Below, piece by piece: positions 1 through 51,862 of a stretch of 51,862 bases of DNA. Made by a program: the position numbers and the translations under genes. Each line of letters begins with the position of its first letter. Position 1 is the stretch's first letter. The stretch spans positions 1 through 51,862 of the forward strand of contig NZ_CACRUY010000038.1 in assembly GCF_902652685.1 (NCBI RefSeq), in the 5' to 3' direction. Below the pieces are notes generated by a model that was not told the origin of the DNA, ran no database searches, and saw only the letters and a program-made list of their open reading frames with translations. The DNA is from Mycobacterium sp. Marseille-P9652 (GTDB taxonomy: Bacteria; Actinomycetota; Actinomycetes; Mycobacteriales; Mycobacteriaceae).

Positions 1-404
<404 letters not shown>

Positions 405-490
405 GACAGTCCCCTCGCATCTCGGTCTCGACTTGGTTTCGCCTGCGCGTATTGGGCGATTCGGAACACCCAGCGTAGACCGCGCGCCGC

Positions 491-502
491 TACCTTGGCG
501 CC
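491..502 (+). promoter_or_regulatory. Putative -10 of a leaderless promoter for the amidase
   Basis: TACCTT at 491-496 matches the mycobacterial -10 consensus TANNNT. Six bases later comes the GTG at 503, where transcription would be expected to start, so the message may have no 5' leader. I see no Shine-Dalgarno sequence before the GTG. Confidence 0.45.
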
Positions 503-1264
503 GTGGACCTAGGACTGAGCAGGCGTGTCGGAATCAAAGTGGTGGTCGGCGTGCTGGTTGCTGCGTCGATGATCCTGACCCCCACCGCGCGAGCGGTTCC
601 CTCCAACATCGCCGGCATGGTGGTCTTCATCGACCCCGGCCACAACGGCTCCAACGACGCGTCCATCACCCGTCAGGTGCCCACCGGCCGGGGCGGCACG
701 AAGGATTGCCAGGCCAGCGGGACGTCGACCAACAGCGGCTACCCGGAGCACACCTTCACGTGGGACACCGCGCTGCGGGTGCGCGCCGCGCTGAACGCCC
801 TCGGTGTGCGGACCGCGATGTCGCGCGGCAACGACACCGGGCTGGGTCCCTGCGTCGACGCGCGCGCCAACGCGGCGAACGCGATGCATCCCAACGCGGT
901 CCTGAGCATCCACGCCGACGGTGGGCCGCCGTCCGGCCGCGGTTTCCACGTCAACTACTCGGCCCCGCCGCTCAACCAGGCGCAGGCCGGGCCGTCGGTG
1001 CAGTACGCCAGGATCATGCGTGACCAGATGCAGGCCTCGGGCATCCCGCCCGCCAACTACATCGGCCAGGACGGCCTCTACGGGCGCGCGGATCTGGCGG
1101 GCCTGAACCTGGCGCAGTACCCGTCGATCCTGGTCGAGTGCGGCAACATGAAGAACCCGGCCGATTCCGCGCTGATGGAGTCGGCCGAGGGCCGGCAGAA
1201 GTACGCCGACGCGCTCGTCCGCGGCGTCGCGGGCTTCCTGGCGACCCAGGGCCAGGCCCGCTAG
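503..1264 (+). CDS. ami1: N-acetylmuramoyl-L-alanine amidase (Amidase_3), Rv3717/Ami1 type
   Basis: A zinc amidase that cuts the bond between MurNAc and the L-Ala of the stem peptide in peptidoglycan. The 253-residue product has an N-terminal hydrophobic export segment (about 10-32, ending TARA), then the Amidase_3 fold. The expected zinc ligands and catalytic acid are present: His47 in FIDPGHNG, Glu82 in SGYPEH, His137 in SIHADG and Glu212 in LVECGNM. Two cysteines (Cys69, Cys117) are placed to form a disulfide. The start is the GTG at 503, just after a -10-like hexamer. It diverges from ebfC and converges on the SRPBCC gene, with the stops overlapping in CTAG. Order and sequence match Rv3717. 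Confidence 0.93.
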
Positions 1265-1698
1265 CTCTCCAGCTCCTTCTTCAGGTTGGCCAGCACCTCG
1301 CCCTGAATCCTCTTCAAACCCAGTGGCGCAAAGGTCTTTTCGAAGAAGCCCTTGACGCCGCCCGCGCCGTTCCACGTCGTCTTGACCGTGACGCTCGAGC
1401 CGGGCCCGGCCGGAGCGACCGTCCAGTTGGTCAGCATGGACGAGTTCGCGTCCTTCTCGATGACGGTGTGGCCGGCGACGTCGACGTCGACCTGGACGTC
1501 ACGCACGCGCGACTTGGTGGCCTGCAGCCTCCACTTCGCGACCGTGCCCGCGCCCTGGCCGCCCTGCAGCACCTGGTAGTCGCTGTACTGCGGGGACAGG
1601 ATTTTCGGACGAACGGTCTGATAGTCGGCGACCGCGGCGAGGGTCGCCGCGGGGTCGGCGTTGATCAATATGGTGCTGTCGGCGCTTACCTGTCCCAA
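1261..1698 (-). CDS. SRPBCC (polyketide cyclase/START-like) family protein, Rv3718c type
   Basis: A 145-residue helix-grip protein. An N-terminal strand (STILINADP) is followed by ATLAAVADYQTVRPKILSP, characteristic of SRPBCC proteins, and a long C-terminal helix (VKGFFEKTFAPLGLKRIQGE) closes the ligand cavity. These proteins bind hydrophobic ligands; the ligand here is unknown and the cytosol is the likely site. The start is TTG at 1698, chosen because AAAAGGGGAG lies just upstream and the fold begins immediately after it. It is convergent with the amidase, sharing four bases at the stops, and divergent from the FAD oxidase. Confidence 0.85.
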   Translation of the reverse strand: MGQVSADSTILINADPAATLAAVADYQTVRPKILSPQYSDYQVLQGGQGAGTVAKWRLQATKSRVRDVQVDVDVAGHTVIEKDANSSMLTNWTVAPAGPGSSVTVKTTWNGAGGVKGFFEKTFAPLGLKRIQGEVLANLKKELES

Positions 1699-1767
1699 GG
1701 CACTCCCCTTTTGTGGTCCTCGTGTTGCATGCGCCCGCGCTCGGGTGCATGGGCTGTCGCCGAAGAC

Positions 1768-1780
1768 TAGGGTATATGTG
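1768..1780 (+). promoter_or_regulatory. Putative -10 of a leaderless promoter for the FAD oxidase
   Basis: TAGGGT at 1768-1773 fits TANNNT. GTG codons follow at 1778 and 1781, and a start at 1781 leaves seven intervening bases. No Shine-Dalgarno sequence is seen. Confidence 0.4.
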
Positions 1781-3169
1781 GTGCCTGTCGGTGGATCTGC
1801 ACTCTCGGCTCACGCTGCGGGCGTCGAACGGTTGATGGCGAGCTATCGTTCCATCCCGGCGACGTCCGTCGTCCGGCTAGCCAAACCCACCTCAAACCTG
1901 TTCCGCGACCGCGCGAAACGCGATGCGCGCGGCCTGGACACCTCAGGCCTGACCGGTGTCTTGTCGGTCGATCCGGAAGCGCGCACCGCCGACGTCGCGG
2001 GCATGTGCACCTACGAAGACCTGGTGGCCGCGACTCTGCCGTACGGACTTTCGCCACTGGTGGTACCGCAATTGAAGACGATCACCCTCGGCGGGGCGGT
2101 CAGCGGGTTGGGTATCGAGTCGGCGTCGTTCCGCAACGGCCTGCCGCATGAATCGGTACTGGAGATGGACATCCTCACCGGCACCGGCGAATTGGTCACC
2201 GCCTCGCGCGAGGAGCATTCCGATCTTTTCCGGGCTTTCCCGAATTCCTATGGCACGCTGGGGTATTCGACCCGTCTGCGGATCGAGCTCGAACCCGTCG
2301 CGCCGTTTGTGGCGTTGCGGCACGTGCGATTCCGCTCGTTGCCCGACCTCGTCGCGGCGATGGAACGCATCATCGACACCGGCGGGCAGGGCGGCACCCC
2401 GGTGGACTACCTCGACGGGGTGGTGTTCAGCCCCGACGAGAGTTACCTCTGCGTGGGCAGGCGAACCACCACGCCCGGACCGGTCAGCGACTACACCGGC
2501 AAGGACATCTACTACCAGTCCATCCGCCACGATTCACCCGGTGTCGAGGCCACCAAGGACGACCGCCTGACGATCCACGACTACTTCTGGCGCTGGGACA
2601 CCGACTGGTTCTGGTGCTCGCGCGCGTTCGGTGCCCAGGACCCACGCATCCGCCGGTGGTGGCCGCGCCGTTACCGGCGCAGCAGCTTCTACTGGAAGCT
2701 GGTGGCGCTCGACCAGCGCTACGGCATCGCCGACCGGATCGAGAAACGCAACGGCCGTCCGCCGCGGGAGCGGGTGGTGCAGGACGTCGAGGTGCCGGTC
2801 GAGCGGACCTGCGAGTTCCTCGAATGGTTCCTGGGCAACGTGCCGATCACCCCGATCTGGCTGTGCCCGCTGCGGCTGCGCGACAACGAAGGCTGGCCCC
2901 TCTATCCGATGCGACCCGACCACACCTACGTCAACGTCGGGTTCTGGTCGTCGGTCCCCGCCACCGGCACCGAAGGCGCCACCAACCGCTCGATCGAGAA
3001 GAAGGTGAGCGAGCTCGACGGACACAAGTCGCTGTACTCCGACTCCTTTTACACCCGCGAGGAGTTTGACGAGCTCTACGGCGGGGAGGCATACAACACG
3101 GTCAAGAAGACCTACGATCCCGACTCACGGCTCCTCGATCTCTACGCGAAGGCGGTGCAACGGCGATGA
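1781..3169 (+). CDS. FAD-binding oxidoreductase, Rv3719 type (DHCR24/TmsA-like)
   Basis: A flavoprotein of the PCMH/FAD_binding_4 type, 462 residues from the GTG at 1781. Motifs include VRLAKPTSNLF, a central flavin segment (LKTITLGGAVSGLGIESAS), FRNGLPHESVLEMDILTG and LFRAFPNSYGTLGYSTRLRI, all typical of the VAO fold. This is the arrangement of DHCR24-like sterol reductases and of TmsA, the reductase of tuberculostearic acid synthesis. Its stop overlaps the ATG of the methyltransferase gene (ATGA at 3166). In the tms pathway the methyltransferase adds a methylene group to a fatty acyl chain and the flavoprotein reduces it. I infer a comparable two-step modification here, with an unknown substrate. 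A longer start at 1661 is possible but unlikely. Confidence 0.82.
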   Translation: MPVGGSALSAHAAGVERLMASYRSIPATSVVRLAKPTSNLFRDRAKRDARGLDTSGLTGVLSVDPEARTADVAGMCTYEDLVAATLPYGLSPLVVPQLKTITLGGAVSGLGIESASFRNGLPHESVLEMDILTGTGELVTASREEHSDLFRAFPNSYGTLGYSTRLRIELEPVAPFVALRHVRFRSLPDLVAAMERIIDTGGQGGTPVDYLDGVVFSPDESYLCVGRRTTTPGPVSDYTGKDIYYQSIRHDSPGVEATKDDRLTIHDYFWRWDTDWFWCSRAFGAQDPRIRRWWPRRYRRSSFYWKLVALDQRYGIADRIEKRNGRPPRERVVQDVEVPVERTCEFLEWFLGNVPITPIWLCPLRLRDNEGWPLYPMRPDHTYVNVGFWSSVPATGTEGATNRSIEKKVSELDGHKSLYSDSFYTREEFDELYGGEAYNTVKKTYDPDSRLLDLYAKAVQRR

Positions 3170-4476
3170 CCACGACAAAAGCTTCGAGCCGCGCCACAAC
3201 CGGCAAGTTCAGCATGGCGGAGGTGCTCGAGATCTTCGCCGCAACCGGGCGTCACCCGCTCAAGTTCACGGCCTACGACGGCAGCACCGCCGGCAGCGAG
3301 GACGCCGAGCTGGGCCTGGACCTGCGCACGCCCCGCGGGGCCACCTATCTGGCCACGGCCCCCGGCGAGCTCGGCCTGGCCCGCGCGTACGTGTCGGGTG
3401 ACCTCGAGGTCACGGGCGTCCATCCCGGTGATCCGTACGAGTTGCTCAAGACGCTGACCGACCGGGTTCAGTTCAAGCGCCCGCCGGCGCGGGTGCTCGC
3501 CAACGTCGTGCGGTCCATCGGGGTCGAGCGCCTGGTGCCGGTCGCTCCCCCGCCTCAGGAGGCGCCTCCGCGGTGGCGCCGCGTCGCCGACGGGTTGATG
3601 CACAGCAAGACACGTGACGCCGAGGCCATCCACCACCACTACGACGTGTCGAACACCTTCTACGAGTGGGTGCTCGGCCCGTCGATGACCTACACCTGCG
3701 CGGTGTATCCCCACGCCGACGCCACCCTGGAAGAGGCGCAGGAGAACAAGTACCGGCTGGTGTTCGACAAGCTGCGGCTGCGGGCCGGCGACCGGCTGCT
3801 CGACGTCGGCTGCGGCTGGGGCGGCATGGTCCGGTACGCGGCGCGACGCGGCGTGCGCGTCATCGGCGCCACGCTGTCGGCCGAACAGGCCGCCTGGGCG
3901 CGCGCGGCCATCGCCGCCGAGGGGCTGCAGGAGCTGGCCGAGGTGCGGCATTCCGACTACCGCGACGTCGGCGAGTCGGACTTCGACGCCGTGTCGTCGA
4001 TCGGCTTGACCGAGCACATCGGCGTCAAGAACTATCCCGCCTACTTCGGCTTCCTCAAGTCGAAGCTGCGGACCGGCGGCCTGCTGCTCAACCACTGCAT
4101 CACCCGCCACGACAACAAGTCGACGTCGTTCGCGGGCGGCTTCACCGACCGCTACGTCTTCCCGGACGGGGAGCTGACCGGCTCCGGGCGGATCACCAGC
4201 GAAATCCAGGACATCGGGTTCGAGGTGGTGCACGCCGAGAACTTCCGGCACCACTACGCGATGACGCTGCGGGACTGGAACCGCAACCTGGTGGCGCACT
4301 GGGACGAGGCGGTCGCGGAGGTCGGTCTGGCCACCGCCAAGGTGTGGGGCCTGTACATGGCCGCCTCGCGGGTGGCGTTCGAGCAGAACAACCTGCAGTT
4401 GCACCACGTGCTGGCGGCGAACGTCGACCCGCGCGGCGGCGACGAGCTGCCACTTCGCCCGTGGTGGACGGCTTAG
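3166..4476 (+). CDS. SAM-dependent methyltransferase, cyclopropane-fatty-acid synthase family, Rv3720 type
   Basis: A 436-residue enzyme of the CFA/mycolic-acid synthase family, which transfers a methyl or methylene group from SAM to an unsaturated acyl chain. The N-terminal third (1-140) is the family's lipid-binding domain. The catalytic part has HHHYDVSNTFYEWVLG (156-171), TYTCAVY (175-181), the SAM motif LLDVGCGWGG (211-220) and IGLTEHIGVKNY. At 436 residues it has CfaS/TmsB length, longer than the roughly 290-residue mycolic acid cyclopropane synthases. It is translationally coupled to the upstream flavoprotein (ATGA) and ends four bases before the convergent dnaX stop. Confidence 0.87.
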   Translation: MTTTKASSRATTGKFSMAEVLEIFAATGRHPLKFTAYDGSTAGSEDAELGLDLRTPRGATYLATAPGELGLARAYVSGDLEVTGVHPGDPYELLKTLTDRVQFKRPPARVLANVVRSIGVERLVPVAPPPQEAPPRWRRVADGLMHSKTRDAEAIHHHYDVSNTFYEWVLGPSMTYTCAVYPHADATLEEAQENKYRLVFDKLRLRAGDRLLDVGCGWGGMVRYAARRGVRVIGATLSAEQAAWARAAIAAEGLQELAEVRHSDYRDVGESDFDAVSSIGLTEHIGVKNYPAYFGFLKSKLRTGGLLLNHCITRHDNKSTSFAGGFTDRYVFPDGELTGSGRITSEIQDIGFEVVHAENFRHHYAMTLRDWNRNLVAHWDEAVAEVGLATAKVWGLYMAASRVAFEQNNLQLHHVLAANVDPRGGDELPLRPWWTA

Positions 4477-4480
4477 CCGC

Positions 4481-6268
4481 CTAGCTGCCGTCTATCCGCC
4501 GCGCGCCCAGCTCGTTCTGCAGCAGTTCCAGTGCAGCCTCTTCGGGGTCGCGGCGGGGCACTGAGGGGTCGCTGCGGCCCGCCTCGGCCAGCATGTGTTC
4601 CTCTTCGTCACGCTGGGCCGCGTCGACCGCGGCGACGGGTTCCTCGGGTTGCGGCGGCGCGGGGGCCGGTTCGGCGGGCGCGGGACCGCCCGCCTCGCAA
4701 CGCACCCGCCAGTTGACGCCCAAGGCGTCCTTGAGCGCTTCGGCGATGACGTCGGCGTTGCGCTGCTCGCACAGCCGCTTGGCCAGCGGCGCCGACGCGT
4801 GGGTCAGCACGAGAGTGTTGTCCTCGACCGCGCGGACCGTGGCCCCGGCCAGCATCACCTCGGTGGTGCGGCTGCGCTGGCGCACCTTGTCGCGCACCGT
4901 CGGCCACATCGTCCGCACCGCTGACGCGTTGAGCTCGCCGGGGGCAGCGACCGGCTCGAAAACCGGCTCGGGCGCGGGAGGCTCGGGCGCGGGAGCCGGC
5001 TCGGGCTCCGGGGCCGGCTTGGGTGCGCGCCGGGGCTCGGCCTTCGGTTCGGGCGCCCGTCGCGGCGGCGGCGCGGGCTGGGCGACGGGGGTTGGGGCGT
5101 CCTGCGGTACCGAGATGGCCAGCCGGGTCTCGATCCGCTCGACGCGTTGCAGCAGCGCCGATTCGGCGTCGCTGGCCGACGGCAGCAGCAACCGCGCGCA
5201 GACGACCTCCAGGAGCAGCCGCGGCGCCGTCGCCCCGCGCATCTCCCCCAGACCGGCCTGCACCACCTCGGCGTAGCGGGTCAGCGTGCCGGGGCCGATC
5301 CGGGCCGCCTGATCGCGCATCCGGTCCAGCACGTCCTCGGGCGCATCCACCACGCCGCGGCTCGCCGCGTCGGGAACGGCCTGTAGCAGCAGCAGGTCGC
5401 GGAACCGCTCCAGCAGGTCGGTGGCGAAGCGCCGCGGGTCATGGCCGGCGTCGATCACGGACTCGACCGCTCCGAACAACGCGGCGGCGTCCGACGCGGC
5501 GAGGGCGTCGACGGCGTCGTCGATCAGCGCGACGTCGGTGGCGCCCAGCAGACCCAGCGCGCGCGGGTACGTCACATGGGCGTTCTCCGCGCCCGCCAGG
5601 AGCTGATCCAGCACCGACAGCGTGTCGCGGGGCGAGCCGCCGCCGGCCCGGATCACCAGCGGGTACACCGCGTCGTCGACGACGACGTTCTCCTGCTCGC
5701 AGATGCGCCCGATCAGCGCGCGCATGGTCTTGGGCGGCAGCAGCCGGAACGGGTAGTGGTGGGTGCGCGACCGGATCGTCGGCAGCACCTTCTCCGGCTC
5801 GGTGGTCGCGAAGATGAAGATGAGGTGTTCGGGCGGCTCCTCGACGATCTTGAGCAGCGCGTTGAAGCCCGCGGTGGTCACCATGTGGGCCTCGTCGATG
5901 ATGAACACGCGGTAGCGGGACTGCGCCGGGGCGTAGAAGGCGCGGTCGCGCAGCTCGCGGGTGTCGTCCACGCCGCCGTGGCTGGCGGCGTCGAGCTCGA
6001 CGACGTCGATGCTGCCCGGCGCGTTGGGGGCGAGCGCCTGGCAGGAATCGCAGACCCCGCACGGAGTGGCCGTCGGCCCCTGCACACAGTTCAGGGAACG
6101 GGCCAGGATGCGCGCCGAGGACGTCTTCCCGCAGCCGCGCGGCCCGGAGAACAGGTAGGCGTGGTTGATCCGGCCGGCCTCCAGCGCGATGGACAGCGGT
6201 TCGGTGACATGCTCCTGTCCCACCACCTCGGCGAACGTCGCCGGTCGGTACTTCCGGTAGAGGGCCAC
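4481..6268 (-). CDS. dnaX: DNA polymerase III subunits gamma/tau
   Basis: The clamp-loader ATPase that loads the beta clamp and tethers polymerase III. The 595-residue product has Walker A GPRGCGKT (42-49), zinc cysteines Cys61, Cys70, Cys73 and Cys76, Walker B VFIIDEAH (121-128), sensor 1 FIFATTEPEKVLPTIRSRT and the AAA lid domain. A Pro/Ala/Glu-rich linker (about 390-445) leads to the tau-type domain (SAVRTMWPTVRDKVRQRSRT), then another Pro/Ala-rich stretch and an acidic tail. The start is GTG at 6268. It lies downstream of the aminotransferase on the same strand, separated by a strong inverted repeat. I see no obvious slippery A/T run of the kind that makes gamma in Escherichia coli, so only the full-length form is predicted. 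Confidence 0.97.
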   Translation of the reverse strand: MALYRKYRPATFAEVVGQEHVTEPLSIALEAGRINHAYLFSGPRGCGKTSSARILARSLNCVQGPTATPCGVCDSCQALAPNAPGSIDVVELDAASHGGVDDTRELRDRAFYAPAQSRYRVFIIDEAHMVTTAGFNALLKIVEEPPEHLIFIFATTEPEKVLPTIRSRTHHYPFRLLPPKTMRALIGRICEQENVVVDDAVYPLVIRAGGGSPRDTLSVLDQLLAGAENAHVTYPRALGLLGATDVALIDDAVDALAASDAAALFGAVESVIDAGHDPRRFATDLLERFRDLLLLQAVPDAASRGVVDAPEDVLDRMRDQAARIGPGTLTRYAEVVQAGLGEMRGATAPRLLLEVVCARLLLPSASDAESALLQRVERIETRLAISVPQDAPTPVAQPAPPPRRAPEPKAEPRRAPKPAPEPEPAPAPEPPAPEPVFEPVAAPGELNASAVRTMWPTVRDKVRQRSRTTEVMLAGATVRAVEDNTLVLTHASAPLAKRLCEQRNADVIAEALKDALGVNWRVRCEAGGPAPAEPAPAPPQPEEPVAAVDAAQRDEEEHMLAEAGRSDPSVPRRDPEEAALELLQNELGARRIDGS

Positions 6269-6317
6269 GGTCAGCAGGCTACCGACGACCGGTGACGAAG
6301 GCCCGCCGGGCGTCGAA

Positions 6318-7669
<1,352 letters not shown>

Positions 7670-7673
7670 CTAC

Positions 7674-7709
7674 GGTGGCGATCGCAAGCGCGGCGGTGGG
7701 GGTACCCCC
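7674..7709. repeat. Dispersed repeat core plus GGGGGTACCCCC palindrome
   Basis: The 21 bases 7674-7694 (GGTGGCGATCGCAAGCGCGG plus one) recur in reverse complement inside the 67-bp tandem repeat at 39004-39024 and 39071-39091. They are followed by the perfect palindrome GGGGGTACCCCC at 7698-7709. The element occupies the short gap between the aminotransferase start and the SRP RNA. Confidence 0.6.
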
Positions 7710-7754
7710 GCGAAGCTGGGGGACCGGGCGCTGCGGGTCGCCACCCAAACACTA

Positions 7755-7845
7755 AGGGGACCCCGCGCACCCGACAGAGCCCATTGACCCTTGCTGCCTT
7801 CCGGCCCTGGGGGAGTTCACAGGATAGACGCCGCGCGGGGTCCTC
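7755..7845 (-). ncRNA. ffs: Signal recognition particle RNA, small bacterial 4.5S type
   Basis: Read on the minus strand, the segment has the conserved SRP apical core CAGGGCCGGAAGGCAGCAAG (reverse complement of about 7791-7809), with the GGAA tetraloop and the Ffh-binding internal loops. The ends pair: GGACCCCGCGC at the 5' side with GCGCGGGGUCC at the 3' side. The RNA forms the signal recognition particle with Ffh, targeting membrane and secreted proteins. Its position between the aspartate aminotransferase and a serine tRNA matches other mycobacteria. The ends are estimated from the closing stem. Confidence 0.92.
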
Positions 7846-7915
7846 CGGCGAGTCTAATACCTGACCGAAAGCGACTACCGAGGGCGGCCGTGAGGCGCTC
7901 GGCTACCATGGCCAC

Positions 7916-8004
7916 GGAGGATTCGCCTAGTGGCCTATGGCGCTCGCCTGGAACGCGGGTTGGGTTAACAGCCCTCGCGGGTTCAAATCCCGCATCCTCC
8001 GCCA
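7916..8004 (+). tRNA. tRNA-Ser (GGA)
   Basis: A complete cloverleaf with a long variable arm. Acceptor GGAGGAT (7916-7922) pairs with ATCCTCC (7994-8000), followed by the discriminator G and an encoded CCA (8002-8004). The D stem is GCC/GGC. The anticodon stem is CUCGC/GCGGG with loop CTGGAAC, giving anticodon GGA at 7950-7952 (serine codons UCC/UCU). The T arm is GCGGG-TTCAAAT-CCCGC. TACCAT at 7904-7909 could be its -10, which would put the start of transcription at or next to the mature 5' end. Confidence 0.96.
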
Positions 8005-8094
8005 GTTGTCCGCCACGCGGACATGCACGATATGGGTTCGCAATCGGGTCGGTCCCCTTTAGGCTCGCGTGAACCGACCGGCATGAGGAGGGGT

Positions 8095-8925
8095 ATGGGC
8101 CGCAAGGTCGCCATACTGTGGCACGCGTCGTTTTCCATCGCGGCCGGCGTCCTCTACTTCTTCTTCGTGCTGCCCCGCTGGCACGAGTTGATGGGTGACA
8201 CCAGCCATGGGCTCGGCACGACGCTTCGGATTGTCACGGGCGCGCTGATCGCGCTGGCCGCGCTGCCAGTGGTGTTCACGCTGCTGCGGACCCGCAAGCC
8301 GGAGCTGGGCACCCCGCAACTGGCCCTGTCGATCAGGCTGTGGTCGATCGTGGCCCATGTGCTGTCGGGCGTGCTGATCATCGGCACCGCCATCAGCGAG
8401 ATCTGGCTGAGCCTCGACACCGCCGGGCGGTACCTGTTCGCGGTCTACGGCGCCGCCGCAGCCATCGGTGTCCTCGGGTTCCTCGCGTTCTACCTGTCCT
8501 TCGTCGCGGAGCTGCCCCCGCCACCGCCCAAACCGATCAAGCCGAAGAAGGCCAAGGAACCCCGGAAGCGAGGCGTTCGCCGCAAGAAGGCCGAGCTCGA
8601 CGACGTCGACGAGGCCACCGAAGACGACGACTCGGAGACCACCGAGGAGTCGGAGGAGCCCGCGACCGTCGAGGCCGATGCTCCCGACGCGATCGAGGCG
8701 ACCGAGGAAGCCGAACCGGCCGAGGCGGAAGAGGCGGCTGAGGAGCCCACCGAGGCCACCGCCGACACCAGCGAGGCGGCGGACGAAACGGCCGAGACGG
8801 ACGAGGACACGGACGAGCCCCGCAGCGGGCTGCGCAACCGCCGCCCGACCGGCAAGGGCACCCACCGCATGCGCCGCCGGCGCACCCGGGGCGGCGTGGC
8901 GGTCGACGAGGCCCCCGCCGAATAG
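8095..8925 (+). CDS. Four-helix membrane protein with long charged C-terminal tail (Rv3723 position)
   Basis: A 276-residue protein. Four hydrophobic helices lie at about 7-26, 45-63, 82-100 and 112-134. A proline run (ELPPPPPKP) and a basic patch (KPKKAKEPRKRGVRRKK) follow, then about 85 mostly Asp/Glu/Ala/Thr residues and a basic end (HRMRRRRTRGG). The tail is presumably cytoplasmic, disordered and polyampholytic. The function is unknown; its place after tRNA-Ser matches Rv3723. The ATG at 8095 was chosen because AGGAGGGG (8086-8093) precedes it, although the spacing is short; 8083 (MRRGMG) is the alternative. TAGGCT at 8060-8065 may be the -10. Confidence 0.8.
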   Translation: MGRKVAILWHASFSIAAGVLYFFFVLPRWHELMGDTSHGLGTTLRIVTGALIALAALPVVFTLLRTRKPELGTPQLALSIRLWSIVAHVLSGVLIIGTAISEIWLSLDTAGRYLFAVYGAAAAIGVLGFLAFYLSFVAELPPPPPKPIKPKKAKEPRKRGVRRKKAELDDVDEATEDDDSETTEESEEPATVEADAPDAIEATEEAEPAEAEEAAEEPTEATADTSEAADETAETDEDTDEPRSGLRNRRPTGKGTHRMRRRRTRGGVAVDEAPAE

Positions 8926-8926
8926 G

Positions 8927-9673
8927 TCAGTCGCGGCGCCGAAGGCGCTCGACGTAGTCGGCCAGGTGCCGCCGGGTTTCGTCGGCGCCCCACATCCGGC
9001 TCACCTCGGCGTCCACGGCGCCGCCGGCACGGATCCGCGAAATCGTCGGCGCCCGCAGCTGCGACTTGGTGTGGCGGTAGGCCTCGGCGGGGATGCCGGC
9101 GAGGTCGGTCGCCTCGGCCACGGCCGCCTCCACGAGGTCGTCGGTGACGACCCGATGCGCGAGCCCGGCCGCGACGGCCTCGGGCCCGCGGTAGGTGCGG
9201 CCCCCGAGCAGAACCTCTTCGACCCGGTCGCCGCACGCGTGGCGCATCACCTCGAGCGCGGCGACGGGAAACGGCACGCCCACACGCACCTCGGAGGCCC
9301 CGATCTGGGCCTCGGGGGCGGCGAGGCGCCGGTCGCAGGCGCACGCGAGTACGCACCCGCCCGCGATGGCGGCGCCGTTGACCGCTGCGACGGTCGGAGC
9401 GGGATAGCAGAACAGCGCCTCGAATGCGGCGGACAGCGCGGGGATCAGTCGGTCCGTGTACTCGGCGCCCCCCTGCACCACACGGTTGAGGTCGACCCCG
9501 GCGCTGAAGACGCGCCCCTCCCCGGTGACGACCAGCGCGCCGGCTCCCGCGCGCGCCAGGTCGCCGACTGCGAGGGTGAGCTCCTCGAGCAGCTCGACGT
9601 CGAGGGCGTTGACGCGGCCCGACGACAGCGAGAGCACCTGAACGCTTCCGGCCGTGTGGACTTCGATCATCAT
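8927..9673 (-). CDS. Enoyl-CoA hydratase/isomerase family protein
   Basis: A 248-residue crotonase-fold protein, likely acting on an acyl-CoA. The oxyanion-hole segments are visible as GEGRVFSAGVDLNRV and NGAAIAGGCVLACACDRRLA, followed by IGASEVRVGVPFPVAALE. The usual second catalytic glutamate (the E of a GCGG-type loop) is not evident, so hydratase, isomerase or another crotonase reaction cannot be told apart. Its ATG (9671-9673) overlaps the stop of the upstream ParB-like gene in ATGA, so the two are translationally coupled. It converges on the membrane protein gene with one base between the stops. Confidence 0.83.
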   Translation of the reverse strand: MMIEVHTAGSVQVLSLSSGRVNALDVELLEELTLAVGDLARAGAGALVVTGEGRVFSAGVDLNRVVQGGAEYTDRLIPALSAAFEALFCYPAPTVAAVNGAAIAGGCVLACACDRRLAAPEAQIGASEVRVGVPFPVAALEVMRHACGDRVEEVLLGGRTYRGPEAVAAGLAHRVVTDDLVEAAVAEATDLAGIPAEAYRHTKSQLRAPTISRIRAGGAVDAEVSRMWGADETRRHLADYVERLRRRD

Positions 9674-10050
9674 CGGCTCGCTACGGCGAGGACGACGGGG
9701 ATGTCGGTGTTCTCGTCGGTGTGGTAGCTGGCGCACACGCGGTGGTAGCCGTCGGCGATCTGCAGCGGCACCCCGGTCACGAAGTCGCCGCGTACCAGCA
9801 GGATGGGCGAGAGCGGTTGCCCCTTCTTGACCTTGGCGAGGTCGGCGGCGACGTGCGGATTGTCCTCGGGCAGCAGGCTCAGCTGCGCCGCCCGCAGGAT
9901 GTCCTTGGCTTTCTTGTGCACGATGCCCCCGGCCCGCAGCCGCTGCGTCAACTCGTCGACGGTATGTGAATCCGCAAGCAGGGCAAGGTAATCGGCGGCC
10001 GCAGGAAAGTCGTGGGCCTCGGGTTTGTCCAACCACTTGACGCTGGGCAC
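9670..10050 (-). CDS. Small ParB/sulfiredoxin-fold-like protein
   Basis: A 126-residue protein starting at GTG 10050, with GGGAG eight bases upstream. The N-terminal half is helical (FPAAADYLALLADSHTVDELTQRL). The second half has PILLVRGDFV, then LQIADGYHRVCASYH and IPVVLA. The DGYHR segment resembles the G-x-H-R signature of the ParB/Srx nucleotide-binding fold. I do not know its function. No parA-like partner or parS-like site is apparent, so a chromosome-partition role is unlikely. It is coupled to the crotonase gene by ATGA, which suggests they act together. Confidence 0.7.
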   Translation of the reverse strand: MPSVKWLDKPEAHDFPAAADYLALLADSHTVDELTQRLRAGGIVHKKAKDILRAAQLSLLPEDNPHVAADLAKVKKGQPLSPILLVRGDFVTGVPLQIADGYHRVCASYHTDENTDIPVVLAVASR

Positions 10051-10192
10051 TGCGGGTCTCCCTTCATCGCGCCGACACCGAGGCAGCCTACCGACTGCGG
10101 CGACGGAATTTGGGATCGGTAGCGGCCCCGACGATCTGTACTTGCTCCCATGTCGACGCCATTGGGGCGGCGCATGAGGAAAGGGAATCTCG

Positions 10193-10681
10193 GTGAAACG
10201 TCTTCTCGCGGCTGCGATCGGAACACTTGGCTGCGCCACGGCTTCGCTGGCGCTGGTGGGTTGCTCGGACGGCGGCCACACGGCCGGCCCGGCCTCGAGC
10301 ACGGCACCCAGCGTGGCCACCGGCACGGGCGCGCAGGTGAAGGTGGGCGGCACCGACCTGGCGGGCGTCGATCCCGCTTCGGTGACGTGCGTCAAGACCG
10401 GCGGCAAGATCAACATCGGCAGCGGGTCCACCGGCGGTCGGCAGGCGCTGGCCGTCGTCATGACCGACGAGGCGACCCCCAAGGTCGAGTCGCTGGCGCT
10501 CGTCGTCGACGGCAACGCGCTGTCGGTCGCCAACAACATGGGCGCCAAGGTCGGATCGGCCAACGTGGCGGTGGACGGCAAGACCTACACCATCACCGGC
10601 CAGGCGCAGGGCGCCGACCTGAAGAACCCGATGGCCGGGATGATCACCAAGGACTTCAACATCAAGGTGTCCTGCGGGTGA
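10193..10681 (+). CDS. LpqH/19-kDa family lipoprotein
   Basis: A 162-residue exported lipoprotein. The signal peptide starts MKRLLAAAIG and ends in the lipobox LVGC, with Cys24 as the predicted acylated residue. A Ser/Thr/Gly/Ala-rich linker leads to the LpqH domain: VKVGGTDLAGVDPASVTCVKT, INIGSG, YTITGQAQG and a C-terminal IKVSCG. Two cysteines in the domain probably form the family disulfide. The start is GTG at 10193, preceded by GAGGAAAGGG (10176-10185). Members sit on the outer face of the membrane and cell envelope, and are TLR2 agonists. A perfect hairpin follows the stop. Confidence 0.9.
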   Translation: MKRLLAAAIGTLGCATASLALVGCSDGGHTAGPASSTAPSVATGTGAQVKVGGTDLAGVDPASVTCVKTGGKINIGSGSTGGRQALAVVMTDEATPKVESLALVVDGNALSVANNMGAKVGSANVAVDGKTYTITGQAQGADLKNPMAGMITKDFNIKVSCG

Positions 10682-10692
10682 TCGGTTGAACT

Positions 10693-10732
10693 CCGGAGCG
10701 GCGGACGTGCCCCCCAACGTCCGCCGCTCCGG
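10693..10732 (+). terminator. Perfect 16-bp inverted repeat after the lipoprotein gene
   Basis: CCGGAGCGGCGGACGT (10693-10708) is perfectly repeated in reverse complement at 10717-10732, with an 8-base loop. There is no U tract; it is followed by CTTATGATG, which contains the -10 of the next gene. It is likely a GC-rich terminator insulating the lipoprotein from the CHAT island. Confidence 0.7.
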
Positions 10733-10734
10733 CT

Positions 10735-10746
10735 TATGATGCTGCC
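10735..10746 (+). promoter_or_regulatory. Putative -10 of a leaderless promoter for the CHAT operon
   Basis: TATGAT at 10735-10740, five of six matches to TATAAT, then six bases, then the GTG at 10747. It directly abuts the terminator stem, so the -35 region lies within the hairpin sequence. No Shine-Dalgarno sequence is present. Confidence 0.5.
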
Positions 10747-12459
10747 GTGTCGATCCCCGGTGAACTGGAGCGCGCACGTCACCTGGCGTTCGCCGCCGAC
10801 GAGGCCGGCGCCCGGGACCTGCTGCTGTCCCTGATACCCGGGATCGAGCGTGAGGACCGTGACGACCTGATGCTGGAAGTGCTTGCCCAGCTTGGCGACA
10901 TCTATCTCGCCCGCGGGGCGCACGACGGGGTGCGTGAGTCGGTCCTGCGCATCCGCGACTGCCTCGCCACCTACGCCGCGATCGCCGCCGGCGCCATGCC
11001 CGAAGCCGCCGGGCGGGTACGCATGTCGGATGCCGAAGTGGCGCACATGACGTGCCGCTACTCGCGTCGGGCCGGGTTCCTGGAGACGGGCCTGGCCGCG
11101 GCGCTGGGGGACCACGAGGGCGCCGCGACCGCGCTCGCGGCACTCGACGACATGGGATCGGACGAGTTCGGCGACCTCGCAGACGAATTCGCATCTCTGC
11201 GGTGTCACGCGCGCGTGCTCTGTGCGACCGCGCTCTGCGACGACGATCTGCACGTACGCTCGGTTCCGTTGTGGGACGAGGTACTTCGCACTCTGGAGGA
11301 CGCCCGCTGCCCCGACCACCTCAGGGTGTCCGCGGCCACCGCGTACGGCAGGTTCTGCGTCGAAACCGGACGACTGGCGGACGCCGAGCCGTGGCTGCGT
11401 CGCGCCGAGGCCCGGGCAGAAGCGAACGGCTGGGAATTGGCCAGAGCCACCGCTCAATTGGAGCGCGCCGCGGGGTGCTGGGCGGCGAACGACCACACGA
11501 CGACCGAGCGGCTGGTTTCGGAGGCCTACCCGGTGATCGCCCGTTACGCCCGCGCGCACGACATGGCCCGGTGCTGGCTCTACCAGGGCCTGACCCGGCT
11601 GGGGTCCGGCGCGCTCGAGGCGGCCGACGAGTGCTGGCAGCACGCCGAGCGGCACTGGCGGGAGTTGGGCAAGCCGTTGTACCTGCACCGGATTTTGTTG
11701 CAGCGCAGTTGGATTCCGATCTTCTGGGGCCGCTTCGCGACGGCGGTCGAGCTGATCGCCCAGGCGCGCGAGGTGCTCGACTCGTCGCCGCGCAGCACGT
11801 GGCTGCAGTACGCCAGGCTCGACAACCACCTGGGCACCGTGTGGCGCGCGGACGCGCTGACCGACCTCGGCTTCGACGCCTCCGGCGACCCGGACGAGAC
11901 GCTGCAGGAAACCGAAGCGCGGCAGGCCGAGTCGCTCGGCGTCCTCGTCGGCGAGGTCGGCACGCCGGAGTATCACCGCGGGCTGGCCAAGCTCGAACAG
12001 GCCGCCGAACTGAAGGTGCCGGCGGCCCTGGCGGTGGACTCGGTGCGGTATGCGATCGCCGACCCCGACGCGCGGGCGCGCTGGGCGGCCGGCGTGGCCG
12101 CGCCGATGCTGGCCGGCGCCTTCGCCGTGGCGTGGGAGTGGGAGAACACCCAACTGGTCAGCGAGCTCGTCGAATACCACAGCGCCCGAGGGACATTCGA
12201 TACCGAGGCGAAAGGGCCGGCCTCCGGTGAATGGGCGTCGACGGCCACCGCGGCGGTGCCCGTGGACGCCGCCGATGCCCTTGCCGCGGCCGCCCCACCC
12301 GTGCGGGGAGCGGGGGTGCTGACAAGGCTCGGGCCGCTGCCCCCGCTGCAGATGCAGCCGGACGCGCCGCCGATCCTCAGTCACTACCGTGGGCTGGCAT
12401 TCGAACGCTACGGTCGCGAGGTCACCGCGGCCGAGCCCGCCTGGTCGACGTGGCCGTGA
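10747..12459 (+). CDS. Large helical-repeat (TPR-like) protein coupled to a CHAT protease
   Basis: A 570-residue, almost wholly helical protein. Paired helices of about 34-40 residues recur, for example TGRLADAEPWLRRAEARAE, WCHA-type turns and GRFATAVELIAQAREVL, consistent with degenerate tetratricopeptide repeats over roughly residues 20-400. The C-terminal 90 residues are Pro/Ala-rich, with LTRLGPLPPLQMQPDAPP. No signal peptide or membrane helix is seen. The stop overlaps the GTG of the CHAT gene (GTGA at 12456), so the pair is translationally coupled. TPR-like proteins next to caspase-like proteases commonly act as sensors or as the protease's partner; that role is inferred here. Start at GTG 10747. 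Confidence 0.78.
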   Translation: MSIPGELERARHLAFAADEAGARDLLLSLIPGIEREDRDDLMLEVLAQLGDIYLARGAHDGVRESVLRIRDCLATYAAIAAGAMPEAAGRVRMSDAEVAHMTCRYSRRAGFLETGLAAALGDHEGAATALAALDDMGSDEFGDLADEFASLRCHARVLCATALCDDDLHVRSVPLWDEVLRTLEDARCPDHLRVSAATAYGRFCVETGRLADAEPWLRRAEARAEANGWELARATAQLERAAGCWAANDHTTTERLVSEAYPVIARYARAHDMARCWLYQGLTRLGSGALEAADECWQHAERHWRELGKPLYLHRILLQRSWIPIFWGRFATAVELIAQAREVLDSSPRSTWLQYARLDNHLGTVWRADALTDLGFDASGDPDETLQETEARQAESLGVLVGEVGTPEYHRGLAKLEQAAELKVPAALAVDSVRYAIADPDARARWAAGVAAPMLAGAFAVAWEWENTQLVSELVEYHSARGTFDTEAKGPASGEWASTATAAVPVDAADALAAAAPPVRGAGVLTRLGPLPPLQMQPDAPPILSHYRGLAFERYGREVTAAEPAWSTWP

Positions 12460-13793
12460 GCGAGCGCCTGACGCTGGTCCTGCGGTACGCCGACCTCGGC
12501 ATCGCCACCTACGCCAGCCTGCGTATCGTCGGGCAGCCCGCGCGGACGGTCACCTGGGTGGTCGAGGAACCCATTCTGCTGGCGGCGCTGCAGGAGCTCA
12601 CCGACGCCCTGCCCGAGCCGCACGGCGGCGAGACCCTGCGCGACGCGATCGAAAGGGCCTTGACCCGGGGAGCTTTCGCCCGGCCCGACACCGAGCTCAC
12701 GGTGGCCTACATCCTCGGCGTGCTGTTGATCGGGGCGGCCGGGTGGCAGCTGCTGACCGAGTGCGCGGCGACGCCGCGCGCGACGCTGTTCGTGTCGCCC
12801 AGTGCGCGGCTTGCGCGGGTCCCGTGGGGCCTGCTGTCCCTGCCGAAGTCGGGTCCGAGCAAGGAAGAGCTGGTGCGCGCCCGCCAGGAGGCGATTACGC
12901 CCGACGGCCGGGTGGCCGCGCGTATCCCGTGGCAGCTGGCCGACATTCGCGAACACACCGACGGGTATCGGCTCATGGAGATGGTGGACGTGCTGATGGC
13001 GCCCCCCCAGAACATCGTGCACTCCGCGCGGGCGGCGGCGCGCTGGGACGACAGGAAGGGCCACCCGCCCGCGCTCGTCCTGGATCCGCGGGTGCCCGGC
13101 CAGCTGCCGGACTCCCCGCTCGGCTCGGTCCTCGGGCGGCCCTCGCCGCAGACACCGCTGGCGCTGCATTACACCGACCTGATGCGGCGCCGCCCCGTGT
13201 TGCCCGCCGTCGACGGTGCGGTGGATCTGTTCCGCCGCCGCGACGCCGACCGCACCTGGCTGCAGACGCTCCTGGCGCAGGCGCCCAGCCGGCTGGTGTA
13301 CGTCGGCCACGCCAGCTCGGCCGAGGGGCGGGCGGACCGCGCCGCCCTGCATCTGGCCTGTACGGCCGCGGCGCCGGGCGACGCCGAGCCCATCGGCGAC
13401 CACCGGCCGCTGACGGCGTCCGACCTGATGTCCTCGAAGGTGCCGATGCCGCCGCGCGTCGCCATGCTGGCGTGCGGTTCGGGCGGCGACTACCAGTTCG
13501 ACGAGGCCACCGGCCTGGTGGCGGCCGTGATCCTGGCCGGGGCCCAGGTGGTGACCGCCACGCTATGGTCGCTGCCGACCACCGCGGCGTATCGGCAATT
13601 CGCGGGCGGATCGAGCGACCCGATGTCGGACCTCGTCATCGCCGTGGACACCGCACACCAGGAGGCCGACGCCGGTTGCGCGGTGAACCGGTGGCAGCGC
13701 GCGCAGATGCGGCGCTGGCGCGACGGCGACACCGCCGCCAGCCCGCTGTACTGGGCGGCCCTGGTCACGTTCACCGTGGACGGCGCGCGGTAG
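12456..13793 (+). CDS. CHAT-domain (caspase-like) cysteine protease
   Basis: A 445-residue protein. The N-terminal 110 residues are a separate helical/beta region. The CHAT domain starts near ATLFVSPSARLARVPWGLLS (110-129). The catalytic histidine is His285 in LVYVGHASS and the catalytic cysteine Cys340 in VAMLACGSGG. These are followed by the family segment GLVAAVILAGAQVVTATLW (353-371) and the terminal SPLYWAALVTF. Both catalytic residues are intact, so activity is expected. CHAT proteases are relatives of separase and caspases that in bacteria act in defence and cell-death systems such as gasdermin or Craspase cascades. No gasdermin is visible here. It is coupled to the upstream TPR-like gene; the substrate is unknown. 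Confidence 0.88.
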   Translation: MSERLTLVLRYADLGIATYASLRIVGQPARTVTWVVEEPILLAALQELTDALPEPHGGETLRDAIERALTRGAFARPDTELTVAYILGVLLIGAAGWQLLTECAATPRATLFVSPSARLARVPWGLLSLPKSGPSKEELVRARQEAITPDGRVAARIPWQLADIREHTDGYRLMEMVDVLMAPPQNIVHSARAAARWDDRKGHPPALVLDPRVPGQLPDSPLGSVLGRPSPQTPLALHYTDLMRRRPVLPAVDGAVDLFRRRDADRTWLQTLLAQAPSRLVYVGHASSAEGRADRAALHLACTAAAPGDAEPIGDHRPLTASDLMSSKVPMPPRVAMLACGSGGDYQFDEATGLVAAVILAGAQVVTATLWSLPTTAAYRQFAGGSSDPMSDLVIAVDTAHQEADAGCAVNRWQRAQMRRWRDGDTAASPLYWAALVTFTVDGAR

Positions 13794-13794
13794 C

Positions 13795-14112
13795 TCAAAC
13801 CGCGACCGGCCAGGAGGCGTGCACGGCCAGCACGTCGTCGGGCAACGAGAGTTGTTCTCGCGCAGCGGGATCGAACGCCACCAGCACGACGAGTCCCGGG
13901 CGCAGCATCGACAGGTCCGGCCCGTCGCCGCAGCGGGCCAGTTTGCCGATGAACGTCTCCCCCGACACGGCCACCACCTCGACGAAGACCTGTCGCTCGT
14001 CGGCGGCGGTCGCGCGGACGGTGCCGACCCCGACGGTGCGGCCGTGCGATGCCCGACGCCGGGCGGACACGAAGCGGCGGGCGCGTTCTGCGAGCCTGGT
14101 CAGCGAATTCAT
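13795..14112 (-). CDS. Small unrecognised protein inside the CHAT island
   Basis: A 105-residue protein from the ATG at 14112, which fits better than the longer start at 14151. The first 25 residues are basic and helical (LTRLAERARRFVSARRRAS). The rest alternates beta strands (VGVGTVRA, QVFVEVVAVSGETFIGKLA, LRPGLVVLVAFDP), suggesting a small beta-barrel. It faces the CHAT gene with one base between stops and diverges from the next gene, 83 bp away. Small partner proteins occur in CHAT/TPR conflict operons, but the opposite strand here argues for separate control. Function unknown. Confidence 0.65.
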   Translation of the reverse strand: MNSLTRLAERARRFVSARRRASHGRTVGVGTVRATAADERQVFVEVVAVSGETFIGKLARCGDGPDLSMLRPGLVVLVAFDPAAREQLSLPDDVLAVHASWPVAV

Positions 14113-14183
14113 GCGACCAGAATCGCGACGCCGGCCGGCTACCGAACCCAACTTTTCGGCTGCCGGATTCTCGGCGATCCCCC

Positions 14184-14195
14184 TATCCTGTCCAG
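14184..14195 (+). promoter_or_regulatory. Putative -10 of a leaderless promoter for the second half of the island
   Basis: TATCCT at 14184-14189, six bases (GTCCAG), then ATG at 14196. This is the same layout as in front of the TPR-like gene 3.4 kb upstream. Confidence 0.5.
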
Positions 14196-15515
14196 ATGAG
14201 CGCGGATTCGCCGGTGGCGACTGCCATCGCGGGGGGGCATCCCCGCCGGTCGGTCATCGACCGGGCGTGGCGGGCGATCGGCCCCGGCGTGGAGGTGCTC
14301 AGCAGCGACGACGGCGGCCCGTTGACCCGCACCGTCAAGCGCATCATCGACCCGTTGGTGCTCCGGCTGCGCTCGAATCCCCAGTACTCCGCCCCGGTCG
14401 TCACGCCGGATACGGCCACGGCGATGCACGACCTGATCGTCGGGAGCGGCAGCGAGTTACGTTCGGCCGCAGCATGGTTCGAGGCTCTCAAGCTGGAGCG
14501 CCGCAGGCAGCGGATTCGCACGGGGAACGCCCAGGAGCTGTACTTCCCGGTGTGCTTCGAGCTGGCGGTCACCAAGGGGCCGCCCGGGCCGCACGACCAC
14601 CAGACGGCCGCCGCCGTGCTCGCCGACATCCACCAGGGCCGCGACCGCACCGCGATCGAGGTGTTGCACGAATACGTGGCCGACCCAGGCGTTGTCGCCA
14701 CGCTGGTCGAACAGCTCGACCGCAGTTGGCGCGACGTGCAACCGGGCGAGACGGTGACCGGCCCGTTCCTGGCCGAGCTCGCCACGGTGCTGGGGCCGGC
14801 GCACGGCCACAGTGCCACGACGGCCCGGCAGCGGGTGTGGTCGGCCATGATCGCCGACGCCACCCCCTACAACCTCGGCGCGCTGGCCCACACCGAATCG
14901 GACGCGCTGCCGTGGTCGATCGTCGAGCTCGGGCTGAGTTCGGCTGCCCCGCAACGACAGCCGTGCATCGCCGGCGGCTCCGACAGCGACCGGCCCCTGG
15001 ACCGCACCGTCGTGGACCGGGTGCGGGGGACGCTGCGGCGCGCGCTGGATCGCGACGCGCTGCCCGACATCCCGCTGCTGTGCGAAGAAGAGGTCGACCG
15101 CGCGTGCGCGCCGTGGGGTCTGCTGAGCGAGGACAAGCAGGCCACGCTGGTCGCAGGCATCGAGGTCGCGGTCGATCTCGCGCCGCTGGACCAATCCGTA
15201 TGCAGCCGTTACGCGTTGGGCGCGCAGATTCAGGCGCGCCTGCGCAAGGAGGCGTACGTGCTGCACGCCCGGCGCTACCTCGCCGAGGGCGGCCCGATCC
15301 ATCCCCGGCAGCGGCAGGTGGTCGAGGACCTCGCCGCGTACGCCCAGCCGTACCTCAGCCGGCTGTGGGCGCGCCTGCATGGGCGCGACGTGTGGCAGGA
15401 ACCCTGTGACGACGTCGACGACGTGCGGTCGCTGCTCGAGGGGGTAGCGCGGTCGGTGAGCCTCGACCACCGGCAGCGCATCAAGGCGATGCTCGAACTG
15501 CAGGTGGCCGGATGA
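14196..15515 (+). CDS. Unrecognised helical protein of the CHAT island
   Basis: A 439-residue, soluble, mostly helical protein with no signal peptide or membrane segment. It has ELYFPVCFELAVTKGPPGP near 105-130, an Arg-rich helix (LKLERRRQRIRTG) and a C-terminal helical region (QARLRKEAYVLHARRYLAEG; YAQPYLSRLWARLHGRD). I recognise no catalytic motif. Its stop overlaps the ATG of the next gene (ATGA at 15512), so the two are co-translated. It may be an adaptor or effector of the CHAT system or merely a neighbour; the shared promoter style and tight packing favour the former. The longer start at 14049 is rejected because it would run through the divergent gene. Confidence 0.7.
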   Translation: MSADSPVATAIAGGHPRRSVIDRAWRAIGPGVEVLSSDDGGPLTRTVKRIIDPLVLRLRSNPQYSAPVVTPDTATAMHDLIVGSGSELRSAAAWFEALKLERRRQRIRTGNAQELYFPVCFELAVTKGPPGPHDHQTAAAVLADIHQGRDRTAIEVLHEYVADPGVVATLVEQLDRSWRDVQPGETVTGPFLAELATVLGPAHGHSATTARQRVWSAMIADATPYNLGALAHTESDALPWSIVELGLSSAAPQRQPCIAGGSDSDRPLDRTVVDRVRGTLRRALDRDALPDIPLLCEEEVDRACAPWGLLSEDKQATLVAGIEVAVDLAPLDQSVCSRYALGAQIQARLRKEAYVLHARRYLAEGGPIHPRQRQVVEDLAAYAQPYLSRLWARLHGRDVWQEPCDDVDDVRSLLEGVARSVSLDHRQRIKAMLELQVAG

Positions 15516-16645
15516 GATTGGTCGCCGATTCCGGTCTGTGGAGCACGGGGGCGTCACCCGGCGCGACGCCGCTGGTCGCGGTTCTGGAGGTCAGTGGCGC
15601 CGTCCTGTCCTGGGTCGTCGACGAGCGACCGGACAACGCGCCCGTCGGGATCACGTTCACCGATGTGGTCCGGGCGGACTGGCTTTGGCGTGTCGTCGGC
15701 GACGCCGGGCACGTCGCCATCGCCTCCGCCGTGGCCGGGGTCGACGAACCCGGCGGCCTGGACATCGCCGGCGTCGACATCTCGCCGTCGGCCGTCGCAC
15801 CTCTGCGCAGGCTCGCCGTCGGGCACTGGTTGCGGCGGTGGTGGCCCGCCAGCGGCCGCGATGCGATCCCGCTTCTCGACCACGCGCTGCTCGACGCCGA
15901 GATCGCGTTGCTCACCGCGCGCGCGCAGGGCTACTTCTCCGACGACACGCTCGATTCGGACGTGACCGAACTGCTCGCCCCGCACGGCGCCGCGTTGCTG
16001 GCACACGTGCGTGACGGCGACCCCCGGGTGATCGAATTGATCCGCGCGGCAGCGGAATTGGCCGACGAGGTCGGCGTCGAAGGCCCCGAGTGGGCGGACC
16101 TGTTGTCCGCCCTGGACGATCCGGTTCCCCTCGCGGAACCGGCGGGCGGGCGCCGCGACGACTACGCGCTGGCCGCCGGGCGCGACGGTGGCCCACCCGG
16201 CGCCGCGATAGCCCGCGGCCTCGCGTCCATCACCTGGAGCGCGGTTCCGGCCCAGGTGTTCGACGCGGCCGAGGACACGGTCGAGTGGACGATCGAGGCG
16301 GAGGACGGGGCCGCGATCGCGGTCGTGCGGGCGGCGACCGTGGGACCGGGGCGGCCCACCGGCATCGCGGTGCGCCTGCGGTCGGGCGATATCACCGGCG
16401 CGGGCGCGCTGGACGCCGACGGTCGCGCCGTCCTGCCACTGGTCGACTCCCGGAACCGGCCGGCCACGGAGGCGGCCGCCTGGGGCCACGATTGGTCGGC
16501 GACCTCGGTGCTCGTCGGCGCCGACGCGGCGGAGGAGACGCCCGCCCTGCGCGAGCGGGTCCGCCGGTGGGCACGCGCGCGGATCGACCGGCCGGCCGAC
16601 GACGCGTTCCTCGCCGAGATCCTGGCGTCGGAGTCGTCCTACTGA
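15512..16645 (+). CDS. Unrecognised protein of the CHAT island, beta-rich C-terminal half
   Basis: A 377-residue protein. The first 65 residues contain strands (PLVAVLEVSGAVLSWVVDER; GHVAIASAVAG). A helical middle (HWLRRWWPASGRD; LLDHALLDAEIALLTARAQG) follows. The last 150 residues are beta-rich (TVEWTIEAEDGAAIAVVRAA; TGIAVRLRSGDITGAG; WSATSVLVGAD), perhaps a carbohydrate- or protein-binding sandwich. It ends in a basic helix (RERVRRWARARID). No signal peptide or known active site. It is translationally coupled to the preceding gene and ends about 50 bp before the promoter of a DapB-like gene. Function unknown. Confidence 0.68.
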   Translation: MRLVADSGLWSTGASPGATPLVAVLEVSGAVLSWVVDERPDNAPVGITFTDVVRADWLWRVVGDAGHVAIASAVAGVDEPGGLDIAGVDISPSAVAPLRRLAVGHWLRRWWPASGRDAIPLLDHALLDAEIALLTARAQGYFSDDTLDSDVTELLAPHGAALLAHVRDGDPRVIELIRAAAELADEVGVEGPEWADLLSALDDPVPLAEPAGGRRDDYALAAGRDGGPPGAAIARGLASITWSAVPAQVFDAAEDTVEWTIEAEDGAAIAVVRAATVGPGRPTGIAVRLRSGDITGAGALDADGRAVLPLVDSRNRPATEAAAWGHDWSATSVLVGADAAEETPALRERVRRWARARIDRPADDAFLAEILASESSY

Positions 16646-16658
16646 TCCGAAAATTTCA

Positions 16659-16690
16659 CTCTCGCAGATGAGAGCGCCATTCTCTATGCT
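16659..16690 (+). promoter_or_regulatory. Promoter with overlapping inverted repeats for the DapB-like gene
   Basis: CTCTC (16659-16663) and GAGAG (16670-16674) form an inverted repeat. The GAGA reappears inverted as TCTC at 16681-16684, immediately before the -10 TATGCT (16685-16690). Six bases later is GTG 16697. The repeats cover the expected -35 region, so a repressor or activator site is plausible; no regulator can be named. Confidence 0.4.
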
Positions 16691-16696
16691 GTGCGA

Positions 16697-17755
16697 GTGC
16701 CCAACAAGTATCGAGTCGTGCAATGGAACACCGGAAACGTCGGCAAGAGCTCGCTGCAGTCCATCGCCGGCCATCCGGCGCTGGAACTGGTGGGCTGCTA
16801 CGCCTGGTCACCGGAGAAGGCCGGCCGCGACGCAGGGGAGCTGGTCGGCATCGCGCCGCTGGGCGTGGCGGCCACCAATGACGTCGACGCGCTGCTCGCG
16901 CTGAAGCCGGACTGTGTCGTCTACAACCCGATGTGGATCGACGTCGACGAGCTCGTCCGGATCCTGTCGGCGGGCGTCAACGTCGTGACGACGGCCTCGT
17001 TCATCACCGGGGAGAACCTCGGCGACGGACGCGACCGCATCCTCGAGGCGTGCCGGCAGGGCGGGTCGACGATCTTCGGTTCGGGCGTCAGCCCCGGCTT
17101 CGCCGAACTGCTCGCCATCGTGTCGGCCATGGTGTGCAACCGGGTCGACAAGGTCACCGTCTTCGAGGCCGCCGACACCACCTTCTACGACTCGCCGGAC
17201 ACCGAGAAGCCGGTGGGCTTCGGCCAGCCCATCGACCACCCCGACCTGCCGGCGATGGCGGCGAAGGGCACCGCCATCTTCGGCGAGGCCGTCCGGCTCG
17301 TCGGCGACGCGTTGGGCGTCGACCTCGACGAGGTCCGCTGCGTGGCCGAATTCGCCCAGACGACAGCCGATCTCGAGATGGCGTCGTGGACCATCCCGGC
17401 GGGATGCGTGGCCGGCGTGTACATCAGCTGGCAGGGGGTCATCGGCGGCAGGACGGTGATCGACCTCAACGTGCGGTGGCGCAAGGGCCAGACGCTCGAG
17501 CCGGATTGGCAGATCGAGCAGGACGGCTGGGTGATCCAGATCGACGGGCAGCCCACGGTGACGACGAAGGTCGGCTTCCTGCCGCCGCCGTACTTCCAGG
17601 CCGAGACCATCGCCGACTTCATGGCGCTCGGGCACATCATGACGGCCATGCCCACCATCAACGCGATCCCGGCCGTCGTGGCCGCGCCGCCGGGCATCGC
17701 TACGTACACCGACCTGCCGCTGACGCTGCCCCGCGGGCACGTGCCGACCGGCTAG
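16697..17755 (+). CDS. Dihydrodipicolinate reductase-like NAD(P)-binding oxidoreductase
   Basis: A 352-residue enzyme of the DapB-fold family often annotated as NAD(P)H-dependent amine dehydrogenase. The Rossmann start is YRVVQWNTGNVGKSSLQSI with the GNVGKS nucleotide loop, followed by DCVVYNPM and the VVTTASF segment. FGSGVSPGFAELLAI marks the start of the catalytic domain. Substrates in mycobacteria are uncertain; the family often lies in lipid or steroid catabolic loci. The start is GTG 16697, six bases after TATGCT; GTG 16691 would fall inside the expected untranscribed region. A paralogue lies at 49357. The stop overlaps the convergent hydrolase stop (CTAG). Confidence 0.8.
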   Translation: MPNKYRVVQWNTGNVGKSSLQSIAGHPALELVGCYAWSPEKAGRDAGELVGIAPLGVAATNDVDALLALKPDCVVYNPMWIDVDELVRILSAGVNVVTTASFITGENLGDGRDRILEACRQGGSTIFGSGVSPGFAELLAIVSAMVCNRVDKVTVFEAADTTFYDSPDTEKPVGFGQPIDHPDLPAMAAKGTAIFGEAVRLVGDALGVDLDEVRCVAEFAQTTADLEMASWTIPAGCVAGVYISWQGVIGGRTVIDLNVRWRKGQTLEPDWQIEQDGWVIQIDGQPTVTTKVGFLPPPYFQAETIADFMALGHIMTAMPTINAIPAVVAAPPGIATYTDLPLTLPRGHVPTG

Positions 17756-19038
17756 CGCCGGCCCGACACCGCCGCCCGCCGCCGGGCGGGTTTGGCGTAC
17801 GGCGCGCCGAGGCGCGGGACCTCCACGGGGCCCCGATGCCGGGCCGCGGCGATGGCGTTGCGCAGCGGACCTGCCAGTCCCGCAAACGATCCCATGTCGA
17901 ACAGCAACGGCGTCAGCAGCCGGTTGTGGACGAAGCCGAAGGCGCTGCCCGATTCGGGATCGGCCCAGCCCAGCGTTCCGCCCAGCCCGACGTGGCCGAA
18001 CCCGCTGAGCAGACCGGGCACGGGCGTCTCGTGATAGCCCAGGTGAAAAGGCATGGGCACCACCATGTTCGCGTCGGGCCACTTGCGCCGCGCCTGACCC
18101 GTCAGGCCCCGCGTCAACTCCGCGGACAGGAACGTCCGGCCGTCGATGCGGCCGTCGTTGGCCAGCGCCGCGTACATCTTGGCCAGGCCGCGGCCGGTCA
18201 CCACGCCGTTGGCCGCCGGCACCTCGCCGTCCAGGAACGGCGTGTCGCCCTTGAGCAGCGAGACGACGCCGGGAAAGTACATCGCGCCCAGCGCGCCCGA
18301 GAAGGGCAGCCCGGCCACCTTGGGCGCGATGAAGTTGAAGACCGGTGCGCGCAGCCTCCCTTGCGGGATCAGGATCTGCGCCGGCTTGGTGGGCGCGTCC
18401 TCGGGTGGCCGGCCGAGATGCAGGCCGTCGGTGTCGAGTGGGCGGGCGACCTCCTCGCGGATGAGCTCGCGCATGCCCTTGCCGGTCACGGCCCTGGCGA
18501 GGCCCGAGAGGAGCCACCCATAGGTCAGGGCGTGATAGGCCTGGACCCCGCGCAGGTGGTCGACGCGCGCGGCGGCCATGCGCTCCTCCATCGCGACGTG
18601 GTCCATCAGCTCCGCCTTGGTGACGCCGCGCAGGTGCGACAGGCCGGAGCGGTGCCGCAGGACGTCGCGCACGGTGATGTCCTGTTTGCCGTTGGCCGCG
18701 AACTCGGGCCAGTATTCGGCGACGGGCTCGTCGTAGGACAGCAGGCCCCGGTCGGCCAACCGGTGAATGACGGTGGACGCGACGCCTTTGGTCGCCGAGA
18801 ACACCATGGCGCCCGTGTCCGCGGTCCAGGGTTGCGTGCCGGCCCGATCCGACCAGCCCGTCCAGACATCGACGACGGGCACGCCGTCGATGAACACGCA
18901 CAGGGCCCCGCCACCGAACCGGCGGCCGAAGAACAGCCGGGAGAACAGCTTGACGACGTTGGCGAAATGGGGGTCCGCCGCGCCGGAGACACCCCGCGGC
19001 AAGCCGTCGTCGGTTACCAGCGGAGCCGTCGCCGTCAC
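17752..19038 (-). CDS. Beta-lactamase/DD-peptidase family serine hydrolase (LipE/EstB type)
   Basis: A 428-residue class C beta-lactamase-like hydrolase, probably an esterase. The nucleophile motif is SATK (Ser81, Lys84) in MVFSATKGVAS. The tyrosine motif is in the AYHALTYGWLLSGL segment and HVGLGGTLGWADPES supplies the C-terminal glycine-rich strand. No classical signal peptide is seen. Mycobacterial relatives are annotated as lipases or esterases; the substrate is unknown. The start is GTG at 19038, preceded by GGTCGGGA. It is convergent with the DapB-like gene and shares four bases with its stop. Confidence 0.83.
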   Translation of the reverse strand: MTATAPLVTDDGLPRGVSGAADPHFANVVKLFSRLFFGRRFGGGALCVFIDGVPVVDVWTGWSDRAGTQPWTADTGAMVFSATKGVASTVIHRLADRGLLSYDEPVAEYWPEFAANGKQDITVRDVLRHRSGLSHLRGVTKAELMDHVAMEERMAAARVDHLRGVQAYHALTYGWLLSGLARAVTGKGMRELIREEVARPLDTDGLHLGRPPEDAPTKPAQILIPQGRLRAPVFNFIAPKVAGLPFSGALGAMYFPGVVSLLKGDTPFLDGEVPAANGVVTGRGLAKMYAALANDGRIDGRTFLSAELTRGLTGQARRKWPDANMVVPMPFHLGYHETPVPGLLSGFGHVGLGGTLGWADPESGSAFGFVHNRLLTPLLFDMGSFAGLAGPLRNAIAAARHRGPVEVPRLGAPYAKPARRRAAVSGRR

Positions 19039-19133
19039 CGGATCCCGACCCCCTCGTCGGCCATCACGTCCACGAAGCTATCACCAGGCAACAGACCTGA
19101 ACAGGCGCCAGTTTTGACGGGCGGGAAACGCCC

Positions 19134-19319
19134 TCAGGAGGGGAGCGGACCTGGGGGGTCGCGGGGCTTGTCGCCGGGGAGCGGGCCGGGCGGCGCCTCC
19201 CGGAGGTACCGCCTCAGGCGAAGCAGTTGATTGGTGACCATGCCGATGCCGAGCAGCACCAGCAGGCCGACCACTGCCACCACGATCGCGGCGCTCATGG
19301 TTTCCATCATGACAGGCAT
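19134..19319 (-). CDS. Small single-pass membrane protein
   Basis: A 61-residue protein with one hydrophobic helix (AAIVVAVVGLLVLLGIGMVT, about 9-30), then a basic LLRLRRYLRE and a Pro/Gly-rich cytoplasmic tail (PPGPLPGDKPRDPPGPLPS). The true start may be a downstream methionine, since Met1, Met4, Met5 and Met8 are all possible. It diverges from the CsbD gene. Function unknown. Confidence 0.55.
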   Translation of the reverse strand: MPVMMETMSAAIVVAVVGLLVLLGIGMVTNQLLRLRRYLREAPPGPLPGDKPRDPPGPLPS

Positions 19320-19360
19320 CGCGGGTTTCGACCGGACCCTTCGCCGGGTAGACGGGACGA

Positions 19361-19534
19361 ATGAGCACAGAAGACAAGATCAAGAACAAGATTCAGGATG
19401 TCGGCGGAAAGGCCAAGGAGGCCGTGGGCAAGGCCACGGGCGACCACGACACCAAGAACGAGGGCCGCGCCGACCAGTCGAAGTCCAGCCTGAAGGACGC
19501 GGGCGAGAAGGTGAAGGACGCCTTCAAGAAATAG
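19361..19534 (+). CDS. CsbD-family stress protein
   Basis: A 57-residue, highly charged, alanine/lysine-rich protein: it starts MSTEDKIKNKIQDVGGKAKE, continues AVGKATGDHDTKNEG and ends GEKVKDAFKK. This is the CsbD pattern, a small hydrophilic family induced by general stress in other bacteria. No membrane segment. It is a monocistronic gene between the small membrane protein and the cutinase. Confidence 0.85.
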   Translation: MSTEDKIKNKIQDVGGKAKEAVGKATGDHDTKNEGRADQSKSSLKDAGEKVKDAFKK

Positions 19535-19599
19535 GCGGGCCACCCGCGAGATTGGGTAACAACGATTGAGGACGCCGTCTTCTGGTAATCCACCGGGGG

Positions 19600-20307
19600 A
19601 TGAACGTTTTCACAGAACAGCGTGCGCGGCGGCTGTCGGCATCCTTCGGGGTGGCGGCGGCCGTCGCGTTTTCCGTCGTATCCAGCACGCACGCCCCCTC
19701 GGCGTCCGCCGATCCCTGCCCCGACGTTGAGGTGGTGTTCGCCCGTGGTTCGGGCGAACCGCCCGGCGTCGGCGGCATCGGCGGATCGTTCGTCGACGCG
19801 CTGCGCCCCCAGCTCGGTTCGAGGTCCCTGGGCGTCTACCCGGTGAATTACCCTGCGAGCACGGACTTTTCGAGCCCCAGTTTTCCGGAGGGGGTGATCG
19901 ACGGGATCCGTGACGCCAGCGGTCACATCGAGTCCATGGCGGCGAACTGCCCCAAGACCCGGGAGGTGCTCGGCGGGTATTCGCAGGGCGCGGCGGTCGC
20001 GGGGTTCGTCACCTCTCAATCGGTGCCGCCCGGCGTCCCCGCCGCTGCGGTGCCCAAGCCGTTGCCGCCCGACGTCGCAAATCACGTCGCCGCCGTCACG
20101 CTCTTCGGCACGCCCTCGGACCAGTTCCTGCAGAAGTACGGCGCGCCGACCATCGCCATCGGCGCTCCGTACCAGCCGAAGACGCTGGAGCTGTGCGCCC
20201 CGGGCGACGGGATCTGCGGAGGTGGCAACGATCCCGCGGCACACGTGTCGTACGGCATCAACGGCATGACCGGCCAGGCCGCAAACTTCGCCGCCAGCCA
20301 CCTGTAA
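19600..20307 (+). CDS. cut5: Cutinase family esterase, intact Cut5
   Basis: A 235-residue secreted serine esterase. The signal peptide ends near SASADP (about 38). The catalytic triad is Ser128 in LGGYSQGAA, Asp203 in APGDGIC and His215 in AAHVSYG, with the usual cysteines (Cys40/Cys117 and Cys199/Cys206). Mycobacterial cutinase-like proteins hydrolyse lipids or esters at the cell surface. In M. tuberculosis this position holds the split genes Rv3724A/Rv3724B; here the frame is continuous. The ATG at 19600 follows GGGGG. The epimerase gene begins 32 bp after the stop. Confidence 0.93.
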   Translation: MNVFTEQRARRLSASFGVAAAVAFSVVSSTHAPSASADPCPDVEVVFARGSGEPPGVGGIGGSFVDALRPQLGSRSLGVYPVNYPASTDFSSPSFPEGVIDGIRDASGHIESMAANCPKTREVLGGYSQGAAVAGFVTSQSVPPGVPAAAVPKPLPPDVANHVAAVTLFGTPSDQFLQKYGAPTIAIGAPYQPKTLELCAPGDGICGGGNDPAAHVSYGINGMTGQAANFAASHL

Positions 20308-20339
20308 TCGGTGGGGACCCGCCAGGGCAGAATCGCAGC

Positions 20340-21323
20340 ATGCGCGTTCTGATCACGGGGGGGACCGGGTTTGTGGGCGGCTGGACCGCCAAGGCCGTCG
20401 CCGACGCCGGGCACGACGTCCGGTTCCTGGTTCGCACTCCCGACAAGCTCAAGACGTCCGTCGCCCAGCTAGGCGTCGACGTGTCCGACTTCGCCGTCGG
20501 GGACATCACCGATCGCGTCTCGGTGCGGGAGGCGCTCACCGGGTGCGACGCCGTCGTGCACAGCGCCGCGCTGGTCGCGACGGACCCGCGACAGACGGCC
20601 GAGATGCTCGCGACCAACATGCAAGGCGCCCAGAACGTGCTCGGGCAGTCCGTCGAACTTGGGCTGGACCCCATCGTTCACGTGTCGAGCTTCAGCGCGC
20701 TGTTCCACCCGGGCCTGGAGACGCTGACGGCGGACCTGCCGGTCGTCGGCGGCGCGGACGGATACGGAACGTCCAAGGCGCAGGTGGAGATCTACGCGCG
20801 CGGGCTGCAGGATGCGGGTGCGCCGGTGGACATCACCTACCCGGGAATGGTCATCGGCCCGCCCGTCGGCGACCAGTTCGGCGAGGCCGGCGAGGGTGTC
20901 AAGGCGGCCGTGCAGATGCACGCGATCCCGGGCCGCAGCGCGGCGTGGTTGATCGTCGACGTGCGCGACCTGGCCGCGCTGCACGCGGCGCTGCTCGAGC
21001 CGGGCCGCGGCCCGCGCCGCTACATGGCGGGCGGCCATCGGGTGCCGGCCGCCGAGCTGGCGAACCTGCTCGGCCAGGTCGCCGGGACGCCGATGGTCTC
21101 GGTCCCGATCCCTGACACCGCCCTGCGCGTCGCCGGGGCGGTGATGGACCGGGCGGGGCGCTTCCTGCCTTTCGACACGCCGATCACCTGGGCGGGCATG
21201 CAGTACTACACGCAGATGCCCGCGTCGGACGATTCGCCCAGCGAACGCGAACTCGGCATCAGCTACCGGGACCCGCTGGAGACCCTGACCGACACCTTCG
21301 AGGCCCTGCGCGCCGCCGGCTGA
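20340..21323 (+). CDS. NAD-dependent epimerase/dehydratase (extended SDR), Rv3725 type
   Basis: A 327-residue extended short-chain dehydrogenase. The nucleotide loop is VLITGGTGFVGGWT at the N terminus, followed by VVHSAALVAT and VHVSSFSALFHPG. YGTSKAQVEIYARG supplies the Tyr/Lys pair (YxxxK). The substrate is not evident. It is 32 bp downstream of the cutinase on the same strand, an order shared with Rv3724-Rv3725, so co-transcription is likely. Confidence 0.87.
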   Translation: MRVLITGGTGFVGGWTAKAVADAGHDVRFLVRTPDKLKTSVAQLGVDVSDFAVGDITDRVSVREALTGCDAVVHSAALVATDPRQTAEMLATNMQGAQNVLGQSVELGLDPIVHVSSFSALFHPGLETLTADLPVVGGADGYGTSKAQVEIYARGLQDAGAPVDITYPGMVIGPPVGDQFGEAGEGVKAAVQMHAIPGRSAAWLIVDVRDLAALHAALLEPGRGPRRYMAGGHRVPAAELANLLGQVAGTPMVSVPIPDTALRVAGAVMDRAGRFLPFDTPITWAGMQYYTQMPASDDSPSERELGISYRDPLETLTDTFEALRAAG

Positions 21324-21449
21324 ACGCCCCGAGGACCTAAGACTGCACGGCCGGGGCCGTAAGGCCCTCGCCTGCCGCGCTCCGCGGGGCGACCATCACC
21401 GCAAGGTTCGGATTGTCGTGCCGCCGAAACCTCGGACAGGAGCCTCGTG

Positions 21450-22859
21450 ATGACGAAAACCATTCCGCCACTGGATCTTTCGTGGCTCTTGATCGAGTCA
21501 CCGGCCGGCACCACGCATGTCGGGGCGATGATGCTGTTCAAGAAGCCGGCAGGTCGCAGGCCCGTCGTCCGCGAGATCGTGGAGGCCTACCGGGCCTGTT
21601 CTCCCACGCCGCCGTTCAACTACGTCCCGGAGCTTCTGGTCAAGGGCGCGCCCCACTTCCGCGAGGTGACGAACTGGGATCCGCATTACCACGTCGGGCA
21701 CCTGGCGCTGCCCGCCCATGCGTCCTACGACGACCTGCTCCGGCTCGTGGCCGAACTTCATGAGCCCCAACTGGACCGGGACCGGCCCCTGTTTCGCTGC
21801 TGGGTCATCGACGGCGTGCCGAACCGGATGTTCGCCATCTACACCAAAACCCACCACTCGATCATCGACGGCGAATCGGGCCTCAAGCGCATCTACGCCG
21901 GCCTCAGCACATCGGACGCGCCCACCATCCCCACCCCCGCCTTCGCGCTCGACGCGCCCGCGCCCGCGCCGCACCCGCGGTCGCATCTGGCCGAGAAGAT
22001 CGCCGACGCGATTCGTGGCGCCATCAGCGGCGCCGGCACGCTCAACCAGGTCTCGGTGAGCGCCGTGCGCAAGGTTCTCGCCGGCGCACTGGGGTCCCAC
22101 CTCGAGGGCAGCCTCCCGTTCGCGGCGCAGCACGCCCCGACGAACGCGCCGCTCACCATCGGGCGTCGATTCGCGACGCTGTCCCTGCCCCTCGCCGAGA
22201 TGCAGGCCGTCGGCCGGCACTTCGGCGCGACGCTGAACGACGTGGCCGTCACGGTCGTCGATGCCGGCTTGCACGCCTACCTGCGCGAGAACGGGCGCGC
22301 CTACGGGCACCCGTTCATCGCCATGTGCCCGGTGTCGCTGCGCAGCGCCGGCGACGAGACCATCGGCACCCGGGTGTCCGCGATCTTCGCACGACTCGGG
22401 GAGCCCGACGTCGACGCGGCGGAGCGGCTGCGCCAAGTGGTCGAGTCGGTCGCCGCCTGCAAGAAGGAACTCGCCCACATGTCCAGTAGCGCCGCGATGA
22501 CCTACGCGGCCGGGCTCGTGGCGCTCGCGGGCATGGGCACCGCGACGCACCTGGATCGCATCACGCACCCGGCCTGCAACCTGGTCGTGTCCAACGTCGC
22601 GGGGGCCAAGGAACCGCGGTACCTCAACGGCGCGCGCTTGCTGGGTCTCTACCCGGTGTCGGCCCTCGCGGCCTCGATCGGGCTCAACGCCACTCTGGCC
22701 TCCTACCACGACAGCATGAACTTCGGATTCGTCGGCAACGCGGCCGCGTTCGACGACCTGTCACGACTCGCCGCCCACACCCGGCGGGCCTACGACGAGC
22801 TCAGGGAGGCGGCCGGTATCTCGTCGGCGTCGCGAAAGCGCGCCGCGACGGCGTCTTAG
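21450..22859 (+). CDS. Wax ester synthase/diacylglycerol acyltransferase (WS/DGAT)
   Basis: A 469-residue acyltransferase that joins acyl-CoA to diacylglycerol or a long-chain alcohol, making storage lipids. It begins PPLDLSWLLIESPAGTTHVG, and the catalytic HHxxxDG motif is HHSIIDG at about 135-141 (numbering from the ATG at 21450). NDVAVTVVDAGLHAYL and the C-terminal NLVVSNVAGAKEPRYLNGAR are family signatures. ATG 21450 follows GGACAGGAG (21434-21442); GTG 21447 is an alternative. It lies between the Rv3725- and Rv3726-like genes, where M. tuberculosis has no tgs gene, suggesting a lineage-specific addition. Confidence 0.9.
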   Translation: MTKTIPPLDLSWLLIESPAGTTHVGAMMLFKKPAGRRPVVREIVEAYRACSPTPPFNYVPELLVKGAPHFREVTNWDPHYHVGHLALPAHASYDDLLRLVAELHEPQLDRDRPLFRCWVIDGVPNRMFAIYTKTHHSIIDGESGLKRIYAGLSTSDAPTIPTPAFALDAPAPAPHPRSHLAEKIADAIRGAISGAGTLNQVSVSAVRKVLAGALGSHLEGSLPFAAQHAPTNAPLTIGRRFATLSLPLAEMQAVGRHFGATLNDVAVTVVDAGLHAYLRENGRAYGHPFIAMCPVSLRSAGDETIGTRVSAIFARLGEPDVDAAERLRQVVESVAACKKELAHMSSSAAMTYAAGLVALAGMGTATHLDRITHPACNLVVSNVAGAKEPRYLNGARLLGLYPVSALAASIGLNATLASYHDSMNFGFVGNAAAFDDLSRLAAHTRRAYDELREAAGISSASRKRAATAS

Positions 22860-22986
22860 CGCAGCGGGCTCGGGTTGTGCCATCCTGCGTCTGTGTTCGC
22901 TCTCCCGGCGGGTGCGGTGAAGGCGAGGTGGACCCGGCAGGCTCCGACCGGGCGCGAGCCATAGTCAAGCAACGGAGGATCGACCA

Positions 22987-24150
22987 GTGAAGAGTGTCAC
23001 CTGCACCAACGCCAAGCTCGAGGTCGTGGACCTGCCGACCCCGACACCCGCCAAGGGCCAGTTGCTGATCGAGGTCCTCAGGTGCGGGATCTGCGGGTCC
23101 GATCTGCATGCGCGCCACCACTGCGACGAGCTCGCCGACGTGATGGCCGAGTCCGGCTACGACGCGTTCATGCGATCGGACCAACAGGTGGTGTTCGGTC
23201 ACGAGTTCTGCGGTGAGGTGCTCGACTACGGGCCGGGCACCCGCAAGGCTCCCCGGCCCGGAACGACGGTCGTGGCGCTGCCGCTGCTGCGCCGCGGCAA
23301 GGAGGTGCACGGGATCGGGCTGTCGACCATGGCGCCGGGGGCCTACGCCGAACGGCTACTGGTCGAGCAGTCGCTGACGCTCCCCGTCCCGAACGGGTTG
23401 TCCCCCGAGATCGCCGCGCTCACCGAGCCGATGGCCGTCGGCTGGCACGCCGTCCGGCGCGGCGAGGTGAAGAAGGGCGATGTCGCCATCGTCATCGGTT
23501 GCGGCCCAATCGGTCTCGCGGTGATCTGCATGCTCAAGGCGCACGGCGTGCGCACCGTCGTCGCCAGCGACTTCTCGCCGGGCCGGCGCGCGTTGGCGAC
23601 GGCGTGCGGCGCCGATATCGTCGTCGACCCAGCCCAGGATTCGCCCTACGCGACCGAGGCCGGCCGGAAACACCTGCGAGGCATCCTCGAGGCGTTCGAC
23701 CTTGCGGTCGGCACGATCGAGAAGGTGCAACGGCTGCGGCTGCCGTGGTGGCACGTGTGGCGCGCCGCCGAAGCGGCCGGCGCGGCGACGCCGAAGCATC
23801 CCGTCGTCTTCGAATGCGTCGGCGTCCCGGGCATCATCGACGGCATCATCGCCGCCGCGCCCCTGTTCTCGCGCGTCGTCGTGGTCGGCGTGTGCATGGG
23901 CTCCGACCACATCCGGCCGGCCATGGCCATCAATAAGGAAATTGACCTGCGCTTCGTCCTCGGCTACACGCCACTGGAATTCCGGGACACGCTGCACATG
24001 CTCGCCGACGGCAAGGTCAACGTGGCCCCGCTGATCACGGGAACGGTCGGGTTGCCGGGTGTCGCGGCCGCATTCGACGCGCTCGGCGATCCCGAGGCAC
24101 ACGCGAAGATCCTGATCGATCCCAGGAGCGACGCTAGCCGGCCGGCTTGA
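22987..24150 (+). CDS. Zinc-type alcohol dehydrogenase (MDR family), Rv3726 type, no structural zinc site
   Basis: A 387-residue medium-chain dehydrogenase. Catalytic-zinc ligands are visible: Cys in LRCGICGSDLH and the His/Glu of VFGHEFCGEV. The nucleotide loop is VIGCGPIGLAVI. The segment that normally carries four cysteines for structural zinc (ALPLLRRGKEVHGIGLST) has none. A long insertion (FDLAVGTIEKVQRLRLPWWHVW) sits in the cofactor domain. The start is GTG 22987 with GGAGG (22975-22979). The stop overlaps the convergent PPOX gene by 17 bp. The substrate is unknown. Confidence 0.86.
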   Translation: MKSVTCTNAKLEVVDLPTPTPAKGQLLIEVLRCGICGSDLHARHHCDELADVMAESGYDAFMRSDQQVVFGHEFCGEVLDYGPGTRKAPRPGTTVVALPLLRRGKEVHGIGLSTMAPGAYAERLLVEQSLTLPVPNGLSPEIAALTEPMAVGWHAVRRGEVKKGDVAIVIGCGPIGLAVICMLKAHGVRTVVASDFSPGRRALATACGADIVVDPAQDSPYATEAGRKHLRGILEAFDLAVGTIEKVQRLRLPWWHVWRAAEAAGAATPKHPVVFECVGVPGIIDGIIAAAPLFSRVVVVGVCMGSDHIRPAMAINKEIDLRFVLGYTPLEFRDTLHMLADGKVNVAPLITGTVGLPGVAAAFDALGDPEAHAKILIDPRSDASRPA

Positions 24151-24520
24151 TCTCCAGCCCCACATGCACCTTGTCGATGCCGCCACGCACGATTGAGTGC
24201 GCGTAGAACCACCAGGCGTGGTACCAGTACCGCTTCAGCACGGCGTTGTAGACGCGGCGGGTCTCCGACTTCGGCAGCACCCGCGCGACGCCTTCGACCG
24301 GCTCGCTCTTCGGTTTGCCCAGCGACCCACTGCGCGCGATCGTGACTCGCGGCGTGTTGTTGATCCGCTTCACCTTCCACGAGCCGTCGTCAGTGATGAC
24401 CAGGAGCTTGTCACCCTCGGGCACGCCCCAGATCGCCGTCGGCTTCGGCCGGCCGTCCTTGGTGAACGTCGTCAGGAGCAGATACTTGGACTGAATGACA
24501 TCGGTGAAGCTGGCAGCCAT
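24134..24520 (-). CDS. PPOX-class F420-dependent oxidoreductase-like protein
   Basis: A 128-residue split-barrel flavin/deazaflavin-binding protein. Signatures are YLLLTTFTKDGRPKPTAIW, LLVITDDGSWKVKRINNTP and VTIARSGSLGKP, the pattern of the Rv2061-like F420-binding subfamily. Members reduce or oxidise small molecules using F420 or FMN; the substrate is not known. It shares an intergenic region of about 105 bp with the divergent TetR gene, whose operator may also control it. Confidence 0.78.
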   Translation of the reverse strand: MAASFTDVIQSKYLLLTTFTKDGRPKPTAIWGVPEGDKLLVITDDGSWKVKRINNTPRVTIARSGSLGKPKSEPVEGVARVLPKSETRRVYNAVLKRYWYHAWWFYAHSIVRGGIDKVHVGLEIKPAG

Positions 24521-24576
24521 TGTTCCTTCACTTTCTGAACCGTTCGGGTGATCAGTTCCCCGAAGGTCAATCTTCT

Positions 24577-24620
24577 AATCAACGGCGTTGTTGATTACGG
24601 GCGACCGCCCAAATTAGGGT
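24577..24620 (+). promoter_or_regulatory. Promoter and palindromic operator of the first TetR gene
   Basis: The -35 is TTGATT (24591-24596), the spacer 18 bp, and the -10 TAGGGT (24615-24620), six bases before ATG 24627. The palindrome GGGCGACCGCCC (24599-24610) followed by AAATT fills the spacer, a classic repressor position. A nearly identical site lies upstream of the SDR/P450 operon at 27255-27272. A second inverted repeat, AATCAA (24577-24582)/TTGATT (24591-24596), overlaps the -35. Confidence 0.65.
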
Positions 24621-24626
24621 CCGGTG

Positions 24627-25190
24627 ATGGCCAGGGACTCCACCACTCGCGACATGCTGATCGACGCCACGGTGCAGGTCATGGTCGACGAGGGCTATGC
24701 GGCGGCGACGTCGCGCCGGGTGGCGGCCAAGGCGGGCGTCAAACCGGCGCTGGTGCACTACTACTTCCCCACAATGGACGAGCTGTACCTGGAGGTTTTT
24801 CGCCGGGGCGCCGCGGCCTACCTCGAACGCCAGAATGAGGCGCTGGCATCGGATCATCCCCTGCACGCTTTGTGGAGCACCCTCATCGAGCCGAAGGATG
24901 CCCGGCTGCTGCAGGAGTTCATGGGACTTGCTAATCACCGCAAGGATATTCGGGCCGAGATCGCGGCGTGGTCGGATCGCTGGCGGAGCATGCATATCGC
25001 CGCGCTCACCAAGGTGATTCACGAGAATGCTTTGGATGTGGCGGATTTCCCACCCGCCGGCCTCGCGGTCGTCGTTGCCGCCGTCGGTCAGACGCTCATC
25101 ATGGAACAGTCCCTCGGTGCCACCCGTGGACACGACGAAGCCGTCGCGCTGGTCAGCCGACTCATCGACCGTTTCGAGAAGCCGGCCTGA
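24627..25190 (+). CDS. TetR family transcriptional regulator, likely repressor of the adjacent P450/SDR operon
   Basis: A 187-residue TetR-family regulator. The N-terminal helix-turn-helix reads TRDMLIDATVQVMVDEGYAA, TSRRVAAKAGVKPALVHYYFPTMDELY. The C-terminal half is the helical ligand-binding domain (FMGLANHRKDIRAEIAAW). The start is the ATG at 24627, preceded by GTG 24624, with a -10 six bases upstream, so its message may be leaderless. It is convergent with the P450, one base between stops. Shared palindromes at its own promoter and in front of the SDR gene indicate that it represses itself and that operon. Confidence 0.87.
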   Translation: MARDSTTRDMLIDATVQVMVDEGYAAATSRRVAAKAGVKPALVHYYFPTMDELYLEVFRRGAAAYLERQNEALASDHPLHALWSTLIEPKDARLLQEFMGLANHRKDIRAEIAAWSDRWRSMHIAALTKVIHENALDVADFPPAGLAVVVAAVGQTLIMEQSLGATRGHDEAVALVSRLIDRFEKPA

Positions 25191-25191
25191 C

Positions 25192-26394
25192 TCAGGGCAG
25201 CACCACCCGCAGGCGCTCCCAACCCCTGACCGTCGAGGTCGGAGCCAACTTCGCTGTCTCGTAGTCGATTCCCCACTCGGGCCAGCGGTTCAGGAGCTCG
25301 TCGAGCGCCACGCGGCCCTCCAAGCGGGCGAGGTTCGCCCCGAGGCAATAGTGCACGCCCTTGCCGAAGGTGATGTGCGAGATGTTGTCGCGGTGAATGT
25401 CGAAGGTATCGGGATCGGCGTAGCGGCGGTGGTCACGGTTGGCGGCTCCGAACAGCAGGAGCATCGCGCTGCCCGCCGGAACGGTCGTGCCGTAGCACTC
25501 GAAATCCCTTGCCATCCAACGCGCGACATGGGGCCCGGTCGGTTCGAACCGCAGGGTCTCGTCGACGGCCCGGTTCAGCAGTGATCGATCCTCGTACACC
25601 TCGCGGCGCTGGTCCGGGTGCTCGGCCAGCACCTTGGCCAGCCAGCCGATCAGCCGACCGGTGGTTTCGTTGCCCGCACCGGCGACCACCTGCGTGTAGT
25701 GCAGCACCTCCTTGCGGGTCAGCTTCCGACGGACGCCGTGCTCGTCGTCGAACTCGACGTTGAGCAAGGTCGTCATCAGGTCGTCGGACGGGTTCTTCGA
25801 CCGCCATTCGACGTAGTCGGCATAGATCCGTCCGTCCGCGATGGAGTCGGCGTCGGAGACCTTCAGCGGGGCGCCGGGTTTGGTGCGCAGGTTGGCGTCG
25901 TTGGCGTCGCGCACCGAAACCTGTTCGGACTCGGGGATTCCCAGCAGCATGCCGATGACGCGCATCGGCATCATCGACGCCAGCTCGGCGATGATGTCGA
26001 ACCCGCCCGACCCGACCAGCGGATCCAGGCAGCGGACGCAGTACTGCCGGATCTGATCCTCGAGCTCCGCCATCCTGCGCGGCGTGAACACCCGCGACAT
26101 CAGGCCCCGCAGCCTCGTGTGCTCGGGCGGGTCCTGGAACATCATCACGCCGCCGGGCATGTCGAACTTCGACTTGATCAGCTCGAGGATGTCGCTGCGC
26201 CGGTTGGAGAAGGTCTCCCAGCTTCCCAGGGCCTTCTCTACGTCCGAATGCCTTGACAGCGCCCAGAAGTCGTACTTCTCGTTGTAATAGATCGGCGCCT
26301 CTTCGCGCAGGCGCGCGTAGACGGGATAAGGGTCGGCGATGATGCCGACGTCATAGGGGTCGTAGTAGACGTCCGTGTCGTGTGCGACGCTCAT
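25192..26394 (-). CDS. Cytochrome P450
   Basis: A 400-residue bacterial class I P450. The I-helix oxygen-activation motif is AGAGNETT, the K-helix ExxR is in DETLRFEPTG, and the heme-ligand cysteine is Cys350 in FGKGVHYCLGANLARLEGR. It would receive electrons from a ferredoxin not encoded here. It lies ten bases after the mycofactocin-type SDR gene on the same strand, so an alcohol formed by hydroxylation could be oxidised by its partner; that pathway is inferred. GAGGAA precedes the ATG. The CYP subfamily cannot be assigned by eye. Confidence 0.93.
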   Translation of the reverse strand: MSVAHDTDVYYDPYDVGIIADPYPVYARLREEAPIYYNEKYDFWALSRHSDVEKALGSWETFSNRRSDILELIKSKFDMPGGVMMFQDPPEHTRLRGLMSRVFTPRRMAELEDQIRQYCVRCLDPLVGSGGFDIIAELASMMPMRVIGMLLGIPESEQVSVRDANDANLRTKPGAPLKVSDADSIADGRIYADYVEWRSKNPSDDLMTTLLNVEFDDEHGVRRKLTRKEVLHYTQVVAGAGNETTGRLIGWLAKVLAEHPDQRREVYEDRSLLNRAVDETLRFEPTGPHVARWMARDFECYGTTVPAGSAMLLLFGAANRDHRRYADPDTFDIHRDNISHITFGKGVHYCLGANLARLEGRVALDELLNRWPEWGIDYETAKLAPTSTVRGWERLRVVLP

Positions 26395-26404
26395 CGGCGG
26401 TTCC

Positions 26405-27238
26405 TCACTTCAAGCCGCTGCCGGCGTCCACCCGAAGCGCTACGCCGGTGATGTAGCGCGACTCGTCGGAGGCCAGGAACAGCACGGCGTTGCTGATGTC
26501 TTCGGGGGTCACCCACGGGATGGGCAGAACGTGAAAGCTCTGGCACACCGGCGCAAGGTCGTCAGGCCCCGGGTTCTGCAACTCGGGACGAAAGGCGCGG
26601 TAGGTGGCCTCGTTGATCAGCGAAGGGGTGTTCACGTGGGTGGGGAGCACGGCGTTGACCCTTATCATGCGCTGGCCCAATTCGACGGCGAACGCACGCA
26701 TCAGGCCGATGACTCCGTGTTTGGCCGCGACGTAATGACCGACGTACGGGTACGCCTTGAACCCGGCCACCGAAGACGTCAGGACCACCGATCCGCCGCC
26801 ATCGCCGCGAAGGATATGCGGCACCCCGGCCTTCACGGTCTTCCACACGCCACTCAGGTTGACGTCGATCATCTCCTGCCACCGCGCCTCGTCGGCCTTG
26901 TGCAGTTTTCCTGCGGTGGTGCCGATGCCGGCGTTGGCCACGATGACGTCCAGGCGGCCCAGTTGTTCCACACCGTTGTCCACGGCCGTCTTCATCGCGT
27001 CGAAGTCACGCACGTCGACCTGTGCGGTCACCACGCGGGCACCGGCGTCTTTGACCATGCCCGCGGTGATATCGAGATCCTCCGCCGTCGCACCCGGCGC
27101 CGGCGAGGCGTCGAATGGGCGGCAGATGTCGACGGCGATGATGTCGGCGCCCTCCTCCGCGAGCCGGACCGCGTGGCTTCGGCCCTGCCCGCGCGCCGCG
27201 CCCGTTATGAACGCGACCTTGCCGTCCATCCGGCCCAT
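26405..27238 (-). CDS. Mycofactocin-type short-chain dehydrogenase
   Basis: A 277-residue SDR. The opening MGRMDGKVAFITGAARGQGR and the long insertion VDICRPFDASPAPGATAEDL are typical of mycofactocin-coupled dehydrogenases, which hold NAD tightly and pass electrons to mycofactocin. NAG is in VIVANAGIG; the catalytic Ser/Tyr/Lys are in LTSSVAG and YVAAKHG. ATG 27238 is chosen, with GGAG six bases upstream; a GTG at 27241 and a longer frame to 27286 exist. The operator palindrome (27255-27272) lies 16 bp upstream. It leads the operon with the P450. Confidence 0.88.
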   Translation of the reverse strand: MGRMDGKVAFITGAARGQGRSHAVRLAEEGADIIAVDICRPFDASPAPGATAEDLDITAGMVKDAGARVVTAQVDVRDFDAMKTAVDNGVEQLGRLDVIVANAGIGTTAGKLHKADEARWQEMIDVNLSGVWKTVKAGVPHILRGDGGGSVVLTSSVAGFKAYPYVGHYVAAKHGVIGLMRAFAVELGQRMIRVNAVLPTHVNTPSLINEATYRAFRPELQNPGPDDLAPVCQSFHVLPIPWVTPEDISNAVLFLASDESRYITGVALRVDAGSGLK

Positions 27239-27254
27239 CACCGCTCCGTTCCGT

Positions 27255-27272
27255 TTTGGGCGATCGCCCAAA
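27255..27272. promoter_or_regulatory. Perfect 18-bp palindrome, operator of the SDR/P450 operon
   Basis: TTTGGGCGATCGCCCAAA is perfectly self-complementary. Its GGGCGAYCGCCCAAATT core matches the site at 24599-24615 in the promoter of the TetR gene 2.6 kb away. It sits just upstream of the SDR start on the minus strand. Confidence 0.7.
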
Positions 27273-27311
27273 TTGGTGCACGCCATGTGTAACAGGACGG
27301 CACTGCGAACG

Positions 27312-27890
27312 TCAAGAGGTCAGGGCGGCGTCGATCAGGGTGGCCGCGGCCGCGCGGGCGTGGACGGCGGGGGCCGTGTCGTTCAGTGATGTCGCCATCG
27401 CGGTGGCACCCTCGAACAGCACGGCCAGCTGCCTTCCGAGCGACTCCGGATCGCCGGCACCGGCCTCCCGCGCCAGCGTGACAAGGCGCCGGGTGAACTC
27501 GCGCTTGTGGGCGCGCACGATCGCGTCGGAAGTCTTCAAGGCCCCGGCGGATTCCACTGCGGCGTTGTGGAAGGGGCAGCCCCGCACGACGTCGGATCGT
27601 GGAATGTCGAAGATCGCCAGCAGCCGCTCGCGAGCGGAAAGGCCGGTGTCGTCAAGGCGTCTCTCCGGCGAGCTTCCTCGGGCATCCACGTTACGCAGGT
27701 AACTGTCAACCAGGTGCTGCTTGCTGGGAAAATGTTGATAGAGCGTGCGTTTCGAAACATTGGCCTCATGCGCGATGAGCTCGACACCGGTCGCATGAAT
27801 CCCGTTACGGTAGAACAACCGCGCCGCGGATCGCTCGATGCGCTCCCGCGCACCGCGTCCACCGCGCTGGTCCGTCATCGGCGTCGGCAT
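27312..27890 (-). CDS. TetR family transcriptional regulator
   Basis: A 192-residue regulator. The DNA-binding domain is ARERIERSAARLFYRNGIHA, followed by GVELIAHEANVSKRTLYQHFPSKQHLV. The effector domain includes RGCPFHNAAVESAG, a segment common in TetR proteins of the YxaF/LmrA type. The start is the ATG at 27890, six bases after TACAAT; ATG 27878 is an alternative. It diverges from a thioesterase/SDR gene pair. Two copies of a TAAACCGATCGGTTTA-like palindrome lie between them, one over its own -10, so autorepression and control of the pair are likely. Confidence 0.88.
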   Translation of the reverse strand: MPTPMTDQRGGRGARERIERSAARLFYRNGIHATGVELIAHEANVSKRTLYQHFPSKQHLVDSYLRNVDARGSSPERRLDDTGLSARERLLAIFDIPRSDVVRGCPFHNAAVESAGALKTSDAIVRAHKREFTRRLVTLAREAGAGDPESLGRQLAVLFEGATAMATSLNDTAPAVHARAAAATLIDAALTS

Positions 27891-27896
27891 CGCCCG

Positions 27897-27969
27897 ATTG
27901 TATACCGCTCGGTTTACAATGCGCGAGATTGTCGCTATCGTCAGAGTTTCATATAAACCGATCGGTTTA
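27897..27969. promoter_or_regulatory. Divergent promoters with two palindromic operators
   Basis: Minus strand: -10 TACAAT (27897-27902), six bases from the TetR start. Plus strand: -35 TTGTCG (27929-27934), 17-bp spacer, -10 TATAAA (27952-27957). Operators: TAAACCGATCGGTTTA (27954-27969, perfect) overlaps the plus-strand -10, and TATACCGCTCGGTTTA (27901-27916) overlaps the minus-strand -10. Each site would block one promoter. Confidence 0.72.
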
Positions 27970-27981
27970 CCGGGAGCTCGT

Positions 27982-28506
27982 ATGACGAAGCCGCAGCAGC
28001 CGCAGCCAGCGTGGGGACCGACCGAGTCTCGTGTGGTGAGCTGGCGGGACCCGATCGGGACACATGCCGCCGTCGGGTCGATGTCCGGGTTGTCATACTG
28101 GCAAGCGGTCGCTGGGGGCAGCCTGCCGCAGCCGCCCATCGCCGAGCTGATGCGGATGGATGTCGTCGAAGTCGACAGCGGCCGTATTGTCTTCAGCTGC
28201 AAGCCCGATGCATCGATGTACAACCCGTTGGGAATGGTTCACGGCGGGGCGGTGTGCACCTTGCTCGACACCGTAACGGCCTGCGCGCTGCACACGACGT
28301 TGCCCCAAGGCGTGACCTACACGTCGGTCGAGATCAAAGTCAATTACCTCAAGGCGGTCACCGTCGACAGCGGACCGCTCACCGCCGTCGGCACCGTCGT
28401 GCGAGCGGGCTCGCGGATCGGGTTCGCCGAGGGACAGGTCACCGATGCCTCGGGCGATCTCGTCGCCACCGCCACCAGCACCCTGCTCGTGTTCGCCGCT
28501 CGCTGA
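27982..28506 (+). CDS. PaaI-family hotdog thioesterase
   Basis: A 174-residue hotdog-fold protein that likely hydrolyses an acyl- or aryl-CoA thioester. The signature YNPLGMVHGGAVCTLLDTVTA carries the HGG loop and catalytic Asp. VTYTSVEIKVNYLKAV and the C-terminal GQVTDASGDLVATATST strands complete the fold. ATG 27982 has GGGAG upstream (27972-27976). It is followed 16 bp later by an SDR gene, and both are predicted to be controlled by the divergent TetR. Confidence 0.88.
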   Translation: MTKPQQPQPAWGPTESRVVSWRDPIGTHAAVGSMSGLSYWQAVAGGSLPQPPIAELMRMDVVEVDSGRIVFSCKPDASMYNPLGMVHGGAVCTLLDTVTACALHTTLPQGVTYTSVEIKVNYLKAVTVDSGPLTAVGTVVRAGSRIGFAEGQVTDASGDLVATATSTLLVFAAR

Positions 28507-28522
28507 AAGGATTTGTTGCCGA

Positions 28523-29272
28523 ATGTCTTCCATCCTGATCACCGGAGCCAGCCGCGGCATCGGTCGCGCCCTCACCGCCGAATTCGCACGCCGGGGACAT
28601 CGCGTCGTGGCTACCGCCCGCGACCCGCGCGCGCTGGCGGACCTCGACGCCGACGAGCGCCTGGCGCTGGACGTCACCAATGACGCCAGCGTGGCCGCGG
28701 CGGTCGCCGCCGCCGGTGAGGTCGACGTCCTCGTCGCCAACGCCGGAGCCATCTTCTACGCCTCCGTCGAGGCAACCCCCGCGTCCGAGCTGCAGCGGCT
28801 GTTCAACCTCAACACCCTCGGCGCAGTGCGCGTGGCGCAAGCAGTGTTGCCGCAGATGCGTGCCCGGGGCGACGGCAAGCTTCTGTTCATGTCGAGCGTC
28901 CTCGGACGGGTCGTCCTGCCCCCCGCGGCCGCGTACGCGGCGACCAAGTGGGCGATGGAAGCGCTCGTCGAAGCGCTGGCCATCGAGGCCTCACCGTTCG
29001 GCGTCCAGGCCGCGCTGCTGGAACCCGGCGCAGTCAGCTCGGGCGCCCTCGACGACGTGACCACATACAGGCTGCCCGACGACCCGTACGCCGCCATCCT
29101 TGGCGGCGGTGGTCTCCGCGCCGGAGCCATCACCCCCGAAGAGGTTGCCGCCGAGATCGTCGACGCCGCGGAGAAACCCGGACTGCCGCTGCGTATTCCG
29201 ATCGGCGATGCCGCACGGACGTTGCTGGCGGCAAGGCATGCCGCTCCGGATGACGTGCCGTTCGGCGGTTAG
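28523..29272 (+). CDS. Short-chain dehydrogenase/reductase
   Basis: A 249-residue classical SDR. The cofactor loop is ILITGASRGIGRAL and NAG is in VLVANAGAIFYAS. Catalytic Ser is in LFMSSVLGRV and Tyr/Lys in AYAATKWAMEAL. The C-terminal tail (EEVAAEIVDAAEKPGLPLRIPIG) is typical of SDRs acting on lipophilic alcohols or ketones. It is co-oriented with the thioesterase and convergent with the large regulator, whose stop overlaps its own by four bases. Confidence 0.88.
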   Translation: MSSILITGASRGIGRALTAEFARRGHRVVATARDPRALADLDADERLALDVTNDASVAAAVAAAGEVDVLVANAGAIFYASVEATPASELQRLFNLNTLGAVRVAQAVLPQMRARGDGKLLFMSSVLGRVVLPPAAAYAATKWAMEALVEALAIEASPFGVQAALLEPGAVSSGALDDVTTYRLPDDPYAAILGGGGLRAGAITPEEVAAEIVDAAEKPGLPLRIPIGDAARTLLAARHAAPDDVPFGG

Positions 29273-32200
29273 GCGTGACGCGCGGCCTCCTGCGCCAGCT
29301 GCACGCGTGAGGTGAGTCCGAGCTTGGTGTAGACGTGCGTCAGGTGTGATTGGACGGTGCGCGGTGAGACAAAAAGCCTTGAGGCAATGTCGTTGTTTCC
29401 GAGGCCTTCGGTGACCAGTCGGACGACATCGTGCTCGGCCGGGGTGAGCGACGCCCAGCCGCTTGCGGGGCGCCTGCGCTCACCACGTCCGCGCTGCGCG
29501 TAGGCGATCGCCTCATCGGTGGACAAGGCGGCGCCCTCACCCCATGCGTCATCAAACTCGTTCTGGCCCATCACGTCTCGCAGTGCAGCTACCGAGGCCT
29601 CATAGGCGGCGTCGTAGACCTTGAAGCGCACTGCGCCCATGCTTTCCCGAATCCCGCCTGCCGCCCCGAACAGCCGCGCCGCTTCGCGGTGAGCGCCGGT
29701 TCGGGCCGTTACTGTGCCGAGACATTCCAGGGTGTCAGGAAAGCCCAAATACGCCTGCACACTGGCGGTGATTGCGAGCGCATCATGGGCGTCACGCTCA
29801 GCTCGCTGGAGCTCGCCCTGCGCGATCAGCACCCGGGCGCGCGTGGTCAAGGCATGGGACAGGTAATTGCCGCCCGTCGCGGTAGCGACAGCTTCATCGG
29901 CAGCCTGGCCGGCCGTGAGCAGGTCCTCACTGGCCAGCGCAGCCTCCGCTCTAGACCGATGACGCACCCCGACGGTCTGGGCCAGTGCACTCAAGTGCGG
30001 CCAGGCAGCGATCGCCTCCAGCGTCGTCGTGACATCCCCGACGGCCAGCGCGGCATCGGCCAGAGCCCTGCAGGCGACCCCCTTGTGAATGTCGCCGCAC
30101 TCCGACGCGGCCTCGATCGCCGCCTCGGCGACGGCGCGGGCAGCCGTGTCCCCCTGGTACGCCAGTACGCAGCCCAGCAACCCCAGCGCACTCGCCTCAA
30201 CGAGGACGTCGTGAGCTGCCTTGGCCTCGACCGCCAGCTCGGTGAATTCTTTGGCGGCCCCGGCAAGCTCACCCCGCAACATCTGGGCCACACCCAAGCA
30301 CCAGCGGCACGCGCGGGATACAAACTTGTCACCGATCGCCTCGGCGAGGTCGCGTCCTTCTTCGGCGGCGGCGCGCACCGCCATGGGGTCACCCGTGGCG
30401 ATCGCCGCCACCGCCTGCCACGGAAGCACCTGGCTCAGAATCCAGCGATCGCCGGCAGCGCGGGCGAGCTCGATCGCCTCGGCGAAGTATTGCCGGGCGA
30501 CCTCAGGGTTGTTGAAGGCGGCGACGTAGCCGCAGGGGATCAGCGCGCGGGTCAGCACGGCAGTACCCTCGACCTCGCGTGCGATCGCCAGTGCCTGCTG
30601 GGCCCGATCCGCGCTGTCGGCCGTGCCCATCCGCACGGCGAGCATCGCCCCGTCCGCCAGCGCGCGCGCCCGCACGGCGGCGCTCACCTTGCGGCCATGT
30701 GCGTCATCGTCGGCAAGGGCGGCGTCGAACCAGGCCAGCCCTTGCCGGTGCCGGCTTCGTGTGAGCCACAACGGTTGCAGCGCGGATGCCAAGGTCAACG
30801 CCAGCTCGATAGCGGAGCTTTCGCGGCGCCACTCGAACGCGGCGCGCAGATTGTCGATCTCGATCTCGACCTGCTCGAGACGCTGTTCGTAGTTGCCGTC
30901 TGCCGGCGCATCGAGCCGGATTGCCAGAGCGGTGTAGTGGTCGCAGTGCCGGGTGCGCACTGCGTTGGCTTCGCCGGACTCGAGCAGTTTTTCTTGGGCG
31001 TACTGGCGCACCGTTTCAAGCAATCGGTAGCGCGTTGCGCTACCGATTTTTTCGGCCACCACGAGGGACTTGTCCACCAGCAGCGTGAGCAGGTCTAGAA
31101 CCTGGAATCGCTCCACCTCGCCGGAGCCCGCCACCCCTTGAGCGGCCCTGAGATCGTAGCCACCCAGGAAAGCGGCCAGCCTGCGGAACAACACTCGCTC
31201 GGGCTCGGTTAAAAGTGCATGCGACCAGTCCACCGAGGCGCGCAAGGTTTGTTGTCGGCGCACCGCCGTGCGCGCGCCGCCGGTCAGCAGCCGAAACCGA
31301 TCATGCAGGCTGCCCAGGATCTCGGCCAGCGACAAGGCCCGCACCCGGGCGGCCGCCAGTTCGATCGCCAGCGGCATGCCATCCAAACGCTCGCAGATGT
31401 CCGTGACGGTGGCGATGTTGTCGTCGGTCACGGCGAAGCCGGGCTCGGCCAACCGCGCCCGGTCGGCGAACAACTCGATCGCTTCATCGACCGTCGACAG
31501 CGACGGCACCCGCCACGTCGCCTCGCCCGCCACTCCGATCGGTTCTCGGCTGGTCGCCAGGACCGTCAGTCCCGGCGCCGCACCCAACAGCGTAACAATC
31601 AGCTCCGCACACGCGTCGAGCAGATGCTCGCAGTTGTCCAACACCGCCAACAGATGACCGCCGCGCACGAACCGCAGCAGTGTCTCGATCGTCGAGCGGC
31701 CTGGTTGGTCCGGAAGCCCAAGTGCGCGGGCCACCGTCACGGGCACAGAGGCAGAATTGGTGATTGGCGCCAGGTCCACATACCAGACACCCTCGGCATA
31801 CTCGCCGACCAGTTGGTACGCGATTTCGGTTGCCAACCGCGTCTTGCCTACCCCGCCGGCCCCGGTCAACGTCACCAGACGGTTCTGCGCCAACAGCTTT
31901 CGCACTTCGTCCAGCTGTGGGCCGCGACCCACAAAGGTGGTGAATTGCGCCGGAAGATTGTGCGCTTCAGAGCTCTTCGCGGCGCGCAGCGGCGGGAACT
32001 CGCTGCGCAGGTCGGGATGACACAGTTGCACAACGCGTTCCGGACGGGGAACCCCGCGCAATTCGTGCATGCCCAGCTCGGTCAGCCACGCGTCGGCCGG
32101 CAGCGCGTCGACGACGAGCGACTCGGTCACGCCCGAGAGCACCGTTTGACCGCCGTGGGCGAGATCGCGCAGCCGCGCCGTGCGGTTGATCGTCGGGCCG

Positions 32201-32580
32201 ATGTAGTTGCTCTCGTCGCGCAGCTGCACCTCGCCGGTGTGCACGCCAATGCGCAAGCTGATCGGAGCGAGTGGTGCCCGCTGCAATCCGAGCGCGCACG
32301 CCACCGCGTCAGTGGCCCGCGCGAAGGCCACCACGAAGCTGTCGCCCTCACCCTGCTCCACCGGCCGCACCCCGCCGTGGGCGACCAACAGATCCGACAG
32401 GACCCCGTCCAACAAGCAAAACGCCGCGGTCATTTGCTCAGGCTGCGACTCCCACAACCCGGTGGAGTTCTCCACATCCGCCAACAGCAACGTCACCGTG
32501 CCCGTCGGCAACAGCCCACTCACGCCAAAAGCGCTCCAGTCCACCCCCGGTAGGTCCGCATATGAATCGATCTCGCTCAT
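29269..32580 (-). CDS. Adenylate-cyclase-domain / AAA / TPR / LuxR transcriptional regulator, Rv0386-like
   Basis: A 1103-residue regulator of the mycobacterial cyclase-LuxR family. In order: class III nucleotide cyclase domain (about 25-185), NB-ARC/AAA ATPase (Walker A TGAGGVGKT, 239-247; Walker B-like LLAVLDNCEHL), winged-helix and TPR region (about 440-1000), and a C-terminal LuxR helix-turn-helix (LTPAEHDVVRLVTEGLGNND, SPRTVQSHLTHVYTKLGL). Metal aspartates Asp35 (LLADVENST) and Asp80 (GEGDSF) and transition-state residues Asn132/Arg136 are kept. The purine-specifying Lys/Asp pair is replaced by Gln76/Asn125, as in Rv0386. ATG 32580 (MSEIDS) is preferred to 32616. The signal sensed is unknown. 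Confidence 0.92.
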   Translation of the reverse strand: MSEIDSYADLPGVDWSAFGVSGLLPTGTVTLLLADVENSTGLWESQPEQMTAAFCLLDGVLSDLLVAHGGVRPVEQGEGDSFVVAFARATDAVACALGLQRAPLAPISLRIGVHTGEVQLRDESNYIGPTINRTARLRDLAHGGQTVLSGVTESLVVDALPADAWLTELGMHELRGVPRPERVVQLCHPDLRSEFPPLRAAKSSEAHNLPAQFTTFVGRGPQLDEVRKLLAQNRLVTLTGAGGVGKTRLATEIAYQLVGEYAEGVWYVDLAPITNSASVPVTVARALGLPDQPGRSTIETLLRFVRGGHLLAVLDNCEHLLDACAELIVTLLGAAPGLTVLATSREPIGVAGEATWRVPSLSTVDEAIELFADRARLAEPGFAVTDDNIATVTDICERLDGMPLAIELAAARVRALSLAEILGSLHDRFRLLTGGARTAVRRQQTLRASVDWSHALLTEPERVLFRRLAAFLGGYDLRAAQGVAGSGEVERFQVLDLLTLLVDKSLVVAEKIGSATRYRLLETVRQYAQEKLLESGEANAVRTRHCDHYTALAIRLDAPADGNYEQRLEQVEIEIDNLRAAFEWRRESSAIELALTLASALQPLWLTRSRHRQGLAWFDAALADDDAHGRKVSAAVRARALADGAMLAVRMGTADSADRAQQALAIAREVEGTAVLTRALIPCGYVAAFNNPEVARQYFAEAIELARAAGDRWILSQVLPWQAVAAIATGDPMAVRAAAEEGRDLAEAIGDKFVSRACRWCLGVAQMLRGELAGAAKEFTELAVEAKAAHDVLVEASALGLLGCVLAYQGDTAARAVAEAAIEAASECGDIHKGVACRALADAALAVGDVTTTLEAIAAWPHLSALAQTVGVRHRSRAEAALASEDLLTAGQAADEAVATATGGNYLSHALTTRARVLIAQGELQRAERDAHDALAITASVQAYLGFPDTLECLGTVTARTGAHREAARLFGAAGGIRESMGAVRFKVYDAAYEASVAALRDVMGQNEFDDAWGEGAALSTDEAIAYAQRGRGERRRPASGWASLTPAEHDVVRLVTEGLGNNDIASRLFVSPRTVQSHLTHVYTKLGLTSRVQLAQEAARHA

Positions 32581-32682
32581 GCTAGCCAGCCTGCGACACG
32601 GCCGAAATAGAAACATCAGCTAAAACGCGCATAAATCGCCGCCCGCTGGCTATGCAAATCTCCGCGACGGAAGATAGCCACC

Positions 32683-33297
32683 GTGACTTACACCAAGGAC
32701 ACGACGGGCCTGCTGGTTATCGATCCCTACAACGACTTCATCTCGCCGGGCGGGAAGGTGTGGGACCGGTTGAAGGGCGTGATCGAGTCCAACGACTGCG
32801 TGGCGCACATGAAACAGATTCTCGACGCCGCCCGGAGCGCGAATATCCGCGTCTTCTACGCGTTGCACCGCCGCTATCGGCCCGGAGATTACGAGTCCTG
32901 GAGATATGTTGCGCCGGTCCAAAGGGCGGCGTGGTCACGAAAAACATTCGAGTACGGCACGTGGGGCGGTGAATTGCACAGCGATTTCACGCCGCAATCC
33001 GGAGACATCGTCGCCGATGAGCATTGGTGTTCGAGCGGCTTCGCCAACACCGACCTGGACCTTCAATTGAAAAGGCACGGCATACAGGGCCTGATCATTA
33101 TGGGGCTCATCGCGCACACGTGCCTGGAAGCCACCGTTCGATTCGCCGCCGAACTCGGATACGACGTGACGGTGGTTCGCGACGCGACGGCCGACTACTC
33201 GGACACCGAAATGCGCGCCGCCCTCGAGGTGAATATCCCCAATTACGCCAGCGCCATAGTGTCAGCCGACGAGGTGCTCGCCGCTATCAATCCGTGA
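32683..33297 (+). CDS. Isochorismatase-family cysteine hydrolase
   Basis: A 204-residue protein. Asp14 (LLVIDPYNDF) and nucleophile Cys147 (GLIAHTCLEATVRFA) are present. The position usually holding the catalytic lysine reads DEHWCSSGFANTDLD, with His114 at the aligned site; this EHW/SGFANTDL variant is a recognisable subfamily. It hydrolyses an unknown amide or ether. The start is GTG 32683, with GGAAG about 10 bases upstream. It is divergent from the cyclase regulator (102 bp between starts), so it may be a target of it. Confidence 0.85.
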   Translation: MTYTKDTTGLLVIDPYNDFISPGGKVWDRLKGVIESNDCVAHMKQILDAARSANIRVFYALHRRYRPGDYESWRYVAPVQRAAWSRKTFEYGTWGGELHSDFTPQSGDIVADEHWCSSGFANTDLDLQLKRHGIQGLIIMGLIAHTCLEATVRFAAELGYDVTVVRDATADYSDTEMRAALEVNIPNYASAIVSADEVLAAINP

Positions 33298-33370
33298 AGA
33301 TTTGTCTCGGGGGTGTGAAAGCTTCGTTAACAACGCGGCTCCCTCACCAACAGACCCGCACGCTGGGAGC

Positions 33371-34213
33371 ATGACGCTCTTTGAGCTGCTTCCCTCGCCT
33401 CGGCGGGCTCTGGCCGTCCGCGGCGACGGCATGAACCGCTGGACGGCGGTGGCCGTGCGGATGCTCTCGGGCGCGGTATCTCTGCGCGTCACCGCCGCCT
33501 ACGCGGCGTTGCTCCTGGCGGTTTCGGCGACGCTCACGGCCATGGGTCCGCATGCGCGGGCCGTCGCGGTGAGCCAGATGAGCACGAACCTGCACAACCT
33601 GGCGCACGGCCGCGTGGCCACGTTGATCGGCAGCGCGTTCGTCAACGACGGCGACGACGTATACCTCTGGCTTCCGGGGCTGGTCTGCCTGCTGGCGCTC
33701 GGTGAGATCATCTGGCGCAGTACAGGTTTGATCGTCACCTTCGCGGTCGGCCACATCGGCGCCACGGCGCTCGTGGCGGTGGGGCTCGTCGCCGCCGTCG
33801 AGAACAGGTGGGTCCCGGTGTCGGTCGCCCGCGCGACCGACGTCGGAATCAGCTACGGGGCCGTGTGTGTCCTCGGCGCGCTGACAGCATCCATCCCCGC
33901 GCGCTGGAGGCCGGCCTGGATCGGCTGGTGGCTGGGGGTCGCGATGGTCGCGGCGTGGGGCGCGGACTTCACCGCCGTCGGTCACGTCCTGGCGCTTTTG
34001 TTGGGCATCGGCCTGTCGTCGCGATTGCCGTCAATCGAACACTGGACGCGCTGGCGGGTTCTGCTGCTGGTGGTCGGTGGCACATTCGGCTACCTGGTGT
34101 TGTCCGGGTGGTGGGTCTCGGCGCCCGTCGCGGGCGTGACGACGGCCCTTGGCGCGCACGCGTGGGCCCGCGCGGTGCGGTGGCGCGATCGGACGGCCCC
34201 GGCGTCAGGTTGA
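33371..34213 (+). CDS. Rhomboid-like membrane protein with apparent Ser/His dyad
   Basis: A 280-residue protein with about six membrane helices (near 40-58, 100-115, 119-142, 157-174, 183-197, 202-214) and a possible seventh (230-248). STNLHNLAHGRVATLIGSAF resembles the loop-1 region of actinobacterial rhomboid-like proteins. DVGISYGAVC has the rhomboid GxSxG motif (Ser161), and VGHVLALLLGIG supplies the helix-6 histidine (His205). Rhomboids cleave substrates inside the membrane; the target is unknown. ATG 33371 is preferred to the longer frame from 33302. It overlaps the convergent Prim-PolC gene by nine bases at the 3' ends. Confidence 0.78.
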   Translation: MTLFELLPSPRRALAVRGDGMNRWTAVAVRMLSGAVSLRVTAAYAALLLAVSATLTAMGPHARAVAVSQMSTNLHNLAHGRVATLIGSAFVNDGDDVYLWLPGLVCLLALGEIIWRSTGLIVTFAVGHIGATALVAVGLVAAVENRWVPVSVARATDVGISYGAVCVLGALTASIPARWRPAWIGWWLGVAMVAAWGADFTAVGHVLALLLGIGLSSRLPSIEHWTRWRVLLLVVGGTFGYLVLSGWWVSAPVAGVTTALGAHAWARAVRWRDRTAPASG

Positions 34214-35236
34214 TTTCGCCTTGAGATCCCGGTCCTTGCTCGGCTGCACCCGCTTCGGTTCGCCCGGCATCTTCGGGTAGTTCGGCGGATACGGCATGTC
34301 GCCCAGCCCGCGCTCCTCGTCGGCCTTGACCATCGCCAGCAGCGGATCGATGGACTGCGCGACGGAATCGATTGCCGCCCAGGGGTCCTCGCGGCGCCGC
34401 ACCAGATCGGGCACGGTCGCCATCGTGTAGTCGTCGGGGTCGGCGTCGGCCAGCTCGTCCCACGTCAGCGGCGCCGACACGGTCGCGATGGGTGTCGGCC
34501 GCACGGAATACGCCGACGCCATGGTCCGGTCGCGGGCGTTCTGGTTGAAGTCAATGAAGATCCGCGCGCCCCGTTCCTCTTTCCACCACGAGGTGGTCAC
34601 CGCCTCGGGCGCGCGGCGCTCGATCTCCCTGGCCAGCGCGATCCCGGCCCGGCGCACCGCGACGAAATCCCACTCGGTGGCGATCCGCAGGAACACATGA
34701 ACGCCGCGTCCTCCGGACGTCTTCGGGTATCCCACCAGGCCGAGCTCGTCGAGCAGGGGCCGGAGAACGTCGACGGCGACGGCCCGCGCCTGCTCGAATC
34801 CGGTGCCGGGCTGTGGGTCCAGGTCGATGCGCAGTTCGTCGGGGTGGTCGGCGTCCGGGCAGCGCACCTGCCAGGGATGCAGCGTGATGGTGCCCATCTG
34901 GGCCGCCCACACGATCGCGGCGGGGTGGGTGACCTTGAGGGCGTCGGCGGTGCGGCCGGACGGGAATGTGACCTGGCACGTCTCCAGGTAGTCGGGATGG
35001 TGCTGCGGCACCCGCTTCTGATAAATCTCCTCGCCGTCGATGCCGTCCGGGAAGCGCTGCAGGTGCGTGGGCCGGTCCCGCAGGCTCGCCAGCATCGGAC
35101 CGCCCGCCACGGCGAGGTAGTACTCGACAAGCCGCCGCTTGGTCCCGTTGGGGCCGAGCCTGGGGAAATACACCTTGTCCGGATTGGTCAGACGCACCGC
35201 GATGCCGTCGACGTCCAGCTCCTCTGCAGCAGCCAT
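34205..35236 (-). CDS. Prim-PolC, LigD-type primase-polymerase, Rv3730c type
   Basis: A 343-residue archaeo-eukaryotic primase-superfamily polymerase related to the LigD polymerase domain. The metal-binding DxD is ELRIDLDPQ. KTSGGRGVHVFLR supplies the SGxxxH nucleotide site and FIDFNQNARD the third acid. The N terminus has LTNPDKVYFPRLG, the usual LigD-polymerase opening. Prim-PolC and LigC are reported to act together in mycobacterial base excision repair, filling short gaps with a preference for ribonucleotides. It is divergent from ligC with only 11 bp between the start codons. Confidence 0.92.
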   Translation of the reverse strand: MAAAEELDVDGIAVRLTNPDKVYFPRLGPNGTKRRLVEYYLAVAGGPMLASLRDRPTHLQRFPDGIDGEEIYQKRVPQHHPDYLETCQVTFPSGRTADALKVTHPAAIVWAAQMGTITLHPWQVRCPDADHPDELRIDLDPQPGTGFEQARAVAVDVLRPLLDELGLVGYPKTSGGRGVHVFLRIATEWDFVAVRRAGIALAREIERRAPEAVTTSWWKEERGARIFIDFNQNARDRTMASAYSVRPTPIATVSAPLTWDELADADPDDYTMATVPDLVRRREDPWAAIDSVAQSIDPLLAMVKADEERGLGDMPYPPNYPKMPGEPKRVQPSKDRDLKAKST

Positions 35237-35248
35237 ATCCTCACCCTA
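35236..35248. promoter_or_regulatory. Overlapping divergent leaderless promoters of prim-polC and ligC
   Basis: Plus strand: TATCCT (35236-35241), six bases, ATG 35248. Minus strand: TAGGGT (complement of 35243-35248), six bases (GAGGAT), ATG 35236. Each hexamer includes the first base of the other gene's start codon. Both messages would be leaderless and the two promoters could hardly be occupied at once. Confidence 0.6.
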
Positions 35249-36327
35249 TGGACCTACCCGTGATGCCGCCGGTCTCACCCATGCTGGCGAAGTCGGTGCC
35301 CTCGATTCCGCCGGACGCGTCATACGAGCCCAAGTGGGACGGATTCCGGTCCATCTGCTTCCGCGACGGCGACGACGTCGAGCTCGGCAGCCGCAACGAA
35401 CGGCCGATGACCCGGTACTTCCCCGAACTGGTGGCGGCCGTGCGGGCCGAGCTGCCGCCGCGGTGCGTCATCGACGGCGAGATCGTCATCGCGACCGACC
35501 ACGGCCTGGACTTCGAGGCGCTGCAACAGCGCATCCATCCGGCGGAGTCGCGGGTGCGCATGCTTTCCGAGGCGACCCCGGCGTCGTTCATCGCCTTCGA
35601 CGTCCTCGCGCTCGGCGACGACGACCTCACCCGGCGCCCGTTCAGCGAGCGCCGCGCCGCCCTTGTCGGCGCGTTGGCCGGCGCCGGGCCGTCGATCCAC
35701 GTCACGCCCGCCACTACGGATCTGGCGACGGCGCAGCGCTGGTTCTCCGAGTTCGAGGGGGCGGGCCTGGACGGTGTGGTCGCCAAGCCGCTGACCGTGA
35801 CGTATCAGCCGGACAAGCGGGTCATGTACAAGATCAAGCACGAGCGGACCGCCGATTGTGTGGTGGCCGGCTACCGGGTCCACAAGTCGGGCTCAGATGC
35901 CATCGGCTCGCTGCTGCTCGGCCTCTACCAGGCTGACGGGCAGCTCGCGTCCGTCGGGGTGATCGGCGCCTTCCCGATGGCCGAGCGACGCCGGCTCTTC
36001 GCCGAATTGCAGCCCCTCGTCACCGGTTTCGACGATCACCCCTGGAACTGGGCCGCGCACGAGGCCGGCGAGCGGACCCCGCGCAAGAACGAGTTCTCGC
36101 GCTGGAACGCCGGCAAGGACCTGTCCTTCGTGCCGCTGCGCCCCGAGCGCGTGGTCGAGGTCCGCTACGACCACATGGAGGGTCAGCGGTTCCGTCACAC
36201 GGCCCAGTTCAACCGGTGGCGCCCCGACCGGGACCCGCGCTCGTGCACCTACGAGCAACTCGACCAGCCGCTCACCTTCAGCCTCGGGGACATCGTCCCC
36301 GGACTCGGCTCCGTGCGGGAGGGTTGA
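35248..36327 (+). CDS. ligC: ATP-dependent DNA ligase LigC
   Basis: A 359-residue ligase with adenylation and OB domains only. Motif I is YEPKWDGFR with the adenylated lysine Lys29. Motif III is SFIAFDVLALG, motif IV LDGVVAKPL, motif V VMYKIKHERTADC, and motif VI lies in the OB domain (VRYDHMEGQRFRHTAQFNRW). The RNxxR-type loop is GSRNERPMTRYFPE. LigC seals nicks in a minor end-joining or base-excision repair route. Divergent from prim-polC; the Rv3730c-Rv3731 arrangement is conserved. No Ku gene is present. Confidence 0.95.
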   Translation: MDLPVMPPVSPMLAKSVPSIPPDASYEPKWDGFRSICFRDGDDVELGSRNERPMTRYFPELVAAVRAELPPRCVIDGEIVIATDHGLDFEALQQRIHPAESRVRMLSEATPASFIAFDVLALGDDDLTRRPFSERRAALVGALAGAGPSIHVTPATTDLATAQRWFSEFEGAGLDGVVAKPLTVTYQPDKRVMYKIKHERTADCVVAGYRVHKSGSDAIGSLLLGLYQADGQLASVGVIGAFPMAERRRLFAELQPLVTGFDDHPWNWAAHEAGERTPRKNEFSRWNAGKDLSFVPLRPERVVEVRYDHMEGQRFRHTAQFNRWRPDRDPRSCTYEQLDQPLTFSLGDIVPGLGSVREG

Positions 36328-36330
36328 GTT

Positions 36331-36648
36331 TCACCACAACGGAGGCGGCCACGGACGATTAGTGACTTCCGGTGGCGGATTCTCGCCGTCCCAGATCGAG
36401 GTGGGCCGACCGTTCTCCGTCACATTGCCATGGCCGTAATTGGCGGGATACCAGGTGTGGCAGATCGACCAATCCCAATCGATGTACTGATTAGGCGCAT
36501 ATGGCATTTGCTTGGGATTTCCCGGGCACCAGTGGTAGGGGCCGTCGGCATGCGCGATCGCCGGTGCCAGCCCAAGAGCCGCCATGCTCAGGCCGCCCAA
36601 CACCACAGCGGTCGTCGCGGAGCGCGTGATTCGTCGGTTCTTATTCAT
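36331..36648 (-). CDS. Small secreted Trp/Cys-containing protein (paralogue 1)
   Basis: A 105-residue exported protein. The signal peptide ends LAPAIAHA-DGPYHW (about 34). The mature part has YHWCPGNPK, DWDWSICHTWY and NYGHGNVTENGRP, then a Pro-rich end. The pattern WCPG - W-x-W-x-x-C-H-x-W - GHGNV is shared with the next gene upstream (36689-37090), so the two are tandem duplicates. GAAAGGATT precedes the ATG. Function unknown; two cysteines could form one disulfide. Confidence 0.8.
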   Translation of the reverse strand: MNKNRRITRSATTAVVLGGLSMAALGLAPAIAHADGPYHWCPGNPKQMPYAPNQYIDWDWSICHTWYPANYGHGNVTENGRPTSIWDGENPPPEVTNRPWPPPLW

Positions 36649-36688
36649 GGCAATCCTTTCGCCGCCTGGCCCCATTTCGGTAATCGGC

Positions 36689-37090
36689 TCACGGTGTGCC
36701 CGAGCACATGAACGGGAAACCGCACCATGGCTTTTGCAACGCCTCGGGCGGCGGCGGCGGAGGTCCCTCCCAGATACCGGGGGCAACGTTGCCATGCCCC
36801 CAATAGACGCCCCACCAGCTATGGCATTGATTCCAGTCCCAGTTGACATCGGTCCCCGGGCACCCCCGTCCGGTGTCCGGGTGAAGCCCGCTGTGTTGTT
36901 CCCCCGGGCAGCACATATAGGGTCCGCTTGCGCCGTGCGGCACCGGGTCGTCCGCCAGGGAACCGTGCGTCGGAGTAAAGCCGGGCCCGGCTTGGGCGAT
37001 AGCCGGTGCCACTCCCAATAGGGCCGCCGTGCAGCCGCCGGACAACAACGCGCCGGCAACGACTTTGCGTAATCTTCGGGTGGCGCTCAT
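36689..37090 (-). CDS. Small secreted Trp/Cys-containing protein (paralogue 2)
   Basis: A 133-residue exported protein. Signal peptide MSATRRLRKVVAGALLSGGC... ends near VAPAIAQA. The mature part has MCCPGEQHSG, VNWDWNQCHSWWGVYWGHGN, a Pro-rich run (IWEGPPPPPPEALQKPW) and a C-terminal CGFPFMCSG. It has more cysteines than its paralogue 40 bp downstream and is longer in the middle. AGGAATT precedes the ATG. The pair could form an operon; function unknown. Confidence 0.8.
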   Translation of the reverse strand: MSATRRLRKVVAGALLSGGCTAALLGVAPAIAQAGPGFTPTHGSLADDPVPHGASGPYMCCPGEQHSGLHPDTGRGCPGTDVNWDWNQCHSWWGVYWGHGNVAPGIWEGPPPPPPEALQKPWCGFPFMCSGTP

Positions 37091-37208
37091 CGCAATTCCT
37101 TTCGCCTCAATGTCCGTGAACGTAATCCCGGCGGCTTGCGGAAATCTTGCGATTGTCGATCACCGATTCGAGCGTTTATCCGCGCCCTATAGCGGGCACG
37201 CGACCGCC

Positions 37209-37574
37209 ATGTCAGTCACATCGTTTCAGGACCTGCCACTGGCGGACCGCGACCGCAAGTGGGACGGTGACGCCGCGGAGAAGCGAGTTCGCAAGTGGGC
37301 CGGCGCCGAGGACGGGCCGAACCAGAAGTACCGCGACGCCCACGTCTGGTACGACGGCGACAAGAAGGACAACTTCACGGGCTACAAGCTGCTCATCGCC
37401 GACGTGGTCGGCGGCGACCTTCAGGCCGTGCCGCGGGGCGTGATGGCGGCGGGGGCGATCATGGACGGCGCGCGCGGCGGCATCAATCTGCCCGAGAGCG
37501 ACGTCCCCCGGGTGAAGAGCCACCTGGCCAAGTACTACACGAAGATGGGCGAGAGCCCACCCTGGAAGCGCTGA
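37209..37574 (+). CDS. Small conserved protein with phage-protease-like C terminus
   Basis: A 121-residue soluble protein. The N terminus is acidic and charged (FQDLPLADRDRKWDGDAAE). The middle has YRDAHVWYDGDKKDNFTGYK and LLIADVVGGDLQAVPRGV. The C terminus is DVPRVKSHLAKYYTKMGESPPWKR. The last segment resembles the ends of some HK97-type prohead-protease-associated proteins; I recall the similarity but cannot test it. No other phage gene is near, so a chromosomal family is more likely. ATG 37209. Confidence 0.68.
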   Translation: MSVTSFQDLPLADRDRKWDGDAAEKRVRKWAGAEDGPNQKYRDAHVWYDGDKKDNFTGYKLLIADVVGGDLQAVPRGVMAAGAIMDGARGGINLPESDVPRVKSHLAKYYTKMGESPPWKR

Positions 37575-37583
37575 CCCCGCGCC

Positions 37584-37639
37584 GAGCGTGCGCAGTTGTG
37601 CGCGAATACCGGCGTGTCGTTGTACAAACGCGCACGCTC
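37584..37639. repeat. Inverted repeat between convergent genes
   Basis: GAGCGTGCGCAGTTGT (37584-37599) and ACAAACGCGCACGCTC (37624-37639) are complementary except for two central bases. The hairpin lies between the stops of the small protein and the P450. It is a likely bidirectional terminator or a dispersed genomic repeat. Confidence 0.6.
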
Positions 37640-37659
37640 GCCGGGAAACCGGACCCGAG

Positions 37660-38886
37660 CTACACCGCGACCGTCAGCTCCGACAGTCCGCGCAGCGTGA
37701 CGTTCGCCTTATACTGCGGATCGCCGGCCAGGCGGGCATGCGGGAAGCGCCCGGCGACGGCCGACAGGGCGACCCCCGCCTCCAGCCGCGCCAGCGGCGC
37801 GCCCAGGCAGTAGTGAATGCCACGCCCAAAGCCTAGGTGGCGCAACGCATTCCGCTCGGGGTCGAAGGTGTCCGGCCGGTCGAACTCGGCGGGGTCGCGC
37901 TGGGCCACGGCCAGCAGCAGCATCATGATGTCGCCCGCGGGCACGTCGACGCCGCCGATCGTCACGTCGGCGAGGGCGACCCGGCTGACGAGTTGCACCG
38001 GCGGGTCGTAACGCAGCGTCTCCTCGACGATCAGCGGCGCACGCCCGGGATCTGCGCCCAACGCCGTCCAGTGCCGCGGATTGCGGAGCATCGCCAGGAC
38101 GGCGTTCCCGATCAGGTTGACGGTCGTCTCGTGCCCCGCGATCAGCAGCAGGTTGCAGGTGGAGACGATCTCGTCCTCGGTCAGCTGATCACCGGACTCT
38201 TCCACCGCGATCAGCCCCGACAGGAGATCGTCGCCGGGTTCGGACCGGCGCCGCTCGATGAGGCCGTGAAAGTAGTTGCGCAGCCACGTCACCGCCTCGA
38301 TCCGAGCGTTCACCACGTCCTGGGGAACGCCGACGACCGTCGAGAACGGGTCCAACGCCTGCGCCAGTACCGCCGACGCACGGCTGAACTGGGGCTCGTC
38401 GTCGAGCGGCACGCCGAGCAGCCGACAGATCACGGCCACAGGTAGCGGGTAGGCGAAGTCCTCGACGACGTCGAACTCGCCCCGGTCGGCGATCCGGTCG
38501 AGCAACCCGGCCACCAGCGACTCGATCCCGGGCTGCAGGGCGTTGACCACCCTCGGCACGAAAGCCTTGCTCACCAGCCTCCGCAGCCGCGTGTGATCGG
38601 GCGGATCGAGGAACAAGAACCCGGGCGGGAACGGCCGGCGCCGCCACACGCCGGCCTCGATCTGCCGCCTGGCGACCGTCGAGTTCATGTTGTCGCTGCT
38701 CGACGACGGGTGCCGCAGCACGTCGTCGCAGTCGCGGTAGCTCGAGAAGACAACGAGGTTGGCGTCGGACAGTTGCACCGGTCCGTGGTCACGGAACTCG
38801 GCGCCCAGCCGATAGGGGTCGGCGCGATTGGCCGGATCCATCAGCCGCAGCAGCATCGCCCTGGAATGGGCCTGCGCCGCCGTCAT
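37660..38886 (-). CDS. Cytochrome P450
   Basis: A 408-residue class I P450. The I helix has LLIAGHETTVNLIGN, the K helix EETLRYDPPVQ, and the heme ligand is Cys360 in FGRGIHYCLGAPLARLEAG. PDHTRLRRLVSKAFVPR and the PF..PGFLFLDPP segment fit CYP107/CYP140-like bacterial P450s; the family is not certain. It is monocistronic on the minus strand, upstream of nothing obvious, and does not resemble the P450 at 25192 closely. Substrate unknown. Confidence 0.92.
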   Translation of the reverse strand: MTAAQAHSRAMLLRLMDPANRADPYRLGAEFRDHGPVQLSDANLVVFSSYRDCDDVLRHPSSSSDNMNSTVARRQIEAGVWRRRPFPPGFLFLDPPDHTRLRRLVSKAFVPRVVNALQPGIESLVAGLLDRIADRGEFDVVEDFAYPLPVAVICRLLGVPLDDEPQFSRASAVLAQALDPFSTVVGVPQDVVNARIEAVTWLRNYFHGLIERRRSEPGDDLLSGLIAVEESGDQLTEDEIVSTCNLLLIAGHETTVNLIGNAVLAMLRNPRHWTALGADPGRAPLIVEETLRYDPPVQLVSRVALADVTIGGVDVPAGDIMMLLLAVAQRDPAEFDRPDTFDPERNALRHLGFGRGIHYCLGAPLARLEAGVALSAVAGRFPHARLAGDPQYKANVTLRGLSELTVAV

Positions 38887-38960
38887 GGGACCATTCTGCC
38901 CGTCCCGGGAGCGGCGCCTTGGAAACCCGAGGTCGCGGCCTGCCGAAGGCGGCGCTCAGT

Positions 38961-39107
38961 CCTATTGGCGGCGACCCGCTGCGCCCGGCTAACGCCTTCG
39001 GCGGCCGCGCTTGCGATCGCCACCGGTCCTATTGGCGGCGACCCGCCGCGCCCGGCTAACGCCTTCGGCGGCCGCGCTTGCGATCGCCACCGGTCCTATT
39101 GGCGGCG
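38961..39107. repeat. 67-bp tandem repeat, 2.2 copies (VNTR candidate)
   Basis: Copies start at 38961, 39028 and 39095 (the last only about 13 bases). Copies 1 and 2 are almost identical, differing near CCCGCT/CCCGCC. Each begins CCTATTGGCGGCGACCCGC and contains the 21-base core shared with 7674-7694. The partial third copy includes the stop codon of the haloalkane dehalogenase (39096-39098). The block fills the 209-bp gap between P450 and dehalogenase; no gene is seen in it. Confidence 0.9.
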
Positions 39108-40004
39108 CAAGAAATTCACGATGTGACCGGCCAGCTCTTCGCCGGCGTCCTCCTGCAGGAAGTGCCCCGCGCCGCGGATGACGGGGTGCTCGATGCCCTG
39201 CGCGCCGCGCATCTCCCGCTGGAAGATCGCGCCCATCGGGCCGGTGATGGGATCGCTGTCGCTGAACGCGACGAGCATGGGCGTGGGGCTGACACAGAGC
39301 TTCGCCCACGCCGCCTTGTTGGCCGCCGCCGCGGGGTCGTCGGGTGAGGTTGGCACGAGCGTCGGCATGGCGCGCGGCCCGGCGCAGTACTCGTCGGACG
39401 GGAACGGTGCGTCGTAGCCCGCCCGCACCTCGTCGCTCATCTGCTGACGGCACCCGCCCTGGACGAACCAGCCGACGTTCAGCGTCGGAGTCGTCGTGAT
39501 GGCCTCGCGGAAGCGCCACCAGATCTCGGCCATCGGCTGCTCTCCGTTGGGCAGGCCGGTGTTCGCGACGACAAGCCGCGAGAACCGTTCGGGGTGCTCC
39601 GCGGCCAGCCGCAGGCCGATCAGTCCGCCCCAGTCCTGGCAGACCAGGGTCACGTTGCGGAGGTCGAGCACGTCGAACGCGAGCGCACGCATCCACTCGA
39701 CGTGCCGCGCGTACGTGTGGTCCTCGCGGCGCGTCGGCTTGTCGGAGCGGCCGAACCCGACGAGGTCCGGGCAGATGACGCGGTGCCCGGCGTCGACGAG
39801 AATCGGAATCATCTTGCGGTACAGGTACGACCACGACGGCTCGCCGTGCAGCATCAGCACCGGGTCGGCGTCGTCGGGGCCGTCTTGCACCCACGCGACC
39901 CGCAATGTCCCGCCCTCGCCGTCCGAGATCTCGGAATAGCCTGGCGCGTAAGGAAAATCGGGCACATCGTCGAATCGGTCGTCGGGTGTCTGCAATGTCT
40001 GCAT
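39096..40004 (-). CDS. Haloalkane dehalogenase (alpha/beta hydrolase)
   Basis: A 302-residue enzyme that replaces a carbon-bound halide with hydroxyl. The nucleophile is Asp124 in LVCQDWGGLIGL, the oxyanion/halide segment is LMLHGEPSWSYLYRKM (halide-binding Trp next to the nucleophile, Trp125), and the catalytic His is in IRGAGHFLQEDAG. It belongs to the HLD-I group (DhlA/DhmA/Rv2296-like). The start at 40004 is one base after the stop of the NUDIX gene, so it is the last gene of a tgs2-NUDIX-dehalogenase operon. Its stop lies inside a tandem repeat. Confidence 0.9.
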   Translation of the reverse strand: MQTLQTPDDRFDDVPDFPYAPGYSEISDGEGGTLRVAWVQDGPDDADPVLMLHGEPSWSYLYRKMIPILVDAGHRVICPDLVGFGRSDKPTRREDHTYARHVEWMRALAFDVLDLRNVTLVCQDWGGLIGLRLAAEHPERFSRLVVANTGLPNGEQPMAEIWWRFREAITTTPTLNVGWFVQGGCRQQMSDEVRAGYDAPFPSDEYCAGPRAMPTLVPTSPDDPAAAANKAAWAKLCVSPTPMLVAFSDSDPITGPMGAIFQREMRGAQGIEHPVIRGAGHFLQEDAGEELAGHIVNFLRRQ

Positions 40005-40005
40005 C

Positions 40006-40491
40006 TCAGGTCCCTTCGGTCAATCCGGACAACGCCGGCTGGGTCATCAAGCGATCGAGGAATCCGCGCTGGCCCTTGAGCAGCTTGTCACGCGCCGCCG
40101 CCACCGGGAACCAGCCGACCCGGTCGACTTCGGGAAACTCGCGCATCGTGCCCGAGCCCTTCGGCCACTCGATCGAAAAGGTGTTGCTGCGCGCGTCGGT
40201 CACGTCGAGGTCTGCCCGCACGGCGAAGGCGGCGACGAGCTTGCCGCTGGGTTGCTTGAGCGTGCCGAGGTCGGTGCGGGGGCCGGCGGGCACCGCCAAC
40301 CCGAGTTCCTCGCGGAACTCCCGCTGCGCCGCCTCCCACGGGTCGTCGCCGTCGGCATACTCGCCCTTGGGGATCGACCAGGCCCCGTCGTCCTTGCGGG
40401 CCCAGAACGGGCCGCCCGGATGCGCGATCAGGACCTCGACGACGTCGTCGACCGTCCGGTACAGCAACACACCGGCGCTGAGCTTGGCCAA
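40006..40491 (-). CDS. NUDIX hydrolase, Rv3733c type
   Basis: A 161-residue NUDIX protein. The NUDIX box is GEYADGDDPWEAAQREFREE followed by LG (Gx5Ex7REUXEEXGU). FWARKDDGAWSIPKGEY lies just before it. The family hydrolyses nucleoside diphosphates linked to another moiety; the substrate is unknown. The start is TTG at 40491, forced because the in-frame codon two positions upstream is the TGA of tgs2 (TGA AAC TTG). A GGGG in the end of tgs2 may serve as ribosome binding site. It is coupled to both neighbours. Confidence 0.88.
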   Translation of the reverse strand: MAKLSAGVLLYRTVDDVVEVLIAHPGGPFWARKDDGAWSIPKGEYADGDDPWEAAQREFREELGLAVPAGPRTDLGTLKQPSGKLVAAFAVRADLDVTDARSNTFSIEWPKGSGTMREFPEVDRVGWFPVAAARDKLLKGQRGFLDRLMTQPALSGLTEGT

Positions 40492-40494
40492 GTT

Positions 40495-41850
40495 TCAGAC
40501 CCCGACGGCGCGTTCGAGGTCCTTCAGCGACGACTCCAGGTGCGCGAGGAGCCGTTGCAGGTGCGGCACGCTGCGGCGGCAGCCGACCAGGCCGAAGTCG
40601 ATGTTGTCGGCGTTGCTGACCAGCGTGATGTTCAGCGCCTGCCCGTCGAGGACGATGGACATCGGGTAGTTGCCGTCGAGGCGGGCGCCCCCGTAGTACA
40701 TCGGCTGGGTCGGACCCGGAACGTTCGAGATGATCACGTTGAACGGCGGCGGCGTCGACGGCACCCAGCCCGGAATGGCGACCAGGCCGAGCGAGGCCAT
40801 GTTGACCGCCGACAGTGCCAGCGCCTGGAGGCGGGGCAACTGCGAGAACACCTTCTTGTTGCTGCGCATCGACTCGCTGATGGTCCGCAACCGCAGCGCG
40901 GGGTCCTCGGCATCGGTGGCCAGGTTGCACAGGATGGCACCCACCAGGTTGCCGCCCGCGTCGGCCTCGTCCTCGGTGCGCAGGCTCACCGGGACCATGG
41001 CGAGCAGTGGAGTGTCCGGCAGGGCGCTCTGCTCGAGCAGGTAATAGCGCAGGGCGCCGGAACACATGGCCAGCACGACATCGTTGACCGTCACGCCGGC
41101 GGCCTTCTTGACGTTCTTGATCCGCTCCACCGGCCACGACTGCGCGGCGCAGCGGCGGGCACCGCCGATCTTGACGTTCAACATGGTGCGGGGCGCGCCG
41201 AACGGCAGCGTCAGCTGCTGCTCGAGCAGCGCCGCCCGGGCCAGCGACACGCTCGACGGGGCAAGCGCGGCAACGGATCCCGCGGTGCGGATCAGCCTAT
41301 TGAGCGGCGACGACCGGGCCACTTCGCGCTTGCGCTTGGGCAGGGCCCAGGGAGCGCGGATCTCGCGGTCGTCGGGATCGGTCGACAACGCGCGCTGCAT
41401 CAGCTTGAGCGCCGAGACACCGTCGACCAGCGAGTGGTGCAGCTTGGTGTACACGGCGAACCGGCCGTCCTTGAGGCCCTCGATCACGTGGGTCTCCCAC
41501 AGCGGGCGGTGGCGATCGAGAAGGCTGCTGTGCCAACGCGAGGTCAGCTCGAGCAGTTCGCGGACGCGCCCCGGCGACGGCAGTGCGGAGCGGCGGACGT
41601 GATAGTCGATGTCGATGTTCTTGTCGTACGCCCAAGCCAGGTTCGCGATCCCGCCCCAGAACGACGCGGGATGCTTGAGGAACGTGGGCTGGAAATCCTT
41701 TTGCGCGACCAGGGTTTCGTGGAACTCGCGGACGAACCCGCGACCGGCGCCCTGGGGCGGCTTGAACAGCTGCAGACCGCCGACGTGCATGGGATGCTCG
41801 CGGGACTCTCCCAGCAGGAAGATCGCGTCGGTGGGGGCCATCAGTTCCAT
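40495..41850 (-). CDS. tgs2: Wax ester synthase/diacylglycerol acyltransferase Tgs2
   Basis: A 451-residue acyltransferase making triacylglycerol or wax ester from acyl-CoA. It starts MELMAPTDAIFLLGESREHP, the Rv3734c opening. The active-site motif is HHSLVDG in AVYTKLHHSLVDGVSALK. NDVVLAMCSGALRYYLLEQ and FNVIISNVPGPTQPMYYGGA are family signatures. ATG 41850 is preferred to upstream starts because the fold begins there. It is followed in frame by the NUDIX gene and preceded by a reductase-like gene 41 bp upstream. Confidence 0.95.
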   Translation of the reverse strand: MELMAPTDAIFLLGESREHPMHVGGLQLFKPPQGAGRGFVREFHETLVAQKDFQPTFLKHPASFWGGIANLAWAYDKNIDIDYHVRRSALPSPGRVRELLELTSRWHSSLLDRHRPLWETHVIEGLKDGRFAVYTKLHHSLVDGVSALKLMQRALSTDPDDREIRAPWALPKRKREVARSSPLNRLIRTAGSVAALAPSSVSLARAALLEQQLTLPFGAPRTMLNVKIGGARRCAAQSWPVERIKNVKKAAGVTVNDVVLAMCSGALRYYLLEQSALPDTPLLAMVPVSLRTEDEADAGGNLVGAILCNLATDAEDPALRLRTISESMRSNKKVFSQLPRLQALALSAVNMASLGLVAIPGWVPSTPPPFNVIISNVPGPTQPMYYGGARLDGNYPMSIVLDGQALNITLVSNADNIDFGLVGCRRSVPHLQRLLAHLESSLKDLERAVGV

Positions 41851-41891
41851 CCACCAATTAAAGCGCGCGGCGCAAGCCCCGATAGTTTCTT

Positions 41892-42968
41892 CTAGAACAT
41901 CGCCGCGGTGCTGACTTCGCGGTGGTGGCGCATGTACTCGACGAGCCGGTCGACGTAGCTGCCGAACGACGGCACCTCGATGCCGCTGCCGGCGAGATCG
42001 GCGCGGCAATGCTCGGTCAGGTAGTACGTGGGGTGCGCGAAGTAGTCGACTGCCTCCGGCGGAATCCGCATCAGACGGTAGAGCCCCGGAACGTACGCCA
42101 ACGACGCCTTGGCCACCGACCGCGGCAGCCGGACCTTGACCAGTTGACGACCCGTGGCCTCGGCCAGCACATCGGCCATCTCGTCGACGGTCAGCGGCCG
42201 CGGGTCCGCCAGTTGGTACGTCTTTCCCTCGGAAGCGGGCAGGCCGCTCAGATACGCGACCGCGTCGATGACGAAGTCGCGCGGCACCACGTTCACGCGG
42301 GTCGCGGTCGGGTCACCCGCCACGGGCATGACCGCGAGCCGGGGCTGCCGCAGCAGCCACTGCATGACGAAATAGGGCCCGTCGAACTTCTGCGTCTCGC
42401 CGGTCCGGCTGTCCCCCACCACTATCGCGGGGCGATAGATGGTGGCCGGCAGGCCGGCGTCCATGTGCCACCGCACGTCCGCCTCGGCGAGGTTCTTGGT
42501 CTCCTCGTAGTAGTTGTTGAACGCCGCCCCGACCTCGAGGTCGTCCTCGCTGAACGGGCCGGAATAGCGCCCGCTGACGTAGCAGGTGCTGAAGTAGTGC
42601 AGACGCGTCAGGCGCGGACAACGCTCCAGCGCGTCGAGGACGTGCCGGGTGCCGTCGACGTTCACCCGTACCGCCACGTCCCGGGGCACCGTCAGGTCGT
42701 ATGCCGCGGCGAGGTGCCACACCTCCGTGACATCGGCGAGGGCGTCCGGGGCGAGGCCGAGGCCCGGCTCGGTGATGTCGCCCTCGGCGAGCTGGATCCT
42801 GCCCTCCAGGAAGGGGTCCGACGTGCACAACTGTTCCGCGCGCCGCTGCGCCGCCGCCCGGTACTTCGGCTGCACCAGACAGGTCGCGGAACCGTCGGTG
42901 CGTTTGAGGATGTTCGGCAGCAACGCGCTGCCGAGGAAGCCCGGGAACCCTGTCATCAGAACGGTCAT
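41892..42968 (-). CDS. NAD(P)-dependent epimerase/fatty-acyl-reductase-like extended SDR
   Basis: A 358-residue extended SDR. The nucleotide loop is VLMTGFPGFLGSALLPNIL. VWHLAAAYDLTVPRD and VNVDGTRHVLDALERC follow, with LHYFSTCYVSGRYSG and catalytic YYEETKNLAE (Tyr/Lys). The segment ATIYRPAIVVGDSRTGE and the male-sterility/NAD_binding_4 likeness suggest reduction of an acyl-CoA or thioester, which would give the alcohol that a WS/DGAT uses for wax esters. That role is inferred from neighbours tgs2 and fadD15. The ATG at 42968 has GGGAG upstream. Confidence 0.82.
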   Translation of the reverse strand: MTVLMTGFPGFLGSALLPNILKRTDGSATCLVQPKYRAAAQRRAEQLCTSDPFLEGRIQLAEGDITEPGLGLAPDALADVTEVWHLAAAYDLTVPRDVAVRVNVDGTRHVLDALERCPRLTRLHYFSTCYVSGRYSGPFSEDDLEVGAAFNNYYEETKNLAEADVRWHMDAGLPATIYRPAIVVGDSRTGETQKFDGPYFVMQWLLRQPRLAVMPVAGDPTATRVNVVPRDFVIDAVAYLSGLPASEGKTYQLADPRPLTVDEMADVLAEATGRQLVKVRLPRSVAKASLAYVPGLYRLMRIPPEAVDYFAHPTYYLTEHCRADLAGSGIEVPSFGSYVDRLVEYMRHHREVSTAAMF

Positions 42969-43315
42969 TGCGACACTCCCTCGCCCGATGGCGTTCGATA
43001 CCGAAAGCGTTGGTGCGCAACATCGCGCACTCATCGCCCCAGTCGAGGCTAGCCACGTCCCCCGCACCCTGAGACGGGTCTTTCGGCCCACCTTGACCGC
43101 CATTGGTCCCCGTGTTCTTGACGAAAGGTCGGCCGCGTCGGGGCGAGTGTGAAACCACGGCGTTGAGCGTGTATCCACGGCGCTATTTCGGCCGAATCTC
43201 CGCCCTGCATACACACTCAAAACCCTGAGTACACACTCAAATGCCGGCGGGCTCGAGAGGGGCGGCCGCACCGGGGCGAGTGTGAACCACGGCGTTGAGT
43301 ACACACTCAAGAAAC
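42969..43315. repeat. 347-bp intergenic region with clustered short repeats
   Basis: No gene is seen. GGGCGAGTGTGAAACCACGG occurs at 43141 and, with one A fewer, at 43274; both continue to CGTTGAG. TACACACTCAA occurs at 43210-43220, 43230-43240 and 43300-43310. GAGTGTG (43278-43284) and CACACTC (43302-43308) can pair. The cluster lies between fadD15 and the reductase gene, both on the minus strand, so it is downstream of fadD15. It looks like a dispersed mycobacterial repeat or a terminator array. The start-proximal 170 bp show no repeat. Confidence 0.7.
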
Positions 43316-45115
43316 TCAACCCTTGCTGTACAGCGCCTCGATCTCGTTGGCGAACCGCGCGGCCACCACGTTGCGCTTGACCTTCAGCGTCGGCGTCAAT
43401 TCGCCGGTCAGGACGGTGAAGTCGACCGGCAGAATGTGGAACTTGCGGATCGACTCGGCGTTCGACACCGTCTGGTTGGCGGCCTTGACGGCCAGGTCGA
43501 TCTCGCCGATCAGGTCGGGATCGCCGGCCAGGTCGGCGACCGACGCGGTCGCCTCCTTGCCGTGGTGCTGCTTCCAGACCTCGAAGCCCTCCGGGTCGAT
43601 CGCGATCAGCGCGGCGACGAACGGCCGGTTGTCGCCGACCACCATCGCCTGGCTGATCAGCGGGTGCGCTCGCAGCTGGTCTTCGAGCACCGCCGGGGCG
43701 ACGTTCTTGCCGCCCGCCGTCACGATGATTTCCTTCTTGCGGCCGACGATCGACAGGAATCCGTCGGCGTCGATCGAGCCGAGGTCGCCGGTGTGGAACC
43801 AGCCGTTGACGATCGCCTCCTGAGTGGCTTTGTCGTTGTGCCAGTACCCGTTGAACACCACGCCGCCGCGCACCAGCACCTCGCCGTCGTTGGCGATCGC
43901 CATGCTGTTGCCGGGCAACAACTTTCCGACCGTGCCGACGCGTTCCTCGCCGATGCGGTTGACGGTGATGGCGGAGCTGGTCTCGGTCAGGCCGTAGCCC
44001 TCGTACACCGTGAGCCCCACGCCGCGGTAGAAGTGGCAGAGCCGCTTGCCGAGGGGGGCTCCGCCCGAGACGGCGGCGGTGCAGTCGCCGCCGAGCGCGG
44101 CGCGCAGCTTGCCGTACACCAGCCGGTCGAACAGGGCGTGCCTGGCCCGGAGCAGCGTTCCCGGACCGCCGGCGTCCAGCGCCGTGCTCCACTCGATGGC
44201 GGTGCGGGCGGCCAGGTCGAAGACCCAGCCCCGGCCGCTGTCGCGGGCGTTCAATTCGGCTGTGTTGTAGACCTTTTCGAACACCCGGGGCACCGACACC
44301 ACCACGGTGGGCTTGAAAACGCCCAGGATGGCAACCAGGTTCTTGATGTCGCTGGTGTAGCCGATGGTGACCTTGTTGGCGAACGCCGACATCGACAGCG
44401 AGCGCGCCAGCACGTGCGCCAGCGGCAGGAAGACCAGCAGCCGGCCGCCCTTGCGCAGCAGCGTCGGAAAGCAGTCGGCCGCGCCGCGCGTCTCGTAGAG
44501 CAGGTTCGAGTGGGTCAGCTGACAGCCCTTCGGGCGGCCCGTCGTGCCCGACGTGTAGATGAGCGTGGCCGCGTCGGCCGACCGCAACCCCGCCAGGCGC
44601 TCGTCGAGCAGGCCCGCGTCCACCGCCTTGCCCGCCTCGGCGAGCTCGTCGAGCGCCGCCGGACCGCCCTCTAGGTGCAGGATCTTGCGCAGGTTCGGCA
44701 GCTCGTCGGTGAGCTCCTTGACCAGGAGCGCGTGCGCGTCGGTCTCGGCGATCACCAGCACCGCGCCGGAGTCCTCCAGCACCCAGCGCACCTGCTCGGC
44801 CGACGACGTGTCGTAGATGGGCACGGTGACGGCGCCCACCGAGAGGATCGCGTAGTCGAGGATCACCCACTCGTAGCGGGTGCCCGACAGGATGGCCACC
44901 CGGTCGCCGGCGTTCACCCCCTCGGCGATCAGGCCGAGCGCGGCTTCCCGGATCTGCCGGGCGGCCTCCGCGCACGTCACGTCGGTCCAGACGCCATCGA
45001 CCTGGCGCTGAAAGATGACGTGCCGGGGGTCGTCGCGCTCGTGCGCGTAGACACTGTGGACGACGCTGTCGTGCTCTTCGACCGTGAAGCCGGCCGGGAC
45101 GCTGTATTCACGCAT
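43316..45115 (-). CDS. fadD15: Long-chain fatty-acid-CoA ligase, FadD15-like
   Basis: A 599-residue AMP-forming acyl-CoA synthetase that activates fatty acids for lipid metabolism. Motif A5 is [20 protein letters not shown], followed by [29 protein letters not shown] and the catalytic C-terminal lysine in [10 protein letters not shown]. Length and sequence match FadD15 (Rv2187), though the gene lies elsewhere there, so this may be a paralogue. ATG 45115. It supplies acyl-CoA that the nearby WS/DGATs could use. Confidence 0.88.
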
Positions 45116-45280
45116 AAAGCAACACTCTCAAAAGATGGGCTGTGGGCCCGACGGTAGTCGGCCCGACCACAGGCTCGCAGTGGCCGAAGGTCACCGCTTC
45201 GCGGCGCGTCGCCTGATTGCCGACACACCGGCGGTGTCTCACCCTTGACAGGGCCGCGGCGGCCGCTGAAGGTCGTCGGC

Positions 45281-46300
45281 ATGTCGGTGGTTCGCGGCAC
45301 GGCCCTCTCCGGCTACTCCGACCTGGTCGCGGAGCTGGGCGGCGACCCGGTGGCGCTGCTGCGCGCGGCGGGCGTCCGAGAGCGGGACGTCGGGAACTAC
45401 GACGCGTTCATCTCCTACCGGGCGACCGTGGCGGCGATCGAATCGGCGGCGCACGTCACGGGGACCCCGGACTTCGGGCGGCGGTTGGCGCAGCGGCAGG
45501 GCATCGAGATCCTGGGGCCGGTCGGGGTGGCGGCGCGCACCACCGCGACGGTGGCCGATGCTTTGACGATCTTCACCACCTACATGGCGGCCTACAGTCC
45601 CGCGATCGTCATCCGGTTGACGCCGGTGGGCGACGGCGACCGGTCGATGTTCACGATCGAGTTCGTGATGGAACGGCTGCCACCGCACCCCCAGACGACG
45701 GAGCTGTCGCTGGGCGTCGCGCTGCGGGTTCTGCGCTTCCTCATTGGTTCGGAGTACTCGCCGTTGTCGGTGCATCTGCCCCACGACCCCCTTTCCCCCG
45801 AGGCCGACTACGTGAGGTACTTCGGCTGCAGACCCCACTTCGCCGAGCGGAACGCCGGCCTCACCGTCAGCACCGCCGACCTGGCCCGCCCCCTCAACCG
45901 TGACGACGTCGCGCACCGCGCGGTCGTCGACTACCTGAGCCGCATCACGCCGCACGGGGCGAGCTTCACCGAATCGGTGCAGAGCATCGTCCGGCAGCTG
46001 CTGCCCACGGGGGCCGCGACGCTCGAGGTCGTCGCCCACGAATTCCACCTGCATCCCAAGACGCTGCAGCGCCGGCTCGCCGGCGAGCACACCACCTTCG
46101 CCGCCGTCGTCGACCGGGTCCGCAAGGACATGGCTGAGCGCTACCTGCGCTCCACCGGCATCAGCCTGTCGCACCTGACCCGCGAACTCGGCTACGCCGA
46201 GCAGAGCGTGTTGACCCGTTCGTGCAAGCGATGGTTCGGGATGGGACCGGCGGCCTACCGCAACCGGGCGCGCGTGCCGGCGGTTCCGCTACCCGGTTAG
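45281..46300 (+). CDS. AraC family transcriptional regulator (VirS-like)
   Basis: A 339-residue regulator. The N-terminal effector domain belongs to the Arabinose_bd type (LGGDPVALLRAAGVRERDV; FGRRLAQRQGIEILGPVGVA). The C-terminal double helix-turn-helix reads TLEVVAHEFHLHPKTLQRRL and SLSHLTRELGYAEQSVLTRSC, then FGMGPAAYR. It converges on a flavin monooxygenase gene with a 12-bp overlap. In M. tuberculosis VirS (AraC) controls mymA, a similar monooxygenase; here orientation differs but the pairing is comparable. ATG 45281 has GAAGG upstream; TTG 45245 is less likely. Confidence 0.85.
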   Translation: MSVVRGTALSGYSDLVAELGGDPVALLRAAGVRERDVGNYDAFISYRATVAAIESAAHVTGTPDFGRRLAQRQGIEILGPVGVAARTTATVADALTIFTTYMAAYSPAIVIRLTPVGDGDRSMFTIEFVMERLPPHPQTTELSLGVALRVLRFLIGSEYSPLSVHLPHDPLSPEADYVRYFGCRPHFAERNAGLTVSTADLARPLNRDDVAHRAVVDYLSRITPHGASFTESVQSIVRQLLPTGAATLEVVAHEFHLHPKTLQRRLAGEHTTFAAVVDRVRKDMAERYLRSTGISLSHLTRELGYAEQSVLTRSCKRWFGMGPAAYRNRARVPAVPLPG

Positions 46301-47773
46301 CGCCGCCTGCCGCACGGCCTGGAAGCACAGGTTCTCGTCCTCGACGGGTCCCTCGCGCAAGGTGTGGTAGTCGGCCCGATAGTCCATGCACGTCCGCCAC
46401 GGGTATTCGGCGCCCTGGCGCGGGAACTGGTCGATCGATCGCTTGACGTAGTTGGCGCCGATGTCGAGCAGCGGCATCGTCGGCATCCCCTCGGGCACGC
46501 GCGGGTAGCAGACGACATGGCCGTGGGCGTCCATGTGAGCGAGCAGCCGGCAGAAGTGCTCGCACACCAGGCCGACCCGCAGCGTCCAGGACGAGTTCGT
46601 GTACCCGAACATGTAGACGAAGTTGGGCACGTCGCTGAGCAGGAACCCCTTGAAGGCCACCTTCTCCGAGAGGTCGACCGGCGCACCGTCCACGGTGAGG
46701 CTGATGCCGCCGAACGCCAGGAGGTTCAGGCCGGTCGCGGTCACGACGATGTCGGCTTCCAGTTCGCGCCCCGACTGCAGCCTGACCCCCTTCTCGGTGA
46801 AGGTGTCGATGCGGTCGGTGACCACCGATGCCCGCCCGTCGCGGATCGCCTTGAACATGTCGGAATCCGGTACCGCACAGAGCCTTTGGTCCCAGGGGTT
46901 GTACGCGGGCCGGAAGTGCTCGTCGACCGGGTACCCCTTCGGCAGCTGCCTGGCGTTGAGGTGGCGGATCAGCCGGCGGGCGGCGCCGGGGTGCTGCTGG
47001 CAGAAGCGGTAGATGAGCCGCTGCCGGGCGATGTTCTTGCGCCGGGTCAGCGCGTAGGCGCGGTCGCGGCCGATCACTTTGGGCAGGGTGTTGGCCAGCC
47101 GGTCCTCAGACGGCACCGGAACGATGTAGGTCGGCGAGCGCTGCAGCATCGTGACGTGCCCGGCCGTCTCGGCCAGCGCGGGGACCAGGGTCACCGCGGT
47201 CGCGCCGCTGCCGATGATGAGCACCCGCTTGCCGCGGTAGTCGAGGTCTTCCGGCCACTGCTGGGGGTGCACGATCTGCCCGGTGAACCGTTCCCGGCCG
47301 GGGAACTCCGGGGTGAACCCCTCGTCATAGCGGTAGTAGCCGCCGGCGCAGAAGAACCAGCCGCATGTCATGTGGATGCGGTCGCCGGAGTCGACGCGCT
47401 CGATCTCCACCAGCCAGCGCCCGTCGCGACTGGACCACGCGGCGCTGATCACCTTGTGGTGCAGGCGGATCGCCTGCCTGATCCCGTGCTCGGCGACCGT
47501 CTCGCGAAGGTAGGCCATGATCGCATCCGCGCTGGCGATCGCCTTCTCGTTCTCCCACGCCTTGAACTCGTAGCTGAAGGTGTGCAGGTCGGAGTCCGAC
47601 CGGATGCCCGGGTACCGGAACAGGTCCCAGGTCCCGCCGATCTCCCCGCGGCCCTCCAGGATCGCGAAGGTCTTACCCGGCTGCAGCGTTCGCAGGTAGC
47701 AGGCGGCGCCGATGCCCGAGATACCGGCGCCCATGATCAACACGTCGACATGTTCGATTGCGTTGGACGTCAT
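46289..47773 (-). CDS. Flavin-containing (Baeyer-Villiger type) monooxygenase, MymA/EthA-like
   Basis: A 494-residue FAD/NADPH enzyme. The FAD loop is VLIMGAGISGIGAACYL, followed by GGTWDLFRYPGIRSDSDL. The BVMO fingerprint is FTGQIVHPQQWP, and the NADPH loop VLIIGSGATAVTLVPAL. VVTATGLN is the second ATG motif. EthA activates ethionamide; MymA belongs to an acid-induced cell-envelope operon. The natural substrate here is not evident. ATG 47773 has AGAGGA upstream. Its stop overlaps the AraC gene by 12 bp. Confidence 0.92.
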   Translation of the reverse strand: MTSNAIEHVDVLIMGAGISGIGAACYLRTLQPGKTFAILEGRGEIGGTWDLFRYPGIRSDSDLHTFSYEFKAWENEKAIASADAIMAYLRETVAEHGIRQAIRLHHKVISAAWSSRDGRWLVEIERVDSGDRIHMTCGWFFCAGGYYRYDEGFTPEFPGRERFTGQIVHPQQWPEDLDYRGKRVLIIGSGATAVTLVPALAETAGHVTMLQRSPTYIVPVPSEDRLANTLPKVIGRDRAYALTRRKNIARQRLIYRFCQQHPGAARRLIRHLNARQLPKGYPVDEHFRPAYNPWDQRLCAVPDSDMFKAIRDGRASVVTDRIDTFTEKGVRLQSGRELEADIVVTATGLNLLAFGGISLTVDGAPVDLSEKVAFKGFLLSDVPNFVYMFGYTNSSWTLRVGLVCEHFCRLLAHMDAHGHVVCYPRVPEGMPTMPLLDIGANYVKRSIDQFPRQGAEYPWRTCMDYRADYHTLREGPVEDENLCFQAVRQAALTG

Positions 47774-47900
47774 CGCCGCTGTCCTCTTTCGAGAGCGCCC
47801 CCGGGTGTCGGGAACTCTTGTGGACAGCCTGCGTCAGCACCCCGCCCGCGGTCTTGACACCAGGGGACAACCTTTTGACATTTGCGCCCATCGGCGCGGG

Positions 47901-48317
47901 TCACCCGACGGCGCTGACCCCGGCCGTCGACATCGTGAAGCCGCGCCGGGACGTGATCGTGCACGTCACCCCACTGGGTTCGGACCGGCAGGCGAAGGGG
48001 CCGACGGCGGCGGTCTGCCCGTACGCCAGGGTCGGCGTGCCCTGCCCCGGGTTGCCCAGGCAGGTCTCTCCCGTGCAGGTCTTGAACGAGCCGTCCGTGG
48101 ACAGCCGCGCGGTCTGCGGCGGCGAGTCGGTCTGGCAGTAGGTTTCGTCGGGTATGCCGCCGCGTCCGTAGTCCATCTCGCAGCTGATGTTGCGCGACGG
48201 CAGCAGGAATGCGCACCACGTCGACGTGCAGACCGGGTTGTCCGCGGCGGCGCGGGGCAGGCCCACACCGCTGCCGACGACCGCGAACGCCAGGGCTGCG
48301 ACCAATGTCCGGTACAC
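47901..48317 (-). CDS. Secreted Cys-rich protein (DUF6636-like)
   Basis: A 138-residue exported protein. A signal peptide ends near RAAADNPVC (about 25). The mature part has CAFLLPSRNISCEMDYGRGG, CQTDSPPQT, TCTGETCLGNPG, FACRSEPSGVTCTITS and GFTMST. The pattern of a PSxNISC motif with spaced cysteines resembles DUF6636 proteins, a mycobacterial exported family. The start is GTG at 48317, with GGGGGAG upstream. A 127-bp gap to the monooxygenase holds nothing I recognise. Confidence 0.78.
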   Translation of the reverse strand: MYRTLVAALAFAVVGSGVGLPRAAADNPVCTSTWCAFLLPSRNISCEMDYGRGGIPDETYCQTDSPPQTARLSTDGSFKTCTGETCLGNPGQGTPTLAYGQTAAVGPFACRSEPSGVTCTITSRRGFTMSTAGVSAVG

Positions 48318-48396
48318 GACTCCCCCCTTTTCGTAGCTCAGGGGAAGTATTCACCCGATCCCGATCGGGGGTGGCGGCTTTCGCGATATCGCGCGC

Positions 48397-49260
48397 TCAC
48401 AACAGGTCGGTGATGGTCTTGAGGCCGGTGTCGTACAGGACTCCGGGCAGCATGCCCCCGTCGTGTTCGATGGTGGTGCCGTTGACGAAGTCCGCCTCCC
48501 CGCCGGCGAGGAAGACGCAGACGCGTCCCACCTCCGCCGGCTCGCCCGCGCGGCGCATCGGCACGGCCGCGAAATACGTTGCGCCGGTTGGGTCGTCTTT
48601 CGGCAGCACGAACGACCGGAAGTTCTCGGTCATGGTCGGGCCGAGCGCGATGCAGTTGACCCGCACCTTCGGGCCCCACTCCTCGGCCAGGGATCGCGTG
48701 AGGTGGTTGAGACCGCTCTTGGCCGCGCCATAGGAAACCAGGGTCGGCGATCCCGCCGGATGTCCCGCGCCGCTGGAGATGTTGATGATGCAGCCCGTGC
48801 CGTCCTGCGTGCGCATCTGCCGGTATACGCGAATGGCGAACCACAGCGGGCTGATGAGGTTCATCTGCACGGCGTACGCGTGGAACAGCGCCGTACGCTC
48901 GTACTCGTCATCACTGGCGGGCGCGCCCTGAATGCGTTGCACGAGTTCGGGAATGCTCTCGACGTGCGGCGCCGGCACGGTACCTCCGGCGTTGTTCACC
49001 AGGATGTCGATGCGGCCGTGGGCGGCGACGACGTCGCTCACCATGGCGTCGATCGCCCGGTAATCGCCTTGGTCGCAGACCATTTGGTGGGCACGCGTGG
49101 CCCAGTCGGGTTCGTCTTCCGCTCCCGGGATGGCGCCGAGGGGCGAGCGCGAGCAGCCGATCACGGTCGCTCCCGCGCGCAGGAGTTCGTGGGCGATGCC
49201 GACGCCGACGCCGCGGCTGGTGCCGGTGACGATCGCGATCTTGCCGTCGAGGACGCCCAT
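48397..49260 (-). CDS. Short-chain dehydrogenase/reductase
   Basis: A 287-residue SDR. The cofactor loop is IAIVTGTSRGVGVGIA; NNAGG is in ILVNNAGGTVPAP. Catalytic Ser is in INISSGAGHPAG and Tyr/Lys in VSYGAAKSGLN. An extra segment (QRIQGAPASDDEYERTALF) enlarges the substrate loop. The C-terminal FVNGTTIEHDGG fits a dimer. It diverges from the DapB-like operon, with 96 bp between starts; a role in the same oxidation pathway is plausible. Confidence 0.87.
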   Translation of the reverse strand: MGVLDGKIAIVTGTSRGVGVGIAHELLRAGATVIGCSRSPLGAIPGAEDEPDWATRAHQMVCDQGDYRAIDAMVSDVVAAHGRIDILVNNAGGTVPAPHVESIPELVQRIQGAPASDDEYERTALFHAYAVQMNLISPLWFAIRVYRQMRTQDGTGCIINISSGAGHPAGSPTLVSYGAAKSGLNHLTRSLAEEWGPKVRVNCIALGPTMTENFRSFVLPKDDPTGATYFAAVPMRRAGEPAEVGRVCVFLAGGEADFVNGTTIEHDGGMLPGVLYDTGLKTITDLL

Positions 49261-49278
49261 CGTCGCACCTTCCCCGCG

Positions 49279-49308
49279 TTGACAGTGACTGCCAGCCGGT
49301 CATACTGT
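49279..49308 (+). promoter_or_regulatory. Promoter of the DapB-like/SDR/TetR operon
   Basis: -35 TTGACA (49279-49284, consensus), 18-bp spacer, -10 TACTGT (49303-49308). Transcription would start near 49315, giving a leader of about 40 bases with TGGAGG (49345-49350) before ATG 49357. This is the strongest sigma-A-type promoter I see in the window. Confidence 0.68.
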
Positions 49309-49356
49309 GCCATCCAGTCGTCGGCGTGTAAAGGCGCCCGTGGTTGGAGGTCACCG

Positions 49357-50436
49357 ATGAGCAGCCCACCCAAGCTTCGTGTCATCCAGTGGGCGACGGG
49401 AGGCGTGGGCCGGGCCGCCATCGAGTGCGTGCACAATCACCCCCAGCTCGAGCTGGTCGGGTGCTGGGTGCATTCCCCGGACAAGAACGGCCGCGACGTC
49501 GGCGAGATCGCCGGCATCGGGACGGTCGGAGTGACCGCGACGAGCGACATCGCCGAGGTGCTCGGGCTCGACGCCGATTGCGTGGTGTACAGCCCGCTGA
49601 TACCGAAAGACGATGAGGTGGTGGCGATCCTGCGCTCCGGCAAGAACGTCGTCACCCCGGTCGGATGGGTGTATCCGGACCTGGACAATCCGTCGGTCAA
49701 GGCGATCGTCGACGCCGCCGAGGAGGGCGGGGTGACGCTGCACGGGTCGGGGATCCATCCCGGCGGCATCACCGAGCGATTCCCGCTCATGGTGTCGTCG
49801 CTGTCGTCGGCCGTGACGCACGTGCGGGCCGAGGAGTTCTCCGACATCCGCACCTACAACGCCCCGGACGTCGTGCGCCACATCATGGGGTTCGGCGGCA
49901 CGCCCGAGGAAGCCATGGGCGGCCCGATGGCCGGCCTGCTGGAGTCCGGCTTCAAGATGTCGGTGCGAATGATCGCCGATCTCATGGGCTTTCGCATCGA
50001 CCCGACGATCAGGACGACTCAGGAGATCGCGGTGGCGACCGCCGACATCGACTACGAGCCGTTTCCGATCACCGCCGGAGCCGTGGCCGCGCGGCGGTTC
50101 CGTTGGCAGGCCCTGGTCGACGGCGAGCCCGTCATCACGGCGGCGGTCAACTGGCTGATGGGTGAGGAAAACCTGGATCCCGCCTGGTCGTTCGGCGAGC
50201 GCGGTGAACGCTTCGAGGTGGAGATCACCGGCGAACCCACGGTCAGCCTCACGTTCAAGGGGCTGCAACCGGAGACGATCGCCGAAGGGCTGCAACGCAA
50301 CCCGGGGGTGGTGGCCACCGCGAACCACTGCGTCAACGCCATCCCCGACGTGTGCGCCGCGGAGCCCGGCATCAAGACCTATCTCGACCTGCCCCTGTTC
50401 GCGGGCCGCGCGGCCCCGCGCCTGGCGGTCGGATGA
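49357..50436 (+). CDS. Dihydrodipicolinate reductase-like NAD(P)-binding oxidoreductase (paralogue)
   Basis: A 359-residue relative of the protein at 16697. It opens LRVIQWATGGVGRAAIECVH with the GGVGRA loop, then CVVYSPLIP, NVVTPVGWVYPD and LHGSGIHPGGITERFPLMVS. The shared layout of GSGxxPGxxxE identifies the same DapB-like family. ATG 49357 has TGGAGG six bases upstream. Its stop overlaps the ATG of the next SDR gene (ATGA at 50433). The substrate is unknown; the operon suggests a redox pathway with its own TetR regulator. Confidence 0.82.
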   Translation: MSSPPKLRVIQWATGGVGRAAIECVHNHPQLELVGCWVHSPDKNGRDVGEIAGIGTVGVTATSDIAEVLGLDADCVVYSPLIPKDDEVVAILRSGKNVVTPVGWVYPDLDNPSVKAIVDAAEEGGVTLHGSGIHPGGITERFPLMVSSLSSAVTHVRAEEFSDIRTYNAPDVVRHIMGFGGTPEEAMGGPMAGLLESGFKMSVRMIADLMGFRIDPTIRTTQEIAVATADIDYEPFPITAGAVAARRFRWQALVDGEPVITAAVNWLMGEENLDPAWSFGERGERFEVEITGEPTVSLTFKGLQPETIAEGLQRNPGVVATANHCVNAIPDVCAAEPGIKTYLDLPLFAGRAAPRLAVG

Positions 50437-51206
50437 CCTACTCCCACCCCGACTCGATGCGCGGCCACGCCGCGATCGTCACCGGTGCCGCGCAGGGGGT
50501 CGGTAAAGGCATCGCGGCGGCGCTGCTCGAACGCGGCGCTTCGGTGCTGCTGGTCGACATCCAGGAGGACAAGCTGGCGGCGACGGCCGCGGAACTCCGG
50601 TCGTCCGGGCCCGTCGAGACGATCGTGGCCGATCTGCGTGACCCGGGCAATGCGCAGCGCATCGTGGCGGCCGCCGTCGACGCATTCGGCACCGTCAACG
50701 GCCTGGTGAACAACGCGATAGCCACCAACGAGCCGAAGCGGTTCGTCGACATCACCGACGACGACCTGGCCCTGGGCTACGAGGTCGGCCCGCGTGCGAC
50801 GTTCGTGCTCATGCAGGCGGTGCATCCGGTGATGGTGGCGGCGGGCGGCGGATCGATCGTCAACCTCGGCTCGGGGACGGGCACGGGCGGCGAACCGCGA
50901 TGGGGCGGTTACGCCGCCGCTAAGGAAGCCATCCGGGGCCTCTCCAAGGTCGCCGCCCTGGAGTGGGGCCGCGACAACATCCGCGTCAACGTCATCTGCC
51001 CGTTCGCCGAGTCCGACGGCGTGAAGCTGTGGAAGCAATTCGCGCCGGACGACTACACCAAGGCGGTCAGGCGTATTCCGATGAAACGCATCGGCGACGT
51101 CCGCACCGATGTGGGTGCGCTGACGGCGTTTCTGCTCGGCGGGGACGCGACGTTCATCACCGGGCAGACCATCCACGTCGACGGCGGGATCGGCTGCTTC
51201 CGGTGA
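50433..51206 (+). CDS. Short-chain dehydrogenase/reductase
   Basis: A 257-residue SDR. The cofactor loop is AAIVTGAAQGVGKGIA and NNA is in VNGLVNNAIATNEP, lacking the usual NNAG glycine. Catalytic Ser lies in VNLGSGTGTGG and Tyr/Lys in GYAAAKEAIRG. The C terminus ITGQTIHVDGG is classic. ATGA coupling to the DapB-like gene and GTGA coupling to the TetR gene (51203) make a three-gene translational unit. Confidence 0.88.
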   Translation: MTYSHPDSMRGHAAIVTGAAQGVGKGIAAALLERGASVLLVDIQEDKLAATAAELRSSGPVETIVADLRDPGNAQRIVAAAVDAFGTVNGLVNNAIATNEPKRFVDITDDDLALGYEVGPRATFVLMQAVHPVMVAAGGGSIVNLGSGTGTGGEPRWGGYAAAKEAIRGLSKVAALEWGRDNIRVNVICPFAESDGVKLWKQFAPDDYTKAVRRIPMKRIGDVRTDVGALTAFLLGGDATFITGQTIHVDGGIGCFR

Positions 51207-51814
51207 TCGCCGGCGAGGGATCCTTGCGCGAGCGGCAGCGCGCGCAGGTCCGCGCCGAGATCAGGCGCGCCGCATTCCGCCTGTTCGTCGATCGCGGGTA
51301 CGACGCGGTGACCACCGAGGAGATCGCTTCTGCCGCAGGGGTTTCCCCTCGTACCCTGTTCCGCTACGTCCCGGCCAAGGAAGACCTCCTGCTCGCGCCC
51401 GTGCGGCATGGGGGCGCTGCGATCCTGAGCCTGCTCGAACGCCGGCCGCCCGGTGAGTCGCCCGACGCGGCGCTGGTCAACGCGATCGTCGCGCGGGTGC
51501 GGTCGTTCGACCAGGCCGACTGCGAGGAGTGGCGCGAGGCCTTGCTCGCCTCCCCCGGCCTGCTGGGCCGGGTCACCATTCACACGCCCGTTGACCGGGA
51601 ACGGGCGACGCAGCTGATCGCCGAGCGCATGGGCGTCGACGCCGACCGGGACATCCGCCCCGGGCTGCTCGTCCAACTAGCGTTCGCCGCAGCGGATTTC
51701 GCGTTCCAACGCTGGGTGCGGCAACCGTCGGACCCGCGCCCGCTCGACGTCTGCGTGTCGGAGGCCCTGGCGGCGGTCAGGAGCCGCCACTGGCGGATAG
51801 GTGGCGGGGCTTAG
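51203..51814 (+). CDS. TetR family transcriptional regulator
   Basis: A 203-residue regulator. The helix-turn-helix is RAEIRRAAFRLFVDRGYDAV and TTEEIASAAGVSPRTLFRYV, then PAKEDLL. The start is GTG 51203, overlapping the SDR stop in GTGA. The C terminus is helical (VQLAFAAADFAFQRWVRQPS). As the last gene of its operon it may sense the substrate or product of the two enzymes. No operator is obvious near the 49279 promoter. Confidence 0.87.
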   Translation: MIAGEGSLRERQRAQVRAEIRRAAFRLFVDRGYDAVTTEEIASAAGVSPRTLFRYVPAKEDLLLAPVRHGGAAILSLLERRPPGESPDAALVNAIVARVRSFDQADCEEWREALLASPGLLGRVTIHTPVDRERATQLIAERMGVDADRDIRPGLLVQLAFAAADFAFQRWVRQPSDPRPLDVCVSEALAAVRSRHWRIGGGA

Positions 51815-51862
51815 CCGCCCCCGCCGCCCGCGCCACCGCCCCCGCCGCCCGCGCCACCGGCT
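51811..51862 (-). CDS. Glycine-rich C terminus of a protein (PGRS-like), partial
   Basis: Read on the minus strand, the last bases encode a 7-residue Gly/Ala repeat (GGAGGGG, twice) and then TAA at 51811-51813, sharing bases with the TetR stop. Only 17 codons are visible. The repeat resembles the PGRS domain of PE_PGRS proteins, but any glycine-rich tail would look the same. The 21-bp unit is a direct DNA repeat. Confidence 0.5.
   Translation of the reverse strand, partial: AGGAGGGGGGAGGGGG

Follow-up and report, generated by a model that had tools for sequence, protein, structure and literature searches.

Four genes of Mycobacterium sp. Marseille-P9652, encoding a TPR-type protein, a CHAT protease and two proteins of no known family (P4 and P5), constitute a co-inherited module that is inherited mostly vertically rather than being a recent foreign insert. 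The genes lie in a stretch of 51,862 nucleotides (contig NZ_CACRUY010000038.1), the whole of which is referred to here as the window. The gene set is apparently undescribed, as no description of it was recognized among the matches listed from the open-access literature. The reading favored here, at a probability of roughly 55%, is that a TPR-gated CHAT protease acts on or with P4–P5. With its defined set of four proteins, the module offers a testable bacterial protease-signaling system, in which it can be asked whether caspase-like proteolysis in actinobacteria serves immunity or routine signaling, and why the genes have been deleted in some lineages.

Gene organization and protein families

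Table 1. Features of the block and of the adjoining lipoprotein gene, in window coordinates
Feature	Position	Strand	Basis or remark
LpqH-type (Myco_19_kDa, PF05481) lipoprotein gene	10193..10681	+	Pfam PF05481, 9.9e-29; usual module neighbor
TATGAT, -10 element of the leaderless promoter of the TPR gene	10735..10740	+	Sequence; 6 nt before TPR start
TPR-type protein, 570 aa	10747..12459	+	Weak own Pfam match, firm TPR assignment in relatives
CHAT protease, 445 aa, dyad His285/Cys340	12456..13793	+	PF12770, 8.1e-14
P3, 105 aa, convergent gene	13795..14112	-	Probably DUF3592-like, by relative at same position
TATCCT, -10 element of the leaderless promoter of the P4 gene	14184..14189	+	Sequence; 6 nt before P4 start
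P4, 439 aa, no known family, core component	14196..15515	+	Profile searches of relatives
P5, 377 aa, no known family, core component	15512..16645	+	Conserved WWP motif, C-terminal Phe/Tyr

In the window, the TPR stop and the CHAT start share the 4 nt GTGA, and P4 and P5 share the 4 nt ATGA; among the named relatives, the 4-nt overlap is kept at 76/77 loci for P4/P5 and at 62/77 for TPR/CHAT. A TANNNT element ends 6 nt upstream of the start codon in both plus-strand units, and such an element, ending 5–8 nt before the start, recurs in 76/77 TPR genes and 78/80 P4 genes, compared with 2.8% and 5% of shuffles. The gene coordinates, the two couplings and the common leaderless promoter layout given in an initial annotation, which was made from the sequence alone, are all borne out by these observations. 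The TPR–CHAT and P4–P5 halves each possess their own promoter in the window, and the P3 gene is placed convergently between them.

The CHAT protein matches Pfam PF12770 at 52.2 bits (curated cut-off, 24) and carries His285 in a YVGH motif and Cys340 in a LACGSG motif, in agreement with the intact dyad described initially. Both motifs are found in all 79 of the CHAT frames that the 80 named loci yielded and, among distant CHAT frames with a length of 300 aa or more, in 33/34, the exception (L206) being frame-broken; by its motifs, the protein is predicted to be an active protease. When a CHAT profile that includes three CATRA-type CHAT domains was searched against the PDB, all eight sequences at E ≤10 were Csx29, other CHAT proteins or separase, at non-significant E-values of 0.06–0.29, and the window CHAT alone gave no PDB match at E ≤1. 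The TPR match of the window protein is weak (E 0.0009–0.002, below the Pfam cut-off); a Nocardia-type relative matches TPR_12 at 1.4e-18, and the TPR assignment by Pfam is also firm in a Streptomyces fusion. The latter is a single 978-aa ORF, found at one locus only (L190, on a plasmid of Streptomyces NBC_01237), in which the TPR part is recognized by Pfam and the CHAT part by 53% identity to the Nocardia-type CHAT, without a Pfam CHAT match at E 0.01. The TPR protein is probably a sensor or regulator of the CHAT protease.

P4 and P5 are families without described relatives in the libraries searched, as the initial annotation had supposed: neither reached the cut-off of any model in Pfam, NCBIfam or PADLOC, nothing significant was retrieved from the PDB with profiles of 10, and later 24 and 27, sequences, and no relation was found between the P4 and P5 profiles. 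A Kyte–Doolittle scan located one marginal hydrophobic stretch in P5 (residues 18–36, mean 1.75) and none in P4. A match of P5 to Cdc6_lid (E 0.0024, below cut-off; a related NCBIfam match is weaker, at 0.093) was set aside because only one of ten relatives shows it.

The small convergent protein P3 had been included in the block at first, but its gene is present in 66/80 named loci and is not a core part. In a small comparison, P3 showed 37% identity (E 1.5e-6) to its positional counterpart in locus L068; the L068 protein and three similar ones match DUF3592 alone, all below the curated cut-off, and P3 itself has no Pfam family above cut-off. P3 is probably, on the basis of this alignment, a soluble DUF3592-like domain of the membrane protein that occupies the same place in a sister genus. 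The LpqH-type gene, which lies outside the coordinates of the initial annotation, is found in 75/80 named loci, the module being near a contig end in the remaining 5, and in 30/37 distant loci.

Linkage, co-inheritance and chromosomal site

In a genus sample of 148 genomes, CHAT was matched in 96 and P4 in 101, with both matched in 95. The only CHAT-only genome (G003) is marginal, and the P4-only genomes comprise one at a contig end (G005), two marginal cases (G086 and G101) and three with remnants (G104, G105 and G129). The family tally of 52/251 includes the marginal G101 and G165, and the phylum-wide search, in which five candidates were scored per genome, undercounts and provides a lower bound. 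Among 37 distant loci that were picked for holding P4, P5 is present in 37, CHAT in 35 and TPR in 34, and the loci without the full set are L063 and L198, at contig ends, and L067, in which a C14 caspase takes the place of CHAT beside P4–P5. These 37 exclude L195 (G165), which has a 49-residue P4-like match only, and L070 (G101), L214 and L215 (phylum matches G813 and G767), which have no module protein matches. Of the more distant loci read, most have the order P4–P5–TPR–CHAT, among them those on two Streptomyces megaplasmids. At L062, ahpC/ahpF-type genes are located between TPR and CHAT. The order of the two pairs varies between groups; the linkage itself persists down to approximately 35% P4 identity across chromosomal and plasmid sites. 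P4, P5 and TPR form a conserved set beside CHAT, the opposite of the unrelated neighbors that had been named initially as counting against the proposal.

Across 105 loci, the four proteins have concordant distance matrices (Mantel r 0.97–0.99 for the five pairs tested), with none of 499 permutations as high; this test omitted L206, L057 and L199, which have broken or short frames, and loci missing any of the four proteins. The ratio of median dN to median dS relative to the window genes, over 58–60 loci, is approximately 0.15 for P4, 0.18 for CHAT, 0.19 for TPR and 0.31 for P5, and the module genes are under purifying selection.

The block lies between the Rv3723-like gene and a cutinase (cut5-like) gene, and had been described as interrupting that order. 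The position is correct, but 59/80 named loci occupy the same site and module remnants persist there in two genomes, so that the pattern is better described as loss elsewhere than as an interruption here; a second chromosomal site accounts for 19/80 named loci, and decayed remnants occur in three genomes overall. At first-site loci, the median identity to the window gene is 84.6% for P4 and 84.5% for dnaX (the 91 loci in the site and identity comparison are in effect 90, L074 and L142 being the same sequence). The identities of the module genes correlate only modestly with those of the flanking dnaX and Rv3722 (Spearman -0.15 to 0.68), and position is therefore better evidence of vertical inheritance than the distances are.

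The view of the block as an island located after a tRNA gene was rejected. A tRNA-Ser gene is indeed present at 7916–8004, but 2.7 kb with four genes lie between it and the block, stretches of it that are repeated elsewhere in the window are at most 11 nt long, and no direct repeats of at least 22 nt bound the block. Third-codon GC is native (0.88–0.94 for the core genes TPR, CHAT, P4 and P5 and 0.86 for P3, compared with 0.91–0.94 for the flanks), although the GC content of the block is somewhat high (72.8% vs. 69.0 ± 1.7% in same-size windows). No mobility genes were detected by Pfam among the ten neighbors scanned, and the purifying selection, the repeated chromosomal sites and the remnants likewise argue against insertion. 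The Pfam check of the neighbors identified dnaX, an aminotransferase (Rv3722-like), a cutinase, an enoyl-CoA hydratase and a beta-lactamase-like gene; other genes are presumably uvrA, lysX, infC, rplT, Rv3723 and Rv3725, labels given by recognition, as are genus names applied to some of the relatives.

Possible functions and comparison with known systems

In the favored reading, the TPR protein would gate the CHAT protease, by analogy with the TPR part of TPR–CHAT proteins such as Csx29, and the translationally coupled P4–P5 pair would be the dedicated partner of the protease, either as a complex that is cleaved to send a signal or as an adaptor that positions CHAT. The P4 and P5 families were seen nowhere outside this protease setting in the loci examined. 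The frequent LpqH-type and DUF3592-like membrane-protein neighbors suggest that the trigger or output may be at the cell envelope; both genes are missing from some complete loci, so that an envelope link would not be obligatory. TPR gating, P4 or P5 as the substrate and the envelope link are all inferred. To our knowledge, the bacterial CHAT proteases characterized so far belong to CRISPR or other defense loci; here, such a protease, together with its two partner families, has been retained at recurrent chromosomal positions in much of a genus and in its relatives, and the gene beside it usually encodes a protein of the LpqH antigen family.

A role in immunity and a role in envelope or stress signaling are both possible. 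The explanation that fares best after the favored one is abortive infection or another conflict system, in which invasion would cause the TPR protein to release CHAT, and cleavage of P4 or P5 would yield a growth-stopping product; a conflict role is possible, and this particular scheme is considered somewhat unlikely. Conflict systems do feature CHAT and TPR repeatedly, CATRA being one example and, according to passages of PMC9729208 and PMC10028731, Craspase another. Moreover, the module resides on Streptomyces megaplasmids, with transposase genes adjoining the copy at L191, and at one locus only (L067) a C14 caspase, which also matches a PADLOC caspase model, replaces CHAT beside P4–P5; a T4SS-type coupling gene lies nearby, as does the gene for a JAB-ThiF protein with matches to PADLOC E1–E2 models. 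However, no effector domain was found in ten P4 and ten P5 relatives or in the Streptomyces pairs, most of the loci read are chromosomal, at repeated sites and under purifying selection, the TPR protein, CHAT and P3–P5 have no PADLOC match, and P4 relatives were absent from 50,697 phage records and, by a pattern-based search, from viral contigs.

Two defense architectures are among the closest comparisons. Like the module, Csx29 of Craspase (type III-E CRISPR) combines TPR with a CHAT domain bearing a His/Cys dyad, with candidate substrates encoded in the locus; unlike Craspase, the window has no CRISPR-like repeat array, no Cas gene was detected by Pfam among the ten neighboring genes scanned, and P4 and P5 are not significantly related to any entry of the PDB or Pfam. 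In bacterial gasdermin operons, which carry CHAT or other proteases, a protease likewise stands beside a possible substrate gene, whereas P4 and P5 match neither gasdermin nor any other Pfam family above cut-off. Gasdermin operons with proteases are mentioned in passages of PMC9729208. The initial statement that no gasdermin, reverse transcriptase or CRISPR effector is nearby holds for the genes covered by Pfam, namely the five genes of the block, the lipoprotein gene and ten flanking genes among the 42 called in the window.

A more specific and rather speculative proposal, regarded as unlikely as it stands, is that the module is a separase-like proteolytic switch, chromosomally fixed in Mycobacteriales and serving normal physiology rather than phage defense: an envelope signal involving the LpqH-family lipoprotein and the DUF3592-like membrane protein would be read by the TPR protein, CHAT would then cleave the P4–P5 complex, and some lineages would have discarded the switch.

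CATRA systems (CASPASE and TPR Repeat-Associated ternary systems; PF20269/PF20270) had been named initially as an example of conflict systems with this architecture, and the likeness holds in part. As in CATRA, actinobacteria here encode a CHAT protein with TPR repeats close to a dedicated partner: among four long proteins scanned next to CATRA genes, CHAT was found in 4/4 and TPR in 3/4, and in the module the TPR–CHAT component lies alongside as two genes in the window and as a fusion at L190. Membership of the class was rejected. Searches with PF20269, the accession of which was confirmed as CATRA-N, matched 7/148 class genomes, with control genomes unmatched, and 0/3 of G000, G351 and G359, which include the window's own genome; neither CATRA-N nor CATRA-C was matched in ten P4 and ten P5 relatives, nor CATRA-C (PF20270) in the window proteins, and profile comparison with six CATRA-N-bearing proteins gave hhalign probabilities of ≤0.3%, from shallow profiles of 10 and 6 sequences. 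Both CATRA proteins scanned contain CATRA-C, as detected with the same library, and a GT4-conflict domain, whereas no GT4-type effector domain was found in the P4/P5 relatives scanned; TPR and CHAT are also encoded by separate genes in the window, as they are in every relative opened except one. A CATRA variant, with P4 and P5 as diverged CATRA proteins, would suit the shared combination of TPR, CHAT and one more dedicated partner, but is very improbable given these results. That the genes are unrelated neighbors brought together by chance is scarcely credible, since the two promoters, the convergent gene between the halves in the window and the variable pair order are outweighed by the persistent linkage at chromosomal and plasmid sites, the fusion, the co-inheritance and the joint decay.

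The genome of the window contains another CHAT-centered locus (L233) that differs from the module in having no P4 or P5 match. It encodes a 1225-aa protein approximately 38% identical to CATRA-associated TPR–CHAT proteins, and the gene for this protein overlaps that for a 1163-aa protein, the N-terminus of which looks caspase-like by eye.

Gene organization and protein families of the module

The genes described in the initial annotation were borne out: the TPR-type and CHAT genes form one plus-strand unit and P4 and P5 another, the members of each pair overlap by 4 nt, the CHAT protein carries the His/Cys dyad, and a TANNNT element ends 6 nt ahead of the start codon of both units. This layout recurs among the relatives, in which a TANNNT ends 5–8 nt ahead of the start of 76 of 77 TPR genes and 78 of 80 P4 genes, as compared with 2.8% and 5% in shuffled sequence.

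Coordinates of the module and of other features in the window
Feature	Position	Strand	Remarks
tRNA-Ser	7916–8004		four further genes precede the block
LpqH-type lipoprotein gene	10193–10681		PF05481, 9.9e-29; upstream of the module
TPR-type gene	10747–12459	plus	unit with CHAT
CHAT gene	12456–13793	plus	domain well over Pfam cut-off; His285/Cys340
P3	13795–14112	minus	small convergent gene
P4	14196–15515	plus	unit with P5
P5	15512–16645	plus
Tandem duplication	38959–39092		67 nt, 99% identical

P4 and P5 have no match over the cut-off in Pfam, NCBIfam or PADLOC, ten relatives of each have none in Pfam, and a search of the PDB with P4 and P5 profiles of 24 and 27 sequences returned nothing significant. 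All 114 P5 sequences contain WWP, and 112 of the 114 terminate in Phe or Tyr, possibly a docking tail. LWxR[LIV]HG is present in 114 of 116 P4 sequences; it also served, together with a second pattern, to retrieve the 80 loci from named genomes, so that its count partly reflects selection. An insensitive search of 346 genomes sampled across the phylum detected P5 in seven, the same seven that have strong P4 matches; two other P4 matches were marginal and had no module protein in their vicinity.

Distribution and gene order

Within the genus, CHAT was matched in 96 and P4 in 101 of 148 genomes, and both in 95, some copies being broken; the sole CHAT-only genome has a marginal 70-residue match, and of the six P4-only genomes three have remnants, two match marginally and one has its match at a contig end. 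CHAT, P4 and P5 are present at all 80 named loci, which are the best 80 of 467 P4 relatives and are all mycobacterial. Of 37 P4-holding loci outside the genus, three on plasmid records and 34 in genomes, all 37 have a P5 match, 35 a CHAT match and 34 a TPR match, the missing matches belonging to two contig ends (L063, L198) and the locus L067; frames are broken in some distant copies (L057, L199, L206).

Nocardia/Rhodococcus-like loci (P4 identity 36–41%) show the order P4-P5-TPR-CHAT in one direction, as does a Nocardia farcinica record (L192); L060 departs from it, with TPR on the other strand and CHAT beyond TPR, and in three such loci TPR and CHAT are separated by 2.6 kb. The mycobacterial order was found in a sister genus (L068 and others); the genus labels of several relatives' genomes are ones that we presume. 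At the locus L062 (12112–14439), genes for AhpC and an AhpF-like reductase sit between TPR and CHAT, possibly as a peroxide-stress link or a chance insertion, and the TPR–CHAT gaps in L208 and L209 are about as large as that in L062.

Five Streptomyces megaplasmid records carry P4 at about 35% identity. Of the two that were opened, L191 has four separate genes in the order P4-P5-TPR-CHAT, and L190 encodes TPR and CHAT as a single 978-aa ORF, a fusion that ties the two together. Because transposase genes adjoin the module in L191, the plasmid-borne module is probably mobile. In L067, which has no TPR match, a C14 caspase (PF00656, 2.4e-9) stands in place of CHAT and is followed by relatives of P4 (about 26% identity) and of P5 (about 30%); this exchange, seen in one genome, ties P4-P5 to a caspase-clan protease. 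No second close copy of its P5 was detected in 301 family genomes, with few candidates scored per genome. The caspase-P4-P5 array of L067 (5728–15605) continues with two more proteins of no known family and lies close to genes for a T4SS-type coupling protein and a JAB-ThiF (E1-like) protein.

The LpqH-type gene accompanies the module at its different chromosomal sites, at 75 of 80 named loci (the module lies near a contig end in the other five) and 30 of 37 distant loci, the exceptions being L063, L197 and L198 (near contig ends), L067, L190, L191 and L210. P3 is present at 66 of the 80 named loci, and a DUF3592-like or P3-like match at 27 of the 37 distant loci. P3 resembles the soluble part of a protein encoded in the same place and direction in L068 (37%, E 1.5e-6); since every DUF3592 match is under the curated cut-off, a link between P3 and the DUF3592-like protein is no more than probable.

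Chromosomal sites, co-inheritance and selection

The dnaX/Rv3722/Rv3723 flank was identified at 55 of 80 named loci; four more, for a total of 59 at this site, show only its cut5/Rv3725 flank. The uvrA/lysX flank was seen at 19 loci and neither site at two; 11 further loci, one a repeat, were also included. The block (10747–16645) had been proposed to be an island, a view opposed by these repeated sites, by a search around the block that found neither an attachment repeat nor a duplicated tRNA end, by its native third-codon GC (total GC is somewhat high, 72.8% vs 69.0 ± 1.7%), and by broken remains in three genomes. L071 retains pieces of P5, P4 and TPR; L072, at the uvrA site, the end of P4 and a P5 spread over two frames; and L073, at the dnaX site, the lipoprotein start and fragments of both P4 and P5. 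Some species without the block have therefore lost it in place. Internal deletions occur in L218, and frame breaks, for which sequencing error could account, in L217 and L216. In L071 (4409–8386), a cutinase gene likewise matches in two frames, and the broken pieces adjoin a gene resembling window 37660–38856.

Protein distances of P4, P5, TPR and CHAT are concordant over 105 loci (five pairs were tested, with Mantel r 0.969–0.991, and 0 of 499 permutations reached the observed r) and in 31 loci outside the 80 named ones (r 0.949–0.983). Median dN/median dS against the window genes (58–60 loci each) is about 0.15 for P4, 0.18 for CHAT, 0.19 for TPR, 0.31 for P5 and 0.34 for P3, and all five are therefore under purifying selection. 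At the first site, median identity to the window is 84.6% for P4, 77.0% for CHAT, 74.4% for TPR and 63.8% for P5, compared with 84.5% for dnaX and 91.1% for the Rv3722-like aminotransferase; P4 is thus conserved as well as dnaX, and P5 far less. Module identities track those of dnaX and the Rv3722-like gene only modestly (Spearman −0.15 to 0.68), so local exchange may have occurred inside the genus.

Putative mechanism and comparison with known systems

Gene content, the intact dyad, linkage, fusion, exchange and selection are observed properties of the module, and the reading that we favor, with a probability of roughly 0.55, is a protease-module mechanism, whatever its purpose. By profile, the nearest solved relative of CHAT is Csx29, at a non-significant E of 0.06; the window CHAT alone retrieved no solved relative. 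As outlined in part of the Craspase literature (PMC9729208, PMC10028731), the TPR part relays a signal to CHAT, which cleaves Csx30, a sigma factor inhibitor. On this borrowed model, TPR would most likely hold or sense and CHAT cut, and P4-P5 would most likely be the substrate or adaptor of CHAT. An envelope signal may be involved.

As to the purpose of such a protease module, a role in conflict is tentatively suggested by its domain company, its carriage on plasmids and one defence-like context, but long residence on the chromosome argues against it, as do the lack of an effector domain in the relatives scanned, of a PADLOC match and of phage copies. A physiological switch is a slightly weaker candidate. 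Membership in CATRA was rejected: the module employs the same kind of protease but lacks the defining CATRA features, and the P4 and P5 profiles bear no resemblance to six aligned CATRA-N-bearing proteins.

CATRA-N occurs in 7 of 148 class genomes, none of them in the family of the window. Eight CATRA regions were fetched and gene-called and seven of their proteins scanned; four long proteins (1242–1283 aa) all contain CHAT, three with TPR matches, and two others each contain CATRA-N, CATRA-C and a GT4-conflict domain. A second CHAT locus of the same genome as the window (L233, C1:132000–148000, at 1937–9102) encodes two overlapping proteins, one of 1225 aa with about 38% identity to CATRA-associated TPR-CHAT proteins and one of 1163 aa with an N-terminus that looks caspase-like by eye.
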